A stretch of 64,000 nt of DNA from Thermofilaceae archaeon (GTDB lineage Archaea; Thermoproteota; Thermoprotei; Thermofilales; Thermofilaceae). A program made the position numbers and the translations under genes. The stretch covers positions 1-64,000 of the forward strand of contig JAVYQJ010000005.1 in NCBI GenBank assembly GCA_038731975.1, read 5' to 3'. Positions within the stretch are counted from its first letter, which is position 1. Every line of letters starts with the position of its first letter. Positions 1-64,000 of this stretch are shown one piece after another. The notes under the pieces were generated by a model. That model was not told where the DNA came from and made no database searches. It saw only the letters and a program-made list of their open reading frames with translations.

Positions 1-356
1 GGCCTTACGCCGGGCACTCCGTTCACCCTCGCAAGCTCGATGTACTTCAACGCCTCCCGCTCCTCCTCGGGCGTGGAGAACACCATCAGCTCTCCCGGCC
101 AGCGAGCCGGGATTTCGAGCTCCTTAATCCACTCCCTCCAAAGGCGGTTACCCTCTACGCAGAGCTTCGCGCGGAGCGGGTGGACCCTCGGATCCTCCTC
201 GTGTCCGGGGTGGATGATCGAGGTGTTAGCCTTGCTAACCCCCCAGCCGACGTCCGGCATCCTCTCGATCAGAGTGACTTCGAAGCCCTCGTACGCGCTG
301 AGCACCCTGGCGATGGAAGCACCTACTACGCCCGCGCCAACGATCGCGACCTTCAC
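1..356 (-). CDS. FAD-dependent glycerol-3-phosphate dehydrogenase-like oxidoreductase, N-terminal part only
   Basis: Read on the minus strand, a GTG start at 356 gives a protein beginning VKVAIVGAGVVGASIAR, a Rossmann FAD-binding GxGxxG motif. It continues with KANTSIIHPGHEEDP, which resembles the N-terminus of GlpA/GlpD and L-2-hydroxyglutarate dehydrogenase-type enzymes. The gene runs off the left edge, so only about 118 residues are visible. It starts 8 bases after the glycerol kinase stop codon on the same strand, so the two are very likely one operon: kinase makes glycerol-3-phosphate and this enzyme oxidises it to dihydroxyacetone phosphate. The family is clear (FAD-dependent DAO superfamily). 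The exact substrate rests on the neighbour. Confidence 0.75.
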   Translation of the reverse strand, partial: MKVAIVGAGVVGASIARVLSAYEGFEVTLIERMPDVGWGVSKANTSIIHPGHEEDPRVHPLRAKLCVEGNRLWREWIKELEIPARWPGELMVFSTPEEEREALKYIELARVNGVPGVR

Positions 357-364
357 TCAACCAC

Positions 365-1942
365 CTAGTAGCCGTAGGCCCAGGGCACCTCCTTTGCCCA
401 GCCGAGAGCCCTCTGGACGGCCGCTCTCCAGCCCCTGTAGAGGCGCTCTCGCGTCTCAGGGTCCATCCTCGGCTCAAACACGCGCTCAGCCCTCCAGTTC
501 CTCCGCACCTCGTCGAGGCTGCTCCAGAAGCCGACCGCGAGGCCGGCCAGGTAGGCTGCGCCGAGCGAAGTGGTCTCGAAGACCACCGGCCTCACGACCC
601 TGACGTTCAGGATGTCGGCTTGGAACTGGAGGAGGAAGTCGCTCCTCGCGGCCCCGCCGTCGGCCTTGAGGACGGTGATCTCCCTGCCCGTGTCGGCCTT
701 CATAGCCTCCACAACGTCCCTGGTGAGGTACGCGATGGCTTCCAGAGCCGCGCGGGCGATGTGCTTCCGCTCCGTCCCCCTCGTGATCCCGATGATCAAA
801 CCCCTCGCGTAGTGGTCCCAGTAGGGCGCGCCCAGCCCGACGAAGGCCGGGACGAAGTAGACTCCGCCCGTATCGGCCGCCGCCTCTGCGAGCGGGTTGA
901 TCTCGGCTGAAACCTCGATGATCTTGAGGCCGTCTCGCAGCCACTGTATCGCGGCGCCGGTGATGAAGATGCTCCCCTCCAGCGCGTACACGGCCCTGCG
1001 GGGCTCCATCGAGTAGAAGACGGTTGTGAGCAACCCGTGCCTCGACGGCACGGGGCTCGCGCCCGTGTTCATCAGGAGGAAGTTCCCGGTCCCGTAGGTG
1101 CACTTCACGTCACCCACGTCGAAGCCCGCCTGGCCGAAGAGAGCCGCCTGCTGGTCGCCCGCGTCCCCCGTCACAGGCACTGAGGCCCCGCCCAGGAGCG
1201 CTGAAACCTCGGGGCCCGTGTACCCGTACACCTCCCTATCGCTGGAGGGTCTGGGCAGTGGGAGCATCTCCTGCGGTATGCGGCCCTGGAGCTCGAGTAG
1301 TTCGCTGTCCCAGTCGAGCTTCCTGATGTTGAAGAGCATCGTCCTCGAAGCGTTGCTGTAATCGGTCACGTGCGCCCCACCGCGCTCGGGGGTCATGACG
1401 TCCCTGGAGCCGCGCGTCAGGTTCCACACGATCCACGTGTCGATCGTGCCGAACACGAGCTCCCCCTTCTCGGCCCTCTCCCGAGCCCCCGGGACGTTGT
1501 CTAGGATCCACCAGAGCTTCGTGCTGGAGAAGTAGCAGTCGGGGACGAGCCCGCTCTTCTCCCTGATCAACTCAAAGCAGCAATCCCTCAAGCGGTCGAC
1601 CTGCGGAGCCGTCCTGCGATCCTGCCACACGATCGCGTTGTAGACGGGCTGGCCCGTCCTCGCGTCCCACACGACCGTCGTCTCCCGCTGGTTTGTGACG
1701 CCGATAGCCGCGATCTCCCTAGCGTCGATCCTGGCCCTCTCCAAAGCCTCCTTTACAACCAGCTTCACCTTCTCCCAGATCTCGAGCGGGTTATGCTCAA
1801 CCCAGCCCGGCCTCGGGTAGATTTGCGCGTGCTCGCGGTAAGCCCAGCCACCGGGCACGGGCAGCCCATCAGCGTTAAAGATCATGGCGCGAGTACCGGT
1901 CGTCCCCTGATCTATCGCGAGAACGTACTTACCTTCGCGCAT
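365..1942 (-). CDS. glpK: Glycerol kinase
   Basis: This 525-residue FGGY-family kinase phosphorylates glycerol with ATP to sn-glycerol-3-phosphate in the cytoplasm. The N-terminus carries the phosphate-1 motif [15 protein letters not shown]. Further hallmarks are [34 protein letters not shown] and the C-terminal [19 protein letters not shown]. The length is slightly above the usual 490-510 residues. The start is ATG at 1942, with a TATA-like GTATAAAAGG about 26 bases upstream (1973-1982), which fits a leaderless transcript. It leads an operon with the downstream FAD-dependent dehydrogenase, so the pair is a glycerol utilisation route, or could supply glycerol phosphate for lipid metabolism. 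Confidence 0.93.
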
Positions 1943-2040
1943 AGGGCTCGCAAGCGGGAACTCTAAAGTGTAGGTATAAAAGGTGTGCCACAGCTAAACA
2001 TGCTTAAGCTTCGCGAAAGTTTCGCCCCTCGTGGTAACCC

Positions 2041-2049
2041 ACTTTAAAG
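2041..2049 (+). promoter_or_regulatory. TATA box for the candidate structured RNA
   Basis: The sequence ACTTTAAAG is centred about 26 bases before position 2071, where the closing stem of the candidate RNA begins. That is the archaeal TATA-to-start distance. No protein start lies near 2071. Confidence 0.5.
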
Positions 2050-2069
2050 CCCGCCGCGCCGCATACCAC

Positions 2070-2224
2070 GCCGGGCAGGGAAGACCGAGCTAAGAGGCCC
2101 GACGATGCGCTGCCAAGCCTCTTAGCCCGGGTAAACCCTCGGGCGAAGGCTCGGGGGTTAACTCGAGCTGGGAGGCCTGGCAACGCACCGCCGGAACCTC
2201 CTAGCTCGATCTTCCCTGCCCGGC
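2070..2224 (+). ncRNA. Candidate structured non-coding RNA (four-way-junction fold), family not recognised
   Basis: The ends form a perfect 15-bp stem: GCCGGGCAGGGAAGA at 2070-2084 pairs with 2210-2224. Inside are three hairpins. The first (2089-2097 with 2118-2126) has 9 bp. The second (2134-2144 with 2149-2159) has 11 bp closed by GAAG. The third (2165-2175 with 2197-2207) has 11 bp. The large loops of hairpins one and three are alike, roughly CCYGRCRAYGCRCYGCC. Three pairs are G-U on the plus strand and would be A-C on the minus strand, which favours plus. A TATA box lies at -26, and the next gene has its own promoter at 2244-2254. I could not match it to tRNA, 5S, SRP RNA, RNase P RNA or any riboswitch I know. 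A non-transcribed palindromic DNA element is the alternative. Confidence 0.6.
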
Positions 2225-2276
2225 CGCCTTCTCAACCTTCAGCAAGGTAAATAGGCCAGTCATACCCAGAGTGATC

Positions 2277-3083
2277 ATGAGCGGACAGCGGCCCACGGTT
2301 ATCGTTTCGAGGGACATCCTGGACAAGTGGATCGCTACAGACCCCTTTGTCGCGCTAGTCGTGAGGGAGCTTGAAGGCGATGAGGAGGTTTCCGCGCTCC
2401 TCGAGATGAGCAACATAAACGCGGTTAAGCGGCTCGGCTACAACGACCACGGGCCGGTTCACGCGCGGATCGTCGCTGGGACCTCGATCGAGCTCATGCA
2501 GATTCTCCACCAGCGCGGCATACGCTTCACATCGATCGAGCACGGGACTGCGAGGAGCCTGGACGAAGTGAAGCTGATCCTGCTCCTAACGAGCTACCTC
2601 CACGACATCGGGAACGCCGTGCACCGCCACTTCCACGAGGCCATCGGCAGCTCGCTGGCGAAGGACATCGTTGACAGGCTGCTAGCGAAGCTGCTGCCGC
2701 GCCCGCTCCGCCAGCGCGTCCTGATCAGGCAGGAGATCCTCTCCGCCATACACTCCACGGCGATGGACGTGCCGGCTCTAACGCTGGAGGCGAGCATCGT
2801 CAAGCTCGCGGACGGCTTGGACATGTCGGAGGGCCGGGCCCGCATCCCCTACAAGATGGGTAAGGTGGACATGCACTCCCTATCCGCGCTGAACGTGAAG
2901 CGGGTTGAGATTTCCCCCGGGGACGGCGTACCCATCGTTGTATCCATACACTTCAAAGACATGGCCGGCTTCTTCCAGGTTGAAAGAGTCCTGCTGCCCA
3001 AGCTGGAGGGAGGGAAGCTGAAGGGGCTAGTAAAAATAGAGGCTTACGATCAGACCGGCAAGCTCGTGACGAGCATCATGTAG
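2277..3083 (+). CDS. HD-domain metal-dependent phosphohydrolase-like protein
   Basis: The protein has about 268 residues and an HD domain in its first half: TSYLHDIGNAVHRHFHE supplies the His-Asp pair, AIHSTAMD a further His, and IVKLADGLDMSEGR the distal Asp. HD proteins bind divalent metals and usually hydrolyse phosphoester bonds in nucleotides or related molecules. The substrate cannot be told. The C-terminal 80 residues (VKRVEISPGDGVPIVVSIHF...) form a separate beta-rich domain. I chose ATG 2277 because TATA-like AGGTAAATAGG (2244-2254) lies 26 bases before it. A GTG at 2271 is in frame. It is convergent with the membrane protein that follows, 5 bases apart. Confidence 0.75.
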   Translation: MSGQRPTVIVSRDILDKWIATDPFVALVVRELEGDEEVSALLEMSNINAVKRLGYNDHGPVHARIVAGTSIELMQILHQRGIRFTSIEHGTARSLDEVKLILLLTSYLHDIGNAVHRHFHEAIGSSLAKDIVDRLLAKLLPRPLRQRVLIRQEILSAIHSTAMDVPALTLEASIVKLADGLDMSEGRARIPYKMGKVDMHSLSALNVKRVEISPGDGVPIVVSIHFKDMAGFFQVERVLLPKLEGGKLKGLVKIEAYDQTGKLVTSIM

Positions 3084-3088
3084 CGCTT

Positions 3089-5149
3089 TCAGGGGACATA
3101 GAAGGCTCTGAACTTCGGTATCACGTTCACCAGCAGATCGTAGATGCCGGCTAGGAGGTAGCCGGATCCCAGCCCCCAGCAGAGGCCTGCAGCCACGTAG
3201 GAGGCGTACTCCTCGTACCTCCTAGCGCCGAAGATCCTGATGCCCAGGTACTTGGCGATGAGCGCCGCGAGGGATGCGCTCCACATGTAGTGCGGCAGCC
3301 AGAGGGTTGCGGCGAGCGCTGTGGGGTTAATGATGAACCAGGCGAAGCGCATCCGGAGGAATTGTATCGAAAAGACGGTAGCGATGCCGAGGACGGCCAG
3401 CAGAGCGTGGTACCAGAAGGGCATCTCGAGTAGAGTGGCGTGGTAGGTTAACCCTCTCACCCCCTGATCCAGCGCCATGTCAACCGCCCAGGCGTTGTAG
3501 ATGTAGTTCAATCTCGCGTAGCCGCCGACGTGGTGCATCCACCATGTGCTGACGAACATGCCGAGCGGCCAACCAACCACCGCGACGGCTAGCAGAAGGA
3601 TGAGCACATCGTTCAGGTTCGCGTTGAGGTCGCGAGCCCACTTGTACGTGTGCGCGACCCAGCCCATGTTGTAGGGTATCTGCCTGTACGCGGCTCCGCT
3701 CCCGTGCACTACGAGGGCCATGTTCTGGATGTAGAGGGCTTGGTTGCTCTGAGCCGGCACGCTGGCCCACGCGCCTATAGAAGCCCCCACCGGCCAGATC
3801 AGCAGGTAGTATGTCTCCATCGTGGGAGGATGCCACCAGATTTCGGCGTAGTACCTTACGATGGAGATCTGCCAGAGGATGAAGAGGATGAAGAAGTAGA
3901 CCATCATTACGGGGTTCGCGCCAGCCGCAGTCCACAAAGCCAGCCAAACGATGAAGAGGCCAGCAAACAAGTAGAGCAGCTGCTTGACCGGGAGCTCGGA
4001 TTCGCCCTTCAGCAGCCGTGGGAGCGTCCTTCTCGCCTCCCAGAGCGTCAGCAGCCCCAGCCCGAGCGTTAACCCTATTGAGCCGAACTCGGCCATGGGG
4101 AAGGGAGGTCTCATACCGAACCATATGTGGGCCTGGCTCTCAACGTCGGGCGCGTACGGCAGGAGGCCGAGCCTCACACCCACGGTGGTGTAGACCACGT
4201 AGAAGATGAACCACACGATCAGCGGTGTGATCAGGACGTCGTACGGCAGCAGCGTCATGAGGATCGCCTGGTGGATTATGAAGACCGTGAAGAAGCAGGC
4301 ACCCGGCAGCACGGTCGCAGTGTACTGGTGGAGGGGGATGGGGATTTCGCCCCACAAAGCTGCTCCCAGGATGGGGACAATGGGTAAAACCTCCATCACC
4401 ATCGGGATTACCGAGAGGAAGACAGCTCCAACGGCGAATGAGATCCAGAAGACCTTCACTCTGACGTCTGAGAGGTCGAAGAGCTTCGACTTGTACTTCC
4501 CCTTCGACTCAACCCACGTGCCGGCGTTCGTGAGCAGAACGGTGGCTGGGACGCTCATCGGGTAGACGAGCCTCTCGACCTCAACCGTCTGGGGGCCTAT
4601 GACCGCATAAACGAGCGTGATGATCATCGCTGTGGTTACGACAAGCCATAGGCCCCAGTAGACGGTGGACGGCAGCCAAGCACTCCACTCGACGACTTCC
4701 CCCGGGATGAGCCCCCTCCAAGCCCTCTCGACCAGCCTTAGGTCCTTCGGCGCGATGAGGGACGGTGTAAGATCCCAGCACCAGGCGCGGACCGCTGGGT
4801 CAGCTAACGCTCTGACCCTGAACGTCTCGACGAGGGAGATGATGTCGCCCCAACCTTCCCCGCCGGCACCGGTGATCATGAACGCTTTGCCAGCCGCGTA
4901 CCACAGAGGCAGTAGCAGCAAGAGCAGCTGCGCGGGGCGGAGCCTAAACCTGGGCGATATCCTGCCGAGCGCCTCGAGGAGCAGGAGGATGTAGATGGGC
5001 CCTATGAACCATCCTCTAATGACACCCGAGATCGATACCACGACAGCGCACACTAGCTGGGATACGACAATCAGGAGGATAACGGCTACAAGGATGGGCG
5101 GTGTTAGAATGCGTTCAGCTCTAACTTCAACCTTTTCTCCCACAACCAA
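3089..5149 (-). CDS. Large polytopic membrane protein of unknown function (DUF6785/DUF6784-like)
   Basis: The protein has 686 residues and some twelve to fourteen hydrophobic segments spread over its whole length, with short loops rich in Trp and Tyr. A soluble-looking stretch near residues 205-230 (VESKGKYKSKLFDLSD) separates an N-terminal membrane block from the rest. It resembles the large uncharacterised archaeal and bacterial membrane proteins annotated DUF6785/DUF6784, recalled from memory and not searched. No catalytic or transport motif is evident. The start is TTG at 5149 or GTG two codons later. The AT-rich stretch 5150-5230 upstream probably holds its promoter. It is a single-gene unit. 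Confidence 0.6.
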   Translation of the reverse strand: MVVGEKVEVRAERILTPPILVAVILLIVVSQLVCAVVVSISGVIRGWFIGPIYILLLLEALGRISPRFRLRPAQLLLLLLPLWYAAGKAFMITGAGGEGWGDIISLVETFRVRALADPAVRAWCWDLTPSLIAPKDLRLVERAWRGLIPGEVVEWSAWLPSTVYWGLWLVVTTAMIITLVYAVIGPQTVEVERLVYPMSVPATVLLTNAGTWVESKGKYKSKLFDLSDVRVKVFWISFAVGAVFLSVIPMVMEVLPIVPILGAALWGEIPIPLHQYTATVLPGACFFTVFIIHQAILMTLLPYDVLITPLIVWFIFYVVYTTVGVRLGLLPYAPDVESQAHIWFGMRPPFPMAEFGSIGLTLGLGLLTLWEARRTLPRLLKGESELPVKQLLYLFAGLFIVWLALWTAAGANPVMMVYFFILFILWQISIVRYYAEIWWHPPTMETYYLLIWPVGASIGAWASVPAQSNQALYIQNMALVVHGSGAAYRQIPYNMGWVAHTYKWARDLNANLNDVLILLLAVAVVGWPLGMFVSTWWMHHVGGYARLNYIYNAWAVDMALDQGVRGLTYHATLLEMPFWYHALLAVLGIATVFSIQFLRMRFAWFIINPTALAATLWLPHYMWSASLAALIAKYLGIRIFGARRYEEYASYVAAGLCWGLGSGYLLAGIYDLLVNVIPKFRAFYVP

Positions 5150-5430
5150 AGCGCTAAGTAGTTTTATTTATGTTTATCTATCAGTCTTTATATTGGTATT
5201 TTTAGCTCAGAAGCCCTTTGCACAATAAGCGCAAAATGGCTGCTTTCGAACGTTGTAGCTACGCGGTTGCAGCGATCGTTTTAATCAATCAAGTCTACAG
5301 GCCTATCAACAGTAAAAGGTCAACCATACCGGACCTCGACGTTTCTGACTAGTGCTAAACCTGAATAGTGACAAGATCCCTGTGGGCAGAATTATTCTGA
5401 AAAATCGAGAAAAAAGTATCAACCCGAAGG

Positions 5431-6330
5431 TTACACCCGTTCCTTTTCAGCATTTCCCTTTCTCATCCTCTTGTAACCGAGGAAACCGGCTGCACCCACG
5501 ATCGCCAGCGGTGAAAGACCGATCAAAGCCGTGATAATGGCGTAAACTATGGAGAAAAGCAGGCTTAGCGCGTTCGCTACCGCGGGTGTAGGATCAAACG
5601 TGGGGAACTGGATGATGGGTTTTACTTCCTTTGGTGGAGCCTCGATGTAGACGTAGATCGTGGAGTACTCGATCATCCTCTCCAAGTTCTTGAGTTGCGC
5701 AGCGTAGACCTCAATCTGCGCTCTCACTCTCCAAAGGCACTCCTCAACCTTCGGCATCTCCTCCACATTCTTCGCTCTCTCGAGCATTTGGAGGAGCCTC
5801 TGCTCCAGCGCTAGCGAAGCGTTCAACCTGGCTTTCAAATCCACGTAATCCTCGGTCACATCCCTAGCAAACGTTCTCAACTCAACTACTTCACCCAGCT
5901 TCTTAACTTCCTCCAAGGCTTCATCGAAGCGTTCACTGGGTACTCTGAGGACAGCATAACCTCCGTCCTCCCTCACGTTCGTTTCACCCACGTATCCGCC
6001 GAGCATGAGAGCTGCTCCAGCCAGTTCCTCAGCCACGCGTTTAACAGCTCCCTCGCCTACTCGAAGCCTTACAAACCCCTCCAAGATCACTTTCCTACCC
6101 TCAGGGATCGAGTACGATACTTCAGAGCCACCGCTTCCCAAGGATTCACTAGCCCCTTTCGATGCTAGCGTACTGTAGCGTTCGCTATCTGTGGGCAGTG
6201 CTATGGGCGCCGAAGTTTGGGCGGTAACCCCGAACCTTCCCGGGAGAAGCTGGCCGACGCAAACTCCCAGGATGAAGATGCCTAAGGCTGAGAGCAGAAC
6301 TGCAATCCACCTCAATCTAGGCTTTTTCAA
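5431..6330 (-). CDS. DUF4349-family membrane-anchored protein
   Basis: An N-terminal membrane segment (RWIAVLLSALGIFILGVCVG) leads to an extracytoplasmic domain and ends in a second hydrophobic segment (IVYAIITALIGLSPLAIVG) with a basic tail. The central part matches the DUF4349 layout: GYVGETNVREDGGYAVLRVP, then a helical hairpin (DYVDLKARLNASLALEQRLLQ...), then ERMIEYSTIYVYIE. The role is unknown, probably at the cell envelope. I chose TTG 6330 because a TATA-like TTTTTA lies 26 bases upstream. An in-frame ATG at 6429 would add 33 residues that look non-coding. It is divergent from the secreted propeller-like gene. Confidence 0.65.
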   Translation of the reverse strand: MKKPRLRWIAVLLSALGIFILGVCVGQLLPGRFGVTAQTSAPIALPTDSERYSTLASKGASESLGSGGSEVSYSIPEGRKVILEGFVRLRVGEGAVKRVAEELAGAALMLGGYVGETNVREDGGYAVLRVPSERFDEALEEVKKLGEVVELRTFARDVTEDYVDLKARLNASLALEQRLLQMLERAKNVEEMPKVEECLWRVRAQIEVYAAQLKNLERMIEYSTIYVYIEAPPKEVKPIIQFPTFDPTPAVANALSLLFSIVYAIITALIGLSPLAIVGAAGFLGYKRMRKGNAEKERV

Positions 6331-6537
6331 ACCTATCTGCTGCGGTATCCAGTAAAAACCGAAGCATGTAAACGGGCTGTTCAATAAGCTGGACGTGTGA
6401 ACTTTTAGAAAATTGGCTATTAGAAGCATAAGGAAAAATTTTTGTTAATAATAATTATTTTCCTAAACATTATAGGTGTTTTCCTAAGAGTTCTTTTAAG
6501 ATAAAAGTTTAAAAGGAAGGTATTGCAGATGTTATTG

Positions 6538-8277
6538 ATGGTGGATAGGGTAGCCCGATACGTGCTGTGCATCCTGCTACTCCTCTGCTTGGCCGTAGGC
6601 TCAGGATCAGCTCTTCCTGAGAGGATCGTTCAGGAGGGCTTTCTGGTGGTCGGTAGGGAGGGCGACTATGCGGTTTTCAACGACATCCTCGTCGTTAACA
6701 GCAGCGTCTACATTGGTGGGTGTACCGGGAAGTTCGGAAACAACGTTTGGACGCTTTTGAAGCTCGATGAAGGCGGGAGCTTATCCTCGTACTTATCGGA
6801 GGAGGGAGGCATGATCGTCAGCCTCGCCTTTGATGGCTCGAGGATATACGCTGCGGGTTTCCTTGAACATGATACACTTCCGAAGACGACAGGCTTCCTA
6901 GCTGCGTTCACTCTTAACCTTGAGAGGCTCTGGGAGAGGGAGTGGGTGGGGTCCCCTGTATTCAGTGAGTTTAAGGGCGTTTACGTGAGGGGGGATCGGG
7001 TTTACGTTGTCGGAGAGGCGTACTACTCGGGCGACCGAGGCTTCGATGTAGTAGTCCAAAAGTATGATAAGGAGGGCTCCCTCCTATGGGAGAACACACT
7101 CGTCGCGAGTGGTCATCAGGAAGCCGAATCCCTCGTCGTGAGTACCGGGAAGATTTACGTTGCAGGTTCAACATCGCCATACATCTCGGGAGGGAACGTT
7201 GACGGGTTGGTGGTTGTAATTGATGAGAGTAGCGGTCTAGTCGAAACCAGGGTTTGGGGAGGAGAGGGGAATGACTTCTTCAAGAGCATCGAGCTTGATG
7301 GTGCAATGTACGTGTGCGGTTTCACGGATTCCTATGGAAAGGGGGGATTCGATGGAGTACTGCTTAAGCTCGACCTGAGGGGGGAGGTTATCTGGTGGAG
7401 GACTTTCGGGAACGCTGGGGGTGATTCTTTCATCGATCTCGCTCTTCACGAGGGCGAGATCCATGTCGTTGGGCACACGACCGTAAATGGGAGCATGCTC
7501 CCAGTTTACCTCCAGTACAGCTTCGATGGGACTCTGCTCGGCTCCTGGACCCTTCCTGCGGGCAACCAATCGACTTGGACGAGTGTCTACCCCGCAGGCG
7601 GTTCAATCCACCTGGCTGGAAACCTGGGGAAGAGCCCCTTCCTAGTCAATGGAATCTACGCACGCTATGCGACACGCTACGTGCTGACTGTGAATTTCCC
7701 CGGCGACGGTTTCTGGGCGGCTCTAGACAATGAAAACAAGACTGGGCGAAGCGTAAGCTTTGAAACTTCGAGTGTTGAACGTAGGCTTGAGGTAACGGCC
7801 CGCGTTAATTATGGGGGGACTCGGCTAGTTTTCGACGGATGGAGCGATGGTGCGCGTGATAACCCACGCCCAGTGAAGGTGGTGAAGGATACCGTCCTAA
7901 ACGCCACGTATAGAGTCGAGCACTACGTGACCGTGAGGAGCGAGTACGGGAAGCCTTCGGGTGAAGGGTGGTACGCCGAAGGATCGATTGCAACGGTATC
8001 AGTGGAGCCGAGTATCGCTACCGAGAGCTTCTTCGTCAACTACGTTTTTGAAGGATGGTACGAGAACGGAAGGAAGGTTTCGGCAACTCCCACCTTCTCC
8101 TTCGTGGTCATGAATCCCACGGTCCTTAAGGCCGGATGGAGAATGGAGCTCAATCTAGCACTGATAGTCCTCCTGCTTTCCGTCCTTTTGCTCGCGCTAC
8201 TCCTACTCTTCCTGCTCATCCTGGAAAGGAGGGAGAAAGGGAGAGGTAGGCAGGCTTCTCGCAGGCACGGCCATTGA
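6538..8277 (+). CDS. Secreted beta-propeller-like protein with C-terminal membrane anchor
   Basis: A signal peptide (YVLCILLLLCLAVGSGSA) leads into about 350 residues of repeated units such as DGLVVVIDESSG, KIYVAGSTSP, MYVCGFTDSYGKGGFDGVL and EIHVVGHTT. This is the pattern of SBBP/beta-propeller repeats. Two small repeats follow (residues about 385-530; LVFDGWSDGARDNPRPV, YVFEGWYENGRKV), like the InlB-B or bacterial-repeat fold. The end is one transmembrane segment and a basic tail (ERREKGRGRQASRR), so the protein is probably displayed on the cell surface. No enzyme motif is visible. TATA-like TTTAAAAG at 6508-6515 points to ATG 6538. ATG 6529 or TTG 6523 are alternatives. Confidence 0.7.
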   Translation: MVDRVARYVLCILLLLCLAVGSGSALPERIVQEGFLVVGREGDYAVFNDILVVNSSVYIGGCTGKFGNNVWTLLKLDEGGSLSSYLSEEGGMIVSLAFDGSRIYAAGFLEHDTLPKTTGFLAAFTLNLERLWEREWVGSPVFSEFKGVYVRGDRVYVVGEAYYSGDRGFDVVVQKYDKEGSLLWENTLVASGHQEAESLVVSTGKIYVAGSTSPYISGGNVDGLVVVIDESSGLVETRVWGGEGNDFFKSIELDGAMYVCGFTDSYGKGGFDGVLLKLDLRGEVIWWRTFGNAGGDSFIDLALHEGEIHVVGHTTVNGSMLPVYLQYSFDGTLLGSWTLPAGNQSTWTSVYPAGGSIHLAGNLGKSPFLVNGIYARYATRYVLTVNFPGDGFWAALDNENKTGRSVSFETSSVERRLEVTARVNYGGTRLVFDGWSDGARDNPRPVKVVKDTVLNATYRVEHYVTVRSEYGKPSGEGWYAEGSIATVSVEPSIATESFFVNYVFEGWYENGRKVSATPTFSFVVMNPTVLKAGWRMELNLALIVLLLSVLLLALLLLFLLILERREKGRGRQASRRHGH

Positions 8278-8291
8278 GGCTAGGGGCTGCT

Positions 8292-8849
8292 TCAATCCTT
8301 GCAGGAGCGCAGTAGAGCAGCGATTGCCGGCACCTCTCTCACCCCCTCCTCATGTACGATACCCCATGCGTGGTGTATTCTATGCACCTCGAGGGGCTCG
8401 AAGAGGCCTCCGAAGGCTGCGTGCAGGGCTCTTTCCAGAGCTTTGTGGCTTTTAACGTGCGGCTCCTCGTCGAACTCGAGCAGTAGGAGGCCTTTCGGCT
8501 TGAGAACTCTGTGCAGCTCTCTAGCGTACAGCTTCCGGTTCGAGATGAAGGTGAAGGCGTAGGAGTCGAGGATCCCATCGAAGCTGGAGTCGGGGAAGGG
8601 GAGGTGGAATTCCGCTGTAGCTCTAACCCTTTCGCAGCAAGCGCCCAGGAGGAGGAGCGGCTCGATAGCCACGTCGAGGGCTACAACCTCCACTCCCTGC
8701 ATCGCGAGGGGGATTGTGTTACGGCCGCTCCCGCAGCCCACCTCGAGTACCCTGCCCCAGCCACCCAGCGCACCCACCAGGAGCCCCAGTCTCGGGGAGG
8801 GGGCGCCCCTATTCTGCAGCGCATCGGCGTGCGACTTCCACGCGTGCAT
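8292..8849 (-). CDS. Class I SAM-dependent methyltransferase
   Basis: This 185-residue protein shows the methyltransferase core: motif I VLEVGCGSGRNTIPLA, an acidic residue at the end of strand 2 (VVALDVA), motif II/III around FPDSSFDGILDSYAF, and motif post-III LHRVLKPKGLLLLEFDE. These are typical of the Methyltransf_11/25 families. The substrate is unknown. It follows the phosphatase-HD gene on the same strand, but a TATA-like CTTTAAGC around 8876-8882 suggests its own promoter. The start is ATG 8849. It is convergent with the secreted protein gene. Confidence 0.85.
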   Translation of the reverse strand: MHAWKSHADALQNRGAPSPRLGLLVGALGGWGRVLEVGCGSGRNTIPLAMQGVEVVALDVAIEPLLLLGACCERVRATAEFHLPFPDSSFDGILDSYAFTFISNRKLYARELHRVLKPKGLLLLEFDEEPHVKSHKALERALHAAFGGLFEPLEVHRIHHAWGIVHEEGVREVPAIAALLRSCKD

Positions 8850-8883
8850 GAGGGGCGGCTGCGCAGGCAGGCACGCTTAAAGG

Positions 8884-9903
8884 TTACGGTGTCTCTGCTC
8901 GCACTTCCAAACCCGTGAGCCTGGTGAAGGCTTCAGCTCTCCTCTCCAGCCTCTCGAGCGGCAGGGCCCAGGCCTCGGGGCTTAGGAGCAGGACGAGCTC
9001 TGAACCTCTCAGCTCAGCCCCGTAGTAGAAGCCCTCACCCCTATACGCGTTTTCGAAAGTATCGGCTAGCCTCACAGCGGAGGCCACTAGTTGCGCGTTG
9101 AACCCCAGCTCACTCAAGCTTGGGTCGGCGAGGAGGTCTGTTTCATCCTCGTGGTGGTAAATAGCCTTAGAAACGATCTCGCGGTCCCACGCTCGCTCTG
9201 ACTCCCAGAGCCTCTGGGCGAACTCTGCTCCAACCGACGGGTGCTCCCCACCCCCCGATAGGACCCGGCCGACATCGTGAGCCAGGCCGGCCACGTAAGC
9301 GTTGAGCAGGTCTCCGCGTGAAACGCCGAACCTGTCGGTTACGGCCTCCAGGACGTCCAGAGCTACTCCAGCGACTGTTGAGGCGTGAACCCCGTAAGCG
9401 CTCCAGTAGCTGAGAGCCCCCCTCTTAACCCTCCTTAGGTGGTTGACGAGCCTCGCCACCAGATCAACTCCGATGACGTCCCTCGCCCTGAAGAACCACC
9501 TGAACGCGAGCGACTGGGACGGCGTCTCGCCGACGAACCCGAGTCTGGACAGCCTCTGCCTAGCGTCGTTCCGCGAGATTCGCTCCCTCAACCCCAAAAT
9601 CATCGCGACCGTAACGCCGCTCCGACCGATGCCGCCCCGGCAGTGGACGAGAACCTTCTCACCGCGCTTCAACCTCTCGAGGACGGGTAGGGCGACGTCC
9701 ACCAGCACGCTTTCGAACGCCGTGTAGGAGAAGTCGGGTATCGGGTATTCAAGCCTCTCGACGCCGGGCGGCACGGCGTAGCTGCACTCGCCCTCCGTTA
9801 GATCGACCACCAGGGCTACCCCTCTTCTGGCGAGGGCTTCAATGAGCTCCGTGTCGGGGCATGAGGACCAGTAAAGGTTTCCCAGCTCCCTAAGCCGAAC
9901 CAT
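8884..9903 (-). CDS. Dual-specificity/tyrosine phosphatase fused to an HD domain
   Basis: Residues 1-150 are a cysteine phosphatase. The P-loop VLVHCRGGIGRSGVTV has the HCxxGxxRS/T signature, and the general-acid loop may be PIPDFSYTAF. Residues from about 165 onward are an HD-type domain: YVAGLAHDVGR supplies His-Asp, GGEHPSVGAEFA and AIYHHEDETD supply further His, and AVRLADTFENAYRG a distal Asp. The catalytic Cys and Arg and the core HD residues are intact. Phosphoprotein, phospholipid and nucleotide substrates are all possible. I chose ATG 9903, which follows TATA-like CTTTATC by about 25 bases; an in-frame start at 9957 exists. It is divergent from PEPCK. The fusion of two phosphohydrolase folds is unusual. 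Confidence 0.8.
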   Translation of the reverse strand: MVRLRELGNLYWSSCPDTELIEALARRGVALVVDLTEGECSYAVPPGVERLEYPIPDFSYTAFESVLVDVALPVLERLKRGEKVLVHCRGGIGRSGVTVAMILGLRERISRNDARQRLSRLGFVGETPSQSLAFRWFFRARDVIGVDLVARLVNHLRRVKRGALSYWSAYGVHASTVAGVALDVLEAVTDRFGVSRGDLLNAYVAGLAHDVGRVLSGGGEHPSVGAEFAQRLWESERAWDREIVSKAIYHHEDETDLLADPSLSELGFNAQLVASAVRLADTFENAYRGEGFYYGAELRGSELVLLLSPEAWALPLERLERRAEAFTRLTGLEVRAETP

Positions 9904-9975
9904 GCACTCCCTTCCTCCATCAAGATAAAGAGAGTTTTGCTTAAAGCATTTTAGCAACCGTGCGCCTACTCGCCC

Positions 9976-11880
9976 GTGAGCTCGCTCGCTGAGCGCGAGT
10001 TCTCGAGTATAGACCCTCTCGAGCTTCTCAATAGACTAGAGCCGAGGGATCAGGTCGAGAGGCTCCTCAAGATACCCAGCAGGAGGCTCCACGCTGATGT
10101 TGCATACGTAGCGGCGCTGGCTGAGCCGAGCCGAATCTTCGTGCACACGGGCTCGCCTGAGGATAGGGCATACGTGAGAAGGAGGGCTCTTGAGAACCGC
10201 GAGGAGTTGCCATCGAGAGTACCGATCCACACCGTGCACTTCGATGGGCCGCACGACCTGGCTCGGGATAAGGTCAACACTCGCATTTTGACGACCGGTG
10301 GAGCGCGGGTTCCGCTGCTCAACTCGCTTGAACGTGAGGAGGGGCTGCGCGAGATAGCGGAGCTGGTGAAGGGGGCGATGCGGGGGAGGGAGATGTTCGT
10401 AGCGTTTTACCTCTACGGGCCCCGCAATTCGCCCTTCTCGCTGTACGGGGTCCAGATCACCGACTCCGCCTACGTCGTGCACAGCGAGGACATCCTCTAC
10501 CGCAGCTGCTACGAGGATTTCATCGAGCGAGGAGGGGAGCTAGAGTACATGCTCTTCGTCCACGCCGCCGGGGAGAGGGACGAGAACGGTTGGAGCAGGA
10601 ACTTTGAGCGCAGAAGGATCTACATCGACTTGGAGGGGAACGCTACCTACAGCGTCAACACCCAGTACGCGGGCAACACGGTCGGACTGAAGAAGCTCGC
10701 CCTCCGGCTCGCGGTCTACAAGGGGTACAGGGAGGGGTGGCTCGCGGAACACATGTTCATAATCGGGATGCGCAACAGCAGCGGCGGAGTAACCTACTTC
10801 ACCGGAGCCTTCCCAGCGGGCTGCGGTAAGACAGCGACCGCCATGATTGCGGACACCGTCGTGGGCGACGACCTGGCGATTATCAGGGACGTCGACGGCG
10901 TCGCTCGGGCCATCAATCCTGAGGTTGGGATGTTTGGGATCATAGACGACGTTAACCCGGTGGACGACCCGGATCTCTACGCGATCCTCACCGACTCGAG
11001 CGCCGAGATAATCTTCGCTAACGTCCTCCTGACAGATGATGGAGAGGTGTGGTGGCGGGGGAAACCCTGCGAACCGAAAAGAGGTTTAAACTACGCAGGC
11101 CCCTGGTGGCCCGGCATGCGAGACGAGACCGGCAGGGAGGTGCCGCCTTCGCACCCCAATGCCCGCTTCACTGTAAGCATCCGCCACCTCCGCACGCTGG
11201 ACCCAGCGATCGACGACCCAATGGGAGTGCCCGTCTCGGGCTTCATCTTCGGCGGGAGGGACCCCGATACGTGGCCGCCCGTTCAGGAAGCCTTCAACTG
11301 GTTCCACGGGATCGTCACGATGGGGGCTTCGCTCGAGTCGGAGCGCACTGCCGCCGTTCTAGGGAAGACTGGTGAGCTCGAGTTCAACCCCTTCGCCATC
11401 CTCGACTTCCTCTCGATATCGCCGGGAGCCTTCCTAGAGCTCCACTTCCGCTTCGCCTCGAAGCTGAAGGCCACGCCGAAGGTTTTCGCTGTCAACTACT
11501 TCCTTCGGGGGAGGGACGGCCGGTACCTGGCGGAAAAGAGGGACAATAGGGTCTGGCTGAGGTGGATGGAAATGCGCTGCAACGCCCAGGTCGATGCACT
11601 CCAGGCGCCCACAGGCCGCATCCCGATCTACGAAGATCTCCGCGCACTCTTCGACAGGGAGCTGGGGAAGAGCTTCAGCGAGGAGCTGTATAGCGAGATG
11701 TTTGCCATCAGGCTTCCGCAGTACATGGCGAAGATCGAGAGGATCATGGCAATCTACCGGCGGATCCCCGACACCCCCTCACGGTTTTTCGAGCTTATGA
11801 GGGAACAGTACTTGAAGCTCAAGGAAGCCCGCAGCCGCTACGGGGAAAGGATTGACCCGTTCAAGCTGGATAAAGCATGA
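9976..11880 (+). CDS. pckG: Phosphoenolpyruvate carboxykinase (GTP)
   Basis: This 634-residue enzyme interconverts oxaloacetate and phosphoenolpyruvate with GTP/GDP, at the start of gluconeogenesis. The GTP-type P-loop is AFPAGCGKTATAMIADT, followed by a kinase-2-like GDDLAIIRD and the metal/nucleotide-binding region WWRGKPCEPKRGLNYAGPWW. FNWFHGIVTMGASLESE is a conserved C-domain segment. Length fits the GTP family (about 600-640). The start is GTG 9976, with CTTAAAGC about 30 bases upstream. The phosphatase-HD gene is transcribed divergently from the same short region. With glycerol kinase at the left edge it suggests active three-carbon metabolism. Confidence 0.95.
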   Translation: MSSLAEREFSSIDPLELLNRLEPRDQVERLLKIPSRRLHADVAYVAALAEPSRIFVHTGSPEDRAYVRRRALENREELPSRVPIHTVHFDGPHDLARDKVNTRILTTGGARVPLLNSLEREEGLREIAELVKGAMRGREMFVAFYLYGPRNSPFSLYGVQITDSAYVVHSEDILYRSCYEDFIERGGELEYMLFVHAAGERDENGWSRNFERRRIYIDLEGNATYSVNTQYAGNTVGLKKLALRLAVYKGYREGWLAEHMFIIGMRNSSGGVTYFTGAFPAGCGKTATAMIADTVVGDDLAIIRDVDGVARAINPEVGMFGIIDDVNPVDDPDLYAILTDSSAEIIFANVLLTDDGEVWWRGKPCEPKRGLNYAGPWWPGMRDETGREVPPSHPNARFTVSIRHLRTLDPAIDDPMGVPVSGFIFGGRDPDTWPPVQEAFNWFHGIVTMGASLESERTAAVLGKTGELEFNPFAILDFLSISPGAFLELHFRFASKLKATPKVFAVNYFLRGRDGRYLAEKRDNRVWLRWMEMRCNAQVDALQAPTGRIPIYEDLRALFDRELGKSFSEELYSEMFAIRLPQYMAKIERIMAIYRRIPDTPSRFFELMREQYLKLKEARSRYGERIDPFKLDKA

Positions 11881-11918
11881 ACTAAAGGATTTAAAAAAGG
11901 TACTTTAAAAGAGCGGCG

Positions 11919-12242
11919 ATGATGGAGCTCGCAACAATAATCGGGCTTGTGATCGGATGGCTGGTATCGGGCGTCGCAGTCTGGCTGGCGCTGAAATTGT
12001 TCCCCGGAAGGCAGAAGCGGGAGAGCTTTGGTGGAGCTCTGCTGACCGCGCTGGTCGGTGCTGTAATCTTCGGAGTCTTCGCGATGCTCAAGATACCCTT
12101 CGGGACCATCATTGCGATTGTGGTCTGGCTGTACGCGCTCAAGAAGATCCAGAACGTGGGCTGGCTCGGTGCCGCTGTGCTGGCGGTGCTGATCTACATC
12201 ATTAACGCGATTCTGGGCCTCTTCCTACCGACCATCCTTTAG
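11919..12242 (+). CDS. Small membrane protein, unknown function
   Basis: This 107-residue protein is almost entirely hydrophobic, with three or four transmembrane segments (IIGLVIGWLVSGVAVWLALKL, LLTALVGAVIFGVFAML, TIIAIVVWLYAL, AAVLAVLIYIINAILGLFL) and a short basic loop (PGRQKRES). No family is recognised. ATG 11919 follows GGATTTAAAAAAGG by about 26 bases, a good leaderless promoter. Its 3' end overlaps the convergent marC gene by 18 bases. Confidence 0.6.
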   Translation: MMELATIIGLVIGWLVSGVAVWLALKLFPGRQKRESFGGALLTALVGAVIFGVFAMLKIPFGTIIAIVVWLYALKKIQNVGWLGAAVLAVLIYIINAILGLFLPTIL

Positions 12243-12833
12243 GCTAAGCTCGGCGAGAGCCTCAGCGAACCCCGACCTGATGATGGAGACGGCCAACACG
12301 GCCAGAAGTAGCGAAAAGATTCGGGAAAGGGCTAGGACGGTGTTTTTACCAGCTTTTTCTAGTATCAAGCCGCTCGCGCGCAGTATGGCGTAGGCTGCCA
12401 AAGTGTTCAACACAATGCTGGCCAGCGTGGGTGCCGTGCCGTAGACTCTCGATAGGTAAATGACTGTGTACAGGCTGCCGGGGCCCGCGAGGAGCGGCGT
12501 AGCCATGGGCACGACGGCCACCTGCTCGCTCCTGAGAGTCTCCGCCTCGATCCTCCCAAAAATGCCGAAGAGAGCGATTAGGAGCAAGACGAGGCCTCCA
12601 GCGATCCGGAAATCGGCCATGCTGACGCCGTAGTAGTCCAGGATAGCACCGCCAGTCAGGGCGAAGGTGAGGAGCATTATCGACGCGATTACTATCGATT
12701 TCGTGAAGATCCGGTTCCGCTCTGCCTCGCTTAGCGTTGAGGTCAAAGCGTAGAAGATCGGCACGTTCCCGACGGAGTCGAGCACGATGAATAGCATCGC
12801 GAAAGAGTCCCAGAGCTGCTTCAGGTCAATCAT
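12225..12833 (-). CDS. MarC-family integral membrane protein
   Basis: The protein has 202 residues and six predicted transmembrane segments. It shows the MarC/UPF0056 features FIVLDSVGNVPIFYALT near the N-terminus and VPMATPLLAGPGSLYTVIYLS in the middle. Members are proposed small-molecule transporters, with some archaeal relatives linked to neutral amino acid uptake. The substrate here is not known. The start is ATG 12833, with TATA-like GATATTAACC about 25 bases upstream on the minus strand. The same AT-rich element, read the other way, serves the radical SAM gene. Confidence 0.85.
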   Translation of the reverse strand: MIDLKQLWDSFAMLFIVLDSVGNVPIFYALTSTLSEAERNRIFTKSIVIASIMLLTFALTGGAILDYYGVSMADFRIAGGLVLLLIALFGIFGRIEAETLRSEQVAVVPMATPLLAGPGSLYTVIYLSRVYGTAPTLASIVLNTLAAYAILRASGLILEKAGKNTVLALSRIFSLLLAVLAVSIIRSGFAEALAELSLKDGR

Positions 12834-12852
12834 GGAGCAGCAGCCAACACGG

Positions 12853-12863
12853 AGGGTTAATAT
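12853..12863. promoter_or_regulatory. Shared bidirectional TATA-like element
   Basis: The sequence around GGTTAATATC lies about 25 bases before the MarC ATG on the minus strand. On the plus strand it lies about 30 bases before the favoured radical SAM ATG at 12889. No other AT-rich element sits in this 55-base gap, so one element probably serves both directions. Confidence 0.4.
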
Positions 12864-12888
12864 CTGTGCCTTCCCGCTTTCTCAGGGT

Positions 12889-14034
12889 ATGTTCCTGTCC
12901 CGGAAGCTCTGGTACAGCGAGAAGGAGTGCGAGGTCTGCGGCAGGCGGTCTAGGTTGATATCGGAGGCCATCGGCGTCTGCCTCGAGTGCCTCAGGAGCG
13001 ACCCGAAGGCCGTCGAAGTTCCGCTGGAGAAGCACGCGCGCGAGCGCATTGAACTGGGTTTGCCGCCCAAACCGCCCCGCGACACAAAGGGGCGTCCATG
13101 CGGCATCTGCGATTTGAACTGCTGCATCCCCGAGGGTGGAGTGGGGTTCTGCGGGCTTGTCAGGAACGAGGGGGGCAGGCTGATTTACCTGTCGGGGCAG
13201 CCGAAGTCCGCGGTCCTCGAGTACTACTACGACCCGCACCCCACCAACTGCGTTGCCTTCTGGTTCTGCCCGGGGGCTACGGGCAGCGGCTACCCGAAGT
13301 ACGCCGTTAAGCCGGGCTGCGAGAAAGGCTACGTGAACCTAGCCGTCTTCTACGGGGCTTGCAACCACAACTGCGCCTTCTGCCAGAACTGGTTCTACCG
13401 CAGCTGCACTCTATCCGCGAGCCCAAAGGTAGGCGTGGAAACCCTGCTCGCAGCCGCGCTTGACAGGAGGGTGACGTGCGTCTGCTTCTTCGGCGGCGAC
13501 CCTGCGCCGCAGGTTCTCCACGCTCTCCACTTCTCCAGCCTCCTCAGCCAGAGGGCGGGGGGCAGAGTCATGAGGATCTGCTGGGAGTCGAACGGGCACT
13601 TCAGCCCCAGGGTGCTACCGAGGGTCATCGAAGTTTCGCTGAAATCCGGCGGAATCGTAAAGTTCGATTTAAAGGCTTGGACCCCCAGCGTCTACAAAGC
13701 CCTCACCGGCGTCGATTTGGGCTCAGTGTACGAGAACGCGCGAACCGTGGCTAAAGCGGCTGCCGAGAGGCCTGAAGTGCCGCTGTTCACAGCAAGCACT
13801 CTCCTCGTGCCGGGCTACATTGATGAGGAGGAGGTACGCGGGATTTCGCGCTTCCTAGCCTCCCTCTCTCCCGAAATCCCCTATAGTCTGCTCGCCTTCC
13901 ACCCCGATCACAGAATGCTGGATTTACCGCCCACCAGTAGAGCTCACGCGGAGAGAGCTCTCAAGGTCGCTAAGGAGGAGGGGCTCGTGAACGTGAGGAT
14001 CGGAAACCCGTGGCTTCTCGCTAACTACTATTAA
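12889..14034 (+). CDS. Radical SAM protein (PflA-activating-enzyme-like)
   Basis: The protein has about 381 residues. The [4Fe-4S]/SAM-binding motif is CNHNCAFC (CxxxCxxC) in FYGACNHNCAFCQNWFYR. Two other Cys clusters lie before it: CEVCGRRS...CLEC near the N-terminus and CGICDLNCCIPEGGVGFCG. This arrangement is typical of archaeal radical SAM proteins related to pyruvate-formate-lyase activating enzyme. FGGDPAPQ and FDLKAW are conserved core segments. The reaction is unknown. I chose ATG 12889; upstream in-frame starts (12832, 12787) would overlap marC. It is monocistronic between marC and the CBM9-like gene. Confidence 0.85.
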   Translation: MFLSRKLWYSEKECEVCGRRSRLISEAIGVCLECLRSDPKAVEVPLEKHARERIELGLPPKPPRDTKGRPCGICDLNCCIPEGGVGFCGLVRNEGGRLIYLSGQPKSAVLEYYYDPHPTNCVAFWFCPGATGSGYPKYAVKPGCEKGYVNLAVFYGACNHNCAFCQNWFYRSCTLSASPKVGVETLLAAALDRRVTCVCFFGGDPAPQVLHALHFSSLLSQRAGGRVMRICWESNGHFSPRVLPRVIEVSLKSGGIVKFDLKAWTPSVYKALTGVDLGSVYENARTVAKAAAERPEVPLFTASTLLVPGYIDEEEVRGISRFLASLSPEIPYSLLAFHPDHRMLDLPPTSRAHAERALKVAKEEGLVNVRIGNPWLLANYY

Positions 14035-14076
14035 ACTCTCCGCAATACTTTTAAAGAATAGTTTACCATAGCTTCG

Positions 14077-15105
14077 ATGGCGGGAAGAAGCGTTTATTTC
14101 GCAGTTGCTTTGCTAGCAATCCTTAGCGCCTCTCTCCTGCTGCCAGTGCTGGCGGCACCGGAGATCAACATAGATGGAGATGTTAGCGATTGGGACGCCG
14201 CAGGAATTCAGCCGGCCTACGTCGACAAGCTGGGTGACACGCAACCATGGTCGAAGGACCCGAAGATCGTCGGTGTTGGATCAACAGCTGAGCCCCCCGA
14301 GAAGGTGGAGGCGAACGATAAGTGCAGGGATCTGAAGGCGATATACTTCTACGCTGACGAAGATTGGATCTACATCCGCCTTGACGTCAACGAGCTGTAC
14401 GAGGGGTGGTGCGTACCGAGCCAGAAGTACCACGAAGGGAGGCCCGTGGCCTACCCGTACCCCAACGTAAGCGCCTACCACATCTACTTCAGGGTTCCAG
14501 GCGCTGTAATATCCCCGCAGAGCTCCGCCGCTGGAGCCAGCGATACCAGCTTTGGCGACTACGCTTGGCACTTCAATATCCAGTTCGATGCAGCATGCTA
14601 TCCTGATGGAACCTACGCGGCTCCCTTCCTGCAGTGGCCCGACTGGTCCGGCGTCTCCGTTTCGGGCGACGTAGGGTCTTTCGCCGTCGATTTGAAGAGG
14701 AGCGCATTCGAGATGAGGATCAGCAGAAAGTTCCTCGAGGATAAGCTAGGGACGAAGCTCGGTAAAGTCTACGTGTTCGTAGCTTCCGCGAAGCCGGGCG
14801 AACCGATAGGGGCTTGGGGCGAGTGGGCTCATACCTTCGACCCCGATGATCCCGGCGGCCCCGGCGAGGGTGTAGGAGGCAGCGACTTCGCCGACTACAT
14901 GCCGGATGACTCTCTGGACGTTAGGACGGGAACGGTGAGGGGACCGTTGATCGAAGTCGATCTATCGCCACCGGCTCCCCCGGCTCCGCCCGCGCCACCC
15001 GCGCCCCCAGGCCCACCCATGGAGCTGATTGCTGCAGCGGTTGCAGTAGTCGTCATAGCAGTAGTAGTGGCGGCTCTATTCTTACTCCGTCGGAAGAAAA
15101 AGTAA
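14077..15105 (+). CDS. Surface protein with CBM9/DOMON-like domain, Pro-rich stalk and C-terminal anchor
   Basis: A signal peptide (VYFAVALLAILSASLLLPVLAA) precedes a domain starting INIDGDVSDWD, the typical opening of family-9 carbohydrate-binding or DOMON-like modules. It continues with KAIYFYADEDWIYIRLDVNE and a conserved DYAWHFNIQFD segment. Residues about 290-312 are a proline-alanine stalk, followed by a transmembrane segment and RRKKK. It is probably exposed on the cell surface, binding sugar or sensing a ligand; no catalytic residues are apparent. ATG 14077 follows TTTTAAAG by 26 bases. A T-rich terminator lies just downstream. Confidence 0.7.
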   Translation: MAGRSVYFAVALLAILSASLLLPVLAAPEINIDGDVSDWDAAGIQPAYVDKLGDTQPWSKDPKIVGVGSTAEPPEKVEANDKCRDLKAIYFYADEDWIYIRLDVNELYEGWCVPSQKYHEGRPVAYPYPNVSAYHIYFRVPGAVISPQSSAAGASDTSFGDYAWHFNIQFDAACYPDGTYAAPFLQWPDWSGVSVSGDVGSFAVDLKRSAFEMRISRKFLEDKLGTKLGKVYVFVASAKPGEPIGAWGEWAHTFDPDDPGGPGEGVGGSDFADYMPDDSLDVRTGTVRGPLIEVDLSPPAPPAPPAPPAPPGPPMELIAAAVAVVVIAVVVAALFLLRRKKK

Positions 15106-15111
15106 ATAGCG

Positions 15112-15135
15112 CTCTTTTTCCTCTTTTTCTTTTCC
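15112..15135 (+). terminator. T-rich terminator
   Basis: Runs of T (CTTTTTCCTCTTTTTCTTTTCC) occur just after the stop codon of the CBM9-like surface protein gene. Archaeal RNA polymerase terminates on such runs without needing a hairpin. Confidence 0.5.
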
Positions 15136-15196
15136 TTCCCTCTCGAAGAAGGGGACCAAGTTTATAGGGGTTTGCCAACCGGCCCCTAGGGCGTTC

Positions 15197-16222
15197 TTGA
15201 GCTTGAAGAGAGCAGCTCTCGATGCTGGCGTTAGGACCGAGGTTGCTCCTCTCGCTCGTGTGGAAGGGGGGAGGGCCTACAGAGCTGACGTGGACTCGCG
15301 GGCTACAGTGATTATCCTTGACACCGACAGCGGGCTGAGGATGGCCTGCGAACCCGAAATCGTCGGAACTAGGCTGGAAAGGGAAGCGCTTCAGGCGGCT
15401 AGAGCGGCGGCAGCGATCATCGCTAAAACGGCTGGCAGCAGGGAAGTCGCATTCCTACACGTTTTGAGGGCGTCAATGGGGTACAGGCTCCACGAAGCGT
15501 TGAAGGAGGGTGGCTTTCGCCTCGCCGAGGCCTATGTGAGAGTCCGCTACCCCGGGTATTCGACGGGGTGCCACGAGGGCAGGAAAGCTGAGGTGGTTTA
15601 CGCGGATCTGGGGGGAGTTTCGCGAGAGAGGGTTTTGGTGGTGGCCGACACCGTGGCTACGGGCGAGTCCCTCGCAAGAGCCTTAGCGTACTTCCTCCCG
15701 GCGGTCGAGGCGAAAGGGGCGCGCGTTAGAGAAGTTCACGTCTACGGCTTCCTCGCGGAGGAAGGTGTAAGGAGGGTGAGCGCCGAGCTGGAGGAGTTGG
15801 GGGTGGAACGGATTTTCTTCTACGCGCTGCAGGATTTGGCGGCTCTAGCATCGAACAAGTACGATATGTTGCTGTACGGTCCCGATATTCCCGCCTACAA
15901 GTCCGGCAAGCTCGTATCGCTCGGCGGCATAGTGGCGGAGGAAACGCTGGAGAGGATGCTGCCCCACTACTTCCCCGGGATGGACCAGCCGGGAGACTGG
16001 AGCGAGCGGCAGTGCCTCCTCTTCAACGGTGGTGGCTTCGAGGAGGGGAGGATAGGGGAGCACCTGGAAAGGAGCTTGAGAGCGCTCGATGAGCTCCACG
16101 AGGCCGTGCGTGCGTTCCCGTGGTACCGGGAGGAACTCGAAGGGGTCTACGAGAAGCGCCGCAAGGGCCTTCTAGCGGCGATCCTCAGTGGGGAGTACTG
16201 CTCTCAAGGGAGGAGGCTTTAG
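15197..16222 (+). CDS. Phosphoribosyltransferase-fold protein, substrate unknown
   Basis: This 341-residue protein has a type I PRPP-binding signature, RVLVVADTVATGESLARAL, equivalent to the VVDDxxxTGxT loop. It is preceded by a region like AFLHVLRASMGYRLHEAL, which matches the loop before it in PRTases of the UPRT type. The C-terminal 120 residues (GGIVAEETLERMLPHYFPG, FNGGGFEEGRIGEHL) are not familiar. The second Asp usual in the signature is Ala here (VVADTVATG). The start is TTG 15197; GTTTATAGG at 15159-15167 is the likely TATA box. Its stop overlaps that of the convergent NikR-like gene by 4 bases. Confidence 0.55.
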   Translation: MSLKRAALDAGVRTEVAPLARVEGGRAYRADVDSRATVIILDTDSGLRMACEPEIVGTRLEREALQAARAAAAIIAKTAGSREVAFLHVLRASMGYRLHEALKEGGFRLAEAYVRVRYPGYSTGCHEGRKAEVVYADLGGVSRERVLVVADTVATGESLARALAYFLPAVEAKGARVREVHVYGFLAEEGVRRVSAELEELGVERIFFYALQDLAALASNKYDMLLYGPDIPAYKSGKLVSLGGIVAEETLERMLPHYFPGMDQPGDWSERQCLLFNGGGFEEGRIGEHLERSLRALDELHEAVRAFPWYREELEGVYEKRRKGLLAAILSGEYCSQGRRL

Positions 16223-16605
16223 AGGCAGGTTGGAATGTAGCGACAGGCTCTGCAGATCCTACCAATCGCCATGTGAAGGTTCCAAACGGAGTCGGAGGAG
16301 CCTCTCAGGTAGATCACTTCGACGCAGCAGCCGCCCCTCGAGTGGAAGTGGGATCGACTGAGCACGAGCGAGCCACTGCTTTCTAGGAGCTTGTCGACTT
16401 CTTCCTTGGCCTCAGCCGGGTAGCTGGCAACGAGTACTCCCTCGCACTCGTGCTCCCTCTCGAAGTGGATCCTCTCCATCAGGTACTCTCTCGTAGCCAG
16501 CGAGATCAGGCGGGATCTGTCCGCTCCGATAGCTTTGGCAGCTCTATCGAGTTCCTCGAAGAGGTCCTTGTCAAGCGAGATACCGAACCTCCTCTTCCTC
16601 GTCAT
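16219..16605 (-). CDS. NikR-like ribbon-helix-helix metal-responsive regulator
   Basis: This 128-residue protein has an N-terminal ribbon-helix-helix domain (RRFGISLDKDLFEELDRAAKA...RSRLISLATREYL) and a C-terminal ACT-like sensor domain. H86, H88 and C94 (SHFHSRGGCC) align with the metal ligands H87, H89 and C95 of E. coli NikR, but the position of H76 is Glu75. Extra Cys residues near the end (RICRACRYIPTC) may add a metal site. It overlaps the ABC permease gene by 4 bases and is last in the transporter operon, so it probably represses that operon in response to a metal. GTGCAC palindromes in the transporter promoter are its likely operators. Confidence 0.75.
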   Translation of the reverse strand: MTRKRRFGISLDKDLFEELDRAAKAIGADRSRLISLATREYLMERIHFEREHECEGVLVASYPAEAKEEVDKLLESSGSLVLSRSHFHSRGGCCVEVIYLRGSSDSVWNLHMAIGRICRACRYIPTCL

Positions 16606-17411
16606 CGCCGCTCACTGAGGAGGAGAGATAGCACGTACATGGCGAGTAGGGTGAAGCCCATCATCGCTGCTGGAGCAGCGTTGAGGATCCGAGAGAGGAG
16701 GAGGCCGATCAACCCGGCCGCTACCGAGCTGGCCACGCTGACAGTGAAGAACTCCCTCGCGCTCCTGGCGACCTGCGCGGCCAACGCGCTGGGCAGGAGA
16801 AGAGCCACGTGCTCCACGACGAAGCCGACGGATCTTAAGAGGCTAACCGACGTGACGGTCAGCAGAGTCGCGAGGAGGTAGTTGTGCAGCTTTACTCTCA
16901 AGCCCGATGCTGCGGCGAACTCGCTGTCAAGCCCGATGAGCATCTCCTGCATCAAGAGGAGCCTCGACGCGATGAAAGTCGCCGCGCCGATGGCAGCCGT
17001 CAAGAGCGCGTCATCCCACGTGGTCAGGAGAGGGTCGCCGAGGATGTAGGACCAGAGGCTGACCCTCACGGGGACGCTGGTGAGCACGTAGTATATAGCT
17101 GCGACGCTGCCCGCCGCGGTGAACGCGACGAACACCGACGTGGCGCTATCCTCGCTAACGCCCCGGTGGATCAGGTGGATGAGGAGGTAGGAGAGGGGGA
17201 GGCTGATAACAACAGCCCACGCGGCCGGGTGTCCGCCGAGGTGGGCCGAGGCTGCAACGCCGAGCGCGACGGATAGGAGAGCGGAGTGCGGGAGTGAAGC
17301 AGCGAAGTAGTTGAGCCTCCTCGCGTACGTAAGCGGGCTGAGCGATCCGAATGCAGCTGAGCTGCCGAGCATCACGATGACCCAACGGGGGTCGAGGCTC
17401 ACCGGTACCAC
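16602..17411 (-). CDS. ABC-3 family metal transporter permease (ZnuB/MntB-like)
   Basis: The protein has 269 residues and about eight transmembrane segments. Features of zinc/manganese ABC-3 permeases are the N-terminal SAAFGSLSPLTYARRLNYFAASLPHSALLSVALG, DDALLTAAIGAATF and LHNYLLATLLTVTSVSLLRSVGFVVEHVALLLPSALA. It starts 1 base after the ATPase stop and overlaps the regulator by 4 bases, so the three are translationally coupled. Together with the divergent binding protein it forms a high-affinity divalent metal importer. Zinc, manganese or nickel cannot be separated from sequence alone. Confidence 0.85.
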   Translation of the reverse strand: MVPVSLDPRWVIVMLGSSAAFGSLSPLTYARRLNYFAASLPHSALLSVALGVAASAHLGGHPAAWAVVISLPLSYLLIHLIHRGVSEDSATSVFVAFTAAGSVAAIYYVLTSVPVRVSLWSYILGDPLLTTWDDALLTAAIGAATFIASRLLLMQEMLIGLDSEFAAASGLRVKLHNYLLATLLTVTSVSLLRSVGFVVEHVALLLPSALAAQVARSAREFFTVSVASSVAAGLIGLLLSRILNAAPAAMMGFTLLAMYVLSLLLSERR

Positions 17412-17412
17412 C

Positions 17413-18159
17413 TCAGCTCAACACGTGGAGGCACTTCTCTATCAGGAGGACCCCCGGCCCGTAGGCCTCCCTGAGCAGTTCCAGCCTGTAGACGTCCCGA
17501 GGGCTTCCAATCGCTCGCACACCCCTATTGAAGACCACCACCAGCTTGCTCTTGTTGAGCGTGAAGATAGGGTCATGTGAGGAAAGCAGGATCAGCCTTT
17601 CCCCCGCGAGATCGGAGATAAGGTCGGCCAGATCCTCACGCCCTCTCGGGTCGATGCCGGAGAAGGGCTCGTCCATGAGCAGTATCGGCGTACCCCTAGC
17701 CAGAGCCCTGGCGATCATGACCCTCTGCAGCTGGCCGCCACTCAATTCGCTCAGCTTGCGTTTCGCCAGCTGCTCAGCCCCCACCAGGCTTAAGGCCTTC
17801 AGTGCACGCTCCCTCCTCTCCCGCCCGTCAAGCCTGCCCGTAAGAGCTGCCTCTATGGCCTCCAGGGCGGTCATTGGCAGATCCCTCCTCACCGCTGAGA
17901 GCTGGGGAACGTAGCTGGCATGCACACCCGCTCTGACCGGATCACCGGTAACGTCCTCCCCGTTGAGTAGCACGCTGCCTCTCAGAGGCTTAAGGATTCC
18001 GAGCAGCAGCTTGAAGAACGTTGTCTTCCCCGCACCGTTGGGTCCGAGCAGCGTCACGAGACCCGGCCCCTCCACGCTTAAGCTCGAGCTGGAGATCACG
18101 ACTTCATCGCCGTACGCGAACTCGAGGTCTCTAACCTCTACCATCGGCTTCCCGTGCAT
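17413..18159 (-). CDS. Metal ABC transporter ATP-binding protein (ZnuC/MntA-like)
   Basis: This 248-residue ABC ATPase is complete: Walker A LLGPNGAGKTTFFKLLLG, Q-loop YVPQLSAVRRDLPMT, signature LSGGQLQRVMIARALA, Walker B ILLMDEPFSGID and the H-loop LLSSHD. The family is that of zinc/manganese importers. It heads the minus-strand operon (ATPase, permease, regulator). The start is ATG 18159, or ATG 18144 which begins the conserved part. TATA-like AAGTTTATTAGG around 18197-18208 lies upstream, with a GTGCAC palindrome between it and the start. Confidence 0.88.
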   Translation of the reverse strand: MHGKPMVEVRDLEFAYGDEVVISSSSLSVEGPGLVTLLGPNGAGKTTFFKLLLGILKPLRGSVLLNGEDVTGDPVRAGVHASYVPQLSAVRRDLPMTALEAIEAALTGRLDGRERRERALKALSLVGAEQLAKRKLSELSGGQLQRVMIARALARGTPILLMDEPFSGIDPRGREDLADLISDLAGERLILLSSHDPIFTLNKSKLVVVFNRGVRAIGSPRDVYRLELLREAYGPGVLLIEKCLHVLS

Positions 18160-18186
18160 ACTGCAGCCTCAAGTTTAACGTTGAAC

Positions 18187-18256
18187 GTGCACACCTAATA
18201 AACTTTCTCCTTCGTCTGTGCACATTATAGGGCGATATTCAGCGATAGTGTGCACA
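18187..18256. promoter_or_regulatory. Three GTGCAC palindromes in the divergent metal-transport promoter
   Basis: GTGCAC occurs at 18187-18192, 18218-18223 and 18250-18255; the last two extend to the perfect 8-bp palindrome TGTGCACA. The centres are 31 and 32 bases apart, close to three helical turns. The first lies between the minus-strand TATA box and the ATPase start. The third abuts the plus-strand TATA box (TTTTATAA, 18258-18265) of the binding-protein gene. The layout suits a dimeric or tetrameric repressor shutting both promoters. The NikR-like protein of the same operon is the obvious candidate. Confidence 0.6.
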
Positions 18257-18288
18257 AGTTTTATAACTGGGATAGCACCGATTACGAT

Positions 18289-19200
18289 GTGAGTGACCGG
18301 AGGTACATAATAGCAGTAGCCGTCGTAGCCGCTGCTGTAGCCGCATGGGTCCTCTACACTACCCTGTACTCTATGCAGAGGGAGGAGGAGAGGGAGGGGT
18401 TGAGAATCGTCGTGACCTTCTCATCCCTCGTTGAGGACGTCAAAGCACTGCTGTGCGAAGGTGACGAGGTACTCGCGCTGGTCCCCTCTGGGATTGACCC
18501 CCACGAGTACTCGCTAACACCACAGGATGTTGAAAAACTCAAGGGTAGCGATTTGATCGTATCGACAGCCCATGCCCCGTTTGAGCTGCGTATCCATGAG
18601 CTCGTGAAGTCGGGTGAGATTAGCGCGAGGCTCCTGGAGCTGAGCGAAGTAGCCGGCTTAATTATCCTCGAAAACCCGGCGACGGGCCAGCCGAACTACC
18701 ACGGCATCCTTCTCGACCCTCGCAACTACGCCTCCTTCGTCAGGAACCTGTCAGGAACGCTTTCCAATCTGCGGCCCACTTGCGCGGCCGTGTACAGTGA
18801 GAAGGCTTCAGCCATACTGTCCAGGCTTGATGAGCTGGTTTCCAAAGCCCCACGCTTGAACGTTGCCGCGGTGGCTGTAGGGCCGCTCGCGCAGTACGCC
18901 GTAGAGTGGATGGGGGTTCGCGTGAAGTACCTCCTGGTCAGGGAGCACGATCTACCCGCTATGCCGGAGGATCTGGCGGCCGCCGAGAGAGCCCTCGAGA
19001 CGGGGGAGGCGGCTTTAGTCATCGTGGTGAAAGGGGCCGAGGATACTCCCGCGGGCGCTAAAGCACTGGAACTGGCGGAGAAGTACGGGAAGCCTGTGAT
19101 CTACGTTCCGACCGAGCTCGAGCCGGGCAGTTTTCTATCGAAGATAGCGGAAGTAGTCGAGGAAGCTGAAAGGTTGAGGGCGGCTCTAGGGAGCGGGTGA
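18289..19200 (+). CDS. Metal ABC transporter substrate-binding protein (ZnuA-like)
   Basis: The protein has about 303 residues with an N-terminal membrane anchor (YIIAVAVVAAAVAAWVLYTTL). The conserved opening of cluster 9 metal-binding proteins follows: RIVVTFSSLVEDVKALL, then LVPSGIDPHEYSLTPQDVEKLKGSDLIV, where the His is a metal ligand. Further candidates are HAPFELRIHE and YHGILLDPRNY. TATA-like TTTTATAA at 18258-18265 places a leaderless start at GTG 18289. Starting at GTG 18250 instead would put the promoter and an operator inside the gene. It is transcribed divergently from the ATPase-permease-regulator operon and supplies the outer metal-capturing part. Confidence 0.85.
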   Translation: MSDRRYIIAVAVVAAAVAAWVLYTTLYSMQREEEREGLRIVVTFSSLVEDVKALLCEGDEVLALVPSGIDPHEYSLTPQDVEKLKGSDLIVSTAHAPFELRIHELVKSGEISARLLELSEVAGLIILENPATGQPNYHGILLDPRNYASFVRNLSGTLSNLRPTCAAVYSEKASAILSRLDELVSKAPRLNVAAVAVGPLAQYAVEWMGVRVKYLLVREHDLPAMPEDLAAAERALETGEAALVIVVKGAEDTPAGAKALELAEKYGKPVIYVPTELEPGSFLSKIAEVVEEAERLRAALGSG

Positions 19201-19206
19201 ACCCAG

Positions 19207-20562
19207 CTACTTCTTCACCATCTTATACCGCTCGTAAATCATCACAACCTTCTCCCCGTCAACGAAGAACTCGGCCTCCACCCTCCTCCCGTAACTCTCG
19301 GTGAAGAAGCGGGCGTAATCGTCCCTAACCTCGATTGGAGCAAGCGGCGTAACGACCTCCGTCAGCCTGTCCCGGTACTCGAGGATCAGGAAGTCACCAG
19401 CTCTCCTAACGTTCAGCCTGTAGGATCCCCTGAAGGACTCGTACGTACCCTCAAGCTTGCTGAGGATCCTATCCCTCCTAACGAAGGGCAGCTTCTCCGG
19501 CTCTTCGCCGAGCAGGAGGGAGAGGGCGTACGAGCCGATAATCGACAGGGGGTAACCTGAGGCGTTCGCCAGTACGATGACACCCGCCCGCTCACCGGGC
19601 GCGTAGCCCATGAAAGCTGTGTGAACAAGCACAGACCCGCCGTGGTAGACTAGCTTCCTGCCCCAGAACTTATCCGTTTTTATCAGTCCGTAGCCGTAGG
19701 ATTCGTCGCCGAAGATCCCAGGGAAGCTCGCGTAACCCTCCTCCATCTTTTCGATAGTTTCGCGCGGAACGATTCGCACTCCATCGAGCTCGCCCCTGTT
19801 GGCCAGCATCGCGGCGTACCTCGCCATGTCGAGGCAGTTGCTCAGCAGACCCCCGTCGGCTGTAGGGCCGTAGGGGAACCTCAGCTTCACGTGCCGCCCT
19901 TCCCGGTCCACCACATAGGCTTCCGCTACATCAGGGTCGCGCGCCACCTCAGCTTCGCGGAAGTAGCTCCGCGACATACCCAGCGGCTCGAGTACCCTCT
20001 TCCTGATGAACTCCTCGTACGCCTGCCCACTGACCCTCGAGACCAGCAGGCCGAGCAGAACGTACCCCTCGTTGAGGTAGAAGAAGCGCTGGCCAGGCTC
20101 AGCCACCGCCCACTCGCTGCAGCCCGTCATGTAGCTCACAACGTCCTCCGCTGATGCGACCGGTGTCCACGTCGCGTCGAGATCGAGGGTTCCCCTGATC
20201 AAGCCTTCCGCGTAAGCTAGAGCTGGAAGCCCGCTCGTGTGCGTCAGTAGATGGTGGACGGTTACGGGCTTCCCTTTCACTCTGAGGTCGAGGGGCAAGT
20301 ACTTGGACACCGGGTCGTCCAGCGAGAGCTTACCCTCCTCAACCAGCATCATGATGGCGAGCGCGGTGAAGGACTTCGTGATCGAGCCGACCCCGTACAC
20401 CGTCCCGGGCGTCGCCGGCAAGCCTCTCTCCACGTCCCTGAACCCGAAACCCCGCGCGTAGGCGATAGCGCTTCCCTTGAAGAGGGCGATGCTGAGGCCG
20501 GGGATCCTCGTCTTAGACATCTTCTCGACGATGAACGACTCCAGCCGGCTCCAATCGGTCAC
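19207..20562 (-). CDS. Serine beta-lactamase-like hydrolase (class C/peptidase S12 family)
   Basis: The protein has 451 residues. The nucleophile motif SxxK is GSITKSFTALAIM, the Tyr motif is FFYLNEGYVLLG (YxN), and the third motif may be VYHGGSVLVHTAFMGY (HGG). These are typical of the beta-lactamase superfamily that includes archaeal Pab87-type peptidases and esterases. The C-terminal 110 residues form a lipocalin-like beta domain (LEGTYESFRGSYRLNVRR..., ERYKMV) often attached to such enzymes. No signal peptide is visible, so it is probably cytoplasmic. The start is GTG 20562. It is convergent with the metal-binding protein gene. Confidence 0.82.
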   Translation of the reverse strand: MTDWSRLESFIVEKMSKTRIPGLSIALFKGSAIAYARGFGFRDVERGLPATPGTVYGVGSITKSFTALAIMMLVEEGKLSLDDPVSKYLPLDLRVKGKPVTVHHLLTHTSGLPALAYAEGLIRGTLDLDATWTPVASAEDVVSYMTGCSEWAVAEPGQRFFYLNEGYVLLGLLVSRVSGQAYEEFIRKRVLEPLGMSRSYFREAEVARDPDVAEAYVVDREGRHVKLRFPYGPTADGGLLSNCLDMARYAAMLANRGELDGVRIVPRETIEKMEEGYASFPGIFGDESYGYGLIKTDKFWGRKLVYHGGSVLVHTAFMGYAPGERAGVIVLANASGYPLSIIGSYALSLLLGEEPEKLPFVRRDRILSKLEGTYESFRGSYRLNVRRAGDFLILEYRDRLTEVVTPLAPIEVRDDYARFFTESYGRRVEAEFFVDGEKVVMIYERYKMVKK

Positions 20563-20616
20563 GGCAGCAAAGCATAGAGGGGTGCAAAAAGCTTAGCTGT
20601 GCCCGCTGTATTCATG

Positions 20617-20652
20617 CAATGTATACATTGATCGCTGAGAATTGCATACAAT
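20617..20652. promoter_or_regulatory. Palindromic operators upstream of vapBC
   Basis: CAATGTATACATTG at 20617-20630 is a perfect 14-bp palindrome. A second, imperfect one, ATTGCATACAAT, lies at 20641-20652 against the TATA box TTTATAT (20654-20660), which is 26 bases before the vapB GTG. VapB-VapC complexes normally bind such sites to repress their own operon. Confidence 0.5.
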
Positions 20653-20681
20653 ATTTATATACGGCTTTCATCCGGTAGAGC

Positions 20682-20909
20682 GTGACCAGCGAGGTTCTCA
20701 GCGTGAGGGTGAGGAGCGATATCAAGAGGAGGATGAGAGAATTCAAGGAGGTCGACTGGAGGAGGGAGATCGAGAGCTTTCTCGAGCGTCGGCTGGCGGA
20801 GCTGGAGCTTAATAGAGCGCTCAAAGCCATCGAGGAGGCCCTGGAGGGGGTTTCGCCAGCCGGTGAACCAGCCTGGAGGAGCGTCAGGGCGTTGAGGGAG
20901 GAGGCTTGA
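20682..20909 (+). CDS. vapB: VapB-type antitoxin
   Basis: The protein has 75 residues, with a short ribbon-like N-terminus (SEVLSVRVRSDIKRRMREFKEVDW) and a long charged helix that ends in residues likely to wrap the toxin. It matches the archaeal VapB family found before PIN toxins. The leaderless start is GTG 20682. Its end overlaps the toxin start by 4 bases, so the two are translated together. It neutralises the VapC RNase and probably co-represses the operon through the palindromes upstream. Confidence 0.8.
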   Translation: MTSEVLSVRVRSDIKRRMREFKEVDWRREIESFLERRLAELELNRALKAIEEALEGVSPAGEPAWRSVRALREEA

Positions 20910-21334
20910 GCGAGACTCTCTACGTTGTCGACGCCAGTGTTTACGCTAGCATTCTGGTTAAGGACGAGTTCTACGAGAGAGCGGTAAATTTCGTTCGGGA
21001 GTACGCGGGGCGCCTCGCAACTCTCGATTTGGCGGTCCTGGAGGCTGCGAACGCGCTATGGCGGCACACCTGCCTCCTCAGGCGAATCCCTTTAGACAGG
21101 TACGAGGCTCTAGCCCGATACTTGAAACCGCTGGTGTACGGCTCAGCGCGGCTATACGCGTCCCTCGACTTGCTCGAGAGCGCCGTACGCATCGCCTCCG
21201 ACTTCTCGATCACAGTTTACGACGCTCTTTACGTCGCGCTCGCCCAAAAGCTGGGGTGCAAGCTGGCGAGCTTTGATGAAGAGCTCAAAAAGAGGCTGGA
21301 GGGTTTCGGAGTCAGGATCGTGGAGATCCTCTAG
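20906..21334 (+). CDS. vapC: VapC-type PIN-domain ribonuclease toxin
   Basis: This 142-residue PIN domain has acidic residues at the usual places: LYVVDASVYASI (first Asp), AVLEAANALWRH (Glu) and FSITVYDALYVALA (Asp), followed by KLASFDEEL. PIN toxins cut tRNA, rRNA or mRNA when freed from antitoxin. It follows vapB in one operon. The GTG or TTG-type start overlaps vapB by 4 bases. Its stop codon overlaps that of the convergent acetamidase gene. Confidence 0.85.
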   Translation: MSETLYVVDASVYASILVKDEFYERAVNFVREYAGRLATLDLAVLEAANALWRHTCLLRRIPLDRYEALARYLKPLVYGSARLYASLDLLESAVRIASDFSITVYDALYVALAQKLGCKLASFDEELKKRLEGFGVRIVEIL

Positions 21335-22251
21335 TGCCCGCTGGAACGCGCGAAGCTCTCGAGGAGCCTCGTCGCGGGTACCACCTCCTTCGGGACTCTG
21401 ACCCTCACTGTCTTGCGCGGATCCACGACCTGGCTGATCTCGAAGTCGAGCGCCATGCTCGCGAGCATGTACGCGTCGTACCAGTCCAAGTTCAAAGCCC
21501 TTGAGAGCGCGCCCACGGCCTCCTCGACCGCCAGCTTGAGAGCGTTCTCCAAGCCCTCCGCCGAGATTATCAGGTAGGTGGCATCCCGAGTTTCAACCAT
21601 GGGCCACTTCGGGGCTAGCCCGCGCAGAACACCGATTCTAGCTAGAACCTTGCCGCTGACTTCGCAGGCCGCCACGCAAACTTCACCGTCGCCCATCACG
21701 GCGTGAAGGTCGCCGATGCCAAGCAACCCTCCCTCGTACTCCACGGGCAGGTAGACCGTCGAGCCCTCACCGATCAGGCGGGTATCCAGGTTTCCGCCGT
21801 GCCTCCCCGGCACACCCGTCGGTGCTCTCTCGCTGGAGGCAGTGCCTATCACACCGATCATCTTCCTCGCCTTGAGGGTTAGGCCCAAGAATTCTACCCT
21901 GTCTTCGTAGACCCTGCAGATCCTCGTCCTGGCCTCCCTAGTCAAGTGGGGGAGGGCCCCTTCGCCGGGTGCCGTCACGACGACCCCCTTCCCGCCCAGC
22001 TCGATGCTCAGGATCTTGACGGCCAACGCGTCCCCCGGTGTGGTGCCCTCCACGTATAGAGGGCCCGTCGCAGGGTTCACACGGTTCCAGTCGATGCTTG
22101 CCACCGTTTGCTCCTCGCTCACGATCTGGCCTCCTAGCGCGTCCAGGCACTCGAACTCTACCAAGTCTCCCGGCCTAGCACGAGCAGCGGGCGGGATGTC
22201 GGGGTCGAACCTGTAGAAGACCCTGCTCGCGTCGAGTCTAACCAGCCCCAC
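21331..22251 (-). CDS. Acetamidase/formamidase family protein
   Basis: This 306-residue protein shows the FmdA/AmdA pattern: DPDIPPAARARPGDLVEFECLDALGGQI, INWxxVNPATGPLYVEGTTPGDALAVKILSIELG (here SIDWNRVNPATGP), a proline/Gly-rich GVPGRHGGNLDTRLIGEGSTVYLPV, and GIGDLHAVMGDGEVC. These enzymes hydrolyse short-chain amides to ammonia and acid. The metal ligands His and Asp in GDLHAVMGDGE are kept. The start is GTG 22251. It stands alone, convergent with vapC. Confidence 0.88.
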   Translation of the reverse strand: MGLVRLDASRVFYRFDPDIPPAARARPGDLVEFECLDALGGQIVSEEQTVASIDWNRVNPATGPLYVEGTTPGDALAVKILSIELGGKGVVVTAPGEGALPHLTREARTRICRVYEDRVEFLGLTLKARKMIGVIGTASSERAPTGVPGRHGGNLDTRLIGEGSTVYLPVEYEGGLLGIGDLHAVMGDGEVCVAACEVSGKVLARIGVLRGLAPKWPMVETRDATYLIISAEGLENALKLAVEEAVGALSRALNLDWYDAYMLASMALDFEISQVVDPRKTVRVRVPKEVVPATRLLESFARSSGH

Positions 22252-22288
22252 GGGTCGCTCTAACCCTCTCTAGCTAAAAACCTGCTCC

Positions 22289-23578
22289 CTACACGACTTT
22301 CCTCGCCAACCTCTTCTCCCCCAGCAGCTTCCACGCCAGGTAAGCGAGGAGGGCTCGGCCGTACATGTCTGTGTTCTGGGTGACCCATGCTCCGATAGCA
22401 CCGTAGCGGAGCGAGAGCAGCTGAGCCGGCAGAGCCCTGAGAAAGACGACTGTGAAGCTGCTGATCGCGAAGGGCAGCCAGACGCTCCCCATCCCTCGAA
22501 TAGCGCCGAAGAGCGCTTGGCTCACGCCAAGCCCCACTTCGCTGGCTGCAGCGAGCAGCAGGTACGCCATAACGAGCTGCGCTACACTCTCATCGCTCGT
22601 GAAAACCCGGCCTACGAAGGGCGACGCTAGCGCTAGAGCGGCTGCAGCTAAACCCATCCAAACCGCGCTCACCTTAACGCTCTCCGCGACGATCGTTGAC
22701 GTGGACTCGGAGTCGCTCGCCCCCACGCTTCTGCCGGCTTCAACGAGCGCTGCCATGCTGAGCGCGAAGGATGGTTGGAACACGAGGCTCTCCACGGTAA
22801 TCCCGATGTTATGGGCGGCCAGAGCAGCCGTCCCCCCTCTAGCCACCGCATTCAAGTAGACGTTCTGCGCCACGCTCGCAACGATCCTCTCCGCGGCGGA
22901 GGGGAGGCCTAGCAGGAGGACCTTGACGCCGCTTCTACGCGGGAGCTTTAGGCGTAGGGGGAGCGGTAGTCGAGCGAAAGCGTAAGCTGAGAAGCCGGCG
23001 TAACTCGAAATCGCCGTTGCTAAGCCTGCCCCAGCCAAACCCATGTTTAATTGGAAGGTGAAGGCGGGCAGCAGAACGGCACCCACGGCCGACGAGATGA
23101 TGGAGTAGAGAGCTGTCGGCCAGGGCATCCTAGCGCTCCGGTAGAGCGAGGAGACGACGGCGTTTAGCGCGAGCGCGGGGAGGGAGAGCATCCTCATCAG
23201 CGCGTACTCGTACCCCCACGCTGCTACAACCTCGTTGCCCCCCGAGACGAGGAGAAGGTACCTGTTCAGCCAGAAGGGGGCCGTGGAAGCCAGGAGGGCG
23301 GAGAAGACGACTGCAGCGCCCAGCGCCTCCCCCGTCGCTTCGGAAGCCACGTCTACGCGCTCGCCCCCCAACGCCTGCGATGCGACCACCATCACGCCCC
23401 CCATGAAGATCGCTAGAACCGCGTTTATTACGAAGAACAGGTAGGAGGACAAGCCCACGGCTGCTACAGCCTCTGTTGAGATGCGGGAGACCACCGCTAG
23501 GCCCGCGAGACTGAGCAGGGAGTCTGCCAGCACGCCGAGCGTCAGTGGGAAGGCGAGCTTGGCAACTCGCGAGCGCAC
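22289..23578 (-). CDS. MATE-family efflux transporter
   Basis: The protein has 429 residues and twelve predicted transmembrane segments in two similar halves. It begins KLAFPLTLGVLADSLLSLAGLAVVSRIS and has AAHNIGITVESLVFQPSFALSMAALVEAGRSVGA in the second half, typical of MATE/NorM/DinF exporters. Such proteins expel organic cations or drugs using a sodium or proton gradient. The substrate is not known. The probable start is GTG 23578. It is followed on the same strand by the acetamidase gene, 37 bases away, but no functional link is evident. Confidence 0.85.
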   Translation of the reverse strand: MRSRVAKLAFPLTLGVLADSLLSLAGLAVVSRISTEAVAAVGLSSYLFFVINAVLAIFMGGVMVVASQALGGERVDVASEATGEALGAAVVFSALLASTAPFWLNRYLLLVSGGNEVVAAWGYEYALMRMLSLPALALNAVVSSLYRSARMPWPTALYSIISSAVGAVLLPAFTFQLNMGLAGAGLATAISSYAGFSAYAFARLPLPLRLKLPRRSGVKVLLLGLPSAAERIVASVAQNVYLNAVARGGTAALAAHNIGITVESLVFQPSFALSMAALVEAGRSVGASDSESTSTIVAESVKVSAVWMGLAAAALALASPFVGRVFTSDESVAQLVMAYLLLAAASEVGLGVSQALFGAIRGMGSVWLPFAISSFTVVFLRALPAQLLSLRYGAIGAWVTQNTDMYGRALLAYLAWKLLGEKRLARKVV

Positions 23579-23627
23579 GGCTGCCCGCGCAGCACCACGC
23601 TTTAAACGCTTATCGCGCTACAGCTGT

Positions 23628-25067
23628 TTAATGCCCACCCCAAAGGTTGGTCCTCAAGAACTCGCCGATCTCCCTCTCCAAGGGTTCAGCTATCCCTCTC
23701 ACCTTCGGTGGCAGGGCGTTCCTCAACGCGTTCCTCAGCCGGTCGAGAGTCCTCTCGACGCTCCGGCTATCGACCCGCACAACGATCTTCGTTCGGTTCG
23801 CGACTTTCAACTGCAGGTAGAGTCTGTGCCGCTTCGCGTGGAGGCCGAGCTCGACTGGAACGCCCGACACCTCCACCCTTTTCGAGGCCAGGGTGAGGTG
23901 CGCCTGCCTTACCGTTAGCGAGCGCGCGTGGCGCACGATGCCCTCAGCGAGCTGGTCGATCTCGGCTCGTAGGTAATCGTCGCTCACACCCTTGGGCTTC
24001 GTGCCGCTACCGATCAGCCATTGGTACACCATCTCGCTCAGCTTCTCCCGGTGGATCGAGCGTAGCGCAACCAGGTGCAACCTACCAAGCACCGTGAAGT
24101 CGTGTGCTCTCTCGAGCCTGACTTCATACTCGCTCCGAATGTTAAGGTAGGCGTAGCTAAGCCTCCAGTCGAGGTTAAGGTACCTTCTCCAAGCCTCGAG
24201 AGGGTTCTGAGGGTCGACGGACGCCGCATCGATCGAAGCCGGATCCACACCCCTGTTGATGGCCTCACGTACCAGCACTTCGGCCAGTCGCTCGGCGTCG
24301 GGTCTCCCCGCCTCGGTGAGGCGCGTTACGAGCTGGCTGTACACGGACCTCCACGCCTCCGCCACCCCTTTATCGAGCTGCGAAAGCACCTCGTCAAACA
24401 CGCCAGTCGACGGGGTTGCGGGGACCTTCTTCACCCCAAAGATCTCGGTGGCGATCCTGCTCGCGATTACTCCGATGGCTTTTGCCCTCACGTCACCCAA
24501 CCTCAGCGCAAGCGATTCAGCAAGAGCTTCCAGGTTTTTCTCGTCAGCGCTCCCTAAAGCGTACATCGCTGCCAGCCATATCGACGCGTAGTAGCGCTTA
24601 AACCTGAGCAGGAGATCGTCGAGCTCGGGGATGGACGCGCTTAAGCTTCTCAATACTTGGGGCAGGGTCTCTCCCCCCTGCTCGATCAAATCGTAGGATG
24701 CTGCGAGCCTGGATACAGCGAGAACTTCGCGAGCACCGCTTGCACCCATACACTCCCTCAGAGCATCCCTCGCATCCCGCCCGGAGAGGATCGCAGATAT
24801 AACGGCGTCAGCCCCTACCTCGAGGGCGAAGACCTCCCTGAGCTCTGAGACTTCTTCCGCGGCAACCTGCTTTCCCACAGCATAGATGAACGCTAGCTCC
24901 TCGTCGTACGGGTCGTCCGAGAAGCACCAGAGGGGTTTCAAAGCCTTCGATTCGTACTCCCGCCTCAAACTCTCGATGAAATCGCGCCTATCGCTGATCT
25001 CTCCCCGCAGGGCGTCTCCGACGAGGTCAACGGCGGCTCTGATCCTCTCCTTGAGCAGGCTGCGCAA
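23628..25067 (-). CDS. Helical archaeal protein of unknown function (DUF2192-like N-terminus)
   Basis: The protein has 479 residues, mostly alpha-helical, with no membrane segment or enzyme motif. The first 80 residues (ERIRAAVDLVGDALRGE, DPYDEELAFIYAVGKQ) resemble the archaeal family DUF2192 as I remember it. The C-terminal 130 residues (RQAHLTLASKRVEVSGVPVELGLHAK..., LYLQLKVANRTKIVVRV) contain beta strands and a basic surface, so nucleic-acid binding is possible but not shown. The start is TTG 25067. It is separated from the MATE gene by 49 bases and may be transcribed with it. Confidence 0.5.
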   Translation of the reverse strand: MRSLLKERIRAAVDLVGDALRGEISDRRDFIESLRREYESKALKPLWCFSDDPYDEELAFIYAVGKQVAAEEVSELREVFALEVGADAVISAILSGRDARDALRECMGASGAREVLAVSRLAASYDLIEQGGETLPQVLRSLSASIPELDDLLLRFKRYYASIWLAAMYALGSADEKNLEALAESLALRLGDVRAKAIGVIASRIATEIFGVKKVPATPSTGVFDEVLSQLDKGVAEAWRSVYSQLVTRLTEAGRPDAERLAEVLVREAINRGVDPASIDAASVDPQNPLEAWRRYLNLDWRLSYAYLNIRSEYEVRLERAHDFTVLGRLHLVALRSIHREKLSEMVYQWLIGSGTKPKGVSDDYLRAEIDQLAEGIVRHARSLTVRQAHLTLASKRVEVSGVPVELGLHAKRHRLYLQLKVANRTKIVVRVDSRSVERTLDRLRNALRNALPPKVRGIAEPLEREIGEFLRTNLWGGH

Positions 25068-25137
25068 GCCGCCTCACGCTCTTACTGCTCCTGAACTTAA
25101 AAATACTTATGAGAGTCGGATGGAGAGTTGCATTTCC

Positions 25138-25157
25138 TTCACTTAAATTCACTTAAA
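25138..25157. repeat. Tandem 10-bp repeat upstream of the cytidylyltransferase gene
   Basis: TTCACTTAAA occurs twice in direct succession, about 50 bases before the TATA-like GCATTTATATGC (25204-25215). A second short tandem pair, ACTGAAT, recurs 12 bases apart around 25182-25200. Both may be regulator sites for the operon that follows. Confidence 0.35.
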
Positions 25158-25230
25158 TTAGGTCCGTTGTGGGGGAATTAGTACTGAATCGAGACTGAAT
25201 TGAGCATTTATATGCGGTCCACGCGTAGGA

Positions 25231-27090
25231 GTGGGGGCTGTCTTGCAGTCAATGCCCGCTGTCATCGTTGCAGCTGGCGTAGCCAGCAGGCTACACCCCT
25301 ACTCGCGAGACCTACCGAAGACCTTGATGGAGCTCGAGCCCGGGCTCCCGCTGATCAGGTTCATCCTCGAGAGGCTGCGCAAAGCCGGGCTGGGGCCGAT
25401 CTACGTGGTCACGAGGAGGGAGCACGCGGAGAAGCTGGGCCGCGAGCTTGGGGCTCGCGTGCTCACCGTGGATAGGGAGGAGTTCGGGAACCTCTACACG
25501 GTGTACACCGCCCTGAAGCACGTGGAACCGCCCTTCCTCATCGCGATGTCCGACCACATCTTCGAGTACGAGCTGCTGGAGCGGCTCCTAGCTCACAGCT
25601 CGGACAAGGCTTTCACAATCTGCCTGGACAGGACCCCCTCCGCACTGGAGGCGAGAGAGGGGCTTAAAGTCAGGATCGAGGAGGGGAGGATCGTCGCCGT
25701 GGGGAAAGGGCTGGAGTCGAGGTACGGGATAGACACGGGCCTCATCATCGTCAGGGAGAGAGCCGTAGGATACATCGAGGAAGCCGTTGCGAGGAGGGGG
25801 CCTCAAGCAGCGATCGGCGACGCTCTGAATCTAGCCGCCGAGGCCGGGGACGTGGACTTCGTCGATGTGACCGGCCTTCTGTGGAAGGACGTTGATACCC
25901 CGGAAGACCTACTCGAGGCCAGGAGGCTCTACCCCCGGATCATCCTGAGGGAGCGCGACAAGGCGCTCCCAGAGCCCGTGACGAAGCTGCTTGTCAGACC
26001 GGTGAGCCGCATCCTAGCCCTCGGGGAGCCCGCGCACTCGAGAGGCGAGGCTGTCGTCAAGATGGCTCTAGCCGAGCTAACCTTAGCAGCCCTCACGGTC
26101 GCCCTAGCCGCCTTCAACCTCGCCGCCTTCCTCGTACTACTGGCCTTCTCCTACGCATCCCTCCTGCTATCCGATGCTCGCGAGCTCCTAGTGGAGCTGC
26201 AAGGTAGAACAGCAGCGCTAAGCGCCCTCTCAACCGCAGCCTCGATCTTCTACGACGCCTCGCTCCTGTCCACAGTGCTCTTGCAGCTACCGGAAGCGCT
26301 GTCGGCCCCCCTCCTACCTCTGGCGCTTCTAGGGTTGGCCAGCGCAGCAGGAGCTGAAGCTTCCCGGCGCCTAGCCGCAGGCGGAAGCCTCGCGTGGGTT
26401 CTGGCAGACCGCTCTCTACTGCTGCTCGCGCTGGTTTTCGCGCAGCCCACCGGCTGGATCCAGCCAATCCTCCTCCTCTGGCTCGCCTCCGGCCTCGCGG
26501 CTCTCGCCGGTTCACTCCGGCCAACCTCCAGGCCAGGTACCAGAGTAGCGCCTCACCCGCAGATTGAGAAGCGTGTGAGGCCCACGGAGCGCTGCGTGGA
26601 ATTGATCGTGATAAACGGCTTGAAGCTGTTCGCGGCCCTAGCGGTACTGTGGCTGGCGCAGGCCGCTGTGAGGGGGGTTAAGCTGAACCTCGGCGCCGCA
26701 GTGTTGACCGCTGAGGACGCGCTCTCGATCGCCGGGCTCGTCGTGACCATCTACTACGGCTACCGCATCCTCACCGGGCTTCGTGGGCTCGTGGACATCT
26801 ACGCGGTGAAGCTATCCTCACTGCTGGGCATAACTGAGAGCTCCGCGAAGGGGTTGGCCATGAACGCCCTCTACCTCTCAATCGTTGTGCTAGCGCTCAT
26901 CTATGTGCCGCAGCTGCTCCGCGAGGCCCCCACCCTCGGCAGCTACATTTCAACGGCGGCCGCTCTAACCCTGCTCCTCCTCGCCCTCCTCCTCTTCTAC
27001 AACCTCGTGAAGGAGCTGCGCAGGACGTTCAAGGGCTTCATCACCCTCCTCGCCAGCCGGGCGGCCTCGGTGATCGAGCGTGAAGGTTAA
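25231..27090 (+). CDS. Nucleotidyltransferase (inositol-phosphate cytidylyltransferase-like) with large membrane domain
   Basis: Residues 8-235 are a sugar-nucleotidyltransferase domain: AVIVAAGVASRLHPYSRDLPKTLMEL holds the NTP-binding signature and PK, followed by MSDHIFEYELL (metal Asp) and DTGLIIVRE and KDVDTPEDLLEA. It resembles the IPCT half of archaeal IPCT-DIPPS enzymes that make di-myo-inositol phosphate or inositol lipids. The remaining 380 residues hold about ten transmembrane segments. Their first part aligns loosely in layout with CDP-alcohol phosphotransferases but lacks the DG..AR...D signature. GTG 25231 is the first start; homology begins at ATG 25252. It overlaps the next gene by 11 bases. 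Confidence 0.65.
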   Translation: MGAVLQSMPAVIVAAGVASRLHPYSRDLPKTLMELEPGLPLIRFILERLRKAGLGPIYVVTRREHAEKLGRELGARVLTVDREEFGNLYTVYTALKHVEPPFLIAMSDHIFEYELLERLLAHSSDKAFTICLDRTPSALEAREGLKVRIEEGRIVAVGKGLESRYGIDTGLIIVRERAVGYIEEAVARRGPQAAIGDALNLAAEAGDVDFVDVTGLLWKDVDTPEDLLEARRLYPRIILRERDKALPEPVTKLLVRPVSRILALGEPAHSRGEAVVKMALAELTLAALTVALAAFNLAAFLVLLAFSYASLLLSDARELLVELQGRTAALSALSTAASIFYDASLLSTVLLQLPEALSAPLLPLALLGLASAAGAEASRRLAAGGSLAWVLADRSLLLLALVFAQPTGWIQPILLLWLASGLAALAGSLRPTSRPGTRVAPHPQIEKRVRPTERCVELIVINGLKLFAALAVLWLAQAAVRGVKLNLGAAVLTAEDALSIAGLVVTIYYGYRILTGLRGLVDIYAVKLSSLLGITESSAKGLAMNALYLSIVVLALIYVPQLLREAPTLGSYISTAAALTLLLLALLLFYNLVKELRRTFKGFITLLASRAASVIEREG

Positions 27091-28261
27091 AGCTTACATC
27101 CTAGCCGACCCCCAGGCGCTCTCATCGCACTACGGTACGCCCGCGCTCCTACGCTGGATCCTCCTCCTGAAGGAGAGCGTCAGCGAGGTACTGGTCGTAC
27201 CCCAGCACGGCGCCCGCAGAGGCGTGGAGGAGCTCCTCTCAGAGCTCGGCGACTCGTCGGTGAGAGCTGTTGAAAGCCTCGAGGAGGCCCCCGCGGAGCT
27301 CCACACGGCCTTGCTCATAGACGCCTCCTACCTCGTATCGCCCGACGCCGTGCAGCGCATCTTAAAGGCTGGGCGCGATATCGCGGGAACGCACAGGGGG
27401 CGCGTAGTCATCGCACGGGTGACGTTGGACGGGCAGAGCCCGCTGCGCTTAACGGACCTCAACGCTCTGGGCAGCCAAGCCGCCCCCGTAGAGCTGGATG
27501 AGCTGGTTGAAAAGAGGCATAGACCGGCCTGCGTGCCCGCGGCTTCACGTGAGGCTGAAAGGGCGCTGCTCCGCTGGGCTCAGAAGGGCGTCCACTTCAC
27601 CTCTGCGCTCAACGCCCCCCTGGAGAACCTCATCGTGCGCCTCGTTGGAGGGTGCCGCTACGTGACACCCAACAGGGTCACCGTGCTGGTGAACCTGCTA
27701 GCGATACCGGCGATCCTGCTCTTCCTCTCGGGGAGGTTCCTGGAGGCTTCCATCTTCTCCTACCTGATCGGGGTCCTCGACGGCGTTGACGGCAAGCTCG
27801 CTAGGGTTCGGGGTGTGCTAACGAAGCTGGGGCACCTTGAGCACTCGTTCGACGCGCTGTACGAGCAGGCCCTCTACGCGTCCTTCGCCGCCGGCTTAGC
27901 GCTGCACGGTTGGAGCGCTGCGGCGCTTCAGATGGGCTTAGCCCTGCTCGTCGTCGACTGCTTCGTGCGGCACATCTACAACCAGTTCACGCTGGTCGCA
28001 GGGGTCCCGCTGAAGCGGTACGCGGAGTTCGACAGGCTTTTCGCCAAGGTTGACGGAAGGAGGAACGTGTACCTCCTGTACTTCATAGCCTTCAGCGCCC
28101 TACAAGTGCCATTCTTCGCTCTCGCAGCAGCGCTGTTCCACTCAGCGCTCACAGCGATCGTCTACGCGGTCAGAGCCTACCAGCACTTATCCGAGCTGGA
28201 TCGCGGAAGCGGCGTAAAGAGAGCATCGGCACTGCTGTTTAGATCGTTCATAGGACATTGA
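27080..28261 (+). CDS. CDP-alcohol phosphatidyltransferase-family protein with degenerate nucleotidyltransferase N-terminus
   Basis: Residues about 190-393 are a CDP-alcohol phosphotransferase with six membrane segments. The signature runs DGVDGKLARVRGVLTKLG followed by HLEHSFD: the first, second and fourth Asp are present, but the third Asp is His. Residues 1-170 (VKAYILADPQALSSHYGTPALLRWILLL...) look like a nucleotidyltransferase fold that has lost its GxGxR and PK residues. It probably joins a CDP-activated alcohol made by the preceding gene to an inositol or lipid acceptor, giving DIPPS- or archaetidylinositol-type chemistry. Overlap with the upstream gene implies one operon. Confidence 0.65.
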   Translation: MKVKAYILADPQALSSHYGTPALLRWILLLKESVSEVLVVPQHGARRGVEELLSELGDSSVRAVESLEEAPAELHTALLIDASYLVSPDAVQRILKAGRDIAGTHRGRVVIARVTLDGQSPLRLTDLNALGSQAAPVELDELVEKRHRPACVPAASREAERALLRWAQKGVHFTSALNAPLENLIVRLVGGCRYVTPNRVTVLVNLLAIPAILLFLSGRFLEASIFSYLIGVLDGVDGKLARVRGVLTKLGHLEHSFDALYEQALYASFAAGLALHGWSAAALQMGLALLVVDCFVRHIYNQFTLVAGVPLKRYAEFDRLFAKVDGRRNVYLLYFIAFSALQVPFFALAAALFHSALTAIVYAVRAYQHLSELDRGSGVKRASALLFRSFIGH

Positions 28262-28290
28262 AAAGATAATATAGTGTGGTGGTTGCGCCC

Positions 28291-29031
28291 CGCGTGGCCT
28301 GCTGCATCGAGGTTGTAGACGTATCGAAGACCTACCATCGCGTGAGAGCGCTCGATGGGGTATCGCTGGCAGTCAGGGCGGGCGAGATATACGGGCTTCT
28401 AGGGCCCAACGGTGCCGGTAAAACCACTCTTCTCAAGATTGTTGTCGGCCTGTTGAGGCCGGACAGGGGGGTGGTTAAGGTCTGCGGCGTAGACGTCACC
28501 TTGAATCGGGAGGAGGCTTTGAAGCACGTGGGTTACGTGCCCGAGAACCCCGTGGTCTTCGAGAGCTTGACAGTGCGGGACTTCTTCGCGCTAGTAGCCT
28601 CGCTCAGGGAGGTGGAGAGGGAGGTGTTCGAGGAGAGAGTGCAACGGTACATCCAGCTCTTCCAGCTGGAGGAGCACGTTGGGAAGCGGATGGGTAAGCT
28701 CTCGCGCGGGACCGTGCAAAAGGTGCTCGTAGTTGCAGCCCTGCTCTCAGAGCCCAGCGTGCTGGTGATGGACGAGCCCACCTCCGGCATGGATCCGGAG
28801 GCGCAGCACACGTTCAGGAAGGTCGTGGAGGAGTTCGCGAGGAAGGGGGCTGCAGTGCTGATATCGAGCCACCAGCTACACGCCGTAGAGAAGTTCGCTA
28901 CCAGGGTCGGCATCATAAACAGGGGTAAGCTGCTCGCAGAGGGCACCCTAGAGGAGGTTAGGAGGCTCTCTGAAGCGGGGAGCGATGCAACGCTGGAGGA
29001 AGTCTTCCTCAGGCTAGTGAGGGGTTGGTGA
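28291..29031 (+). CDS. ABC transporter ATP-binding protein
   Basis: The protein has about 246 residues: Walker A LLGPNGAGKTTLLKIVVGL, Q-loop YVPENPVVFESLT, Walker B VLVMDEPTSGMDPE and H-loop ISSHQLHAVE. The signature is LSRGTVQKVLVVAALL, i.e. LSRGT instead of LSGGQ, as in several CcmA/NatA-type exporter ATPases. No permease gene is adjacent, so its partner lies elsewhere. GTG 28291 is preferred because TATA-like ATAATATA lies at 28266-28273; GTG 28276 is also in frame. It follows the phosphotransferase gene by only a short gap. Confidence 0.82.
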   Translation, partial: RVACCIEVVDVSKTYHRVRALDGVSLAVRAGEIYGLLGPNGAGKTTLLKIVVGLLRPDRGVVKVCGVDVTLNREEALKHVGYVPENPVVFESLTVRDFFALVASLREVEREVFEERVQRYIQLFQLEEHVGKRMGKLSRGTVQKVLVVAALLSEPSVLVMDEPTSGMDPEAQHTFRKVVEEFARKGAAVLISSHQLHAVEKFATRVGIINRGKLLAEGTLEEVRRLSEAGSDATLEEVFLRLVRGW

Positions 29032-29079
29032 AGGTGCTCCGGCTCAAGTCATTCAAGGGGCCTCCAGCTGTCGGCCACC

Positions 29080-29109
29080 CACACCCCTGAAGGCATTTTA
29101 GTGGGTGTG
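29080..29109. promoter_or_regulatory. Inverted repeat around the CARF-like/PIN gene promoter
   Basis: CACACCC (29080-29086) and GGGTGTG (29103-29109) form a 7-bp inverted repeat. The AT-rich CATTTTAG (29094-29101), 26 bases before the GTG start at 29123, lies between the arms. A bound regulator would cover the TATA box. Confidence 0.35.
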
Positions 29110-29122
29110 AGCCGTCTATACC

Positions 29123-30499
29123 GTGGCTGGCTACGAGCTTGCAGTCTTCCTCGTCGGCTCTCCCAGCTTCACCTTCCAATCCGCGGCCTCCTCCCTCGCG
29201 AGGGCTCTAGAGGCGTTCCCTATCGGCGAGTGCGTGGCCTTCTACAGCGCTTTCGCGAAGCGGGATGCGGAGAGGGTTTCCCGGTTCGTCAAAAAGCTCT
29301 TCGACGTCGATCTGGAGCTCCGCCAGATGTCCCGGGACCTGGGGGAAGCGCTGAACACGTTTCAAAGCTTCCTCTCGCGCGGTAAAGCTCTAGCTGTGCC
29401 AACCTCCGGCTCCCTCGTGGGGGCAGTCGCTCTCACGCTGGCCTCCGCGAGAACGGGGGCGGACGTTGGGCACGTCCTCTTCCCCTTCGGCCCATGGACC
29501 GGCTTCTTCTACCCCTACGTCCCCCGGTACCTGCAGCCGATGCGGGTGCTAGGGGATCCACCAGAGCCCGCGAGACGCGCCTTCAGCAGGGACGGGGCTG
29601 TGGAGTACCTGGAGGAGGAAGCCCCCTTTCCCACCCGGCTCCTCAAGAGGATCGCCAGCCTCTGCGTCGACTTGAACCTCTCACTCCCCCAAACGTGGGT
29701 TAACGACTACTCCACCCCGAAGCTCGCGCTCGAGCTCGTTGAAGCCGTCGAGGGGGACGAGCTGTCGAAGACCCTCTACCTAAGTACGACCGCTGGATTG
29801 GTACCGGTCTGCGAGCTGGCCAGGCTGCCGGTCAAAGGCGAGGCGCCGACGGCAAGGGTTAGGAAGAGCATCAGCGTCCACCCGCCGCCCGACCGGAGGC
29901 TCTTCGAGGATTTCGCAGCGGAGGCCCTATCCGCCATAGCCTGGGGCGAGCCCCGCTGCAGGGAGGTTGGGTGGTTGTACAGGTTGGTTGGCTTCGAGAT
30001 TCTCGACTTGGGGCAGGATGAGCGGTACTTAATAGACACGAATGTGATTTACTCTGGTGTCCACAACGTCGTACGGCTGCTGGGACCCCGGATCCACGTC
30101 CCCTACTGCGTCCACGCTGAGGTGCTCAACAGGGTGGCCGAGAGCAGGAAGGCCTGCGAGAGACTGCTCGCCGAAGCCCTCCTCATGGCCTACGAGGTGG
30201 TCGAAGCTTTCGCGAGCAAGGTGCCCAGCACGCAGTACAAGTGCGACATCTCGATACCCTCGATCGATCCGGAGCTCATAAAGGATCTGACCGTGCTCAC
30301 CGCCGATAAGCGGGCCTACGCGCTCTGGAGGAAGCTGGCCATCAGCAGGTACACGAACGTTAAGCTGATGGATGACGGCATGTTCCGACCGGCTAGCGAG
30401 GGCGAATCGCACTTCGCCTTGATACAGCTGGCCGCGATCCTCTGCGAGCTCGCCCTGCAGCACCGACCCGGCGCTCGTCGCCAGCCGTCAACGAAGTAG
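29123..30499 (+). CDS. CARF-like sensor domain fused to a PIN nuclease domain
   Basis: The protein has 458 residues. The N-terminal 170 or so have a Rossmann layout like CRISPR-associated CARF domains: ELAVFLVGSPSFTFQSAASSL opens it, and LAVPTSGSLVGAVALTLASARTGADVGHVL matches the second conserved loop and helix. Residues about 300-440 are a PIN-like nuclease: Asp305 (YLIDTNVIYSG), Glu333 (HAEVLNRV) and Asp395 (LTADKRAYALW) are the likely metal ligands. CARF domains bind cyclic oligoadenylate and switch on the attached nuclease. It lies 1.6 kb from the first CRISPR array. No cas gene is nearby, so the CRISPR link is inference. GTG 29123 fits a leaderless start. Confidence 0.6.
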   Translation: MAGYELAVFLVGSPSFTFQSAASSLARALEAFPIGECVAFYSAFAKRDAERVSRFVKKLFDVDLELRQMSRDLGEALNTFQSFLSRGKALAVPTSGSLVGAVALTLASARTGADVGHVLFPFGPWTGFFYPYVPRYLQPMRVLGDPPEPARRAFSRDGAVEYLEEEAPFPTRLLKRIASLCVDLNLSLPQTWVNDYSTPKLALELVEAVEGDELSKTLYLSTTAGLVPVCELARLPVKGEAPTARVRKSISVHPPPDRRLFEDFAAEALSAIAWGEPRCREVGWLYRLVGFEILDLGQDERYLIDTNVIYSGVHNVVRLLGPRIHVPYCVHAEVLNRVAESRKACERLLAEALLMAYEVVEAFASKVPSTQYKCDISIPSIDPELIKDLTVLTADKRAYALWRKLAISRYTNVKLMDDGMFRPASEGESHFALIQLAAILCELALQHRPGARRQPSTK

Positions 30500-30596
30500 C
30501 AGCTCGATCAGACGCGCAGCAGCCCAGCACCGCGGACCGGTACGTGGCAGGGATCGAGAAAGTCGGAAAGGCTGGCCTGCCTGAAGCGCTCGGAGG

Positions 30597-31532
30597 TTAC
30601 GCTCTACCGTCGCCTCTAGCCCTCTTCAGCCTCAGCTTGATGATGAGAGCATCGAGGATCGCCCAGGCGGCAAAGCCCGCTAAACCCAGACCGGTGTAGA
30701 GCTCTCTCGCCTCTAGCGGCAGCCCCGTGGCGACGACCGTGAGGCCCCACAGCGCGTTCACGGCCCCGTGGAGCGAGGCGGCGGGGAGCACGCTGTCCGC
30801 TGCTTCAACTAGGAGCATGTGTGGGATTGATAGGAGCGTGGTGAAAACGGGGAAGAGGATGAACCCACCGAGGAGCCGGTTGGAGCCGTAGTTGTGGCCG
30901 AGCAGCATTGTGGCTGACGCGTGCCACAAGCCCCACGCGACGCCAATCGCTACAACGCCCCTGGCCGTGAGCCTCCTTTCGAGCAGGTCGAACATGTAGC
31001 CCCTCCACCCGAGCTCCTCGCCGAGCGCGAAAGCGGCGTTCACCGAGATAGCCGCGAAGTAGCCCAGCAGGAGCTGCTGGAACGCAACGAGGGGGGCCAG
31101 TTCCTCCGCCAGCCCTGCGGCTCGCAGTTGGCTCGCAATGAGCTCCACGTAGGCGTTAAAATCGAAGAGCCCGAAGGGCGCGGCGATCAGCACGTAGACT
31201 CCCAAAGCGAGGTAGATTAGAAGGGGGGCTGAGAGGTAGCACAGCAGGGAACGTTTCGAAACCCTAAGCCACCGCTTCAGGCAACCTAGTAGGCTTTCAC
31301 GGCCGATCACCGCAGAGAGTAGCGCGGCAGCCGTCACAGACCACATCCTCGCGAAGCCCCACACCATGGTTACCAAGGCTGTCCGGGGATCAGAGGAGCC
31401 CGCACCACCCCTCTCAAGCGTCACGAAGGCCGCCAGATCGATCGTCAGGGCGAAGAGGTAGGCGAACACCAGGAAAGCGAAGAGCCTTCTCCGGGCTTCA
31501 GACACGGATGGGCACTCCCTCTTACTCTTCAA
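30597..31532 (-). CDS. CPBP-family (CAAX/Abi) intramembrane metalloprotease
   Basis: The protein has 311 residues and eight or so membrane segments. The CPBP motifs are present: motif 1 LGEELGWRGYMFDLLERR (EExxxR), motif 2 GVAWGLWHASATML (HxxxN-like His) and motif 3 SLHGAVNALWG. The Glu and His residues form the metal site. In archaea these proteases may process prenylated or bacteriocin-like proteins. Its TTG start at 31532 lies at the very edge of the duplicated CRISPR upstream sequence, so its promoter is probably inside that duplication. An in-frame GTG at 31505 is an alternative start. Confidence 0.85.
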   Translation of the reverse strand: MKSKRECPSVSEARRRLFAFLVFAYLFALTIDLAAFVTLERGGAGSSDPRTALVTMVWGFARMWSVTAAALLSAVIGRESLLGCLKRWLRVSKRSLLCYLSAPLLIYLALGVYVLIAAPFGLFDFNAYVELIASQLRAAGLAEELAPLVAFQQLLLGYFAAISVNAAFALGEELGWRGYMFDLLERRLTARGVVAIGVAWGLWHASATMLLGHNYGSNRLLGGFILFPVFTTLLSIPHMLLVEAADSVLPAASLHGAVNALWGLTVVATGLPLEARELYTGLGLAGFAAWAILDALIIKLRLKRARGDGRA

Positions 31533-31537
31533 GTAAG

Positions 31538-32137
31538 GTACGGAGAAGCTGATCGTCGCGTCGCTGAACCACGCTCCGCCGACGAGCGGGGAAACTCAAC
31601 GCCCGTTAACGCCCGTGTGATTCCGCATCCTCAGCGGTGACATACGCTCTGCAAGCAGCCTCGCAGCTGCCGTTAGCAATCGCCACCAGTTTCAACTGCT
31701 TCCAAGGCCCTCTCGACCCCAACCCTAATAACCACCCGCTCAACGCCCGATACCCGCCCACCCCATCCAACGGTCTCGAACCAGGCCGACTAAAGCCTCG
31801 CAACCGCTCCGCACGCCGGCTTAAAACGCAACCCTTAGACAAAGCGCGAAAGCGGAAAACGTTAAGCCACTCAAGCTGCGCCACTGAATCCAAACACTGC
31901 ATACCCGAAGCAAAGCCTACCCTCTTTTCAGCGGGAATATCGTTTCCCGTTTTTTGAATTTGGATTTAAGATGAACGGTTTTTCCGCGGAAAGTACTTCT
32001 ATTCCCCGATTAACCCGGGGAACTAGATTCCCTTTCCCCGAATCCACAGATGCGCGTTGAACGCCGCACCCCGCGGAAAACAATGCTCAAAATTCAAGAA
32101 GACAAACCTTAAAAACCACCACACACAAAACCCCACG
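31538..32137 (+). promoter_or_regulatory. CRISPR array 1 leader and extended upstream copy
   Basis: This 600-bp stretch matches the reverse complement of 40340-40943 beside array 2. The array-proximal 220 bp (from about 31915) are about 95% alike and contain several palindromes, including TTTCCGCGGAAA near 31982 and TTCCCCG...CGGGGAA near 32011. The distal part is about 80% alike. CTTAAAAAC about 30 bases before the first repeat is the likely pre-crRNA promoter. Short open frames here are not kept at protein level between the copies, so I call no gene. Confidence 0.8.
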
Positions 32138-33501
32138 GAAGCAGCTAGGAAAGAATTGAAAGCTTCACGATCGCGGCGGGATCCGGCCAGGGGTCGATCG
32201 ACTGAAGCAGCTAGGAAAGAATTGAAAGTGACGAGCATGTACCTTAGCAGGGATTCCAACCCTCTGAGCAGGAAGCAGCTAGGAAAGAATTGAAAGAGTG
32301 TATAAACGCTGGGTTGCGGAGCGTGATATTCGTCAGGTTGTGAAGCAGCTAGGAAAGAATTGAAAGCCATCAGGGGGCCTCTCCAGGTTAGAAACTAAGG
32401 TGGGAAGCAGCTAGGAAAGAATTGAAAGATCAATGGTAGCGAGCCGCTAACCGTGTTCCAGACGCTGAAGCAGCTAGGAAAGAATTGAAAGATTCCTCCT
32501 TCCTCGATGATAAGAGTAACATCCTCTTGAAGCAGCTAGGAAAGAATTGAAAGAGGAGGTAGGGCCGCGGGGGCCGCGATCAAAATATCAACCCCTTTGA
32601 AGCAGCTAGGAAAGAATTGAAAGTACAACGGGGCTGCCAGGGTGCCGGCGAACCAGACGTGGAAGCAGCTAGGAAAGAATTGAAAGTGAAGGAGGAAGTG
32701 AAGCGGGAGGTGAGGGCTAGGGTTCTACCGGTGAAGCAGCTAGGAAAGAATTGAAAGTGAGCCTTCCTCGCGACCACCACCTTCTGGTTGTTGATGGCCT
32801 CGGAAGCAGCTAGGAAAGAATTGAAAGAGAGGACTGCCGCAGCAGCGGCGTCGCCGAGCCAGTTGAGCAGGAAGCAGCTAGGAAAGAATTGAAAGAGCAG
32901 CCGGGACCACCGGTCCCACAAGGGACCGGGATCCCCGGAAGCAGCTAGGAAAGAATTGAAAGGGGCCAGGGCTAAAACCTCTCTGGCCCAGAAGACGTTT
33001 AGAACCTGAAGCAGCTAGGAAAGAATTGAAAGTGGTGTAGAGCGAGACCATCAGGACGAGGAGGCTGAGGAAGCAGCTAGGAAAGAATTGAAAGGCTAGC
33101 CACCGCGCCCCACCCCCTCCCCGCCCCTCACCTCCCGAAGCAGCTAGGAAAGAATTGAAAGATGGAAGAGAAGGCGGTCACAGTCCCGTCCCGCTCGACG
33201 AAGCAGCTAGGAAAGAATTGAAAGAGTATTAGGTTGTGTATATTATCAGCGACTTCCTTCAATGTTGGAAGCAGCTAGGAAAGAATTGAAAGTTATAGGA
33301 GTAGAAGACAAATTACGTGTGGCTGGATCGATTGCCACTAGAAGCATCTAGGAAAGAATTGAAAGTTGTGAGTTAGCTGAGCTCCGCACTTCTTGCAGTA
33401 GATTTCGAAGCAGCTAGGAAAGAATTGAAAGAGATGATGGAGATGATGATAGATGATGAGCATTATTCCACTGTCAGAAGCAACTGAGAAAGAATTGAAA
33501 G
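32138..33501 (+). CRISPR. CRISPR array 1, 21 repeats
   Basis: A 25-bp repeat begins GAAGCAGCTAGG and ends AAAGAATTGAAAG. It recurs 21 times (first at 32138, 32204, 32272, 32342), with spacers of about 37-47 bases. Three features mark the leader-distal end: repeat 19 at 33341 has a G-to-T change, repeat 21 at 33477 is degenerate (GAAGCAACTGAG...), and a decayed remnant (GGGGCAGTTAGGAAAGA) sits at 33550. The leader is on the left, so transcription runs rightward. The repeat end GAATTGAAAG is shared with crenarchaeal type I arrays. No cas genes lie in the window. Confidence 0.97.
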
Positions 33502-33645
33502 GTTCGCGCTCTCAGCTTCTGTCTCCAGTTAGCGCGGTATCTCCCGGTGGGGCAGTTAGGAAAGAGGGAGGTGTACTCGCTCCCAACGTTGTCCGCTAAG
33601 CCGACTGTCGGCTCGGAGTGTCTTGGAAGGGGTTGGAAGGTGTTT
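33502..33645. repeat. Array 1 distal flank, copy of the array 2 flank
   Basis: These 144 bp are the reverse complement, at about 80% identity, of 39527-39669 beyond array 2. They include the decayed repeat remnant near 33550. No gene is seen. Confidence 0.75.
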
Positions 33646-33797
33646 CTAGGTTAACGGGGTTACGGCTGCGAGGAGTGCGCTGTGGACGGCTGCGAGCCAG
33701 GCTGCGTTCTCAGTCCAGGATTTGGTGCGGTGGAGCCACACTTGGGCTGCAGCATCGAGGGGTAGTAGTAGGGTGATGCTCACGAAGATTACGATCA
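33646..33797 (-). pseudogene. 3' fragment of a duplicated membrane hydrolase gene
   Basis: On the minus strand these 152 bases encode the last 49 residues of the alpha/beta hydrolase at 38099-39526, ending WLAAVHSALLAAVTPLT and a stop codon. Only two residues differ from the full-length copy (Thr to Ile and Leu to Ile), and five further base changes are silent. It lacks the rest of the gene and any start. Similarity stops abruptly at 33797, where the truncated peptidase begins. Confidence 0.88.
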
Positions 33798-34259
33798 GGT
33801 GGCTGGAGAACCTATTCCCACACCCATGGCAAGCGCCTCCTCCCTCGTAGAGGCGCCAACGTCGATGAAGAGGTCCTCCACAGTGATCTCCCTCGGCTGG
33901 GCCCCAGCCTGCAGGTGGGGCGGGGTCGAGCCCACCACTCCTTCAACTTCCCCCTTCCGCCCCATGACGACGACCTCATGGCCTTGCGAGGCGCTCGCGC
34001 TCACACCGCCGAGAGCGGTCACCCGCAGGAAGCCGGTGTCCTCGACGTGCCTCACTAGGAAGCCGACTTCGTCCATGTGGGCTGCCACAACCATCAGCGG
34101 CCTACCCTCCCCGAACGTAACGTAGGGGTTACCCCGGGGGTCGGTAGCTGGCTCAAGCCCCAGCTTACCCAGCTCCTCGGCGATGAGCTTCCTCACCTGG
34201 CTCTCGAAGCCCGACGGTCCCAGCGCAGCTGATAGCTTGGAGAGGAGGGTCGTGTTCAC
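33795..34259 (-). pseudogene. M42-family aminopeptidase, truncated at a rearrangement junction
   Basis: 154 residues match the N-terminal part of M42 (FrvX/tetrahedral) aminopeptidases: LSKLSAALGPSGFESQVRKLIAEEL, PLMVVAAHMDEVGFLVRHVED (metal His and Asp), VGSTPPHL and EDLFIDVGASTREEALAMGVGIGSPAT. A family member has about 350 residues; the C-terminal half with the remaining catalytic and metal residues is missing. The break falls where the duplicated hydrolase fragment starts, and the stop TGA is supplied by that foreign sequence. The promoter (CATAAAAACC, 26 bases before GTG 34259) is intact, so an inactive fragment may still be made. Confidence 0.85.
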
Positions 34260-34309
34260 GCGACCCAGTAGAACCTAGGGTTTTTATGCGCGCGCGTTAA
34301 GCGAGCACG

Positions 34310-34359
34310 GTGATGAGCTCAGCTACCTGCCGATCAGTGAGGGTTCCCGGCCTTACTGA
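34310..34359 (+). ncRNA. Possible C/D box small RNA
   Basis: A perfect box C (GTGATGA, 34310-34316) and box D (CTGA, 34356-34359) are 50 bases apart. Weaker candidates lie inside: D' (CTGC, 34327-34330) and C' (GTGAGGG, 34337-34343). TTTTTATG is centred 26 bases upstream, but the same element explains the divergent peptidase promoter. The boxes could arise by chance and no rRNA target was identified. Confidence 0.25.
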
Positions 34360-34382
34360 GGGGGTCACACCCGTCAACTTCC

Positions 34383-35834
34383 TCAACCGCTAACGCGTGG
34401 GGGCTCGGTGAGGTGCATCAGGTAGTCCGGTATCTCCTTGCCCCTCGCGATCTCCCGGAACACGAGGGCGCTAGGTCTCGCGTACCTGCGCTTGGTCGCG
34501 AAGTCGACGTGGAAGAGGCCGAACCTCATCCTGTAGCCCTGCGCCCACTCGAGGTTGTCGAAGAGGTTCCAGTGGAAGTAGCCTCTAACGTCAACCCCCT
34601 CTGACGCGGCGCGGTGGACCTGGTACAGGTGGGAGACGATGAAGTGCGACCTTAACCTGTCGCTCGCGTCGGCGATGCCGTTCTCGGTGACGTAAATGGG
34701 GAGCCGGTACCTCTTCCAGAGCCTGATGAGCACCTCGTAGAGGCCCTCCGGGTAAACCTCCCAGCCGAAGTCGCTCGCCGGGCGCCCAGCCTTCGATGAA
34801 CCGCCCGGCGGGCAGGAGTAGCCGTAGCCGGAAAGCACGGTGTAGCCGCCTGGAACCTTCCTAACGACGCTCCTCGTGTAGTAGTTCAACCCCACCCAGT
34901 CGAGCCGGCCCCTCAAGTCGTCCCTCACGCCCCCCGCGAGAACCCCCTTGACGGCAGCCTCGTACGGCCAGATGTTGCGCTCGAACCCGGCGTCGGCTGC
35001 CTCCCTATCCTCCTCCGTCAGCGGGGTCCAAGCGGCGACGGACTCGACGATCCCTACGGGCTTCTTCGAGAAGGTCTTTACGGCGTCGTAGGCCCGGGCG
35101 TGAGCCTCGGCCAAGTGCTTCCTCGCAACCTCGTAGCACTTCAAGTCGAGGTAGCCGGGCGGGAAGCCGCTCCTCACGCTCACGTAGCCCAGCATCGCCA
35201 CCACCTCCGGCTCGTTCATCGTGTACCACGCGTCCACGAGGTCGTCGAACACGCTCGCAGCGAACGCGGCGAACTTCGCGAACTCGACCACCGTCCTCTC
35301 GTCGAGCCAACCGGAGGGAGCCCGGTCGGGCCCCAACTTCCTGACCTTCACGGGGTCGTGAAGCCAGACGGGGATCGACCAGTGGAAGAGGTTGGCTATC
35401 AGGAACCCTCCGCGCCCCTTCCAGTCCTCAAAGATCTCCCTGTACCGCTTCACAGCACCCATGTCCGCCAGCTTCTCGAGCCTCCTCACGTGCTCCTGAT
35501 CTACGTTGACGGCCACCAAGCCATCCCTGCTCCGCTCGACGGGAACCTCGACCTCGAAAGTCGGTTTGGGGAAGATCCGCGCCCACTCAATCGTGAACCA
35601 CGCAGCGTCCATCCCCAGCCAGACAGCCCTCTCGTTATCCTCCCTGAAGAGGTGCCAGTAGCCGGGGCCGTCCTCCGGCCGGTCCCCGCTCACGATGCCC
35701 GCGGCGATGTTCTCCGGGTCGTGAAGCCAGAGGACCCAGTCGCTGACGAACTCGGGGCCGGGGAGGCCCATCTCGTGCTGGACGCCGACCGTGCTGAACC
35801 CGAACCTGAAGCCCCTATCGAACTTGCAGCCCAT
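34383..35834 (-). CDS. Glycoside hydrolase family 1 beta-glycosidase
   Basis: This 483-residue enzyme is like the Sulfolobus and Pyrococcus beta-glycosidases. The acid/base Glu is in YTMNEPEVVAML, the nucleophile Glu in IYVTENGIADAS, and substrate-binding residues in FHWSIPVWLHDP and GYFHWNLFDNLEWAQGYRMRFGLFHVDF. It removes beta-linked glucose or galactose from oligosaccharides in the cytoplasm. The start is ATG 35834, 20 bases after the coiled-coil gene's stop on the same strand. It sits in the 5.6-kb segment between the two inverted CRISPR loci. Confidence 0.95.
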   Translation of the reverse strand: MGCKFDRGFRFGFSTVGVQHEMGLPGPEFVSDWVLWLHDPENIAAGIVSGDRPEDGPGYWHLFREDNERAVWLGMDAAWFTIEWARIFPKPTFEVEVPVERSRDGLVAVNVDQEHVRRLEKLADMGAVKRYREIFEDWKGRGGFLIANLFHWSIPVWLHDPVKVRKLGPDRAPSGWLDERTVVEFAKFAAFAASVFDDLVDAWYTMNEPEVVAMLGYVSVRSGFPPGYLDLKCYEVARKHLAEAHARAYDAVKTFSKKPVGIVESVAAWTPLTEEDREAADAGFERNIWPYEAAVKGVLAGGVRDDLRGRLDWVGLNYYTRSVVRKVPGGYTVLSGYGYSCPPGGSSKAGRPASDFGWEVYPEGLYEVLIRLWKRYRLPIYVTENGIADASDRLRSHFIVSHLYQVHRAASEGVDVRGYFHWNLFDNLEWAQGYRMRFGLFHVDFATKRRYARPSALVFREIARGKEIPDYLMHLTEPPRVSG

Positions 35835-35854
35835 GTGGGCCCTCGCTACTGCGG

Positions 35855-36520
35855 TTATTTCTGCTTACCGCCCCTCAGGCGCTCCGCGATCTCAGCCGCC
35901 CTGATGAAAAGCCTGATCCTCTCGATCTCCTGCCGTAAGTCTTGGAGCTCCGAGGCTTTAGCAGCGTACGTGGACTTCAGCTGCTCCAGCTGCTTCTTCA
36001 ACGCAGCCCTCCGCCTCCTCAACCTCACAAGCTCCTCCTGCAGCTCCGCGATGCGCAGCTTCAGCTTCTCCCTCTCAGTCCTCTCCTCCAGCCTCCTCCT
36101 GCTAGCCTCGCTTATGCTCGCCTCAACGGCCTTGAGCCGGCTCTCCAGCGCAGCGTACTCCCTCATCTTCGACCTGAGCTCCTCCTGCCTCGGCTCACCC
36201 CTATCGATCCTATCGAGCAGCTCCCTGATCTCTCGGCGCAGGCTGGTAACCCTCTCCTGAAGGCTTCTCCTCTCCTCCCAGAGCTTTTTCACGTCAACTC
36301 CCCCCTCCTCCCGCACAGCGGCCATCCTCCCCTTAAGCTCGCGCAGCTCCGCCTCAAGCCTCGCGATATCCTCGCGGAGCTTCCTCCTCTCCTCGCTCAA
36401 GGCATCTATCTTCGCCTTCAGCTCCCCAACCTCCCCCACGGCCTTCCTCATCTTCGAGTCCAGCTCAGCCAACCTCCTCCTCAGCTGCGCTGGGTCAGAC
36501 TCCACGGCGTAGCGGGCCAT
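35855..36520 (-). CDS. Coiled-coil protein, unknown function
   Basis: The protein is about 221 residues of almost uninterrupted charged heptad sequence (LRRRLAELDSKMRKAVGEVG..., REIRELLDRIDRG, LQDLRQEIERIRLF), so a long coiled coil of roughly 180 residues. One break near residues 115-130 (DRGEPRQEEL) could be a hinge. Similar proteins in archaea are annotated as phosphoserine phosphatase-like or coiled-coil proteins (COG1340 type), but nothing here proves a role. I prefer ATG 36520, since the preceding 16 in-frame residues do not continue the coil. It may be co-transcribed with the GH1 gene. Confidence 0.6.
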   Translation of the reverse strand: MARYAVESDPAQLRRRLAELDSKMRKAVGEVGELKAKIDALSEERRKLREDIARLEAELRELKGRMAAVREEGGVDVKKLWEERRSLQERVTSLRREIRELLDRIDRGEPRQEELRSKMREYAALESRLKAVEASISEASRRRLEERTEREKLKLRIAELQEELVRLRRRRAALKKQLEQLKSTYAAKASELQDLRQEIERIRLFIRAAEIAERLRGGKQK

Positions 36521-36741
36521 TTCTAGCCTAAAATTGGTATCCCAGCTCTTTAACCTCGAACCCTCCATCCGCGTCGAGTGCGCCGAGCTGCGGCGGTTCA
36601 GCCGGGACAGCTGTGCCGCGCGGCTTGGAGCTGGTGAACCCCGGAGCGCTGCTCTCGCTTAACGGTGAAGTTTATAGAGTATATAGATGTAAATAGAGAA
36701 TAGTTCTTATATACCTGATTGTAGTAAACATAGGTTTAAGC

Positions 36742-38013
36742 ATGCTGCCCCTAGTCCCAGTGTCGGTCGACATCCAGTTCGTGTTCAAGGTCGCTCTCAG
36801 CTTCCTATCGGGAGCGCTGATAGGGTTGGAGAGGGAGAGAGCGAAATCCCACGAGGCGCCGGGAGTCAGAAGCGTCGGCTTCCTCTCCGTGCTCGGCTGC
36901 CTGTCCGCAGCTCTCCCCGGTAGCGTGGCAACCGAACCGTGGCTCCCGCTGCTGGCTTCAGCCTCTCTCGCGGCCATGGTTGTCTCAGTCGTTGGCGTCT
37001 ACACTTACCGGAAGCTGGTGATCAGCGGGGAGAGCGGGATCACAACCCCCCTCGCGCTGGCTGTCGCCTACTCCTCCGGCCTGCTGATCGGCTCCGGGAT
37101 GCTCGTCGAAGGGGTGGCCCTCTGCTTCATGGCGAGCCTGGCGCTGGCCGCGAAGCTGAGCATTGAGAGGGTCGTCAGGGGCGTCACCTACAGGGAGCTC
37201 CTCCCCCTCTTCGAGCTGGGCGTGATAGCCTTCCTGATCGGCCCCCTCCTGCCCTTCGAGCTGACCGACCCGTTCCTCAACGCCGTCAGCGTCGGCTCCC
37301 TCTACATATTCTTCGTCACGGTGCTGGTGATCTCCTACATAGGCTACGTTGCGGTCAGGCTGGGCGGCTCTCGGTCCATCGACTTCGTCTCCTTCTTCGG
37401 CGGGCTCGCCAACAGCGAGGCAACGGTCGTGAGCGCCTGCAGGCTGGGCGGTGAGGGGGCAGCTGTCAGGTCCTCCCTGCTGGCGAACGCGGCAATGCTG
37501 GCGAGAAACGCGGCTCTCGCAACCCTGCTATCGCACTTGTCGCGGAGGGTGGAGCTCAACCTCCTCGCAATCGGGCTGCTCGGCTACTCCCTCTCGATCC
37601 TCCTGGCCTACACGCTGTCAAAGCTCCTGCCGAGCCCGGGGGAGCTCAGCATCGAGGTTCCCCCATTGAGCTTCAGCCTGGCGGCGAGGGCTACAGCCCT
37701 CTTCGCGCTCTCATCGATGATCAGCGCGGCGGCCACGCTCGTGCTAGGCGCTCCCGGCGCGCTGCTCGCATCGGCTCTCAGCGGCTTCGCCAGCTCAGCG
37801 GCAGTGATCTTCACCTCGATGAGCTTGCTCGCTGGGAACTACGTCTCACCATCGACGGCGATCGTATCGGCGCTGATCGCCTCAGCGGCCGCCTCGATCA
37901 ACAAGGCCTTCTACGTGGCACCCATCAGCAAGAGGAGGGCCGTGAAGCTCATCCCAGTCAACCTCGCCGTAGCCACACCCCTCCTGGCCACCGCCATCCT
38001 GCTGCAGCTGTAG
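36742..38013 (+). CDS. MgtC/DUF4010-family membrane protein
   Basis: The protein has 423 residues and about twelve membrane segments. The N-terminus has the MgtC motif ALIGLERERAKSHEAPGVRSVGFLSVLG; the C-terminal part, with FFGGLANSEATVVS and SALSGFASSAAVIFT, matches DUF4010. Such proteins are linked to magnesium homeostasis or ion balance, but transport has not been shown. ATG 36742 follows CTTATATACC by about 30 bases. It is divergent from the coiled-coil gene. Confidence 0.85.
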   Translation: MLPLVPVSVDIQFVFKVALSFLSGALIGLERERAKSHEAPGVRSVGFLSVLGCLSAALPGSVATEPWLPLLASASLAAMVVSVVGVYTYRKLVISGESGITTPLALAVAYSSGLLIGSGMLVEGVALCFMASLALAAKLSIERVVRGVTYRELLPLFELGVIAFLIGPLLPFELTDPFLNAVSVGSLYIFFVTVLVISYIGYVAVRLGGSRSIDFVSFFGGLANSEATVVSACRLGGEGAAVRSSLLANAAMLARNAALATLLSHLSRRVELNLLAIGLLGYSLSILLAYTLSKLLPSPGELSIEVPPLSFSLAARATALFALSSMISAAATLVLGAPGALLASALSGFASSAAVIFTSMSLLAGNYVSPSTAIVSALIASAAASINKAFYVAPISKRRAVKLIPVNLAVATPLLATAILLQL

Positions 38014-38098
38014 AAGCCCCTCCCCGATCGAGGCGGTGAACCTGGCCTGAGGCCGGGCGCGGGAAAACAGCTTAATACGATCGCTCGGACGGGGCACC

Positions 38099-39526
38099 GT
38101 GGGTAGGGCGGTCATCCTGCTCTCCGCCTTCATCGCCGCGTACGCGGGGCTGTCGCTCGGCCTGCTGCAGCTCGAGTCGGGGGTCGAAGAGCGGAGGGGC
38201 TACATCTTCGTCGACGGAGTCCCCGTCTACTACGCGGAGTGGAGCCCGAAGAGCGGCTCCACCAAAGGCGTTGCAGTGCTGCTCCACGGGCTCGGCGGGA
38301 GCCTCGAGATGATGAAGTGGCTCGGCGTGGAGCTGGCCAGGAACGGCTACAGGGCCATCGCCTACGACAACCTGGGCCACGGGAGGAGCGGCTCGAGGAT
38401 CGCTGCCTTCAACGGCACCGCGGCTTTCCCCGTCTACCAAAGGCTGCTGGAGTCGCTCGGGGTGCGGGACGAGGAGGTCACGCTGGTCGGCCACAGCATG
38501 GGCGGCTTCTTCGCGCAGGAGTTCGCGGAGAGGGATCCGAGGGTGGTGAGGGTCATCGTCGTAGCGTCCAGGCCGTACCTCGACAAACCCATCGAGCGGG
38601 TCGCGGTCTTCGCCGCCCTCGACGAGATCTTCACCGTGACCAGCGCCGAAGGCTGGACGGTGGTAATCCTGCCCCACGACGACCACTTGACCGTGCTCTA
38701 CAACCCGGCGCTGGCGGACATAGTGCTGTCGAGGCTCGAGGGGGACGGCTACGAGAACCGCGCCCCGCAGCGCTTGACCCTAACGCTGGCGAGAAGCGCC
38801 TCCGCCCTAGCCGCTACGCTCGCGGCCGTCAGCCTGCTCGCCCCCCGCTTGAGGAAGCCTCAGGCGCAGCCCCCGGGCAGCCTGCCGCTGGCCAAGCTAG
38901 CCGCAGCCTTCGCCCTGGCCGCGCCGCTAGCCTTCCCGCTCTACCTACTCATGGCTCCAGCCGTATCGCTGATCGCCGCCTATGTCCTCGCCGTGCTCTA
39001 CACTCAGGCTCTCGCCTTAACCCTGGTCCAGCGGCCCCAGCCACGCTTCAGCCCAGCGCTGGTAAGGGGCCTGCCGAGGCTGGCAGCCTCAAGCTCCGCG
39101 CTGGCGCTGATCGTCTACGCCGGCCTGCACGAGGCCCTCCAACCCTTCTTCAACGTGGAGCCGAGCCCGCAGAGAGCCCCCCTCATGGCCGCGATCCTAG
39201 CCCTCTCGCTTCTACCGTGCACCACCTTCGAGCCGCTCGCGAGGCTCAAGCTGGCCAACCTACCACCGCTGCGCGGGCTAGCGGTCGTCATCGCCCTCCG
39301 GGCGGCCAGCTTCCTCTCCGCCTACGCCACCGCGAGGCTGCTACTGGGGCCGCACGGCCTCTCCGGATACCTGCTGATCGTAACCTTCGTGAGCCTCACC
39401 CTACTACTACCCCTCGACGCTGCAGCCCAAGTGTGGCTCCACCGCACCAAATCCTGGACCGAGAACGCAGCCTGGCTCGCAGCCGTCCACAGCGCACTCC
39501 TCGCAGCCGTAACCCCCCTAACATAG
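38099..39526 (+). CDS. Alpha/beta hydrolase with C-terminal membrane domain
   Basis: The protein has 475 residues. An N-terminal hydrophobic helix is followed by an alpha/beta hydrolase domain: oxyanion loop VLLHGLGGSLEMM, nucleophile elbow LVGHSMGGFFAQEF (Ser), and a distal LPHDDHLTVLYN that may supply His. About seven membrane segments fill residues 235-475. It probably acts as an esterase or lipase on membrane-associated substrates. TATA-like TTAATA at 38073 gives a leaderless GTG 38099. The stop is 143 bases from array 2. Its last 49 codons are duplicated beyond array 1. Confidence 0.78.
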   Translation: MGRAVILLSAFIAAYAGLSLGLLQLESGVEERRGYIFVDGVPVYYAEWSPKSGSTKGVAVLLHGLGGSLEMMKWLGVELARNGYRAIAYDNLGHGRSGSRIAAFNGTAAFPVYQRLLESLGVRDEEVTLVGHSMGGFFAQEFAERDPRVVRVIVVASRPYLDKPIERVAVFAALDEIFTVTSAEGWTVVILPHDDHLTVLYNPALADIVLSRLEGDGYENRAPQRLTLTLARSASALAATLAAVSLLAPRLRKPQAQPPGSLPLAKLAAAFALAAPLAFPLYLLMAPAVSLIAAYVLAVLYTQALALTLVQRPQPRFSPALVRGLPRLAASSSALALIVYAGLHEALQPFFNVEPSPQRAPLMAAILALSLLPCTTFEPLARLKLANLPPLRGLAVVIALRAASFLSAYATARLLLGPHGLSGYLLIVTFVSLTLLLPLDAAAQVWLHRTKSWTENAAWLAAVHSALLAAVTPLT

Positions 39527-39669
39527 AAGCGCCTTCCAATCCCTTCCAAGATACTTCGAGCTGACAGTCAGCTTAGCGGACAACGTGGGGGTGAGTACAC
39601 TTTCTTCTCTTCTAACTGCCTCACCGGGAGATAGCGCGCTGGCGGGAGATAGAGGCTGAAAGCGCGGAC
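39527..39669. repeat. Array 2 distal flank (partner of 33502-33645)
   Basis: This flank between the hydrolase stop and the last repeat of array 2 matches the inverted copy beyond array 1 at about 80%. It may carry a decayed terminal repeat (TCTTCTAACTGCCTCACC near 39606). No gene is seen. Confidence 0.7.
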
Positions 39670-40339
39670 CTTTCAATTCTTTCCTAGCTGCTCCACGGGA
39701 ATAAGACCCCTGGCCCCCGGGAGATGGTGCTAACCAGGGCTTACAAGATCCCGCTGCCCCTTTCAATTCTTTCCTAGCTGTCCCGGTTATAGTGATTATA
39801 AAGTAGTAGCGTATGAGCTAGAGAGGAGACTTTCAATTCTTTCCTAGCTGCTTCTCCCGTATTCCACACACTGGGTGGACAGTGTGATCAATGTGGCTCG
39901 CTTTCAATTCTTTCCCTAGCTGCCTCGTGCGGATCTCGCACCAGCTGCCCCCCGAAGATCTCTTCGCTTTCAATTCTTTCCTAGCTGCTCCTAGTCTCCA
40001 ATCTCGAGAGGCCCCCCGACGGGGGGCACGGGATCGCCTTTGCCTTTCAATTCTTTCCCAGCTGCTTCCTTCATGTTTACGCTTGGAGGGTCTAGTTCCA
40101 CGAGCAGCTTCTTTCAATTCTTTCCTAGCTGCCTCGGATGATGGGGAGCAGCTCTGCGGCGGCGACGATGAGGGTGACTTTCAATTCTTTCCTAGCTGCC
40201 TCGAGATATGTTGTAGAAAGTGCGGCACACAGCTAACGTATAAACTTTCAATTCTTTCCTAGCTGCTTCTTGAAAGAGAGGGCACAGCAGTTGAGGCAGA
40301 CTGCAGAACAGCAGCTTTCAATTCTTTCCTAGCTGCTTC
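39670..40339 (-). CRISPR. CRISPR array 2, 10 repeats, opposite orientation to array 1
   Basis: Ten repeats begin CTTTCAATTCTTTCC on the plus strand (39670, 39760, 39830, 39901, 39967, 40044, 40111, 40178, 40245, 40315), so the array reads leftward from its leader at 40340. The repeat is the same as in array 1 except at its 5' end, where GAAG, GAGG and GGAG all occur. Repeat 4 (39901) carries a one-base insertion. Spacers are about 40-65 bases and none looked the same as an array 1 spacer. Confidence 0.97.
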
Positions 40340-40943
40340 CGTGGGGGTTTTTCGTGTGGTGGTTTTTAAGGTTTGTCTTCTTGAACCTTTGAGCATTGTT
40401 TTCCGCGGGGTGCGGCGTTCAGCGCGCATCTGTGGATTCGGGGAAAGGGAATCTAGTTCCCCGGGTTAATCGGGGAATAGAGAAACTTTCCGCGGAAAAA
40501 CCGTTCACCTTAAATCCAAATTCAAAAAACGGGAAACGAGGTTCCCGCTGGAAAGAGGGTGGACTCTGCTTCCGGTATGCAGTGTCTGGATTCTGTGGCG
40601 CGCTCGAGTGGCCTAGTTGGTTTCCGTTTTCGCGCGCTTTTCAGGGGTAACGCTTTGAGCCGGCATGCGCAGCGGTTGGAGGCTTTTGGCTGGTCTGGCC
40701 CGCGGCCGTAGGACGGAGGTGGGTGGGATTCGGGCGTTGAGCGGGCGTGGCCGTGAGGGTGGGGATCGAGAGGGCCTCGGCAGCTGTTGATACCGGGCGC
40801 CCGCCGACAGCTGCTAAGAGGCTGCTTGCAGAGTGCAAAGCACCGCTGAGGATGCGGAATCACATAGGCGTTAGCTGGCGTTGCGTTTCCCCGCTCGTCG
40901 GCAGAGCGTGGTTCAGCTACGCGATGATAAGCTTGCTCTGTAC
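40340..40943 (-). promoter_or_regulatory. CRISPR array 2 leader and extended upstream copy
   Basis: This is the inverted copy of 31538-32137. The 220 bp next to the array are about 95% alike, including TTTCCGCGGAAA and the CCCCG/CGGGG palindromes. The distal 370 bp are about 80% alike. A TATA-like sequence sits about 30 bases before the first repeat (GTTTTTAAGG near 40367 on the plus strand). No gene is called here. Confidence 0.8.
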
Positions 40944-41230
40944 TGCGCTTGGAGGGTGGGGAGAGGGTTGTAGAGGTTCAAGTGGGGTTGAAGGAGAAGC
41001 GACTGAAACTGCTGGGGGTAGCGGCACATCCAATTCAAAAAGGGAACCGCAACGTTCACAGTCGGCCGATACAGGGGCCGGCGGTTAACCGCATAGATTC
41101 TCCCTTAGCAGCTGTAATTGAAGAATTAGAAGTAGTTTTCGAAGCGTCGAGCGGGATTTGAAGAGGTTTCACTATGAGTTCTGAAGCATTGTTTAATTTG
41201 AAATATTCCATTCCTCTCATGTTTTAAATT
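40944..41230. other. Stretch between CRISPR leader 2 and the ChrB-like gene, no confident gene
   Basis: A 70-residue open frame (TTG 40949 to 41161, plus strand) ends AAVIEELEVVFEASSGI and has reasonable codon use, but no family is recognised and no promoter fits, so it may be a gene remnant. The last 100 bases are AT-rich, unlike the surroundings. Confidence 0.3.
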
Positions 41231-41764
41231 TTATGTTTTCAGGTTTCTTAGGCATAGGGAGGTGAACTCTTCGAGGGCTTTCTCGCACTCCTTGAGCTTC
41301 TTTTCTACTTCGCTCCCCGCTTGTACTCCGATCCAGTCGGTGCTGCGCACCTGCTGGTACCACTTCTCCAGCGCTTCGAGGATTTCCTCCAGCTCTTCCG
41401 CCTCCTCCTGCGTCACGTTCCCCTTCTCGATGTTCTCCCTTATCTCGTTGAGGAACTCGTCGCACTCCTCGAGGATTTCCCTGTACTCTCTCTCCTTCAA
41501 TGCTGCGAGCACGCTCCGGAGCTGGAGGGCGTCTTCTCCGCCTGCTGCTCTACCCTCCAATACGATGGCGGTACCGTGCTCCCTGATTTCCCTTACCACT
41601 CCCTCTAGGGCTTCCCGTACCTCCCTGGTGTCGGGTAGCAGGCAGAGGGAGAGGCGCGGGTAGACTCCCCCCAACCCTCTCAGCTTCCTCCAGATTCGGA
41701 CTTTGAATCTTGACGGCTCTTCGGGGACTTCGTACAGGATGATGAGCAGCCTTCCCTCCCTCAT
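41231..41764 (-). CDS. ChrB N-terminal-like ferredoxin-fold protein with helical C-terminus
   Basis: The first 75 residues (RLLIILYEVPEEPSRFKVRIWRKLRGLGGVYPRLSLCLLPDT) match the ChrB N-terminal domain pattern, a ferredoxin-like fold also seen in Cas2 and PaaX-C relatives. The last 90 residues are charged helices. The role is unknown; ChrB proteins are chromate-linked regulators, and a nucleic-acid role is possible by fold. It lies 290 bases from the CRISPR array 2 leader, but nothing proves a CRISPR function. I chose ATG 41764 since an upstream in-frame start (41869) would overlap the divergent gene. Confidence 0.6.
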   Translation of the reverse strand: MREGRLLIILYEVPEEPSRFKVRIWRKLRGLGGVYPRLSLCLLPDTREVREALEGVVREIREHGTAIVLEGRAAGGEDALQLRSVLAALKEREYREILEECDEFLNEIRENIEKGNVTQEEAEELEEILEALEKWYQQVRSTDWIGVQAGSEVEKKLKECEKALEEFTSLCLRNLKT

Positions 41765-41830
41765 GGCGTGTGCTCTGCGGCCGCCCGGGTTAAGGGTTTG
41801 GCGGCTTGACGAAAGCTTTAAGTAGTGTTT

Positions 41831-41846
41831 TGTAACAGCCGTTACA
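41831..41846. promoter_or_regulatory. Palindrome between TATA box and start of the next gene
   Basis: TGTAACAGCCGTTACA has perfect 6-bp arms. It lies between the TATA-like CTTTAAG (41816-41822) and the GTG start at 41850, the position of a repressor site. The ChrB-like gene is transcribed divergently and may share it. Confidence 0.5.
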
Positions 41847-41849
41847 CCG

Positions 41850-42563
41850 GTGTCCGTGAGGCTGCTCACGCCCCGCGTCTTTGAGGCTTTGAAGACCGCG
41901 TTGACAGTTGAGGTGCTGGTCGGTGATGGGGGGCTGGCTAGGGGCGCCCCTCCAACCCGGGAGTCCGGCGGGCTGGAGGTTCTGCGGCTGCTCGAGGCTA
42001 GGCCTCTCGCCGTGAACTTCCAGGTGGGTGAGGGGGAGGTTCGGGTCGGGTGCGGGGACGGCGTGATGAGCGACTTCGAGATCGAGGCTTTCGGGGAGTA
42101 CGGGAGGGTTGTGAGCGGGATGCGGGAGGAGGTTCCCGTGGGAGAGGTTGAGCGTCTGCGCGTGAAGGGGTTGCGCTTCGTTGAGGAGGAGAGGGTGGGT
42201 GATCTGCCGCGGGGCGTGCTGCCGGTGGGCGGGGTGGTGGATCTCCTCTACCTGCCGCGCGACGATACGGTGATCCTCCCCTACAGGTTCAATAGGGTTA
42301 GGCTGGGTGAGCGCCGGGAGCTGTGCTTCGTTCTGCCGAAGAGCTTCCTCAGGGAGAGGGCGAGAGCCGTCCACCCCGTCTACGGGAGGGTGTACGAGGG
42401 GGAGGTGGTGGGCGTTGAAGTGGATGTTCGGGAGCTCGTGCGCGGTGGATACCCTCAGCTGGCTGTTGTCTCCTCCTGGCGGAGGTTTGGGGGTCGGTTG
42501 AGCATCCTGCGCGTGCTGGGGGACGAGGATCTGAGGGAGCTTCTGTCGAGCCTGGGTGTTTGA
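41850..42563 (+). CDS. Hypothetical protein, unknown function
   Basis: The protein has 237 residues and is rich in Val, Gly, Arg and Glu, with alternating beta-strand patterns (LAVNFQVGEGEVRVGCGDGVM, DTVILPYRFNRVRLGERRELCFVLP, EGEVVGVEVDVRELV). No membrane segment, signal peptide or known motif is visible. GTG 41850 fits a leaderless start 26-30 bases after CTTTAAG. The following prenyltransferase-like gene begins 1 base after its stop, so the two are translationally coupled and probably act together. It may be a partner subunit or modifying protein; that is a guess from position only. Confidence 0.55.
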   Translation: MSVRLLTPRVFEALKTALTVEVLVGDGGLARGAPPTRESGGLEVLRLLEARPLAVNFQVGEGEVRVGCGDGVMSDFEIEAFGEYGRVVSGMREEVPVGEVERLRVKGLRFVEEERVGDLPRGVLPVGGVVDLLYLPRDDTVILPYRFNRVRLGERRELCFVLPKSFLRERARAVHPVYGRVYEGEVVGVEVDVRELVRGGYPQLAVVSSWRRFGGRLSILRVLGDEDLRELLSSLGV

Positions 42564-42564
42564 A

Positions 42565-43503
42565 ATGGCGGGGGGCTTGTACGCGCTGGTCGACCTCGAC
42601 AGGGTGGTCGAGTACGTGCTATCGAAGCGGGGGAGCGACGGCGGCTACCTCTCCTTCCAGTACATGGACATGTTCGAGTCGTCGGCTGAGGACACTTTCT
42701 ACGCCCTCTCAATCCTCTCCACGCTGAAGGTTGACCCTCCGCAAGCCGACGCTACAATCGGATTCCTGAGGCGCCTGCAGGATCCGTCGGGTGGCTACAG
42801 GAGCGTTGAAGTAGCGTACTACTCGCTGCTGGCTCTCGATCTACTGGGCGCTAAGCCGGCTGACCCGGAGGGGGCTGCCCGCTTCCTCCTCGGGGCCCTG
42901 GAGGCGACCCTCGCGGAGCAGAACGGTCACGCGTGGCTCCTCCTCGACGAGAAGCCGCTGATCGATGAGAAGGGCGTCCTCCGATCGAAGGATGCCACCT
43001 ACATCATTACGCCGGCTGACGTCACCCCCTGGTTGAACAGGGTTTCAATGATCGTCCTCGCGCTCGACAAGCTCGGCGGCATGGCGGATCGCTACGCTGA
43101 AGCTGCCGCAGCCGCGATGCTCAAGAGCCGGAACGGTGGAGGGTTCGGCCACCCCGTGCCCCAGCTTGAGTACACCTACTGGGCTGTCGAGGGCTTGAGC
43201 GCGCTGCACCGATTCGACACGCCGGCCGAGACTGTGAAGTGGGTTCTAGCGTGCGAGAACGAGAGCGGCGGCTTCAGCGCAACCCCCTACTCCAGGAACT
43301 ACTTTGTCGAAAACCTGTACTACGGATTGAAAACGCTGCAGAAGCTGGGGTCATCCCCGAGGTACGTGCGCAGCCACTTGAGGTACGTTTCAAGCTTGCA
43401 GAACGCTAACGGAGGCTTCCGCCGCACAACCACGCACGGCGTATCGAGCCTCGAATACACGTTCTACGCTGTGCAATCGCTGAAGCTTCTAGGCCACCTG
43501 TAG
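42565..43503 (+). CDS. Prenyltransferase/terpene-cyclase-like alpha-alpha toroid protein
   Basis: The protein has about 312 residues with repeated motifs of the alpha/alpha-toroid fold: RGSDGGYLSFQYMDMFESSAEDTFYALSIL, LQDPSGGYRSVEVAYYSLLAL, NGGGFGHPVPQLEYTYWAVEGL, ENESGGFSATPYSRNYFVENLYYGL and LQNANGGFRRTTTHGVSSLEYTFYAVQSL. This resembles protein prenyltransferase beta subunits. The usual zinc ligands (Asp, Cys, His) are not obvious, so catalysis is uncertain. The start is ATG 42565, 1 base after the upstream stop. Archaeal toroid proteins of this kind have no settled role. Confidence 0.7.
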   Translation: MAGGLYALVDLDRVVEYVLSKRGSDGGYLSFQYMDMFESSAEDTFYALSILSTLKVDPPQADATIGFLRRLQDPSGGYRSVEVAYYSLLALDLLGAKPADPEGAARFLLGALEATLAEQNGHAWLLLDEKPLIDEKGVLRSKDATYIITPADVTPWLNRVSMIVLALDKLGGMADRYAEAAAAAMLKSRNGGGFGHPVPQLEYTYWAVEGLSALHRFDTPAETVKWVLACENESGGFSATPYSRNYFVENLYYGLKTLQKLGSSPRYVRSHLRYVSSLQNANGGFRRTTTHGVSSLEYTFYAVQSLKLLGHL

Positions 43504-43669
43504 CAGCCTCTAGCTTGCATTTCCCGTCTTGCTCGAAAAAGCGGTGCGCAGTCTGCAGTAACGGTGAGCGCCACCGTTTATCACCGTTTACCGTGATCAA
43601 CGAATAAAATGGCACTCCACAGGAGATCATCGCAATTTTATCGTAAGGAATTCGATCTCGGCTTGGAGA
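43504..43669. repeat. Short inverted and direct repeats between convergent genes
   Basis: The gap holds ACGGTGAGCGCCACCGT (inverted ACGGTG/CACCGT) directly followed by a second CACCGTTTA and ATCACC...GTGAT-like arms near 43579-43601. It lies between two gene ends, so it may be a termination structure. No gene is seen. Confidence 0.3.
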
Positions 43670-45247
43670 CTATTTGTGCTGGATCTCGGAGCCTTCGGGT
43701 ACCCCCCACCCTCCGCCTCCGGGGGTTTCTACGATGACTTCATCGCCGGCCTCCAGGTCGGTTGTGAACTTGCTCGGCATCTCCAGCACCCTTCCGTCCC
43801 GTTTCTTGATCGTGACTCTGCCTGGCGCCCCCGGTTCCCCTCCCTGGAGCCCGTAGGGGCCTCTTCTGAAGCGGTCGGCCAGTATCGAGAGCCTGCAGGG
43901 TTTCAGGGCGATGAAGGATCTCACGATGCCGTCCCCGCCCCTGTACCTACCCCTCCCTCCGCTCCCCTCTCTAATCCTGTAGGCGGTGTAGAGGATCGGG
44001 TAGCTCCTCTCGGCGACCTCTATCGGCGTGTTCAGCGTGTTGGTCATGTTGACGTGGACCCCGCTCACCCCGTCCCTGCAGGGCCTGGCTCCGGTGCCGC
44101 CGCCGACGGTCTCGTAGTAGGCCCAGTAGCCGCCCTCGCTCACACCGCCGAGCATTACGTTCATCATCGTCCCCGAGCCCGCGGCCGGCACCCTCTCGGG
44201 CACAGCCTCCGCCAGGGCCCGGAGAACCACGTCGGCCACCCTCTGGCTCGTCTCGAGGTTCCCGCCCGAAACGGGGGCTGGCTTGCGCGGGTTGAGCAGG
44301 GAGCCCTCCGGCGCGTACACCTCGACGAGGCTGTAGAAGCCCTCGTTCGTCGGGATCTCACCGCCCATCACCGCTCTAACCGCGAAGCTCACTGCGGCGT
44401 ACGTAACCCCGAACACAGCGTTGAGGGGGGCTTCCACCTGGCTGGAGGTGCCTGTGAAGTCCACGCTGACCCCGCCCCCGCGGATCTCGACTCGCGCCCT
44501 TATCGCTAGGTCCTCCTCACCCAGCTCGACAAAATCCTCGGCCTCGTACACCCCGCCCCTCCAACCGGAGATGCGCTTCGCGGCAAGGGCCCTCGCGTAC
44601 TCGATCGACTCGGACCAGGCTTCGAGGACTCGGCTCGAGCCGTACCTCCCCATGAGCTCCAGCACCCTCTTCACCCCCAGCTGCACCACAGCGGCTTGCG
44701 CTCGGAGGTCGCACGCGACGATCCGGGGCGTCTTGCTGTTGGCCGCTATCATCTCCAGCAGGTCGCGGTCGATCGACCCCCTTCTGACCAGCTTCACGGG
44801 CGGCACGATGAAGCCCTCCTCGTAGAGCGTCCTAGCCGCTGGGTTGATGCTGCCCGGGGCGGGGCCGCCGACGTCGACGTGGTGCGCCTTGCAGGCCACG
44901 TACGCCACGACCTCGCCTCCGCTGACGACGGGGGCGACGACCGTAACATCGTTCAGGTGGGTACCCGAAATGTACGGGTCGTTGAGTACCAGAGCGTCAC
45001 CCTCCTCCAGCTCGACGCCGCTCCCCCTGAGCCACTCCAGCACGTTTCGTACGCAGACCCTGAAGGAGCCGAGGTGGACCGGGATGTGCTCCGCTTGAGC
45101 GACGATCCTCCCCTCCCCGTCGGCCACGGCGCAGCTCAGATCAACCCGCTCCCTGATGTTCGGGGAAAGCGCCGACCGCTTCAGCGCGACCCCCATCTCC
45201 TCCGCGATGAAGACCGTGGCCTTGTGGATGAGCTCCCACGACGGCAT
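43670..45247 (-). CDS. hyuB: Hydantoinase B/oxoprolinase-family protein
   Basis: This 525-residue HyuB-type subunit has the features SWELIHKATVFIAEEMGVALKRSALSPNIRERVDLSCAV, ALVLNDPYISGTHLNDVTVVAPV, HHVDVGGPAPGS and GGDGIVRSFIAL. It acts with HyuA to open 5-membered imide or lactam rings (hydantoins, 5-oxoproline, acetone-carboxylase-like substrates) with ATP. The exact substrate is unknown. Its start lies 1 base after the HyuA stop, so the two are coupled in one operon. Confidence 0.9.
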   Translation of the reverse strand: MPSWELIHKATVFIAEEMGVALKRSALSPNIRERVDLSCAVADGEGRIVAQAEHIPVHLGSFRVCVRNVLEWLRGSGVELEEGDALVLNDPYISGTHLNDVTVVAPVVSGGEVVAYVACKAHHVDVGGPAPGSINPAARTLYEEGFIVPPVKLVRRGSIDRDLLEMIAANSKTPRIVACDLRAQAAVVQLGVKRVLELMGRYGSSRVLEAWSESIEYARALAAKRISGWRGGVYEAEDFVELGEEDLAIRARVEIRGGGVSVDFTGTSSQVEAPLNAVFGVTYAAVSFAVRAVMGGEIPTNEGFYSLVEVYAPEGSLLNPRKPAPVSGGNLETSQRVADVVLRALAEAVPERVPAAGSGTMMNVMLGGVSEGGYWAYYETVGGGTGARPCRDGVSGVHVNMTNTLNTPIEVAERSYPILYTAYRIREGSGGRGRYRGGDGIVRSFIALKPCRLSILADRFRRGPYGLQGGEPGAPGRVTIKKRDGRVLEMPSKFTTDLEAGDEVIVETPGGGGWGVPEGSEIQHK

Positions 45248-45248
45248 G

Positions 45249-47228
45249 CTAGCCCACCCGAACGAGCCTCAGCTCGCCGAGGTTACCCACGCTGAACTCC
45301 CACCCTGGTGGCACCACGGTCGTGGAGGAGTACTCCTCAACGATCGCCGGCCCCTCGCCCACGAAGCCGACCGGAAGGCTCTCCCTCCTGTAAACGGGTG
45401 TCTCAACCCACCCGTCTTCAAAGAAGACCCTCCTCGAACCCGGCTTCACCGGCTCGCCCGCCGGGGGCCGCGGTAGCCCGGGCTTGGGCCTCAGCTTCAC
45501 TGCGAAGACCCTGGCCACGACGATCTCCACGTCCAACCCGAGCGTAAAGCCGAAGGTTGCCTCATGCCTCTCCTCGAAGGCTCGCTTCACGGATTCGAGG
45601 CTTGCGGGCCTTCCCACGGGTACCGTGAGCTCCCATCCCTGACCCCTGTACCTGACGTCGGCGCTCCTAACGAAGTAATCGGCGTGGCCGAGCCTCTCCG
45701 TCAACGACTCCTCCATCCTCCTGTACGTCTCCTCCAGCGCCTCAGGGTCGGGGTAGGCGCTTCTCGCCTCAAACCTCCAGTCCGCGGCGAGCAAACCCCA
45801 CGCGCTGAACAGGCCGGGGTGGGGTGGCACAAGCACCTCTCTGATCCCCAGCTCCTCCGCCAGAAAGGCTGCGAACTGCGGTCCAGCGCCCCCGAAGGCT
45901 ACGAGGACGTGGTCCGCCGGGTCGAAGCCCCTCTCCACGGTGACGAGCCTCACACCCCTCGCCATCTCCAGGTTGATCAGCTCCAAGGCCCTGGCAGCCA
46001 CATCCGCCGGGTCGCCGAGCCTGGAGAGGGCTGTCTCCGCGGCTCTCCTGTCCAAGCGCAGGCTGCCGTCGAGCAGGCTTTCACCGAGCCTACCCAGCAC
46101 GAGGTTCGCGTCCGTGACCGTCGGCTCGCGGCCGCCCCTACCGTAGCAGGCCGGCCCGGGCTCCGAACCCGCGCTTACGGGGCCCACCGCTAAGGCTCCC
46201 GCCTCATCCCTCCAGATGATGGTTCCTCCCCCAGCGGACACCTCGGCCAAGTCGATGAACGGGAACCTGACCGGGTGGCCGGAGCCCTTGACTACGCGGC
46301 CGTGGTGTGACTCGCCTCCCACCTCGTACTCCGTCGTCACCTCCACCTCGCCGTTCGCCACGACGGCCGCCTTCGCCGTCGTGCCGCCCATGTCGAAGCT
46401 GATGACCCTGCCGAGGCCCAGCATCCTGGCCAGCTCCGCCGCGGCTACGGCACCGGCCGCGGGCCCGCTCTCGATGATCTGCACCGGCCTCTCTGCCGCC
46501 TCCCTCGAGTCCACAAGCCCGCCGCTGCTCGACATCAGGTAGAGCCCCCTGACTCCTATCCCCTCCAGCTCACCCGCCAGGCTGGTGAGGTACCTCGAGA
46601 CTAGAGGTTGCAGCACCGCGTTGACGAGGGTCGTTGAAGCCCTCTCGTACTCCCGCGGCTCCGGGGCGACGCGGTGGGACAGCGAGACGTACCGAACGTG
46701 CTTCGACAGGATCCTACCAGTCAGCTCCTCATGCTCGGGGCGCAGGTAGGAGTGGAGGAGGCAGACGGCTGCGCTCTCGACGCCCAGCTCCCTCAGCTTC
46801 AGGCCCAGCTCCTCGACCTCGGCCTGATTCAAAGGCTTCAGAACTCTGCCGCTCGCGTCAACCCTTTCGTCGAGCTCGAAGCGCAGCTCCCTCGGGGCTA
46901 GCGGCCTAGGCTTCTCGAAGAAGAGGTCGTAGAGGCGGGGCCGATTCTGCCTCCCAATCTCGATGATATCCCTGAAACCCTTCGTTGTGACGAAGGCGGT
47001 ACGGGGGGGCTCCAACCCCCTCTGCCCCCTCAGCGCGTTCGTGGCGAGCGTCGTGGCGTGGACGACCTCCCTCACCGGGCTTCTTGCGGCGATCCTTCTC
47101 AACCCCTCGACAACCGCTCTCTCAGGCTCACGCGGCGTGGAGAGGACCTTGAGGAAACCCAACTGCCCGTCGCGCGATAGGTACAGGAGGTCGGTGAAGG
47201 TCCCGCCGACATCGACGGCGGCAAGCAT
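45249..47228 (-). CDS. hyuA: Hydantoinase A/oxoprolinase-family protein
   Basis: The protein is about 659 residues, with an N-terminal actin-like ATPase domain (AAVDVGGTFTDLLYL), HATTLATNALRGQRG, IISFDMGGTTAKAAVV (second phosphate motif) and VSAGGGTIIW. It pairs with HyuB in an ATP-dependent amidohydrolase. ATG 47228 is the start: TTTTATAGG lies 26 bases upstream, and the conserved domain begins here. An in-frame frame extending to 47345 adds 39 residues that would include the promoter. It heads the operon. Confidence 0.9.
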   Translation of the reverse strand: MLAAVDVGGTFTDLLYLSRDGQLGFLKVLSTPREPERAVVEGLRRIAARSPVREVVHATTLATNALRGQRGLEPPRTAFVTTKGFRDIIEIGRQNRPRLYDLFFEKPRPLAPRELRFELDERVDASGRVLKPLNQAEVEELGLKLRELGVESAAVCLLHSYLRPEHEELTGRILSKHVRYVSLSHRVAPEPREYERASTTLVNAVLQPLVSRYLTSLAGELEGIGVRGLYLMSSSGGLVDSREAAERPVQIIESGPAAGAVAAAELARMLGLGRVISFDMGGTTAKAAVVANGEVEVTTEYEVGGESHHGRVVKGSGHPVRFPFIDLAEVSAGGGTIIWRDEAGALAVGPVSAGSEPGPACYGRGGREPTVTDANLVLGRLGESLLDGSLRLDRRAAETALSRLGDPADVAARALELINLEMARGVRLVTVERGFDPADHVLVAFGGAGPQFAAFLAEELGIREVLVPPHPGLFSAWGLLAADWRFEARSAYPDPEALEETYRRMEESLTERLGHADYFVRSADVRYRGQGWELTVPVGRPASLESVKRAFEERHEATFGFTLGLDVEIVVARVFAVKLRPKPGLPRPPAGEPVKPGSRRVFFEDGWVETPVYRRESLPVGFVGEGPAIVEEYSSTTVVPPGWEFSVGNLGELRLVRVG

Positions 47229-47497
47229 CGAGGGTTCGCTAACCCAGCCTATAAAAGCTGAGTGCAGGATCAAGAGGGTGAGCACCGCGCTGCGAAGGTT
47301 ATACCTGACCCGTCGACGAGCCTGCGCCAAAACCCTGCGCCGCAACTAAGAGGCGACCTTGGTCGCTACATCCGGGTAGGCCTGAGCGCGGCTGAAGCTT
47401 CAGGGGGTGCAGGACCCACTTGCCCAATGCGGAAACAAAGTTTCGGGTTTTACCAGTTGCGCCTAATCCGCCTATCAAAAAACCTAGACCTGTAGAT

Positions 47498-48023
47498 TCA
47501 CTTGTATCGAAGGGGTATTCTAAGCTCAGTGCTTTTGTCGAATATGTGTAGGTTCGCGGGATCGAGGTACAGCGTAACGTCCCTCCTTGTTGGCTTCTCC
47601 CTGGCCAAAACTCGGAGGGTGGTACCTCCAACATCGACGTGGAGGATGTACTCGTTCCCCAAGTTTTCGATCAATAGGAGTTCACCCTTCAGTTCCAACC
47701 CCCTCGGGACTGGCTGCAGGCTGAGGTCCTCAGGCCTGACTCCTACGATAACCTGCTTGCCAACGTATTCCTCTGGGACGTTGTTGACGGGGATCCTGGC
47801 GAAACCGGCATCTATACAAGCCTCCTGCACCACTCCATCGAAGAAGTTGATTGGTGGAGACCCGATGAAGTGCGCAACGAACCGGTGGACCGGCTCTCGA
47901 TAGATTTCGTCGGGTGTCCCCACTTGCACCAGCCTACCCTTGTTCATCACCGCGATTCTATCCGCTAGAACCATCGCCTCGACCTGGTCGTGCGTGACGT
48001 ACAGCGTCGTGATCCTCAGCGGA
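47498..48023 (-). pseudogene. Sugar-type ABC transporter ATPase, N-terminus lost
   Basis: The frame encodes only the end of a MalK/UgpC-type ATPase: [41 protein letters not shown], the H-loop region, then the OB-fold regulatory domain ([29 protein letters not shown]). Walker A, the signature and Walker B, about 175 residues, are missing. The frame continues past 48023 only into sequence antisense to the glycosidase. A complete member has about 365 residues. It is a 5' truncated remnant without a promoter of its own. Confidence 0.85.
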
Positions 48024-50117
48024 ATCACGGGCGAAGATGTAGCAAGGCTAGCGAGGGAGCTCCACTGCAACGTAATCGCGGTTTTCGCCAGGGATGCTTG
48101 GGGGAGGGCCTACTACAATAGTGGGGCTACAAGGAAAGCCGCAGCTCTCGGCTCGAGGGATTTCATACGTGAGTTAGTTGAAGCCGCCAGAAAGTCAAAC
48201 CTTAAGGTAGTTGTAATGGTTGGCCACACGACTGACCCTGAGCTTTACAGCGCAAACCCGGATTGGGCCCAGAGGAGGCTAGACGGCTCGGTCATCCACA
48301 TGGATACAAACCCCTCCCAGGAGGCTAACCCGGAACTGAGATGGCCGTTGATGTGCTTGAACTCCCCATTCCTCGAGAGGGTTTTGAAGGAAGTGAGTGA
48401 AGTGCTTGCCTACGGTGTTGACGGCGTTTTCCTCGACTCCTTCAGGTACATGCCGGACCTGGAGAGAGCTTGCTTCTGCGAGAGGTGCAGGAAGCTCCAT
48501 AGGGATGAAACGGGGCGGGATCTACCTGCGACCGAGGACTGGGATTCCCTGGCCTACAGGGAGAGCTTCCTGTGGAGGTACAAGGTCAACGTCAAAGCGA
48601 TCGAGCGCATTTACAACCTAGTCAAATCTCTAAGCAGGAATGCTCTACCCGTTTACAACAGCCACCCAGCCGGGTGGAAGGGTAGGGCAAACACGATTGT
48701 TGAGATGGCTAGGGACCACCTGGATGTAGTCTTCGCCGAGTGCTCTGAAGCGGACTACCAGCCCCCCGGTTTCCTAGCGGAAATGGTGAAGCTAACGCAG
48801 GCGCTCAGCGGGGGTAAGAGGGTCTGGGCTACCAGGAACGTGTTCCACATGGCGCTTACAACCACGCCGACGACGCCGATCGTGATCAAGCAGGGAGTCA
48901 GGGAGATTTTCGCGGCCGGCGGCGATCCGATGATCCTCGTGTTCAGCTCCGCTTTTGCGCAAACCAGCTCGTACCGCAGACCCGTATCCGAGGTGATGGC
49001 GGAGGTTGAAAGGCTTGAGGAGTTTATGGAGGGCGTTGAAAGGGTGAGGTACGCTGGCGTGGTCTATTCGAATCGGAGCAGAGACTGGGCTGGTCGAGGG
49101 GATCCGAGACACGTTACGGATGAGGTGAGGGGGCTCTACTACGCCCTTGCCTACAACGGCTTCCCGGTGGACTTCATCTCTGACTCTCGGTTGGATGAAG
49201 GCCGCCTCGCGGGCTTCGCTGGCATCCTCCTAGGTAACACGGCTTCCCTCTCTGAGCGCGCGGCAGCGCAGCTTGAGGCGTTCGTCGGAAGGGGTGGGGG
49301 CTTAGTGGCCTCCTTCCTAACGTCGAAGCTGGATGAGATGGGGAGGAGCCTCGAGGAGTTTCGGCTTTCAAGGCTTCTCGGAGTCTCCTACAGGGGTACG
49401 CTAAAGGCTAACTGGAGCTACGTGGTTATCACGGGCGATCATCCGGTTGTCAGAGGGGTTCCCGACCCAATCATAGTGTGGGGGGACTTTGACAGGGTGT
49501 TCAGGGATAGGAGGGTGCCGCCCTCACTCGCTTGGCATGCTATAGTGGAGCCTATAGAAGGCTCGCGAGTGCTAGGTAGGGTTGCGCTAGCGGCTGGGGA
49601 GTACGGGTACGAGTACGAAAACGGGAGATCCCCACCGCTCCTCGGACCGGAAACGAGCACTCCAGCTATCGTAGTAGGAGAGCAGCGCAGAACGGTTTAC
49701 TTCAGCGGGCAGCTGGGGAGACTCTACTGGAGGCTTGGGCTCCCCCATTATGAGGCTCTGATCGAGGGGGCTGTTAAGTGGGTGGCTGGCGAACCGCCGC
49801 TGAGGGCTTTCAGTAGGGGGCTCGTGCTCTTCGAGCCTTATGTGAGGAGCGGCCAGCTCCTGATCCACCTCGTCAATCTAACGTTCGATAGAAGGATCAT
49901 CCTGAGGGGGAACACTGATGATCCCACGATGTGGCATTCCACAGTTGAAACCGTCATGCCGCCGAGAGAAACCGTGCCCGTGGACGTTACGATTGAAATC
50001 AAGGGTTTCGAACCTCGTAAGGCAAGATCAGCTCTTACGGGCCGCGCGCTTGATCTAGTCGATGGTAGGCTCTCCTTGAAACTCGATGAGTACGAGATGG
50101 TAATCATCGACTTGTAG
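48021..50117 (+). pseudogene. Glycoside hydrolase-like TIM-barrel/beta-galactosidase-trimerisation protein, 5' end lost
   Basis: The frame opens at 47940, but residues before [22 protein letters not shown] are antisense to the ABC ATPase, so about 20-40 native N-terminal residues are gone. GTG 48009 is the nearest in-frame start. The remaining 698 codons are intact: a TIM-barrel ([39 protein letters not shown]), then a glutaminase-like trimerisation domain (YYALAYNGFPVDFISD, GILLGNTASLSERAAAQLEAFVGRGGGLVA). Such proteins occur in GH42- or GH29-like families. The 5' loss removes its promoter; it may be silent or expressed from a start inside. Confidence 0.65.
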
Positions 50118-50185
50118 GAGCGTAACGCAGCGTTACTGCGGCGCGACGTCGGAGGTCGGTCGTCCCTACGCTCATTTGAAGGTCT

Positions 50186-51130
50186 CTACTCGAACTCTAT
50201 GGTAGCCGGGGGCTTGTCAGTGACGTCGTAGAGCACGCGAGCCACCTCCGGCACTTCGTTGATGATGCGGTTGGCGATCCGCTTGAGCAGCAGGTAGGGG
50301 AGCTCGCTGGCCCTAGCCGTAACCGCGTCCTCGCTCTCCACCACCCTCACAGCTACTATGTAGCCGTAGACCCTCTTACCCCCTTTGACTCCCGTTGCCC
50401 TACCCTCGAGGAGGACGGCGAAGGCCTGGAAGGCGCCCAAGCCCCGAGTCTCCTCCTCAACGATCCTCGTGGCCCTCCTCACGATGTCCACCTTCTCCGG
50501 CGTCGCCTCGCCCACAACCCTGATGAGGAGCCCGGGACCGGGGAAGGGCATCTTCTCCGAGATCTCCTTCGGGAGGCCCAGGTACCTGGCCAGCTGCCTC
50601 ACCTGCGGCTTGTACAGCTCCCTGAGGGGTTCAACCACTTCGAAGCCGTAAGCCCTGGGGTCCAAACCCAGCTGCACCAGCACGTTGTGCTGCGTCTTCA
50701 CCCCGCCCACGGTCTCGATGATGTCGGGCGCGATCGTGCCCTGCACCAGGAACCTAGCCCCCCAGCTCTTCGCGGCTCTCCCTAGCACGGTGTAGAAGGT
50801 GTGCCTGAACGCCTTCCTCTTCTCCTCAGCGTCCCTCAACCCCCTAACGGCGTTGTAGAACTCATTCTTCGCGTCGATCAACTCCACATCTAGCCCGAGG
50901 CTCCTTAGGAGCTGGACCGTCGCCTCTGGCTCGCCCAACCTCCTGAAGCCGTCATCGATGTACACTGCCTTCAGCCGGTCGCCGAGCGCAATCCTCGCTA
51001 TCAGCGCTGAGACGGTGCTGTCAACACCGCCCGAGCAGGCGGCAATCGCACGCTCACCGCCCACCCTCGACCTTACTTCCTCCACTGCCTTCTCGAGGAA
51101 GGCTTTCGGATCGAACTCCACGCGGCCCAC
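50186..51130 (-). CDS. guaAb: GMP synthase, ATP-pyrophosphatase subunit
   Basis: This 314-residue subunit has the PP-loop AACSGGVDSTVSALIAR, FPGPGLLIRVVGEATPEKVDIVRRA (dimerisation/substrate region) and the C-terminal VLYDVTDKPPATIEFE with the conserved PP(A/G)TIE(W/F)E end. It adenylates XMP and accepts ammonia to give GMP. Archaea encode it separately from the glutamine amidotransferase subunit, which is not in this window. The start is GTG 51130, with TTTTTAATGG upstream. It follows the GH43-like gene on the same strand but probably has its own promoter. Confidence 0.95.
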   Translation of the reverse strand: MGRVEFDPKAFLEKAVEEVRSRVGGERAIAACSGGVDSTVSALIARIALGDRLKAVYIDDGFRRLGEPEATVQLLRSLGLDVELIDAKNEFYNAVRGLRDAEEKRKAFRHTFYTVLGRAAKSWGARFLVQGTIAPDIIETVGGVKTQHNVLVQLGLDPRAYGFEVVEPLRELYKPQVRQLARYLGLPKEISEKMPFPGPGLLIRVVGEATPEKVDIVRRATRIVEEETRGLGAFQAFAVLLEGRATGVKGGKRVYGYIVAVRVVESEDAVTARASELPYLLLKRIANRIINEVPEVARVLYDVTDKPPATIEFE

Positions 51131-51142
51131 GGGCGTTTGCCA

Positions 51143-52123
51143 TTAAAAACTTTTCGATGGCGGCTTGCTCTCGTAGAGTAGCACCCTATCAACCTCCTCG
51201 TTTAATCCGGGCTCCCTGCTCCAGCTCGGGTCGACAGCCTCGATCCAGATCAACCAGCGGCCGCGCTCCACGTCTTGAGCCACGCCAGCGTAACCGTGGA
51301 TGGGGTAGCGGGGGTGCTCGTAGATCGAGCCCGGCGCCCACTTCGCCTCGAAGATCCGCTCGAGGTTCAACCCCCGGTAATCTATGACGTAGGCGGCGAA
51401 GGTATCGGTCAGGTGGGCGCCTTTCACCACCTCTCTCGTGGCAACACCGATGATCACGGGGCCTGTGCAGCCGGCGAAAATGGAGCCGTAGAGGAGGAAG
51501 TAGGGCTTCTGCTCCTCGCCATCCAACCGGGGAATCCCCAGCTTCACCCACCGGCGCCCATCCTCGCTGACTGCCAGCGCCGTCCTGACCGAAAGCCCAC
51601 CCGCGTTGGCCTTGTAGAGGCAGATGTAGCGCCCATCGACGATGTCGATCGTCGGGTCCCTAGCCTCCACCGCATCGTAGTCCCTATCGCAGCGGAGCAC
51701 AAACCCTTCACCGCGCCAGGGCCCCGCCGGGTCGTCTGAGGACAGCAGGTAGGTCTCCCATCTTCCGCCCACGTCAAGGGAGGCGTAGAGCATGTACCTC
51801 CCCGTCAGCGGGTCGCGGAGGATTTGCGTCCCCTCGATGCTGAGCACCTTTAAGCCGCACATATCGCTTAACTCCTCCTTGCTTAACCTGCAAGCGAGCG
51901 TGAAGTTCTCCCCATCGCTAGAGCGGTAAACTTCGATTGCGAACCCCCTCTCCGGCCAGCTCCTAGGCCTACTGGTGAGCAGGAACTCGCGGTCGAGAGG
52001 GTCCAGCCAGAGCTTCCCAGCGCCAGCCCAAGAGCCCGGCTCGAACCGCGGTGGATCGAGAAGCACCTTCTTGAACCTCCTCCAAGCCAGTAAGGCTTGG
52101 GGAGGCAGGAGGCCCTGCCACAC
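51143..52123 (-). CDS. GH43/GH130-like five-bladed propeller glycosidase-type protein
   Basis: The protein has 326 residues with repeated bladed motifs: GKLWLDPLDREFLLTSR, VYRSSDGENFTLA, GTQILRDPLTGRYMLYAS, LLSSDDPAGPWRGEGF, EARDPTIDIVDGRYICLYK and ALAVSEDGRRWVKLG. This is the pattern of the GH43/GH62/GH130 propeller. EARDPTID could supply a catalytic Asp, but the full triad was not established. It probably acts on a glycoside or is an inactive relative. The start is GTG 52123; TATA-like GTTTTTTACG lies 26 bases upstream. Confidence 0.6.
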   Translation of the reverse strand: MWQGLLPPQALLAWRRFKKVLLDPPRFEPGSWAGAGKLWLDPLDREFLLTSRPRSWPERGFAIEVYRSSDGENFTLACRLSKEELSDMCGLKVLSIEGTQILRDPLTGRYMLYASLDVGGRWETYLLSSDDPAGPWRGEGFVLRCDRDYDAVEARDPTIDIVDGRYICLYKANAGGLSVRTALAVSEDGRRWVKLGIPRLDGEEQKPYFLLYGSIFAGCTGPVIIGVATREVVKGAHLTDTFAAYVIDYRGLNLERIFEAKWAPGSIYEHPRYPIHGYAGVAQDVERGRWLIWIEAVDPSWSREPGLNEEVDRVLLYESKPPSKSF

Positions 52124-52191
52124 GTCTTCCTATTTCAGGGCACGTAAAAAACGATTGTTTCCCCGTTGTCGCGGATATGGAGTGCGTTTAC

Positions 52192-52206
52192 GTGAAACGG
52201 TTTCAC
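52192..52206. promoter_or_regulatory. Palindromic operator upstream of bioY-birA
   Basis: GTGAAACGGTTTCAC is a 7+1+7 perfect inverted repeat. It sits just upstream of CCTTAATAG (52215-52223), the probable TATA box of bioY. BirA, encoded in the same operon, has an N-terminal helix-turn-helix and could bind here as a biotin-sensing repressor. Confidence 0.5.
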
Positions 52207-52246
52207 AGTGGAGTCCTTAATAGCCGGCGTGGAGCAGGGCTCCCCC

Positions 52247-52891
52247 GTGGGGGTGACCGTTTTCAGGTTGACGGTTTCAACAGCGTTGGCGGTTGTTACC
52301 GGCCTGCTCGCACAGGTAACCTTCAGGCTAGGGCCCGTGCCCTACACGATGCAGAACGCGGGCGTCGTCCTCTCGGGGTTGCTGCTACCACCTCGCTGGG
52401 CTCTGCTGTCCCAGCTCCTGTACCTAGCGCTCATCGCGACGGGCTTGCCTCTAGCCGCGGGCCTCAGAGGCGGAGTGGGGATCCTCCTCGGGCCGACCGG
52501 AGGCTACCTGGCCGCCTTCCCCCTTGCAGCTCTACTGACGGCCGTGCTGAGGGAGCTCTACGAGAGGGGCTGCGGAAGAACTCTGCGCGAGGCGGGTAGG
52601 CGGGACCTAGTCGCGCTGTGGCTCCTTTCGTGCGCCGCTGCAGTGCCGATCTACCTGCTGGGTTACCTGGTGTTTGCACGGTGGGTTTCCGCAGACCCTA
52701 GGCTCGCGGCGTGGGTTATGGGCGCTTCCCGGCTCTTTGGGGTGCGGGATGCGGCGCTGGCGATCCCCCTGGTTTCAGTACTCATCTTCATCCCGCAGGA
52801 CTTCGCGATGGATCACGCGCTCGCCGTGTTAGCCGCTTGGCGAGTTGCTAGGTCGCTTAGCCGCGAGTACAGCCTTTTAACTCGGGGGTGA
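52247..52891 (+). CDS. bioY: BioY-family biotin transporter substrate-binding component
   Basis: The protein has about 214 residues and six membrane segments, with the BioY core QVTFRLGPVPYTMQNAGVVLSGLLLPPRWALLSQLLYLALIATGLPLAAG and GGVGILLGPTGGYLAAFPLAA. BioY binds biotin and works alone or with an ECF module; no ECF ATPase is adjacent. I prefer GTG 52247 because a TATA box (CCTTAATAG) is 26 bases upstream; GTG 52208 and 52229 are in frame. It overlaps birA by 4 bases in one operon, so uptake and ligation of biotin are linked. Confidence 0.9.
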   Translation: MGVTVFRLTVSTALAVVTGLLAQVTFRLGPVPYTMQNAGVVLSGLLLPPRWALLSQLLYLALIATGLPLAAGLRGGVGILLGPTGGYLAAFPLAALLTAVLRELYERGCGRTLREAGRRDLVALWLLSCAAAVPIYLLGYLVFARWVSADPRLAAWVMGASRLFGVRDAALAIPLVSVLIFIPQDFAMDHALAVLAAWRVARSLSREYSLLTRG

Positions 52892-53865
52892 TGCGTGGGG
52901 GCGTGAGCGGCGAGCTGGAGGCCGCCCTACTGGGGGAGCTGGCGCTGAGCCCCGGTTTTGTCTCGGGGGAGAAGCTGGCGCGAGCCCTCCGCGTCTCCCG
53001 TGCGACTGTGAGCAGGCTGGCGAGGAGGCTGGTCGAGGAGGGGTACCCGGTTGAGGCCCACCCTAAGCTGGGTTACAGGCTCGTCGCGAGCGACGACCTG
53101 AGCGCGGCGGCCCGCTACGTTGGCGCGCTAAAGGCGTCCCTACCCTTCACCCTCTGCTACCTCGAATCCTGCTCCTCAACCCAGGAGGTTGCGGCTGCTC
53201 TCGCTGAGGCTGGAGCGGGTGAGGGTACCGTGGTTGTGGCGGAGGAGCAGACGGCGGGCAGGGGGAGGCTCGGTAGGAGCTGGGTCTCCCCCAGGGGGGG
53301 CCTCTGGTTCACAGTTCTGCTGAGGCCCGAGAGCCTCCGTCTATCGCACCTGCTGAGCTTGACGGCGGGCGTCGCGGTGGCCAGGTCGCTTCGGGAGCTT
53401 TTCGGCGTCGACGCAGGGTTGAAGTGGCCGAACGACGTGCTAGTTGAGGGGAGGAAGGTTGCCGGGATCCTCGTCGAGGGTAGCGTGGAAGCGGACAGGA
53501 TACACTACGCGCTGCTGGGCGTCGGGATCAACGTCAACAACGATCTACCACCCGAGCTCAGGGGCTCGGCTTCATCGCTGAAGGAGTTCACGGGGCGCCC
53601 CCTGCCGCGGGTCCCCCTACTGCTTAAAGTCCTCAAGGAGCTCGACAGAGCCTACAGCTCGCTGCGCTCGGGTGCGGTGGAGAGCGTGCTAGGCGAGTGG
53701 AGGCGCCTGTCCGTAACGCTCGGGAAGCGCGTGAAAGTGCTGTCAAGCGACGGAGTGTTCGAGGGGGTGGCCTTGGACATCGATGAGTGGGGTGGCCTCC
53801 TAGTGGAGAGCCGAGACGGAGGACAAAGGGTCTTCTATGCGGGGGATATCGTCCACCTCAGGTGA
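52888..53865 (+). CDS. birA: Biotin-protein ligase with HTH repressor domain
   Basis: This 325-residue protein has a winged helix-turn-helix at its N-terminus (GEKLARALRVSRATVSRLARRLVEEGYPVEAHPKLGYRL) and a biotin ligase domain: SCSSTQEVAAALAEAGAGEGTVVVAEEQTAGRGRLGRSWVSPRGGLWFTVLLRP, LKWPNDVLVEGRKVAGILVEG and GVGINVNND. The C-terminal SH3-like part follows (RVKVLSSDGVFEGVALDIDEWGGLLVE). It attaches biotin to carboxylases and probably represses the operon when biotin is plentiful. Its start overlaps the bioY stop by 4 bases. Confidence 0.93.
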   Translation: MMRGGVSGELEAALLGELALSPGFVSGEKLARALRVSRATVSRLARRLVEEGYPVEAHPKLGYRLVASDDLSAAARYVGALKASLPFTLCYLESCSSTQEVAAALAEAGAGEGTVVVAEEQTAGRGRLGRSWVSPRGGLWFTVLLRPESLRLSHLLSLTAGVAVARSLRELFGVDAGLKWPNDVLVEGRKVAGILVEGSVEADRIHYALLGVGINVNNDLPPELRGSASSLKEFTGRPLPRVPLLLKVLKELDRAYSSLRSGAVESVLGEWRRLSVTLGKRVKVLSSDGVFEGVALDIDEWGGLLVESRDGGQRVFYAGDIVHLR

Positions 53866-54036
53866 AAGCCTGCTCTGAAGCTCACGCTTCCACCCAACTG
53901 CTCACATCTCCAACCCGTACCCCCGTTCGGCGCGCTCAAGGCGTGCAGGAGGCATCAGCACATGAATGGGCAATCACCGCTCAGCACTCGGCAAATACAT
54001 CATCTGCCGTGCAGGTGCGGCTGCCGGCTTTTAAGC

Positions 54037-55050
54037 TTAGCTGAGGAGGGGGAGTTTCACGCTCCTCCCCTCCCTTCCGCTGATGTAGACGGCCTCGATG
54101 ATCTCCTGCGCCTTTACAGCGTCCTCAACCGTGATGAAGGGGTTCCTGCCGGTCTTGACAGCATCGATGATGTCGTCGAGGGCGTTGCGCGCGGGTGGCT
54201 GCGGTGGAACCGGCTTGACCCACCCCTTCTCCCTCGTGTAGTACATGAGGCCGATCCAAGTCCTCAGCGCCGATCCTCTGCTGCCGTAAACCTCCAGAGG
54301 GGACCAGGGCATGTGCTCGACTAGCTGGGTCCAGCCAGCGTCGAGGATCCCCAGCGCGCCCCCGGAGAACCGGATGACGCCCACCCCCTGATCGTCGATG
54401 CTGTAGGCTCCCGTCACGTTGCCCGTGAGGCCCTGCACTTCGACAGCCTCCTCCCCGAGCACGAACCGGAGTAGATCAGCGCCGTGGATGCCCAGGTCGA
54501 GGAAACCCCCGCCACCCGCGAGCTCGCGCGACGCAAACCAGGCTGACCAGCCGCTGAACCAGCGGTCGATTGCCGCTGAGTGCGCAACCCTCACCCTAGC
54601 CATGCACACGCGGCCCAGTTCGCCGCTCTGCACCAGCTCCCTCAGCTTGAGGATCTCGGGGTTGAAGCGGGAGTTGAACCCTGTCGTGAAGAGGATGCCG
54701 TGCCTCCTCACGATGCTGCGGATCTCCAGGGCCATCCGGAGGTCGGAGCCGATGGGTTTCTCGCAGAACACGTTGATACCCCTCTCAGCGGCAGCCTTCA
54801 CGTGCTCCCCGTGCATGCTGTTCTCGCTATCGATGACGGCGAGGTCCAGCCCCTCCGCGAGCAGGGCCTCAAGCCTGCTGTAGAACTTGATACCGTACCT
54901 CGAGGACAGCTGAAGCCCCCTCTGCTCGTCGTGATCGTAAGCCCCCACGATCTCCACGTCGGGGCGAGCCTTCAACTGCTCGATGTGGCCGGGAGCATGG
55001 ACGTGTGCTAAACCGATGATGCCGACCTTAAGCTTCGCCACGGGGGGCAC
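54037..55050 (-). CDS. Gfo/Idh/MocA-family NAD(P)-dependent oxidoreductase
   Basis: The protein has 337 residues. The Rossmann N-terminus VGIIGLAHVHAPGHIEQLKARPDVEIVGAYDHDEQRG is followed by the family motif FCEKPIG (EKP) and the C-terminal alpha/beta domain (GGGGFLDLGIHGADLLRFVLG, whose Asp and His are substrate-binding). These enzymes oxidise or reduce sugars, inositols or related polyols. The substrate is not known. The start may be ATG 55050 or internal KLKVGII. It is isolated, with the bioY-birA operon upstream convergent. Confidence 0.88.
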   Translation of the reverse strand: MPPVAKLKVGIIGLAHVHAPGHIEQLKARPDVEIVGAYDHDEQRGLQLSSRYGIKFYSRLEALLAEGLDLAVIDSENSMHGEHVKAAAERGINVFCEKPIGSDLRMALEIRSIVRRHGILFTTGFNSRFNPEILKLRELVQSGELGRVCMARVRVAHSAAIDRWFSGWSAWFASRELAGGGGFLDLGIHGADLLRFVLGEEAVEVQGLTGNVTGAYSIDDQGVGVIRFSGGALGILDAGWTQLVEHMPWSPLEVYGSRGSALRTWIGLMYYTREKGWVKPVPPQPPARNALDDIIDAVKTGRNPFITVEDAVKAQEIIEAVYISGREGRSVKLPLLS

Positions 55051-55132
55051 TCCGACCGCTCGGAATTAACGGTATCGCGCCCGCCGGCGCGGTGGAGCGG
55101 TTCTCCGCAGCGCGGGGTTCACTCGCGGGGCT

Positions 55133-55522
55133 CTAGGGGCGCGTTGGCACTCCCAGCTCTTCAGCTAGCCGCCTAAGCTTCCTGTCGTACGTTGCGAGCT
55201 CAGCGTTGAGCGTGAGGGCTAAAGCGAGGATAACACAATCGTTCAGCTCCCTGATGGGGGCGTTGCGCTCCGCCCAGAGCTGCACACCCCTCTGCACGAC
55301 GTGAAGCGGCTCGCATAGAACGTTGTACTCCGCCAGCTCCCGGATCTTCGTTAAGACAAACAGGGGGTCCCGAGTAAGTTCCGCAATAACCCTGATGTAC
55401 TCGTAAACCACGATCTGCGGTATCACAGAGTCCCTCTCGTTGAGCAGCTTCAAGCTCTCCTCGTGGAACTCGCTGTCCTCCACGCTCGCGTAGACGAGCA
55501 CATTGGTGTCAAGGACGAGCAT
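55133..55522 (-). CDS. vapC: VapC-type PIN-domain ribonuclease toxin, second locus
   Basis: This 129-residue PIN domain begins MLVLDTNVLVYASVEDSE (first Asp), with IPQIVVYEYIRVIAEL (Glu), IRELNDCVILALALTLNAELATYDRKL (Asp pair). It follows an AbrB-type antitoxin gene by 3 bases. It probably cleaves RNA when antitoxin is degraded. Confidence 0.85.
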   Translation of the reverse strand: MLVLDTNVLVYASVEDSEFHEESLKLLNERDSVIPQIVVYEYIRVIAELTRDPLFVLTKIRELAEYNVLCEPLHVVQRGVQLWAERNAPIRELNDCVILALALTLNAELATYDRKLRRLAEELGVPTRP

Positions 55523-55525
55523 GCC

Positions 55526-55741
55526 CTAGGGCGAGAACGCTCTATCGGCGATCTCCTCGATCTCCTCGACGCTCAGCGCTCTACCGAGCTTGATCGTCGA
55601 CCACTTCCTCCTCACAGGCTTCAGCAGGGCTACACCATCCCGCAGCTCGAACTCCACGTAGTCCCCCTCCCTAATCCCCAAAGCCTCTCTCACCTCCACC
55701 GGTATGGTGACTTGGTAGTTCCTGGTGACCTTAACCCTCAC
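55526..55741 (-). CDS. vapB: AbrB/SpoVT-type VapB antitoxin, second locus
   Basis: This 71-residue protein has a swapped-hairpin AbrB fold (MRVKVTRNYQVTIPVEVREALGIREGDYVEF) and an acidic C-terminal tail that should wrap the toxin (RALSVEEIEEIADRAFSP). GTG 55741 is leaderless: CTTTATATTC is centred 26 bases upstream. It is an operon with the PIN toxin and differs in fold from the first vapB in the window. Confidence 0.88.
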   Translation of the reverse strand: MRVKVTRNYQVTIPVEVREALGIREGDYVEFELRDGVALLKPVRRKWSTIKLGRALSVEEIEEIADRAFSP

Positions 55742-55825
55742 GAGATTGATAATGAAAACTAGAATATAAAGATGACTACTAGGATTGCGCGCTGCATATT
55801 TACGCGGGCCGTGATCTTGCCGGTG

Positions 55826-56998
55826 ATGTCGCTGGACGAGTTCCTGGGGCTGCCGCGGTCGAGGATCCGGATCGGTACTTCGGGCTGGGACTACGACGAC
55901 TGGGTCGGCCCCTTCTACGATAGCGACAGGGGCATGTTCACCAGCTACGCGAAGCTGTTCGACACTGTTGAGGTCAACTCCTCGTTCTACACCCTGCTGA
56001 GTGAGAGGTTCTACGAGGGGCTCGCCAGGTCAGCCCCACCGGGCTTCTACTTCTCAGTGAAGATGTACAGGGGGGTCACGCACAAGAGGCTGCTGAACCC
56101 GAAGTTCGTCGAAGCCGAGCTCAACGCCTTCCTAAAGTCCATCCATCCCCTCGCCAGGCAGAAGAAGCTGGGTGCGGTGCTCATCCAGCTCCCACCGAAG
56201 GAGAGGTGGGAGCTGCCTTGGTTCGAGGAGTTCCTCGCCCTACTCCCCCAGGGCGTGAGGTTCGCAGTGGAGTTCCGCGACCCGAGCTGGATCAACAGCG
56301 AGGTCTTCAACCTGCTCAGGAGGTACGGGGTGGCCTACGTCATCGTCGACGAACCCCTTCTCCCTCCCATAACTGAAGTGACCGCCGGGTTCGCGTACGT
56401 GAGGTGGCACGGGAGGGGGGAGCGACCATGGTACTACTACCACTACAGCCTCGAGGAGCTGAAGCCGTGGGCCGAAAAGGTGAGGCAACTGGCGGAGCAG
56501 GTTGAGCTGCTCCTCGGCTACTTCAACAACCACTTCAGGGGCTTCGCCCCCCACAACGCCCTCCAGATGCTCGCGCTGCTGGGCCTCGCGGACAGCCGGC
56601 AGCTGGAGATGCTGTCTCGGATGGACAGGTACTTCTCCTCAGCCCCTCCAGTCGCTAAAAGCGTGGTCCGCGAGCTGGAGGAAGGTAGGATCGAGGAGTT
56701 CCTGAAGGCTTTGGCCGGTGATCGGAGGTTCCAGCGGGCTCTCGAGATCGGCGACGCGGAGGTCCAGTACACGCTGACGAGCGAGGGGGTTACAGCCCGC
56801 GTGAAGAGCTACCGCGTCGAGGTGGACCGAGTGGGTCGGAGGCTCTACCACGACTGCGAGGATTGGAGGAAGTCGCTGGAGTCGAAGAGGTTCTGCAAGC
56901 ACCTGGTGAAGCTCTTCCTCGCTCTGCCGAGAGACGCTTCGAGAGAGCTGCTTCAGGACATCGCAGCCAACCTGGAGGAGTGGGAATTCGCCGGCTGA
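55826..56998 (+). CDS. DUF72 TIM-barrel protein with C-terminal SWIM-like zinc motif
   Basis: The protein has about 390 residues. The first 240 match DUF72: IRIGTSGWDYDDWVGPFY, FDTVEVNSSFYTLL, FYFSVKMYRGVTHKR, FAVEFRDPSW and ITEVTAGFAYVRWHGRGE. The last 120 hold a SWIM-like motif (YHDCEDWRKS...RFCKHLVKLFL), in which the usual CxC is HxC. SWIM domains bind DNA or proteins. ATG 55826 is chosen: GCATATTTACG lies 26 bases upstream. It precedes FEN-1 by 3 bases, so the two are probably co-expressed, which hints at a DNA-repair role. Confidence 0.75.
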   Translation: MSLDEFLGLPRSRIRIGTSGWDYDDWVGPFYDSDRGMFTSYAKLFDTVEVNSSFYTLLSERFYEGLARSAPPGFYFSVKMYRGVTHKRLLNPKFVEAELNAFLKSIHPLARQKKLGAVLIQLPPKERWELPWFEEFLALLPQGVRFAVEFRDPSWINSEVFNLLRRYGVAYVIVDEPLLPPITEVTAGFAYVRWHGRGERPWYYYHYSLEELKPWAEKVRQLAEQVELLLGYFNNHFRGFAPHNALQMLALLGLADSRQLEMLSRMDRYFSSAPPVAKSVVRELEEGRIEEFLKALAGDRRFQRALEIGDAEVQYTLTSEGVTARVKSYRVEVDRVGRRLYHDCEDWRKSLESKRFCKHLVKLFLALPRDASRELLQDIAANLEEWEFAG

Positions 56999-57001
56999 AG
57001 G

Positions 57002-58027
57002 ATGGGCTCGAAACTCACCCCCCTGATCAAGCCGGAGAGGATCGGGCTGGAGGGCTTGGAGGGCAGAGTGCTGGCCGTCGACGCGCTGAACGCTATCTAC
57101 CAGTTCCTCGCGCTGGTCAGGGATGCGAGGGGCGAGCCGTTGAGGAACAGCAGGGGCCAAGTCACTTCGCACCTTGTGGGCTTGGCGACCCGCTTCTCCA
57201 GGCTCGCCTTCGAGCACAACTGCAAGTTCATTTTCGTCTTCGACGGCCCCCCGCACCCCCTGAAGCGGGCGGAGATCGCGAGGAGGAGGGAGCTGAGGGA
57301 GAGGGCGCTGGAGGAGTACAGGAGGCTGATCGAAGCGGGCGAGTACGAGAAGGCCTTCTCCAAGGCCGTGGTATCGGCGACCGTGGACGAGTGGATCCTC
57401 GGAAGCAGCAGGAAGCTGCTCAAGCTCATGGGCTTCCCCATCGTCGACGCTCCCCACGACGCTGAAGCCCAGGCCGCGCTCATCGTCTCGAGGGGGGAGG
57501 CTTGGGCGGTGGCCAGCCAGGATTGGGACTCGCTGCTGTACGGCGCCCCCCGGCTCGTGAGGTACGTGACGCTGACGGGTTTCGAGTGGCTTCCCAGCAA
57601 GATGGCGGCGAGAAAGCTAGAGCCCGAGCTGGTCGAGCTCGACAGGCTCCTCGGCTCCCTCCAGCTGACACGCAGGCAGTTGGTCGAGGTAGCCGTGCTC
57701 TCGGGGACCGACTACAACAAGGGTGTGAAGGGGATTGGGCCGAAGAGGGCGTACAAGCTCATCAAGCTGTACGGGAGCCTCGATCGGCTGCCCTCGAGGA
57801 TCAGGGAGCTACTGCCAGCCAACTACCGCGAGATCGTCGAGCTCTTCCTCAACCCTCCCGTGAGAGAGGACTACGAGATCGTCTTCACCGAGCCCCAGAG
57901 CGAGGAGCTGTACAGGTTCCTGGTCGAGGAGAACAGCTTCTCGCACGATAGAGCCGAGCTCGTGATCGCCAGGCTGGAGAAGGCCTGGGCGAGAGCCCGC
58001 CAGAGCACGCTTGAGTCGTTCTTCTAG
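57002..58027 (+). CDS. fen: Flap endonuclease 1
   Basis: This 341-residue structure-specific nuclease removes 5' flaps in Okazaki-fragment maturation and repair. The N-domain is GLEGRVLAVDALNAIYQFLALVRD (catalytic Asp), KFIFVFDGPPHPLKR. The I-domain DAPHDAEAQAALIVSRGEAWAVASQDWDSLLYG has four acidic residues, and the H3TH is GTDYNKGVKGIGPKRAYKLIKLYG. The C-terminal QSTLESFF is a PIP box for PCNA. It lies 3 bases after the DUF72 gene and 38 bases before the SMC-like gene, which has its own TATA. Confidence 0.97.
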   Translation: MGSKLTPLIKPERIGLEGLEGRVLAVDALNAIYQFLALVRDARGEPLRNSRGQVTSHLVGLATRFSRLAFEHNCKFIFVFDGPPHPLKRAEIARRRELRERALEEYRRLIEAGEYEKAFSKAVVSATVDEWILGSSRKLLKLMGFPIVDAPHDAEAQAALIVSRGEAWAVASQDWDSLLYGAPRLVRYVTLTGFEWLPSKMAARKLEPELVELDRLLGSLQLTRRQLVEVAVLSGTDYNKGVKGIGPKRAYKLIKLYGSLDRLPSRIRELLPANYREIVELFLNPPVREDYEIVFTEPQSEELYRFLVEENSFSHDRAELVIARLEKAWARARQSTLESFF

Positions 58028-58065
58028 GGAATAGCGTTATAGCCGGCGGTTCCCCAACCAACAAG

Positions 58066-59802
58066 GTGCCCGCGCTAATCAAGGAAGTTGTGCTGGAGAA
58101 CTTCATGAGCTACAAGTACGCTAGGGTCCCCCTAGCGCCGGGCATCAACATAGTCACGGGGCCCAACGGTTCGGGTAAGAGCAGCCTCCTCCTCGGCATC
58201 AGCGTTGCGCTCGGTCAGACGTACACGGAGAGGGGGCGCAGGTTGAGCGACCTGATTAGGCGCGGCGAGGAGGCAGCCCGAGTGACGGTTGTCATCGACA
58301 ATCGCCCCGTGGATGGGCGCCGCCCCCTCCCTTGGTTCCGGAGCGACGAGGTGTTCTTCACGCGGTACCTGAGGATCGACGGCCAGTACTGGCACGAAGT
58401 GAACGGGAGGGTTGTCACGAAGGCTGAGGTCAAGAGGTACCTATCGAGGCTGGGCCTAGACCCCGACAACGCGCTGATCATCATGCACCAGGGCGTGGTG
58501 GAGGAGTTCGCCTTCCTCTCGCCCCAGGAGAGGCTCAGGCTGCTCGAGGAAGCCGTGGGCCTGGCGGGGTACAGGGAGAGGGTACTGGCGGCGAAGAGGA
58601 TGCTAGCTGAAGGCGCGAAGAGCGCGGAGGAGGTTAAAAGCGCGCTCGCTAGAGCCCGGGAGGCTCTCAAGTACTGGAGCGAGGTTTACGAGAGGTACAG
58701 GAGGAGGAGGGCGCTCGAGGAGAGCCTCAAGCTGCTGCGCAGGGAGCTCGCCTGGGCCAGAGTGCGGGACGCGGAGGCCGACCTGAGGGCGGTTGAGGAG
58801 GAGCTCAGCAGGGTTACGCTGGAGCTGAAGGGGGTGGAGGAGGCGCTGGGGGTGCTAGGCTCGAGGGAGGAGGAGCTGAGGGCTGAGCTGGGCTCAATTG
58901 AGCGGCAGATCACCAGCGGCGCACTGGGCCTCGCCGAGGGTCTGGCGATGCTGCGCAGCGTCTGGGAGGGGTTGGTCGACGTGGTCGCGTCGGCCCGCGT
59001 GAAAGCCTTTGAGCGTAGGCTTCTGATCGCCGAGCGGGAGGAGTTGGAGGCCCGCCGCCGCAGGGCTGCGGAGAAGGTTAGGGCGCTCGAGGAGAAGGCG
59101 CTCGAGGAGGGCGAGAGGGTGGAATCAGTGAGGAGCGTTGAGGAGATACAGGAGGAGATCCGGTCGGTGGAGCTCTCCCTCGCGGCCATCGGCGAGATAC
59201 CGGCGGAGGTTGAGGAGGCCTACGGGAAGCTACTCGAGGAGTACCGAGAGCTGGAGAAGAGGGCTGTGGAGCTGGAGGAGAACAAGAGGAGGTTGGAGGA
59301 GGAGCTGGAGAAGCGGATCAGCCTCTGGAGGGAGAAGGTGTCCGCGGTTGTGGAGGACGTCGACAAGCTGTTCTCCGCAATGCTGGCCAAGCTGGGGGCC
59401 AGCGGCAGCGTCAGGTTGGCGGAGAGCGGGGACGTTGAGAGCGCGGGCCTCGAGATCCTCGTCGGTTACGGCGGTGCAGCACCCGCACCGCTCAACCCCT
59501 ACTCCCTGAGCGGGGGTGAGAGGACCGCCGCAGTCGTCTGCTTCTTCCTCGCCCTCCAGAACCACGTTAAATCCCCCTTCAGAGCCGTGGACGAGTTCGA
59601 CGTGCACATGGACCCGCGCAACAGGGATGCTGTGCTAAACATGGTTTTCGAGCTCGCCGAGGCGAGTCCAGGCGTCCAGTACGTCGTGATCACACCGGGC
59701 CCCCTCACTAAGCTGCCCGAGAACGCCCACACGCTCATCATCCAGAAGGTCAGGGGGAGGACGCTTGTCTCACTGAGCAGGGGTGGGGGACGTGTCAGCT
59801 GA
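58066..59802 (+). CDS. Compact SMC-like ATPase (SMC5/6-type head)
   Basis: The protein has 578 residues. The head is split: Walker A GPNGSGKSS at residues 32-40 after VVLENFMSYKYARVPL, then, after a coiled coil, signature SLSGGERTAAVVCFF near 481-495 and Walker B FRAVDEFDVHMDPRN. The middle 300 residues are coiled coil in two arms with a small break around 290-330, much shorter than a standard SMC (about 1,150 residues with a hinge). The Q-loop area reads DPDNALIIMHQGVVEEFAFLSPQERL, as in SMC5/6-type heads. TTATAG at 58035 fits a leaderless GTG 58066. It forms an operon with two small genes that resemble kleisin and KITE proteins. Confidence 0.78.
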   Translation: MPALIKEVVLENFMSYKYARVPLAPGINIVTGPNGSGKSSLLLGISVALGQTYTERGRRLSDLIRRGEEAARVTVVIDNRPVDGRRPLPWFRSDEVFFTRYLRIDGQYWHEVNGRVVTKAEVKRYLSRLGLDPDNALIIMHQGVVEEFAFLSPQERLRLLEEAVGLAGYRERVLAAKRMLAEGAKSAEEVKSALARAREALKYWSEVYERYRRRRALEESLKLLRRELAWARVRDAEADLRAVEEELSRVTLELKGVEEALGVLGSREEELRAELGSIERQITSGALGLAEGLAMLRSVWEGLVDVVASARVKAFERRLLIAEREELEARRRRAAEKVRALEEKALEEGERVESVRSVEEIQEEIRSVELSLAAIGEIPAEVEEAYGKLLEEYRELEKRAVELEENKRRLEEELEKRISLWREKVSAVVEDVDKLFSAMLAKLGASGSVRLAESGDVESAGLEILVGYGGAAPAPLNPYSLSGGERTAAVVCFFLALQNHVKSPFRAVDEFDVHMDPRNRDAVLNMVFELAEASPGVQYVVITPGPLTKLPENAHTLIIQKVRGRTLVSLSRGGGRVS

Positions 59803-60532
59803 GGGTAGGTTAAGGGAAATCCTGGAGGAGATCGTTGAAACCCTGAGAGCCTCACCCGACCCCTTCAGGGTTAGGGTAAGGGAGCTGCTCGACGAGCTGG
59901 CTTCGCTCCTGCCGAAGCTCAAGGTGGAGGAGCTGCCCCTGGACGCGGAGCTGATCTACAGGCTGGCCGAGGTCGTGAGAAGGCAGGAGGAGTGGCTGGC
60001 CAGCGAGGCCTCAGCCGTGGCTTTGGGCCGCCTCGTGGCCGCGCTGAAGGTGCACGCGCTGGGGGAGAGGGAGCTGGCCCTTCAGCTCCTCGGCGCGTGG
60101 AGGCCGATTGTCGAGCTGGAGCAGGTCACGTTCACCGACATCCTGAGGGCTGTCGAGTACATGGGCGGTAGGAAGCCGAGGGCAGCCTTCGAGGGTGGGG
60201 AGGAGCAGACGCCGGTTGCGACGCGCGAGCTTGCGGCTGAGCTGGGAATACTCTCTCAGGTTGAGCTAGAGAAGGTGGTTGAAAGGGTGAGGGAGAGGTT
60301 GAACCGGCTGCTGGAGGTTGAGGAGGCGGTGAGCTACGCGGAGGCCGTTCGTGGCGGGAGCAGCTACGAGACTTACTTGAACGCGTACGCTCTCTCGCTC
60401 CTCGCCAGCAGCGGGGAGTTCTCTGTGGTCTACGACCCCCTGGCCGACGAGTTCTACGTCACGAGGAGTGGCGGCGGGGAAGCTTCGTCCCTGGCGATAC
60501 CGCTGGAGCGGGTGGTGGAGGATGCCCGCTAG
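59792..60532 (+). CDS. Kleisin (ScpA)-like protein in the SMC-like operon
   Basis: The protein has about 246 residues, mostly helical, with a helical N-domain (EILEEIVETLRASPDPFRVRVRELLDELASLLPKLKV) and a C-terminal part that could be a winged helix (YETYLNAYALSLLASSGEFSVVYDPLADEFYV). This layout resembles ScpA-type kleisins that bridge two SMC heads. The sequence similarity is weak. Its GTG (59792, or 59783) overlaps the SMC-like gene, and the KITE-like gene overlaps its end, which supports a complex. Confidence 0.45.
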   Translation: MSAEGRLREILEEIVETLRASPDPFRVRVRELLDELASLLPKLKVEELPLDAELIYRLAEVVRRQEEWLASEASAVALGRLVAALKVHALGERELALQLLGAWRPIVELEQVTFTDILRAVEYMGGRKPRAAFEGGEEQTPVATRELAAELGILSQVELEKVVERVRERLNRLLEVEEAVSYAEAVRGGSSYETYLNAYALSLLASSGEFSVVYDPLADEFYVTRSGGGEASSLAIPLERVVEDAR

Positions 60533-61073
60533 AGTCCCCTCGGCGAAGCTCAAGCGTGCAGCCAGGCTCCTCTTCTACAGGAGCGGGGCTAGGCCGGGGG
60601 TTAGAGGGTGGGAGCTGGCTAGGGCATTAGGCGAAGACTACGTGGAGGTCGTTAAGGCCCTCAACTCGATCCTCGAGGTGCTGGGCCTCGAGGCAGTCGC
60701 AGTGGACGAGGAGGGGAGGAAGCTGAAGCTTGAGGGGGACCTTAGGAAGGCTCTCTTCCTAGTCGTCCTGAAGGAGCCCCCGAGCATCGAGGAGGCCAAG
60801 ACGAGCGGCTGGAGGATCGATGATCTAGCCGTGCTCTCCTCCTCCCTCCTCTACCTCGTAGCAAGGGGAGGGAGCGCGCCGCGCAGCGAGCTGTTGAACA
60901 TCCTGAAGTCCAAGTTTAAGGGGCCCCGGCTCACCTACACCTTCGAGAGGCTCATACGCCTCGGCTACCTGGAGGAGGGGGAGGGCGACACCGTATCTAT
61001 CGGTTGGAGGGCCCGTGTCGAGGTGGACTTGGATAAGCTAGCCGGCTTCAGCGGCGTCGTTGCGAGCCCCTGA
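60522..61073 (+). CDS. KITE/ScpB-like tandem winged-helix protein
   Basis: The protein has about 183 residues: AARLLFYRSGARPGVRGWELARALGEDYVEVVKALNSILEVLGLEAVAV fits a winged helix, and DLAVLSSSLLYLVARGGSAPRSELLNILKSKFKGPRLTYTFERLIRLGYLEE a second. This is the pattern of KITE proteins (ScpB, MukE, Nse1/Nse3). ATG 60522 overlaps the preceding stop by 11 bases. The three genes thus look like an SMC-kleisin-KITE set. Its 3' end overlaps the convergent helicase gene by 26 bases. Confidence 0.5.
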   Translation: MPARVPSAKLKRAARLLFYRSGARPGVRGWELARALGEDYVEVVKALNSILEVLGLEAVAVDEEGRKLKLEGDLRKALFLVVLKEPPSIEEAKTSGWRIDDLAVLSSSLLYLVARGGSAPRSELLNILKSKFKGPRLTYTFERLIRLGYLEEGEGDTVSIGWRARVEVDLDKLAGFSGVVASP

Positions 61074-63897
61074 GGCCAGCACCCTGTGCCGCTCGTGCGA
61101 GCATGGACCTCACCTTTTCCCTATGCTTGGCCCAGAGAAGCTTGAGCAGCTGCTCACGCCCGCCGTGGAAACCGGCCAGCACCTCCTTCACTTCCCGGAA
61201 GCTGAGCCCCGCCGCCCTGGCTAGAACTGCCGCTGCTCCGTACCTCTCGAAGAGCGAGGCGCTGAGGGTCAGCCTCCTGCAGCCGCCCTTTCTCGCGCAC
61301 CTCTCAACTCTAGCGGCCATCTCCTCCTCGGGAACAGCGTCGAAGGCCAGCCTGCCGGAGCCGCAGTTTGGGCACACTACCCCCTCGCCCAGCTCGGAGA
61401 TCGGGAGTTCAAAGATGCTGCCGCACTCGGTGCAGTAGAAGGAGGCGAAGGATTGCAGCACCTTCACCTTGAAGAGCGCGTAGGAGATGAGCTCCCTCTT
61501 CTCCGGCATCGCGGGCTCCAGCCCCTCTCGCAGGCTCCGCTCAGCCTCGAGAGTCAGCGGGCTCGGCCCCCTAACTGCTACAACGCGAATCTCCCCGCTC
61601 CTCACCGCGGCCACGACCGCGAGGGCCCTATCGACGTCCATGTCCCTCTGCAGCACCTCCTTCATCGCCTCCTCGTAGGCCGGAGTCCCCTTGAGCGCGC
61701 CCACCAGCCTCTCCAGATCCCCCCTTGTGAGCCTCGCACCGGGAGCCAGAACGCCCATCCTCCTCGCAACCTGCTGCAGCCTCCACCTGAAAGCCCTGCT
61801 CTCCTCGACTGCCGCCCTCAGGTACCGGAGGAAGGTCTCCGCGTCGGTTTCCCGGAGGATCTCCACCACCTCCTCCGCTGTAACGTTCTCGCACCGGAGG
61901 ACGATCCTGTAGGGCTTCTCCGCCGAGTAAGCGGGCAGCCCGAGCCGCCGAGCCAGCCTGTAGGCGAGGTACTTGCCCAAAGCCCGGTTCACTCGGTTGC
62001 CGTAGTGGGCGTGGACGACCATCACCCCCTCCCCCGCCTCCTCCACAACGATCAACCGGTCGCTGGGCACCGGCAGCCCCAGGCGCACCATCTCGTAGAC
62101 CGGTGCCAGAGCGCGCTCGAACAGCGAGCGGTCAACCCCGTAGCTCTCAGCGAGCTTCTGCGCCAAGACCTCGAGCGGAACACCCCTCTCCGCCTCCTCG
62201 GCCGCTAACCCCCGGATCCTACCCACCTCCAGAGCGACTTCGTGGGGGACGGGGATCTCCTCCCCCACCCAGCTCGGCACCGCGCTCTCGAAGTCCTCGA
62301 CCGGCTCGACGTACACCACCTCCTCGGTGAGCGCAACCACCTCCCACGGCCTCCCAGCCATGATGAAGCGAGCACCGATCTCGCAGTACTCGGCGACGAA
62401 GTAGTCGTCCAGCACGCCGATCGGCTCGCCCGTGGACCTTTCAACGACGACGTACTGCTCCACCTCGGGTATCGTGGTGAGAGCGCCGTAGAAGTAGTCG
62501 TAGCACCGCCTTCCCGCCGGCCTCAAACGGTCGCCGTAGACTCTGATCAAACCGATGCTCCTGAGGAACTCCGCAACCCGCTCCAGCTCCTCCCTCTCCA
62601 GATCCCTGTAGGGTTCAGCCCCCCTCACAAGCTGGTAGGCCTCCTCCAGCGTGACGGGCTCTGACATCGCTAGGCCGACCAGCTCGTGTGCAAGAACGTC
62701 GTACGGCTTCCTCGGGATCTCTGAGGGCTCGATAAACCCCTGCTCCATCCTCCTCTTCAGCACGATGCTCTCGAGGGCGTCGTCGCTGTTGCCCACTACC
62801 ACCACTCCCTCGCTCACCCGATCTAGGCTGTGGCCGGCCCTACCCACCCTCTGCAGCAGCCTGCGAACCTCCCGCGGCGAGTTGTACTGCACCACTAGGT
62901 CCACGTGGCCTATGTCGATCCCCAGCTCCATCGACGACGTGCACACGACGCCCTTCACCTCACCCCTCCTCAGCATCTCCTCCACCCGAACCCTTTCAGC
63001 TCTCGAGAGGCTGCCGTGGTGGACGTAGATCGGGATCCTCTCGTCCCAGAGCTTGAACCTGCTCGCGAGCAGCTCGGCTGTAGGCCGCGTGTTCGTGAAG
63101 ATCAGCGTAGAGCGTCTCGACTCGACCAGCTCGCGCACGAACCTCAGCCGGGCCGCCACATCCGGTGCGGCGAGGATCCTATCGGCGAGCTCCGCGTCAC
63201 CCTCACCCGGGTGGGGCCACTCGACACTCACCCTAACCCTCTTGTGGGCCGGAACAACGACAACCCTGCAAGAGCCGTGGGCGCCGACGAGCAGCCTAGC
63301 CACTTCCTCCGGGTTGCCGACGCTGGCTGAAAGCCCAATCACTTGCAGTCTACCTGCCACCCTTTTGACGCGCTCCATCAGGAGGCTCAGCTGAACACCC
63401 CTCTTGCTGTCCGCGACCTCGTGCACCTCGTCGACGATCACCCACCTAACGTTGGCCAAGTGGTTCCTCAACCTCCTACCAACGAGGAGGAGCTGGAGCG
63501 ACTCCGGCGTCGTGATCAGGATGTCGGGAGGCGTCAGCGACTGAACCCTCCGCTCGGCCGGGGTCGTATCCCCGTGCCTCACCCCCACCCTGAACCCCAG
63601 CTTCAGCGCCCACCACTCCACTCTCGCCAGGATGTCCCTGTTGAGGGTTCTCAGGGGAGTGATGTAGAGCAGCCTGACCCCCGGCCCCTCCTCCTCCAGC
63701 ATCCTCGAAAGGATCGGCAGCAGGGCTGCCTCCGTCTTACCGCTACCCGTCGGAGCCACGATGAGCACATTCTCGCCGGAGAGCACCAGCGGGATGGCTT
63801 CCCTCTGCGGAGGAGTGGGTTCACCGAAGCCTTTCTCCACCCACAACCTCCTGATCATCGGGTGTAGCAGCTCCAGCACACTGCCCACTTCGCTCAT
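61048..63897 (-). CDS. lhr: Lhr-type DEAD/DEAH-box helicase
   Basis: The protein has about 949 residues. Motif I is IVAPTGSGKTEAAL, motif II VIVDEVHEVADS (DEVH), motif III GLSASVGNP, with FTNTRPTAELLA, CTSSMELGIDIGHVDLVV and QRVGRAGHS in the second RecA domain. The remainder has the Lhr winged-helix and beta-barrel domains, then a C-terminal zinc ribbon (FYCTECGSIF...VVCPNCGSG). Such helicases unwind 3'-overhang DNA or branched repair intermediates. ATG 63897 (the tenth residue of the longest frame) is preferred, with CTTTTAACA upstream. It is convergent with the SMC-like operon. Confidence 0.9.
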   Translation of the reverse strand: MSEVGSVLELLHPMIRRLWVEKGFGEPTPPQREAIPLVLSGENVLIVAPTGSGKTEAALLPILSRMLEEEGPGVRLLYITPLRTLNRDILARVEWWALKLGFRVGVRHGDTTPAERRVQSLTPPDILITTPESLQLLLVGRRLRNHLANVRWVIVDEVHEVADSKRGVQLSLLMERVKRVAGRLQVIGLSASVGNPEEVARLLVGAHGSCRVVVVPAHKRVRVSVEWPHPGEGDAELADRILAAPDVAARLRFVRELVESRRSTLIFTNTRPTAELLASRFKLWDERIPIYVHHGSLSRAERVRVEEMLRRGEVKGVVCTSSMELGIDIGHVDLVVQYNSPREVRRLLQRVGRAGHSLDRVSEGVVVVGNSDDALESIVLKRRMEQGFIEPSEIPRKPYDVLAHELVGLAMSEPVTLEEAYQLVRGAEPYRDLEREELERVAEFLRSIGLIRVYGDRLRPAGRRCYDYFYGALTTIPEVEQYVVVERSTGEPIGVLDDYFVAEYCEIGARFIMAGRPWEVVALTEEVVYVEPVEDFESAVPSWVGEEIPVPHEVALEVGRIRGLAAEEAERGVPLEVLAQKLAESYGVDRSLFERALAPVYEMVRLGLPVPSDRLIVVEEAGEGVMVVHAHYGNRVNRALGKYLAYRLARRLGLPAYSAEKPYRIVLRCENVTAEEVVEILRETDAETFLRYLRAAVEESRAFRWRLQQVARRMGVLAPGARLTRGDLERLVGALKGTPAYEEAMKEVLQRDMDVDRALAVVAAVRSGEIRVVAVRGPSPLTLEAERSLREGLEPAMPEKRELISYALFKVKVLQSFASFYCTECGSIFELPISELGEGVVCPNCGSGRLAFDAVPEEEMAARVERCARKGGCRRLTLSASLFERYGAAAVLARAAGLSFREVKEVLAGFHGGREQLLKLLWAKHREKVRSMLARAAQGAGLRGSQRRR

Positions 63898-63987
63898 CAG
63901 TGTGATGGCCCCTTTTAACACCACCCCTCACAAGCGCCCGGGGCGCCGATCGCGCAAAGCATAATACGATGACCCCGACGGGTGGGC

Positions 63988-64000
63988 GTGCCTCTAACGT
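63988..64000 (+). other. Possible start of a plus-strand gene, cut by the window edge
   Basis: GCATAATACG at 63957-63966 is TATA-like and lies about 26 bases before GTG 63988, which opens a frame running off the right edge. Four codons are visible (MPLT). It is divergent from the helicase gene. Confidence 0.2.

What the first reader, a model, noticed from the sequence alone, without database searches (positions are those of the whole stretch)
31538..40943. Two CRISPR loci as a 6-kb spaced inverted duplication
Leader, array and the sequence beyond the array all recur in reverse orientation: 31538-33797 pairs with 39385-40943. The arrays differ in spacers and length (21 and 10 repeats). So a whole CRISPR locus, including about 285 bp of the neighbouring hydrolase end, was duplicated and inverted, and each copy has since collected its own spacers. 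The arrays are transcribed toward each other. Such an arrangement can also flip the 5.6-kb segment between them by recombination.
Basis: seen in the sequence. Interest (0 to 1): 0.75.

Follow-up and report, generated by a model that had tools for sequence, protein, structure and literature searches.

The report
Duplicated, inverted CRISPR locus in archaeon
In a heat-loving archaeon a complete CRISPR memory locus was copied in reverse about 6 kb away, cutting a peptidase gene in half, and the two copies then filled with different virus records; a related genome still shows the site before the copy landed.

Summary
Two CRISPR loci (21 and 10 repeats) lie in inverted orientation in a Thermofilaceae genome. 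They share about 590 bp before the first repeat, the array's distal end, and the last 150 bp of a hydrolase gene. A third array with the same repeat shares only the ~190-bp leader, so the pair is a true segmental duplication. The direction can be read. Array 2 sits beside the intact hydrolase. Array 1 carries only that gene's last 50 codons and sits where codons 155 onward of an M42 peptidase should be; a same-genus genome has GH1-M42-CPBP uninterrupted there. So array 1 is the copy.

The shared sequence 'beyond the array' is mostly fossil array: two decayed repeats at array spacing (0 of 5000 shuffles) flanking two common ancient spacers. The 20 and 9 later spacers are unshared by descent. 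Two spacer pairs encode the same peptides at non-matching positions, so they look like separate acquisitions from related elements.

Inversion of the 5.6-kb middle is possible; the flipped form would rebuild a full-length hydrolase. Nothing here shows that it happens: the present order matches the relative. The homogenised tail suggests recombination between the copies at least once. A clear case of a known kind; moderate interest.

The parts
31538..31869 (+). Copy 1, sequence upstream of the leader (78% to 40610-40934, minus strand); not shared with the third array on contig C12
31870..32137 (+). Leader of array 1, with a TATA-like CTTAAAAACC about 25 bp before the first repeat; the ~190 bp next to the array are 95-96% identical to the leader of the third array and 76% to a leader in another genus (G014)
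32138..33501 (+). CRISPR array 1: 21 repeats GAAGCAGCTAGGAAAGAATTGAAAG, 20 spacers of 37-48 bp; last repeat degenerate
33502..33648 (+). Trailer 1 = fossil end of the ancestral array: decayed repeats at 33549 and 33615 flanking two ancient spacers shared with array 2 (84% identity)
33649..33798 (-). Headless copy of the last 50 codons of the alpha/beta hydrolase gene (7 differences in 150 bp; open, no stop)
33795..34259 (-). Truncated M42 peptidase gene (Pfam positions 5-114 of 292), cut exactly at the duplication boundary
34383..35834 (-). GH1 glycosidase, syntenic with G002 contig C55
35855..36568 (-). Coiled-coil protein in the segment between the copies
36742..38013 (+). MgtC/DUF4010 membrane protein in the segment between the copies
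38099..39526 (+). Intact alpha/beta hydrolase (475 aa), donor of the duplicated tail
39374..39523 (+). Donor copy of the duplicated hydrolase tail
39524..39669 (-). Trailer 2 = fossil array end with decayed repeats at 39622 and 39557
39670..40339 (-). CRISPR array 2: 10 repeats, 9 spacers
40340..40609 (-). Leader of array 2
40610..40943 (-). Copy 2, sequence upstream of the leader
30597..31532 (-). CPBP (Rce1-like) protease; in the related genome it directly follows the intact M42 gene

Best explanation
An ancestral CRISPR locus next to the 3' end of a hydrolase gene (now array 2) was copied once, with its upstream region, leader, array and the last ~150 bp of the hydrolase. The copy was inserted in opposite orientation about 6 kb away, into an M42-CPBP gene pair, replacing the M42 gene from about codon 155 to its end (inferred: a template-switch or break-repair copy; after this much divergence the junctions no longer show the mechanism). 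Both leaders kept their promoter and spacer-insertion elements, so both arrays grew independently, presumably served in trans by the genome's cas genes (Cas1 on contig C16, Cmr III-B and Cas6 on C12). The inherited leader-distal units decayed into a shared trailer. Afterwards the two copies recombined at least once (gene conversion or inversion), which kept the hydrolase tail of the headless copy nearly identical. Shown: duplication, direction, target gene, shared fossil spacers, independent later spacers. Inferred: copying mechanism, use in trans, later recombination.
For: Inverted homology of leader, upstream and trailer. A third array shares only ~190 bp of leader, so shared leaders alone do not produce this pattern. 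The M42 gene stops exactly at 33798; relatives mostly have full-length open frames of about 344-387 aa; no separate C-terminal part was found in the genome, only an intact paralogue on C9. G002 contig C55 carries GH1-M42-CPBP-21331-homologue-CARF/PIN uninterrupted. The hydrolase is intact beside array 2 and only a tail is present beside array 1. Two decayed repeats at 65-73 bp spacing in both trailers, 0 of 5000 shuffles each. No shared intact spacers, but two pairs of spacers coding the same peptide at non-collinear positions. Hydrolase tail 7/150 differences against 23/146 in the trailer (p = 0.002) and 72/322 upstream (p = 3e-7).
Against: The pre-insertion site is seen in only one same-genus genome; the other genus members searched do not show the gene pair in one piece. 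The genome is a draft in 87 contigs. In the same relative (G002) the hydrolase lies inverted with respect to its neighbours and has no array, so the history on the array-2 side is not fully resolved. The 7 tail differences (5 silent, 2 not) are too few to separate conversion from selection.
Confidence: 0.85

Rival explanations
1. The pair is an active inversion switch: recombination between the inverted copies flips 33798-39374 back and forth, and both hydrolase tails are kept because each serves in one orientation.
For: Arms of 217 bp at 93% with exact runs of 56 bp (hydrolase tail) and 59 bp (leader). The flipped form rebuilds a full-length 475-aa hydrolase with two residue changes. The tail is conserved beyond neighbouring non-coding sequence. 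Large recombination events at CRISPR loci are credited in Thermotoga (PMC5637354, citing DeBoy et al. 2006).
Against: The present order M42'-GH1 next to array 1 and CPBP matches the relative. No second isomer was seen, and inversion of this block changes no visible promoter. Gene conversion explains the tail equally well.
Confidence: 0.15
2. The two loci arose independently (mobile CRISPR modules or convergent leader evolution) rather than by duplication.
For: Leaders are conserved across arrays and even between genera (76% to G014); no intact spacers are shared by descent.
Against: The shared upstream region, fossil spacers and a chromosomal gene tail; the third array lacks all of these.
Confidence: 0.04
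3. Assembly artefact: one locus assembled twice, or a misjoin at the repeats.
For: Draft genome. Arrays in the related G002 bin show odd orientation changes and run into virus-like genes.
Against: The copies differ by 5-22% in different parts and hold different spacers; the gene order on both sides of array 1 matches a relative assembled separately.
Confidence: 0.04

Closest known systems
Multiple CRISPR arrays with a common leader and repeat in one genome (e.g. six Pyrobaculum species, PMC3396285)
   Same: Several arrays share the repeat and a conserved leader promoter (AAAAACTTAAAAA there, CAAACCTTAAAAACC here)
   Different: Here flanking chromosomal sequence and fossil spacers are shared too, so one array can be shown to be a copy of another
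Salmonella/E. coli CRISPR1 and CRISPR2 (PMC2886076)
   Same: Two arrays with similar leaders (in Salmonella), for which duplication was considered
   Different: There duplication was doubted because no spacers were shared and the loci are not contiguous; here shared fossil spacers and a gene tail support it
Thermotogales chromosomal inversions credited to CRISPR loci (DeBoy et al. 2006, cited in PMC5637354)
   Same: CRISPR loci as sites of possible inversion
   Different: There rearrangements are reported between strains; here only the potential is shown
Sulfolobus paired arrays around the adaptation cas genes (from own knowledge)
   Same: Oppositely oriented arrays with related leaders a few kb apart
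   Different: No cas genes were found between the arrays here

Membership tests
CRISPR array (class 1, archaeal type) | Regular direct repeats with unique spacers | tested here: met
   21 and 10 copies of a 25-bp repeat, spacers of mostly 37-52 bp (one of 65 bp)
CRISPR array (class 1, archaeal type) | Leader with promoter at one end, degenerate repeat at the other | tested here: met
   Leader conserved in four arrays including another genus; degenerate last repeat in array 1 and decayed repeats in both trailers
CRISPR array (class 1, archaeal type) | cas genes in the genome | tested here: met
   Cmr III-B and Cas6 on contig C12, Cas1 on C16; none matched among the ten genes near the arrays that were scanned, apart from a CARF/PIN-like gene
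CRISPR array (class 1, archaeal type) | Spacer acquisition and crRNA production | not testable with these tools
   Needs RNA-seq or challenge experiments
Segmental (whole-locus) duplication | Homology extends past the functional element into unrelated flanking sequence | tested here: met
   Hydrolase tail and upstream region
Segmental (whole-locus) duplication | Pre-duplication site visible in a relative | tested here: met
   G002 contig C55, M42-CPBP uninterrupted; one relative only
Invertible DNA segment (phase-variation switch) | Both orientations coexist or alternate between relatives | tested here: inconclusive
   Only one orientation seen; no reads available and no second genome of the species held
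Invertible DNA segment (phase-variation switch) | Dedicated invertase and specific sites | not tested
   No recombinase was recognised among the genes between the copies, but the genome was not searched for one

The most novel reading that the evidence does not exclude
The inverted CRISPR pair works as an exchange device: crossovers between the facing arrays flip the segment between them, swap old spacer tails between the two leaders, and exchange the C-terminal end of the hydrolase, so that immune memory and a neighbouring gene are reshuffled together.
Probability: 0.06. Interest if true: 0.75.

Novelty: new member of a known kind. Interest (0 to 1): 0.4.

Why it matters
How genomes gain extra CRISPR arrays is seldom traceable, because spacers turn over and erase shared history. 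Here a trapped gene tail, fossil spacers and a pre-insertion site in a relative give donor, copy and target, so array duplication and later independent acquisition can be followed in one case. It also gives a natural test of recombination between facing arrays.

Tried and rejected
Rfam: nothing in the window. Shared intact spacers: none by descent. Viral scan for the shared peptide VSNLERPPDG: no match, and among 61 genomes only the two spacers matched. Viral scan for the zinc-ribbon spacer motif: four contigs, generic-looking motif, not taken further. Inversion of orientation between relatives: G002 has the two blocks on separate contigs, so not decidable, except that the array-1 side agrees with the present order. 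DeBoy et al. 2006 is not held, so that precedent rests on the citing paper. Assembly artefact considered and rejected on divergence and synteny.

Full report
OBSERVATION. Self-alignment finds 31538-32164 against 40943-40313 (85.2% over 635 columns) and 33479-33798 against 39692-39374 (89.4% over 320 columns), both in inverted orientation. The arrays hold 21 and 10 repeats of GAAGCAGCTAGGAAAGAATTGAAAG. The finding is real and far beyond chance.

CONTROL WITHIN THE GENOME. The window is part of an 82.9-kb contig of a draft genome of 1.85 Mb in 87 contigs; the nearest named records are Thermofilaceae. A third array with the same repeat lies on contig C12 beside Cmr III-B genes and Cas6. Its leader is 95-96% identical over ~190 bp, but nothing further upstream and nothing in the trailer matches. 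Leader conservation is therefore probably functional; a leader in another genus is still 76% identical over ~250 bp. Only the pair in the window shares the wider flanks, so only that pair is a segmental duplication. A fourth leader-like fragment lies at the end of contig C33.

DIRECTION. The hydrolase gene at 38099-39526 is intact beside array 2. Beside array 1 only its last 50 codons exist (33649-33798, minus strand). Immediately next to that fragment an M42 peptidase gene (33795-34259, minus strand) ends after 154 residues, matching Pfam positions 5-114 of 292. Relatives have full-length M42 frames. The rest of the gene is absent from the window and no C-terminal M42 match other than an intact paralogue was found in the genome. 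In the same-genus genome G002 (contig C55; G002 appears to be the bin SKYB99, because contig C3 has the same length as the SKYB99 contig found) the order GH1, complete M42 (341 aa), CPBP, then homologues of window genes 21331-22251 and 29123-30499, is uninterrupted. In the window the same genes stand on either side of array 1. So copy 1 landed between M42 codon ~154 and the start of CPBP, removing ~570 bp. This also argues against a misassembly.

ANATOMY OF THE 'TRAILER'. The sequence between the last intact repeat and the hydrolase end holds two decayed repeats in each copy, at 33549 and 33615 and at 39622 and 39557, spaced 65-73 bp like the live array. Neither pair was matched in 5000 shuffles. 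The intervening ~47 and ~41 bp are therefore two ancestral spacers; the trailers as a whole are 84% alike between copies. The array was duplicated together with at least its oldest units, as expected if new units enter at the leader.

LATER HISTORY. None of the 20 and 9 intact spacers is shared by descent. Two pairs resemble each other: array 1 spacer 4 and array 2 spacer 5 both encode LVSNLERPPDG with only silent differences, and array 1 spacer 19 and array 2 spacer 2 both encode EI(Y/C)C(K/R)KCG(A/T)QLT. Their positions are not collinear, and the peptide of the first pair occurs in no other place in 61 genomes. I infer separate sampling of related mobile elements. The elements were not found.

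DIVERGENCE ALONG THE COPY. Identity is 78% upstream, 91% in the leader region, 84% in the fossil trailer and 95% in the hydrolase tail. The tail in copy 1 has no start and should drift like its surroundings, yet it differs at 7 of 150 sites against 23 of 146 in the trailer (p = 0.002) and 72 of 322 upstream (p = 3e-7). Five of the seven differences are silent (my reading of the codons). Recombination between the copies is the simplest account; conversion and inversion cannot be told apart here.

INVERSION. The inner arms are 217 bp at 93%, and a flip would restore a complete 475-aa hydrolase using the tail of copy 1. So the flip is mechanically plausible and harmless to the gene. The current orientation agrees with G002 on the array-1 side, and no data on the population were available. 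Precedent: CRISPR loci are credited for large chromosomal recombination events in Thermotoga (PMC5637354).

COMPARISON. In Escherichia and Salmonella two arrays with similar leaders were considered as possible duplicates and doubted for lack of shared spacers (PMC2886076). Pyrobaculum arrays share an ultra-conserved leader promoter and show repeat mixing that may reflect recombination (PMC3396285). The present locus is of that known kind, with unusually complete evidence of origin.

Noticed in passing
32367-32403 and 39992-40043: Two spacers, one in each array, encode the same peptide LVSNLERPPDG with only silent differences; no source element was found.
   Followed up: partly
33366-33406 and 40203-40244: Another pair of spacers, one in each array, encodes the same zinc-ribbon-like motif (EIxCxKCGxQLT).
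   Followed up: partly
29123-30499: CARF/PIN-like protein (PADLOC CARF_m3--CARF_PIN, E 5e-51) about 1 kb from the array 1 locus; the same gene stands in G002 where no array is present.
   Followed up: partly
L109 (G002:C16) 1-4018: Array whose repeats change orientation twice (+, -, +) and which then runs into protein-coding, virus-like sequence; a stretch near 3480 matches a spacer on G002:C20. Chimeric contig or a virus-borne array.
   Followed up: partly
L107 (G002:C20) 527-3040: Two diverging arrays (9 and about 20 repeats) on a 3.1-kb contig with coding-like sequence between them.
   Followed up: no
L021 (G000:C33) 9-104: Fourth leader-like sequence (77%) cut by a contig end; its array is probably lost in an assembly gap.
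   Followed up: no
38099-39526: Relative to the neighbouring genes at 43670-47345, the hydrolase has the opposite orientation in G002 (contig C3), where DUF4010 faces it and no array is present.
   Followed up: partly
2070-2224: 156-bp imperfect palindrome (78%) between predicted genes.
   Followed up: no
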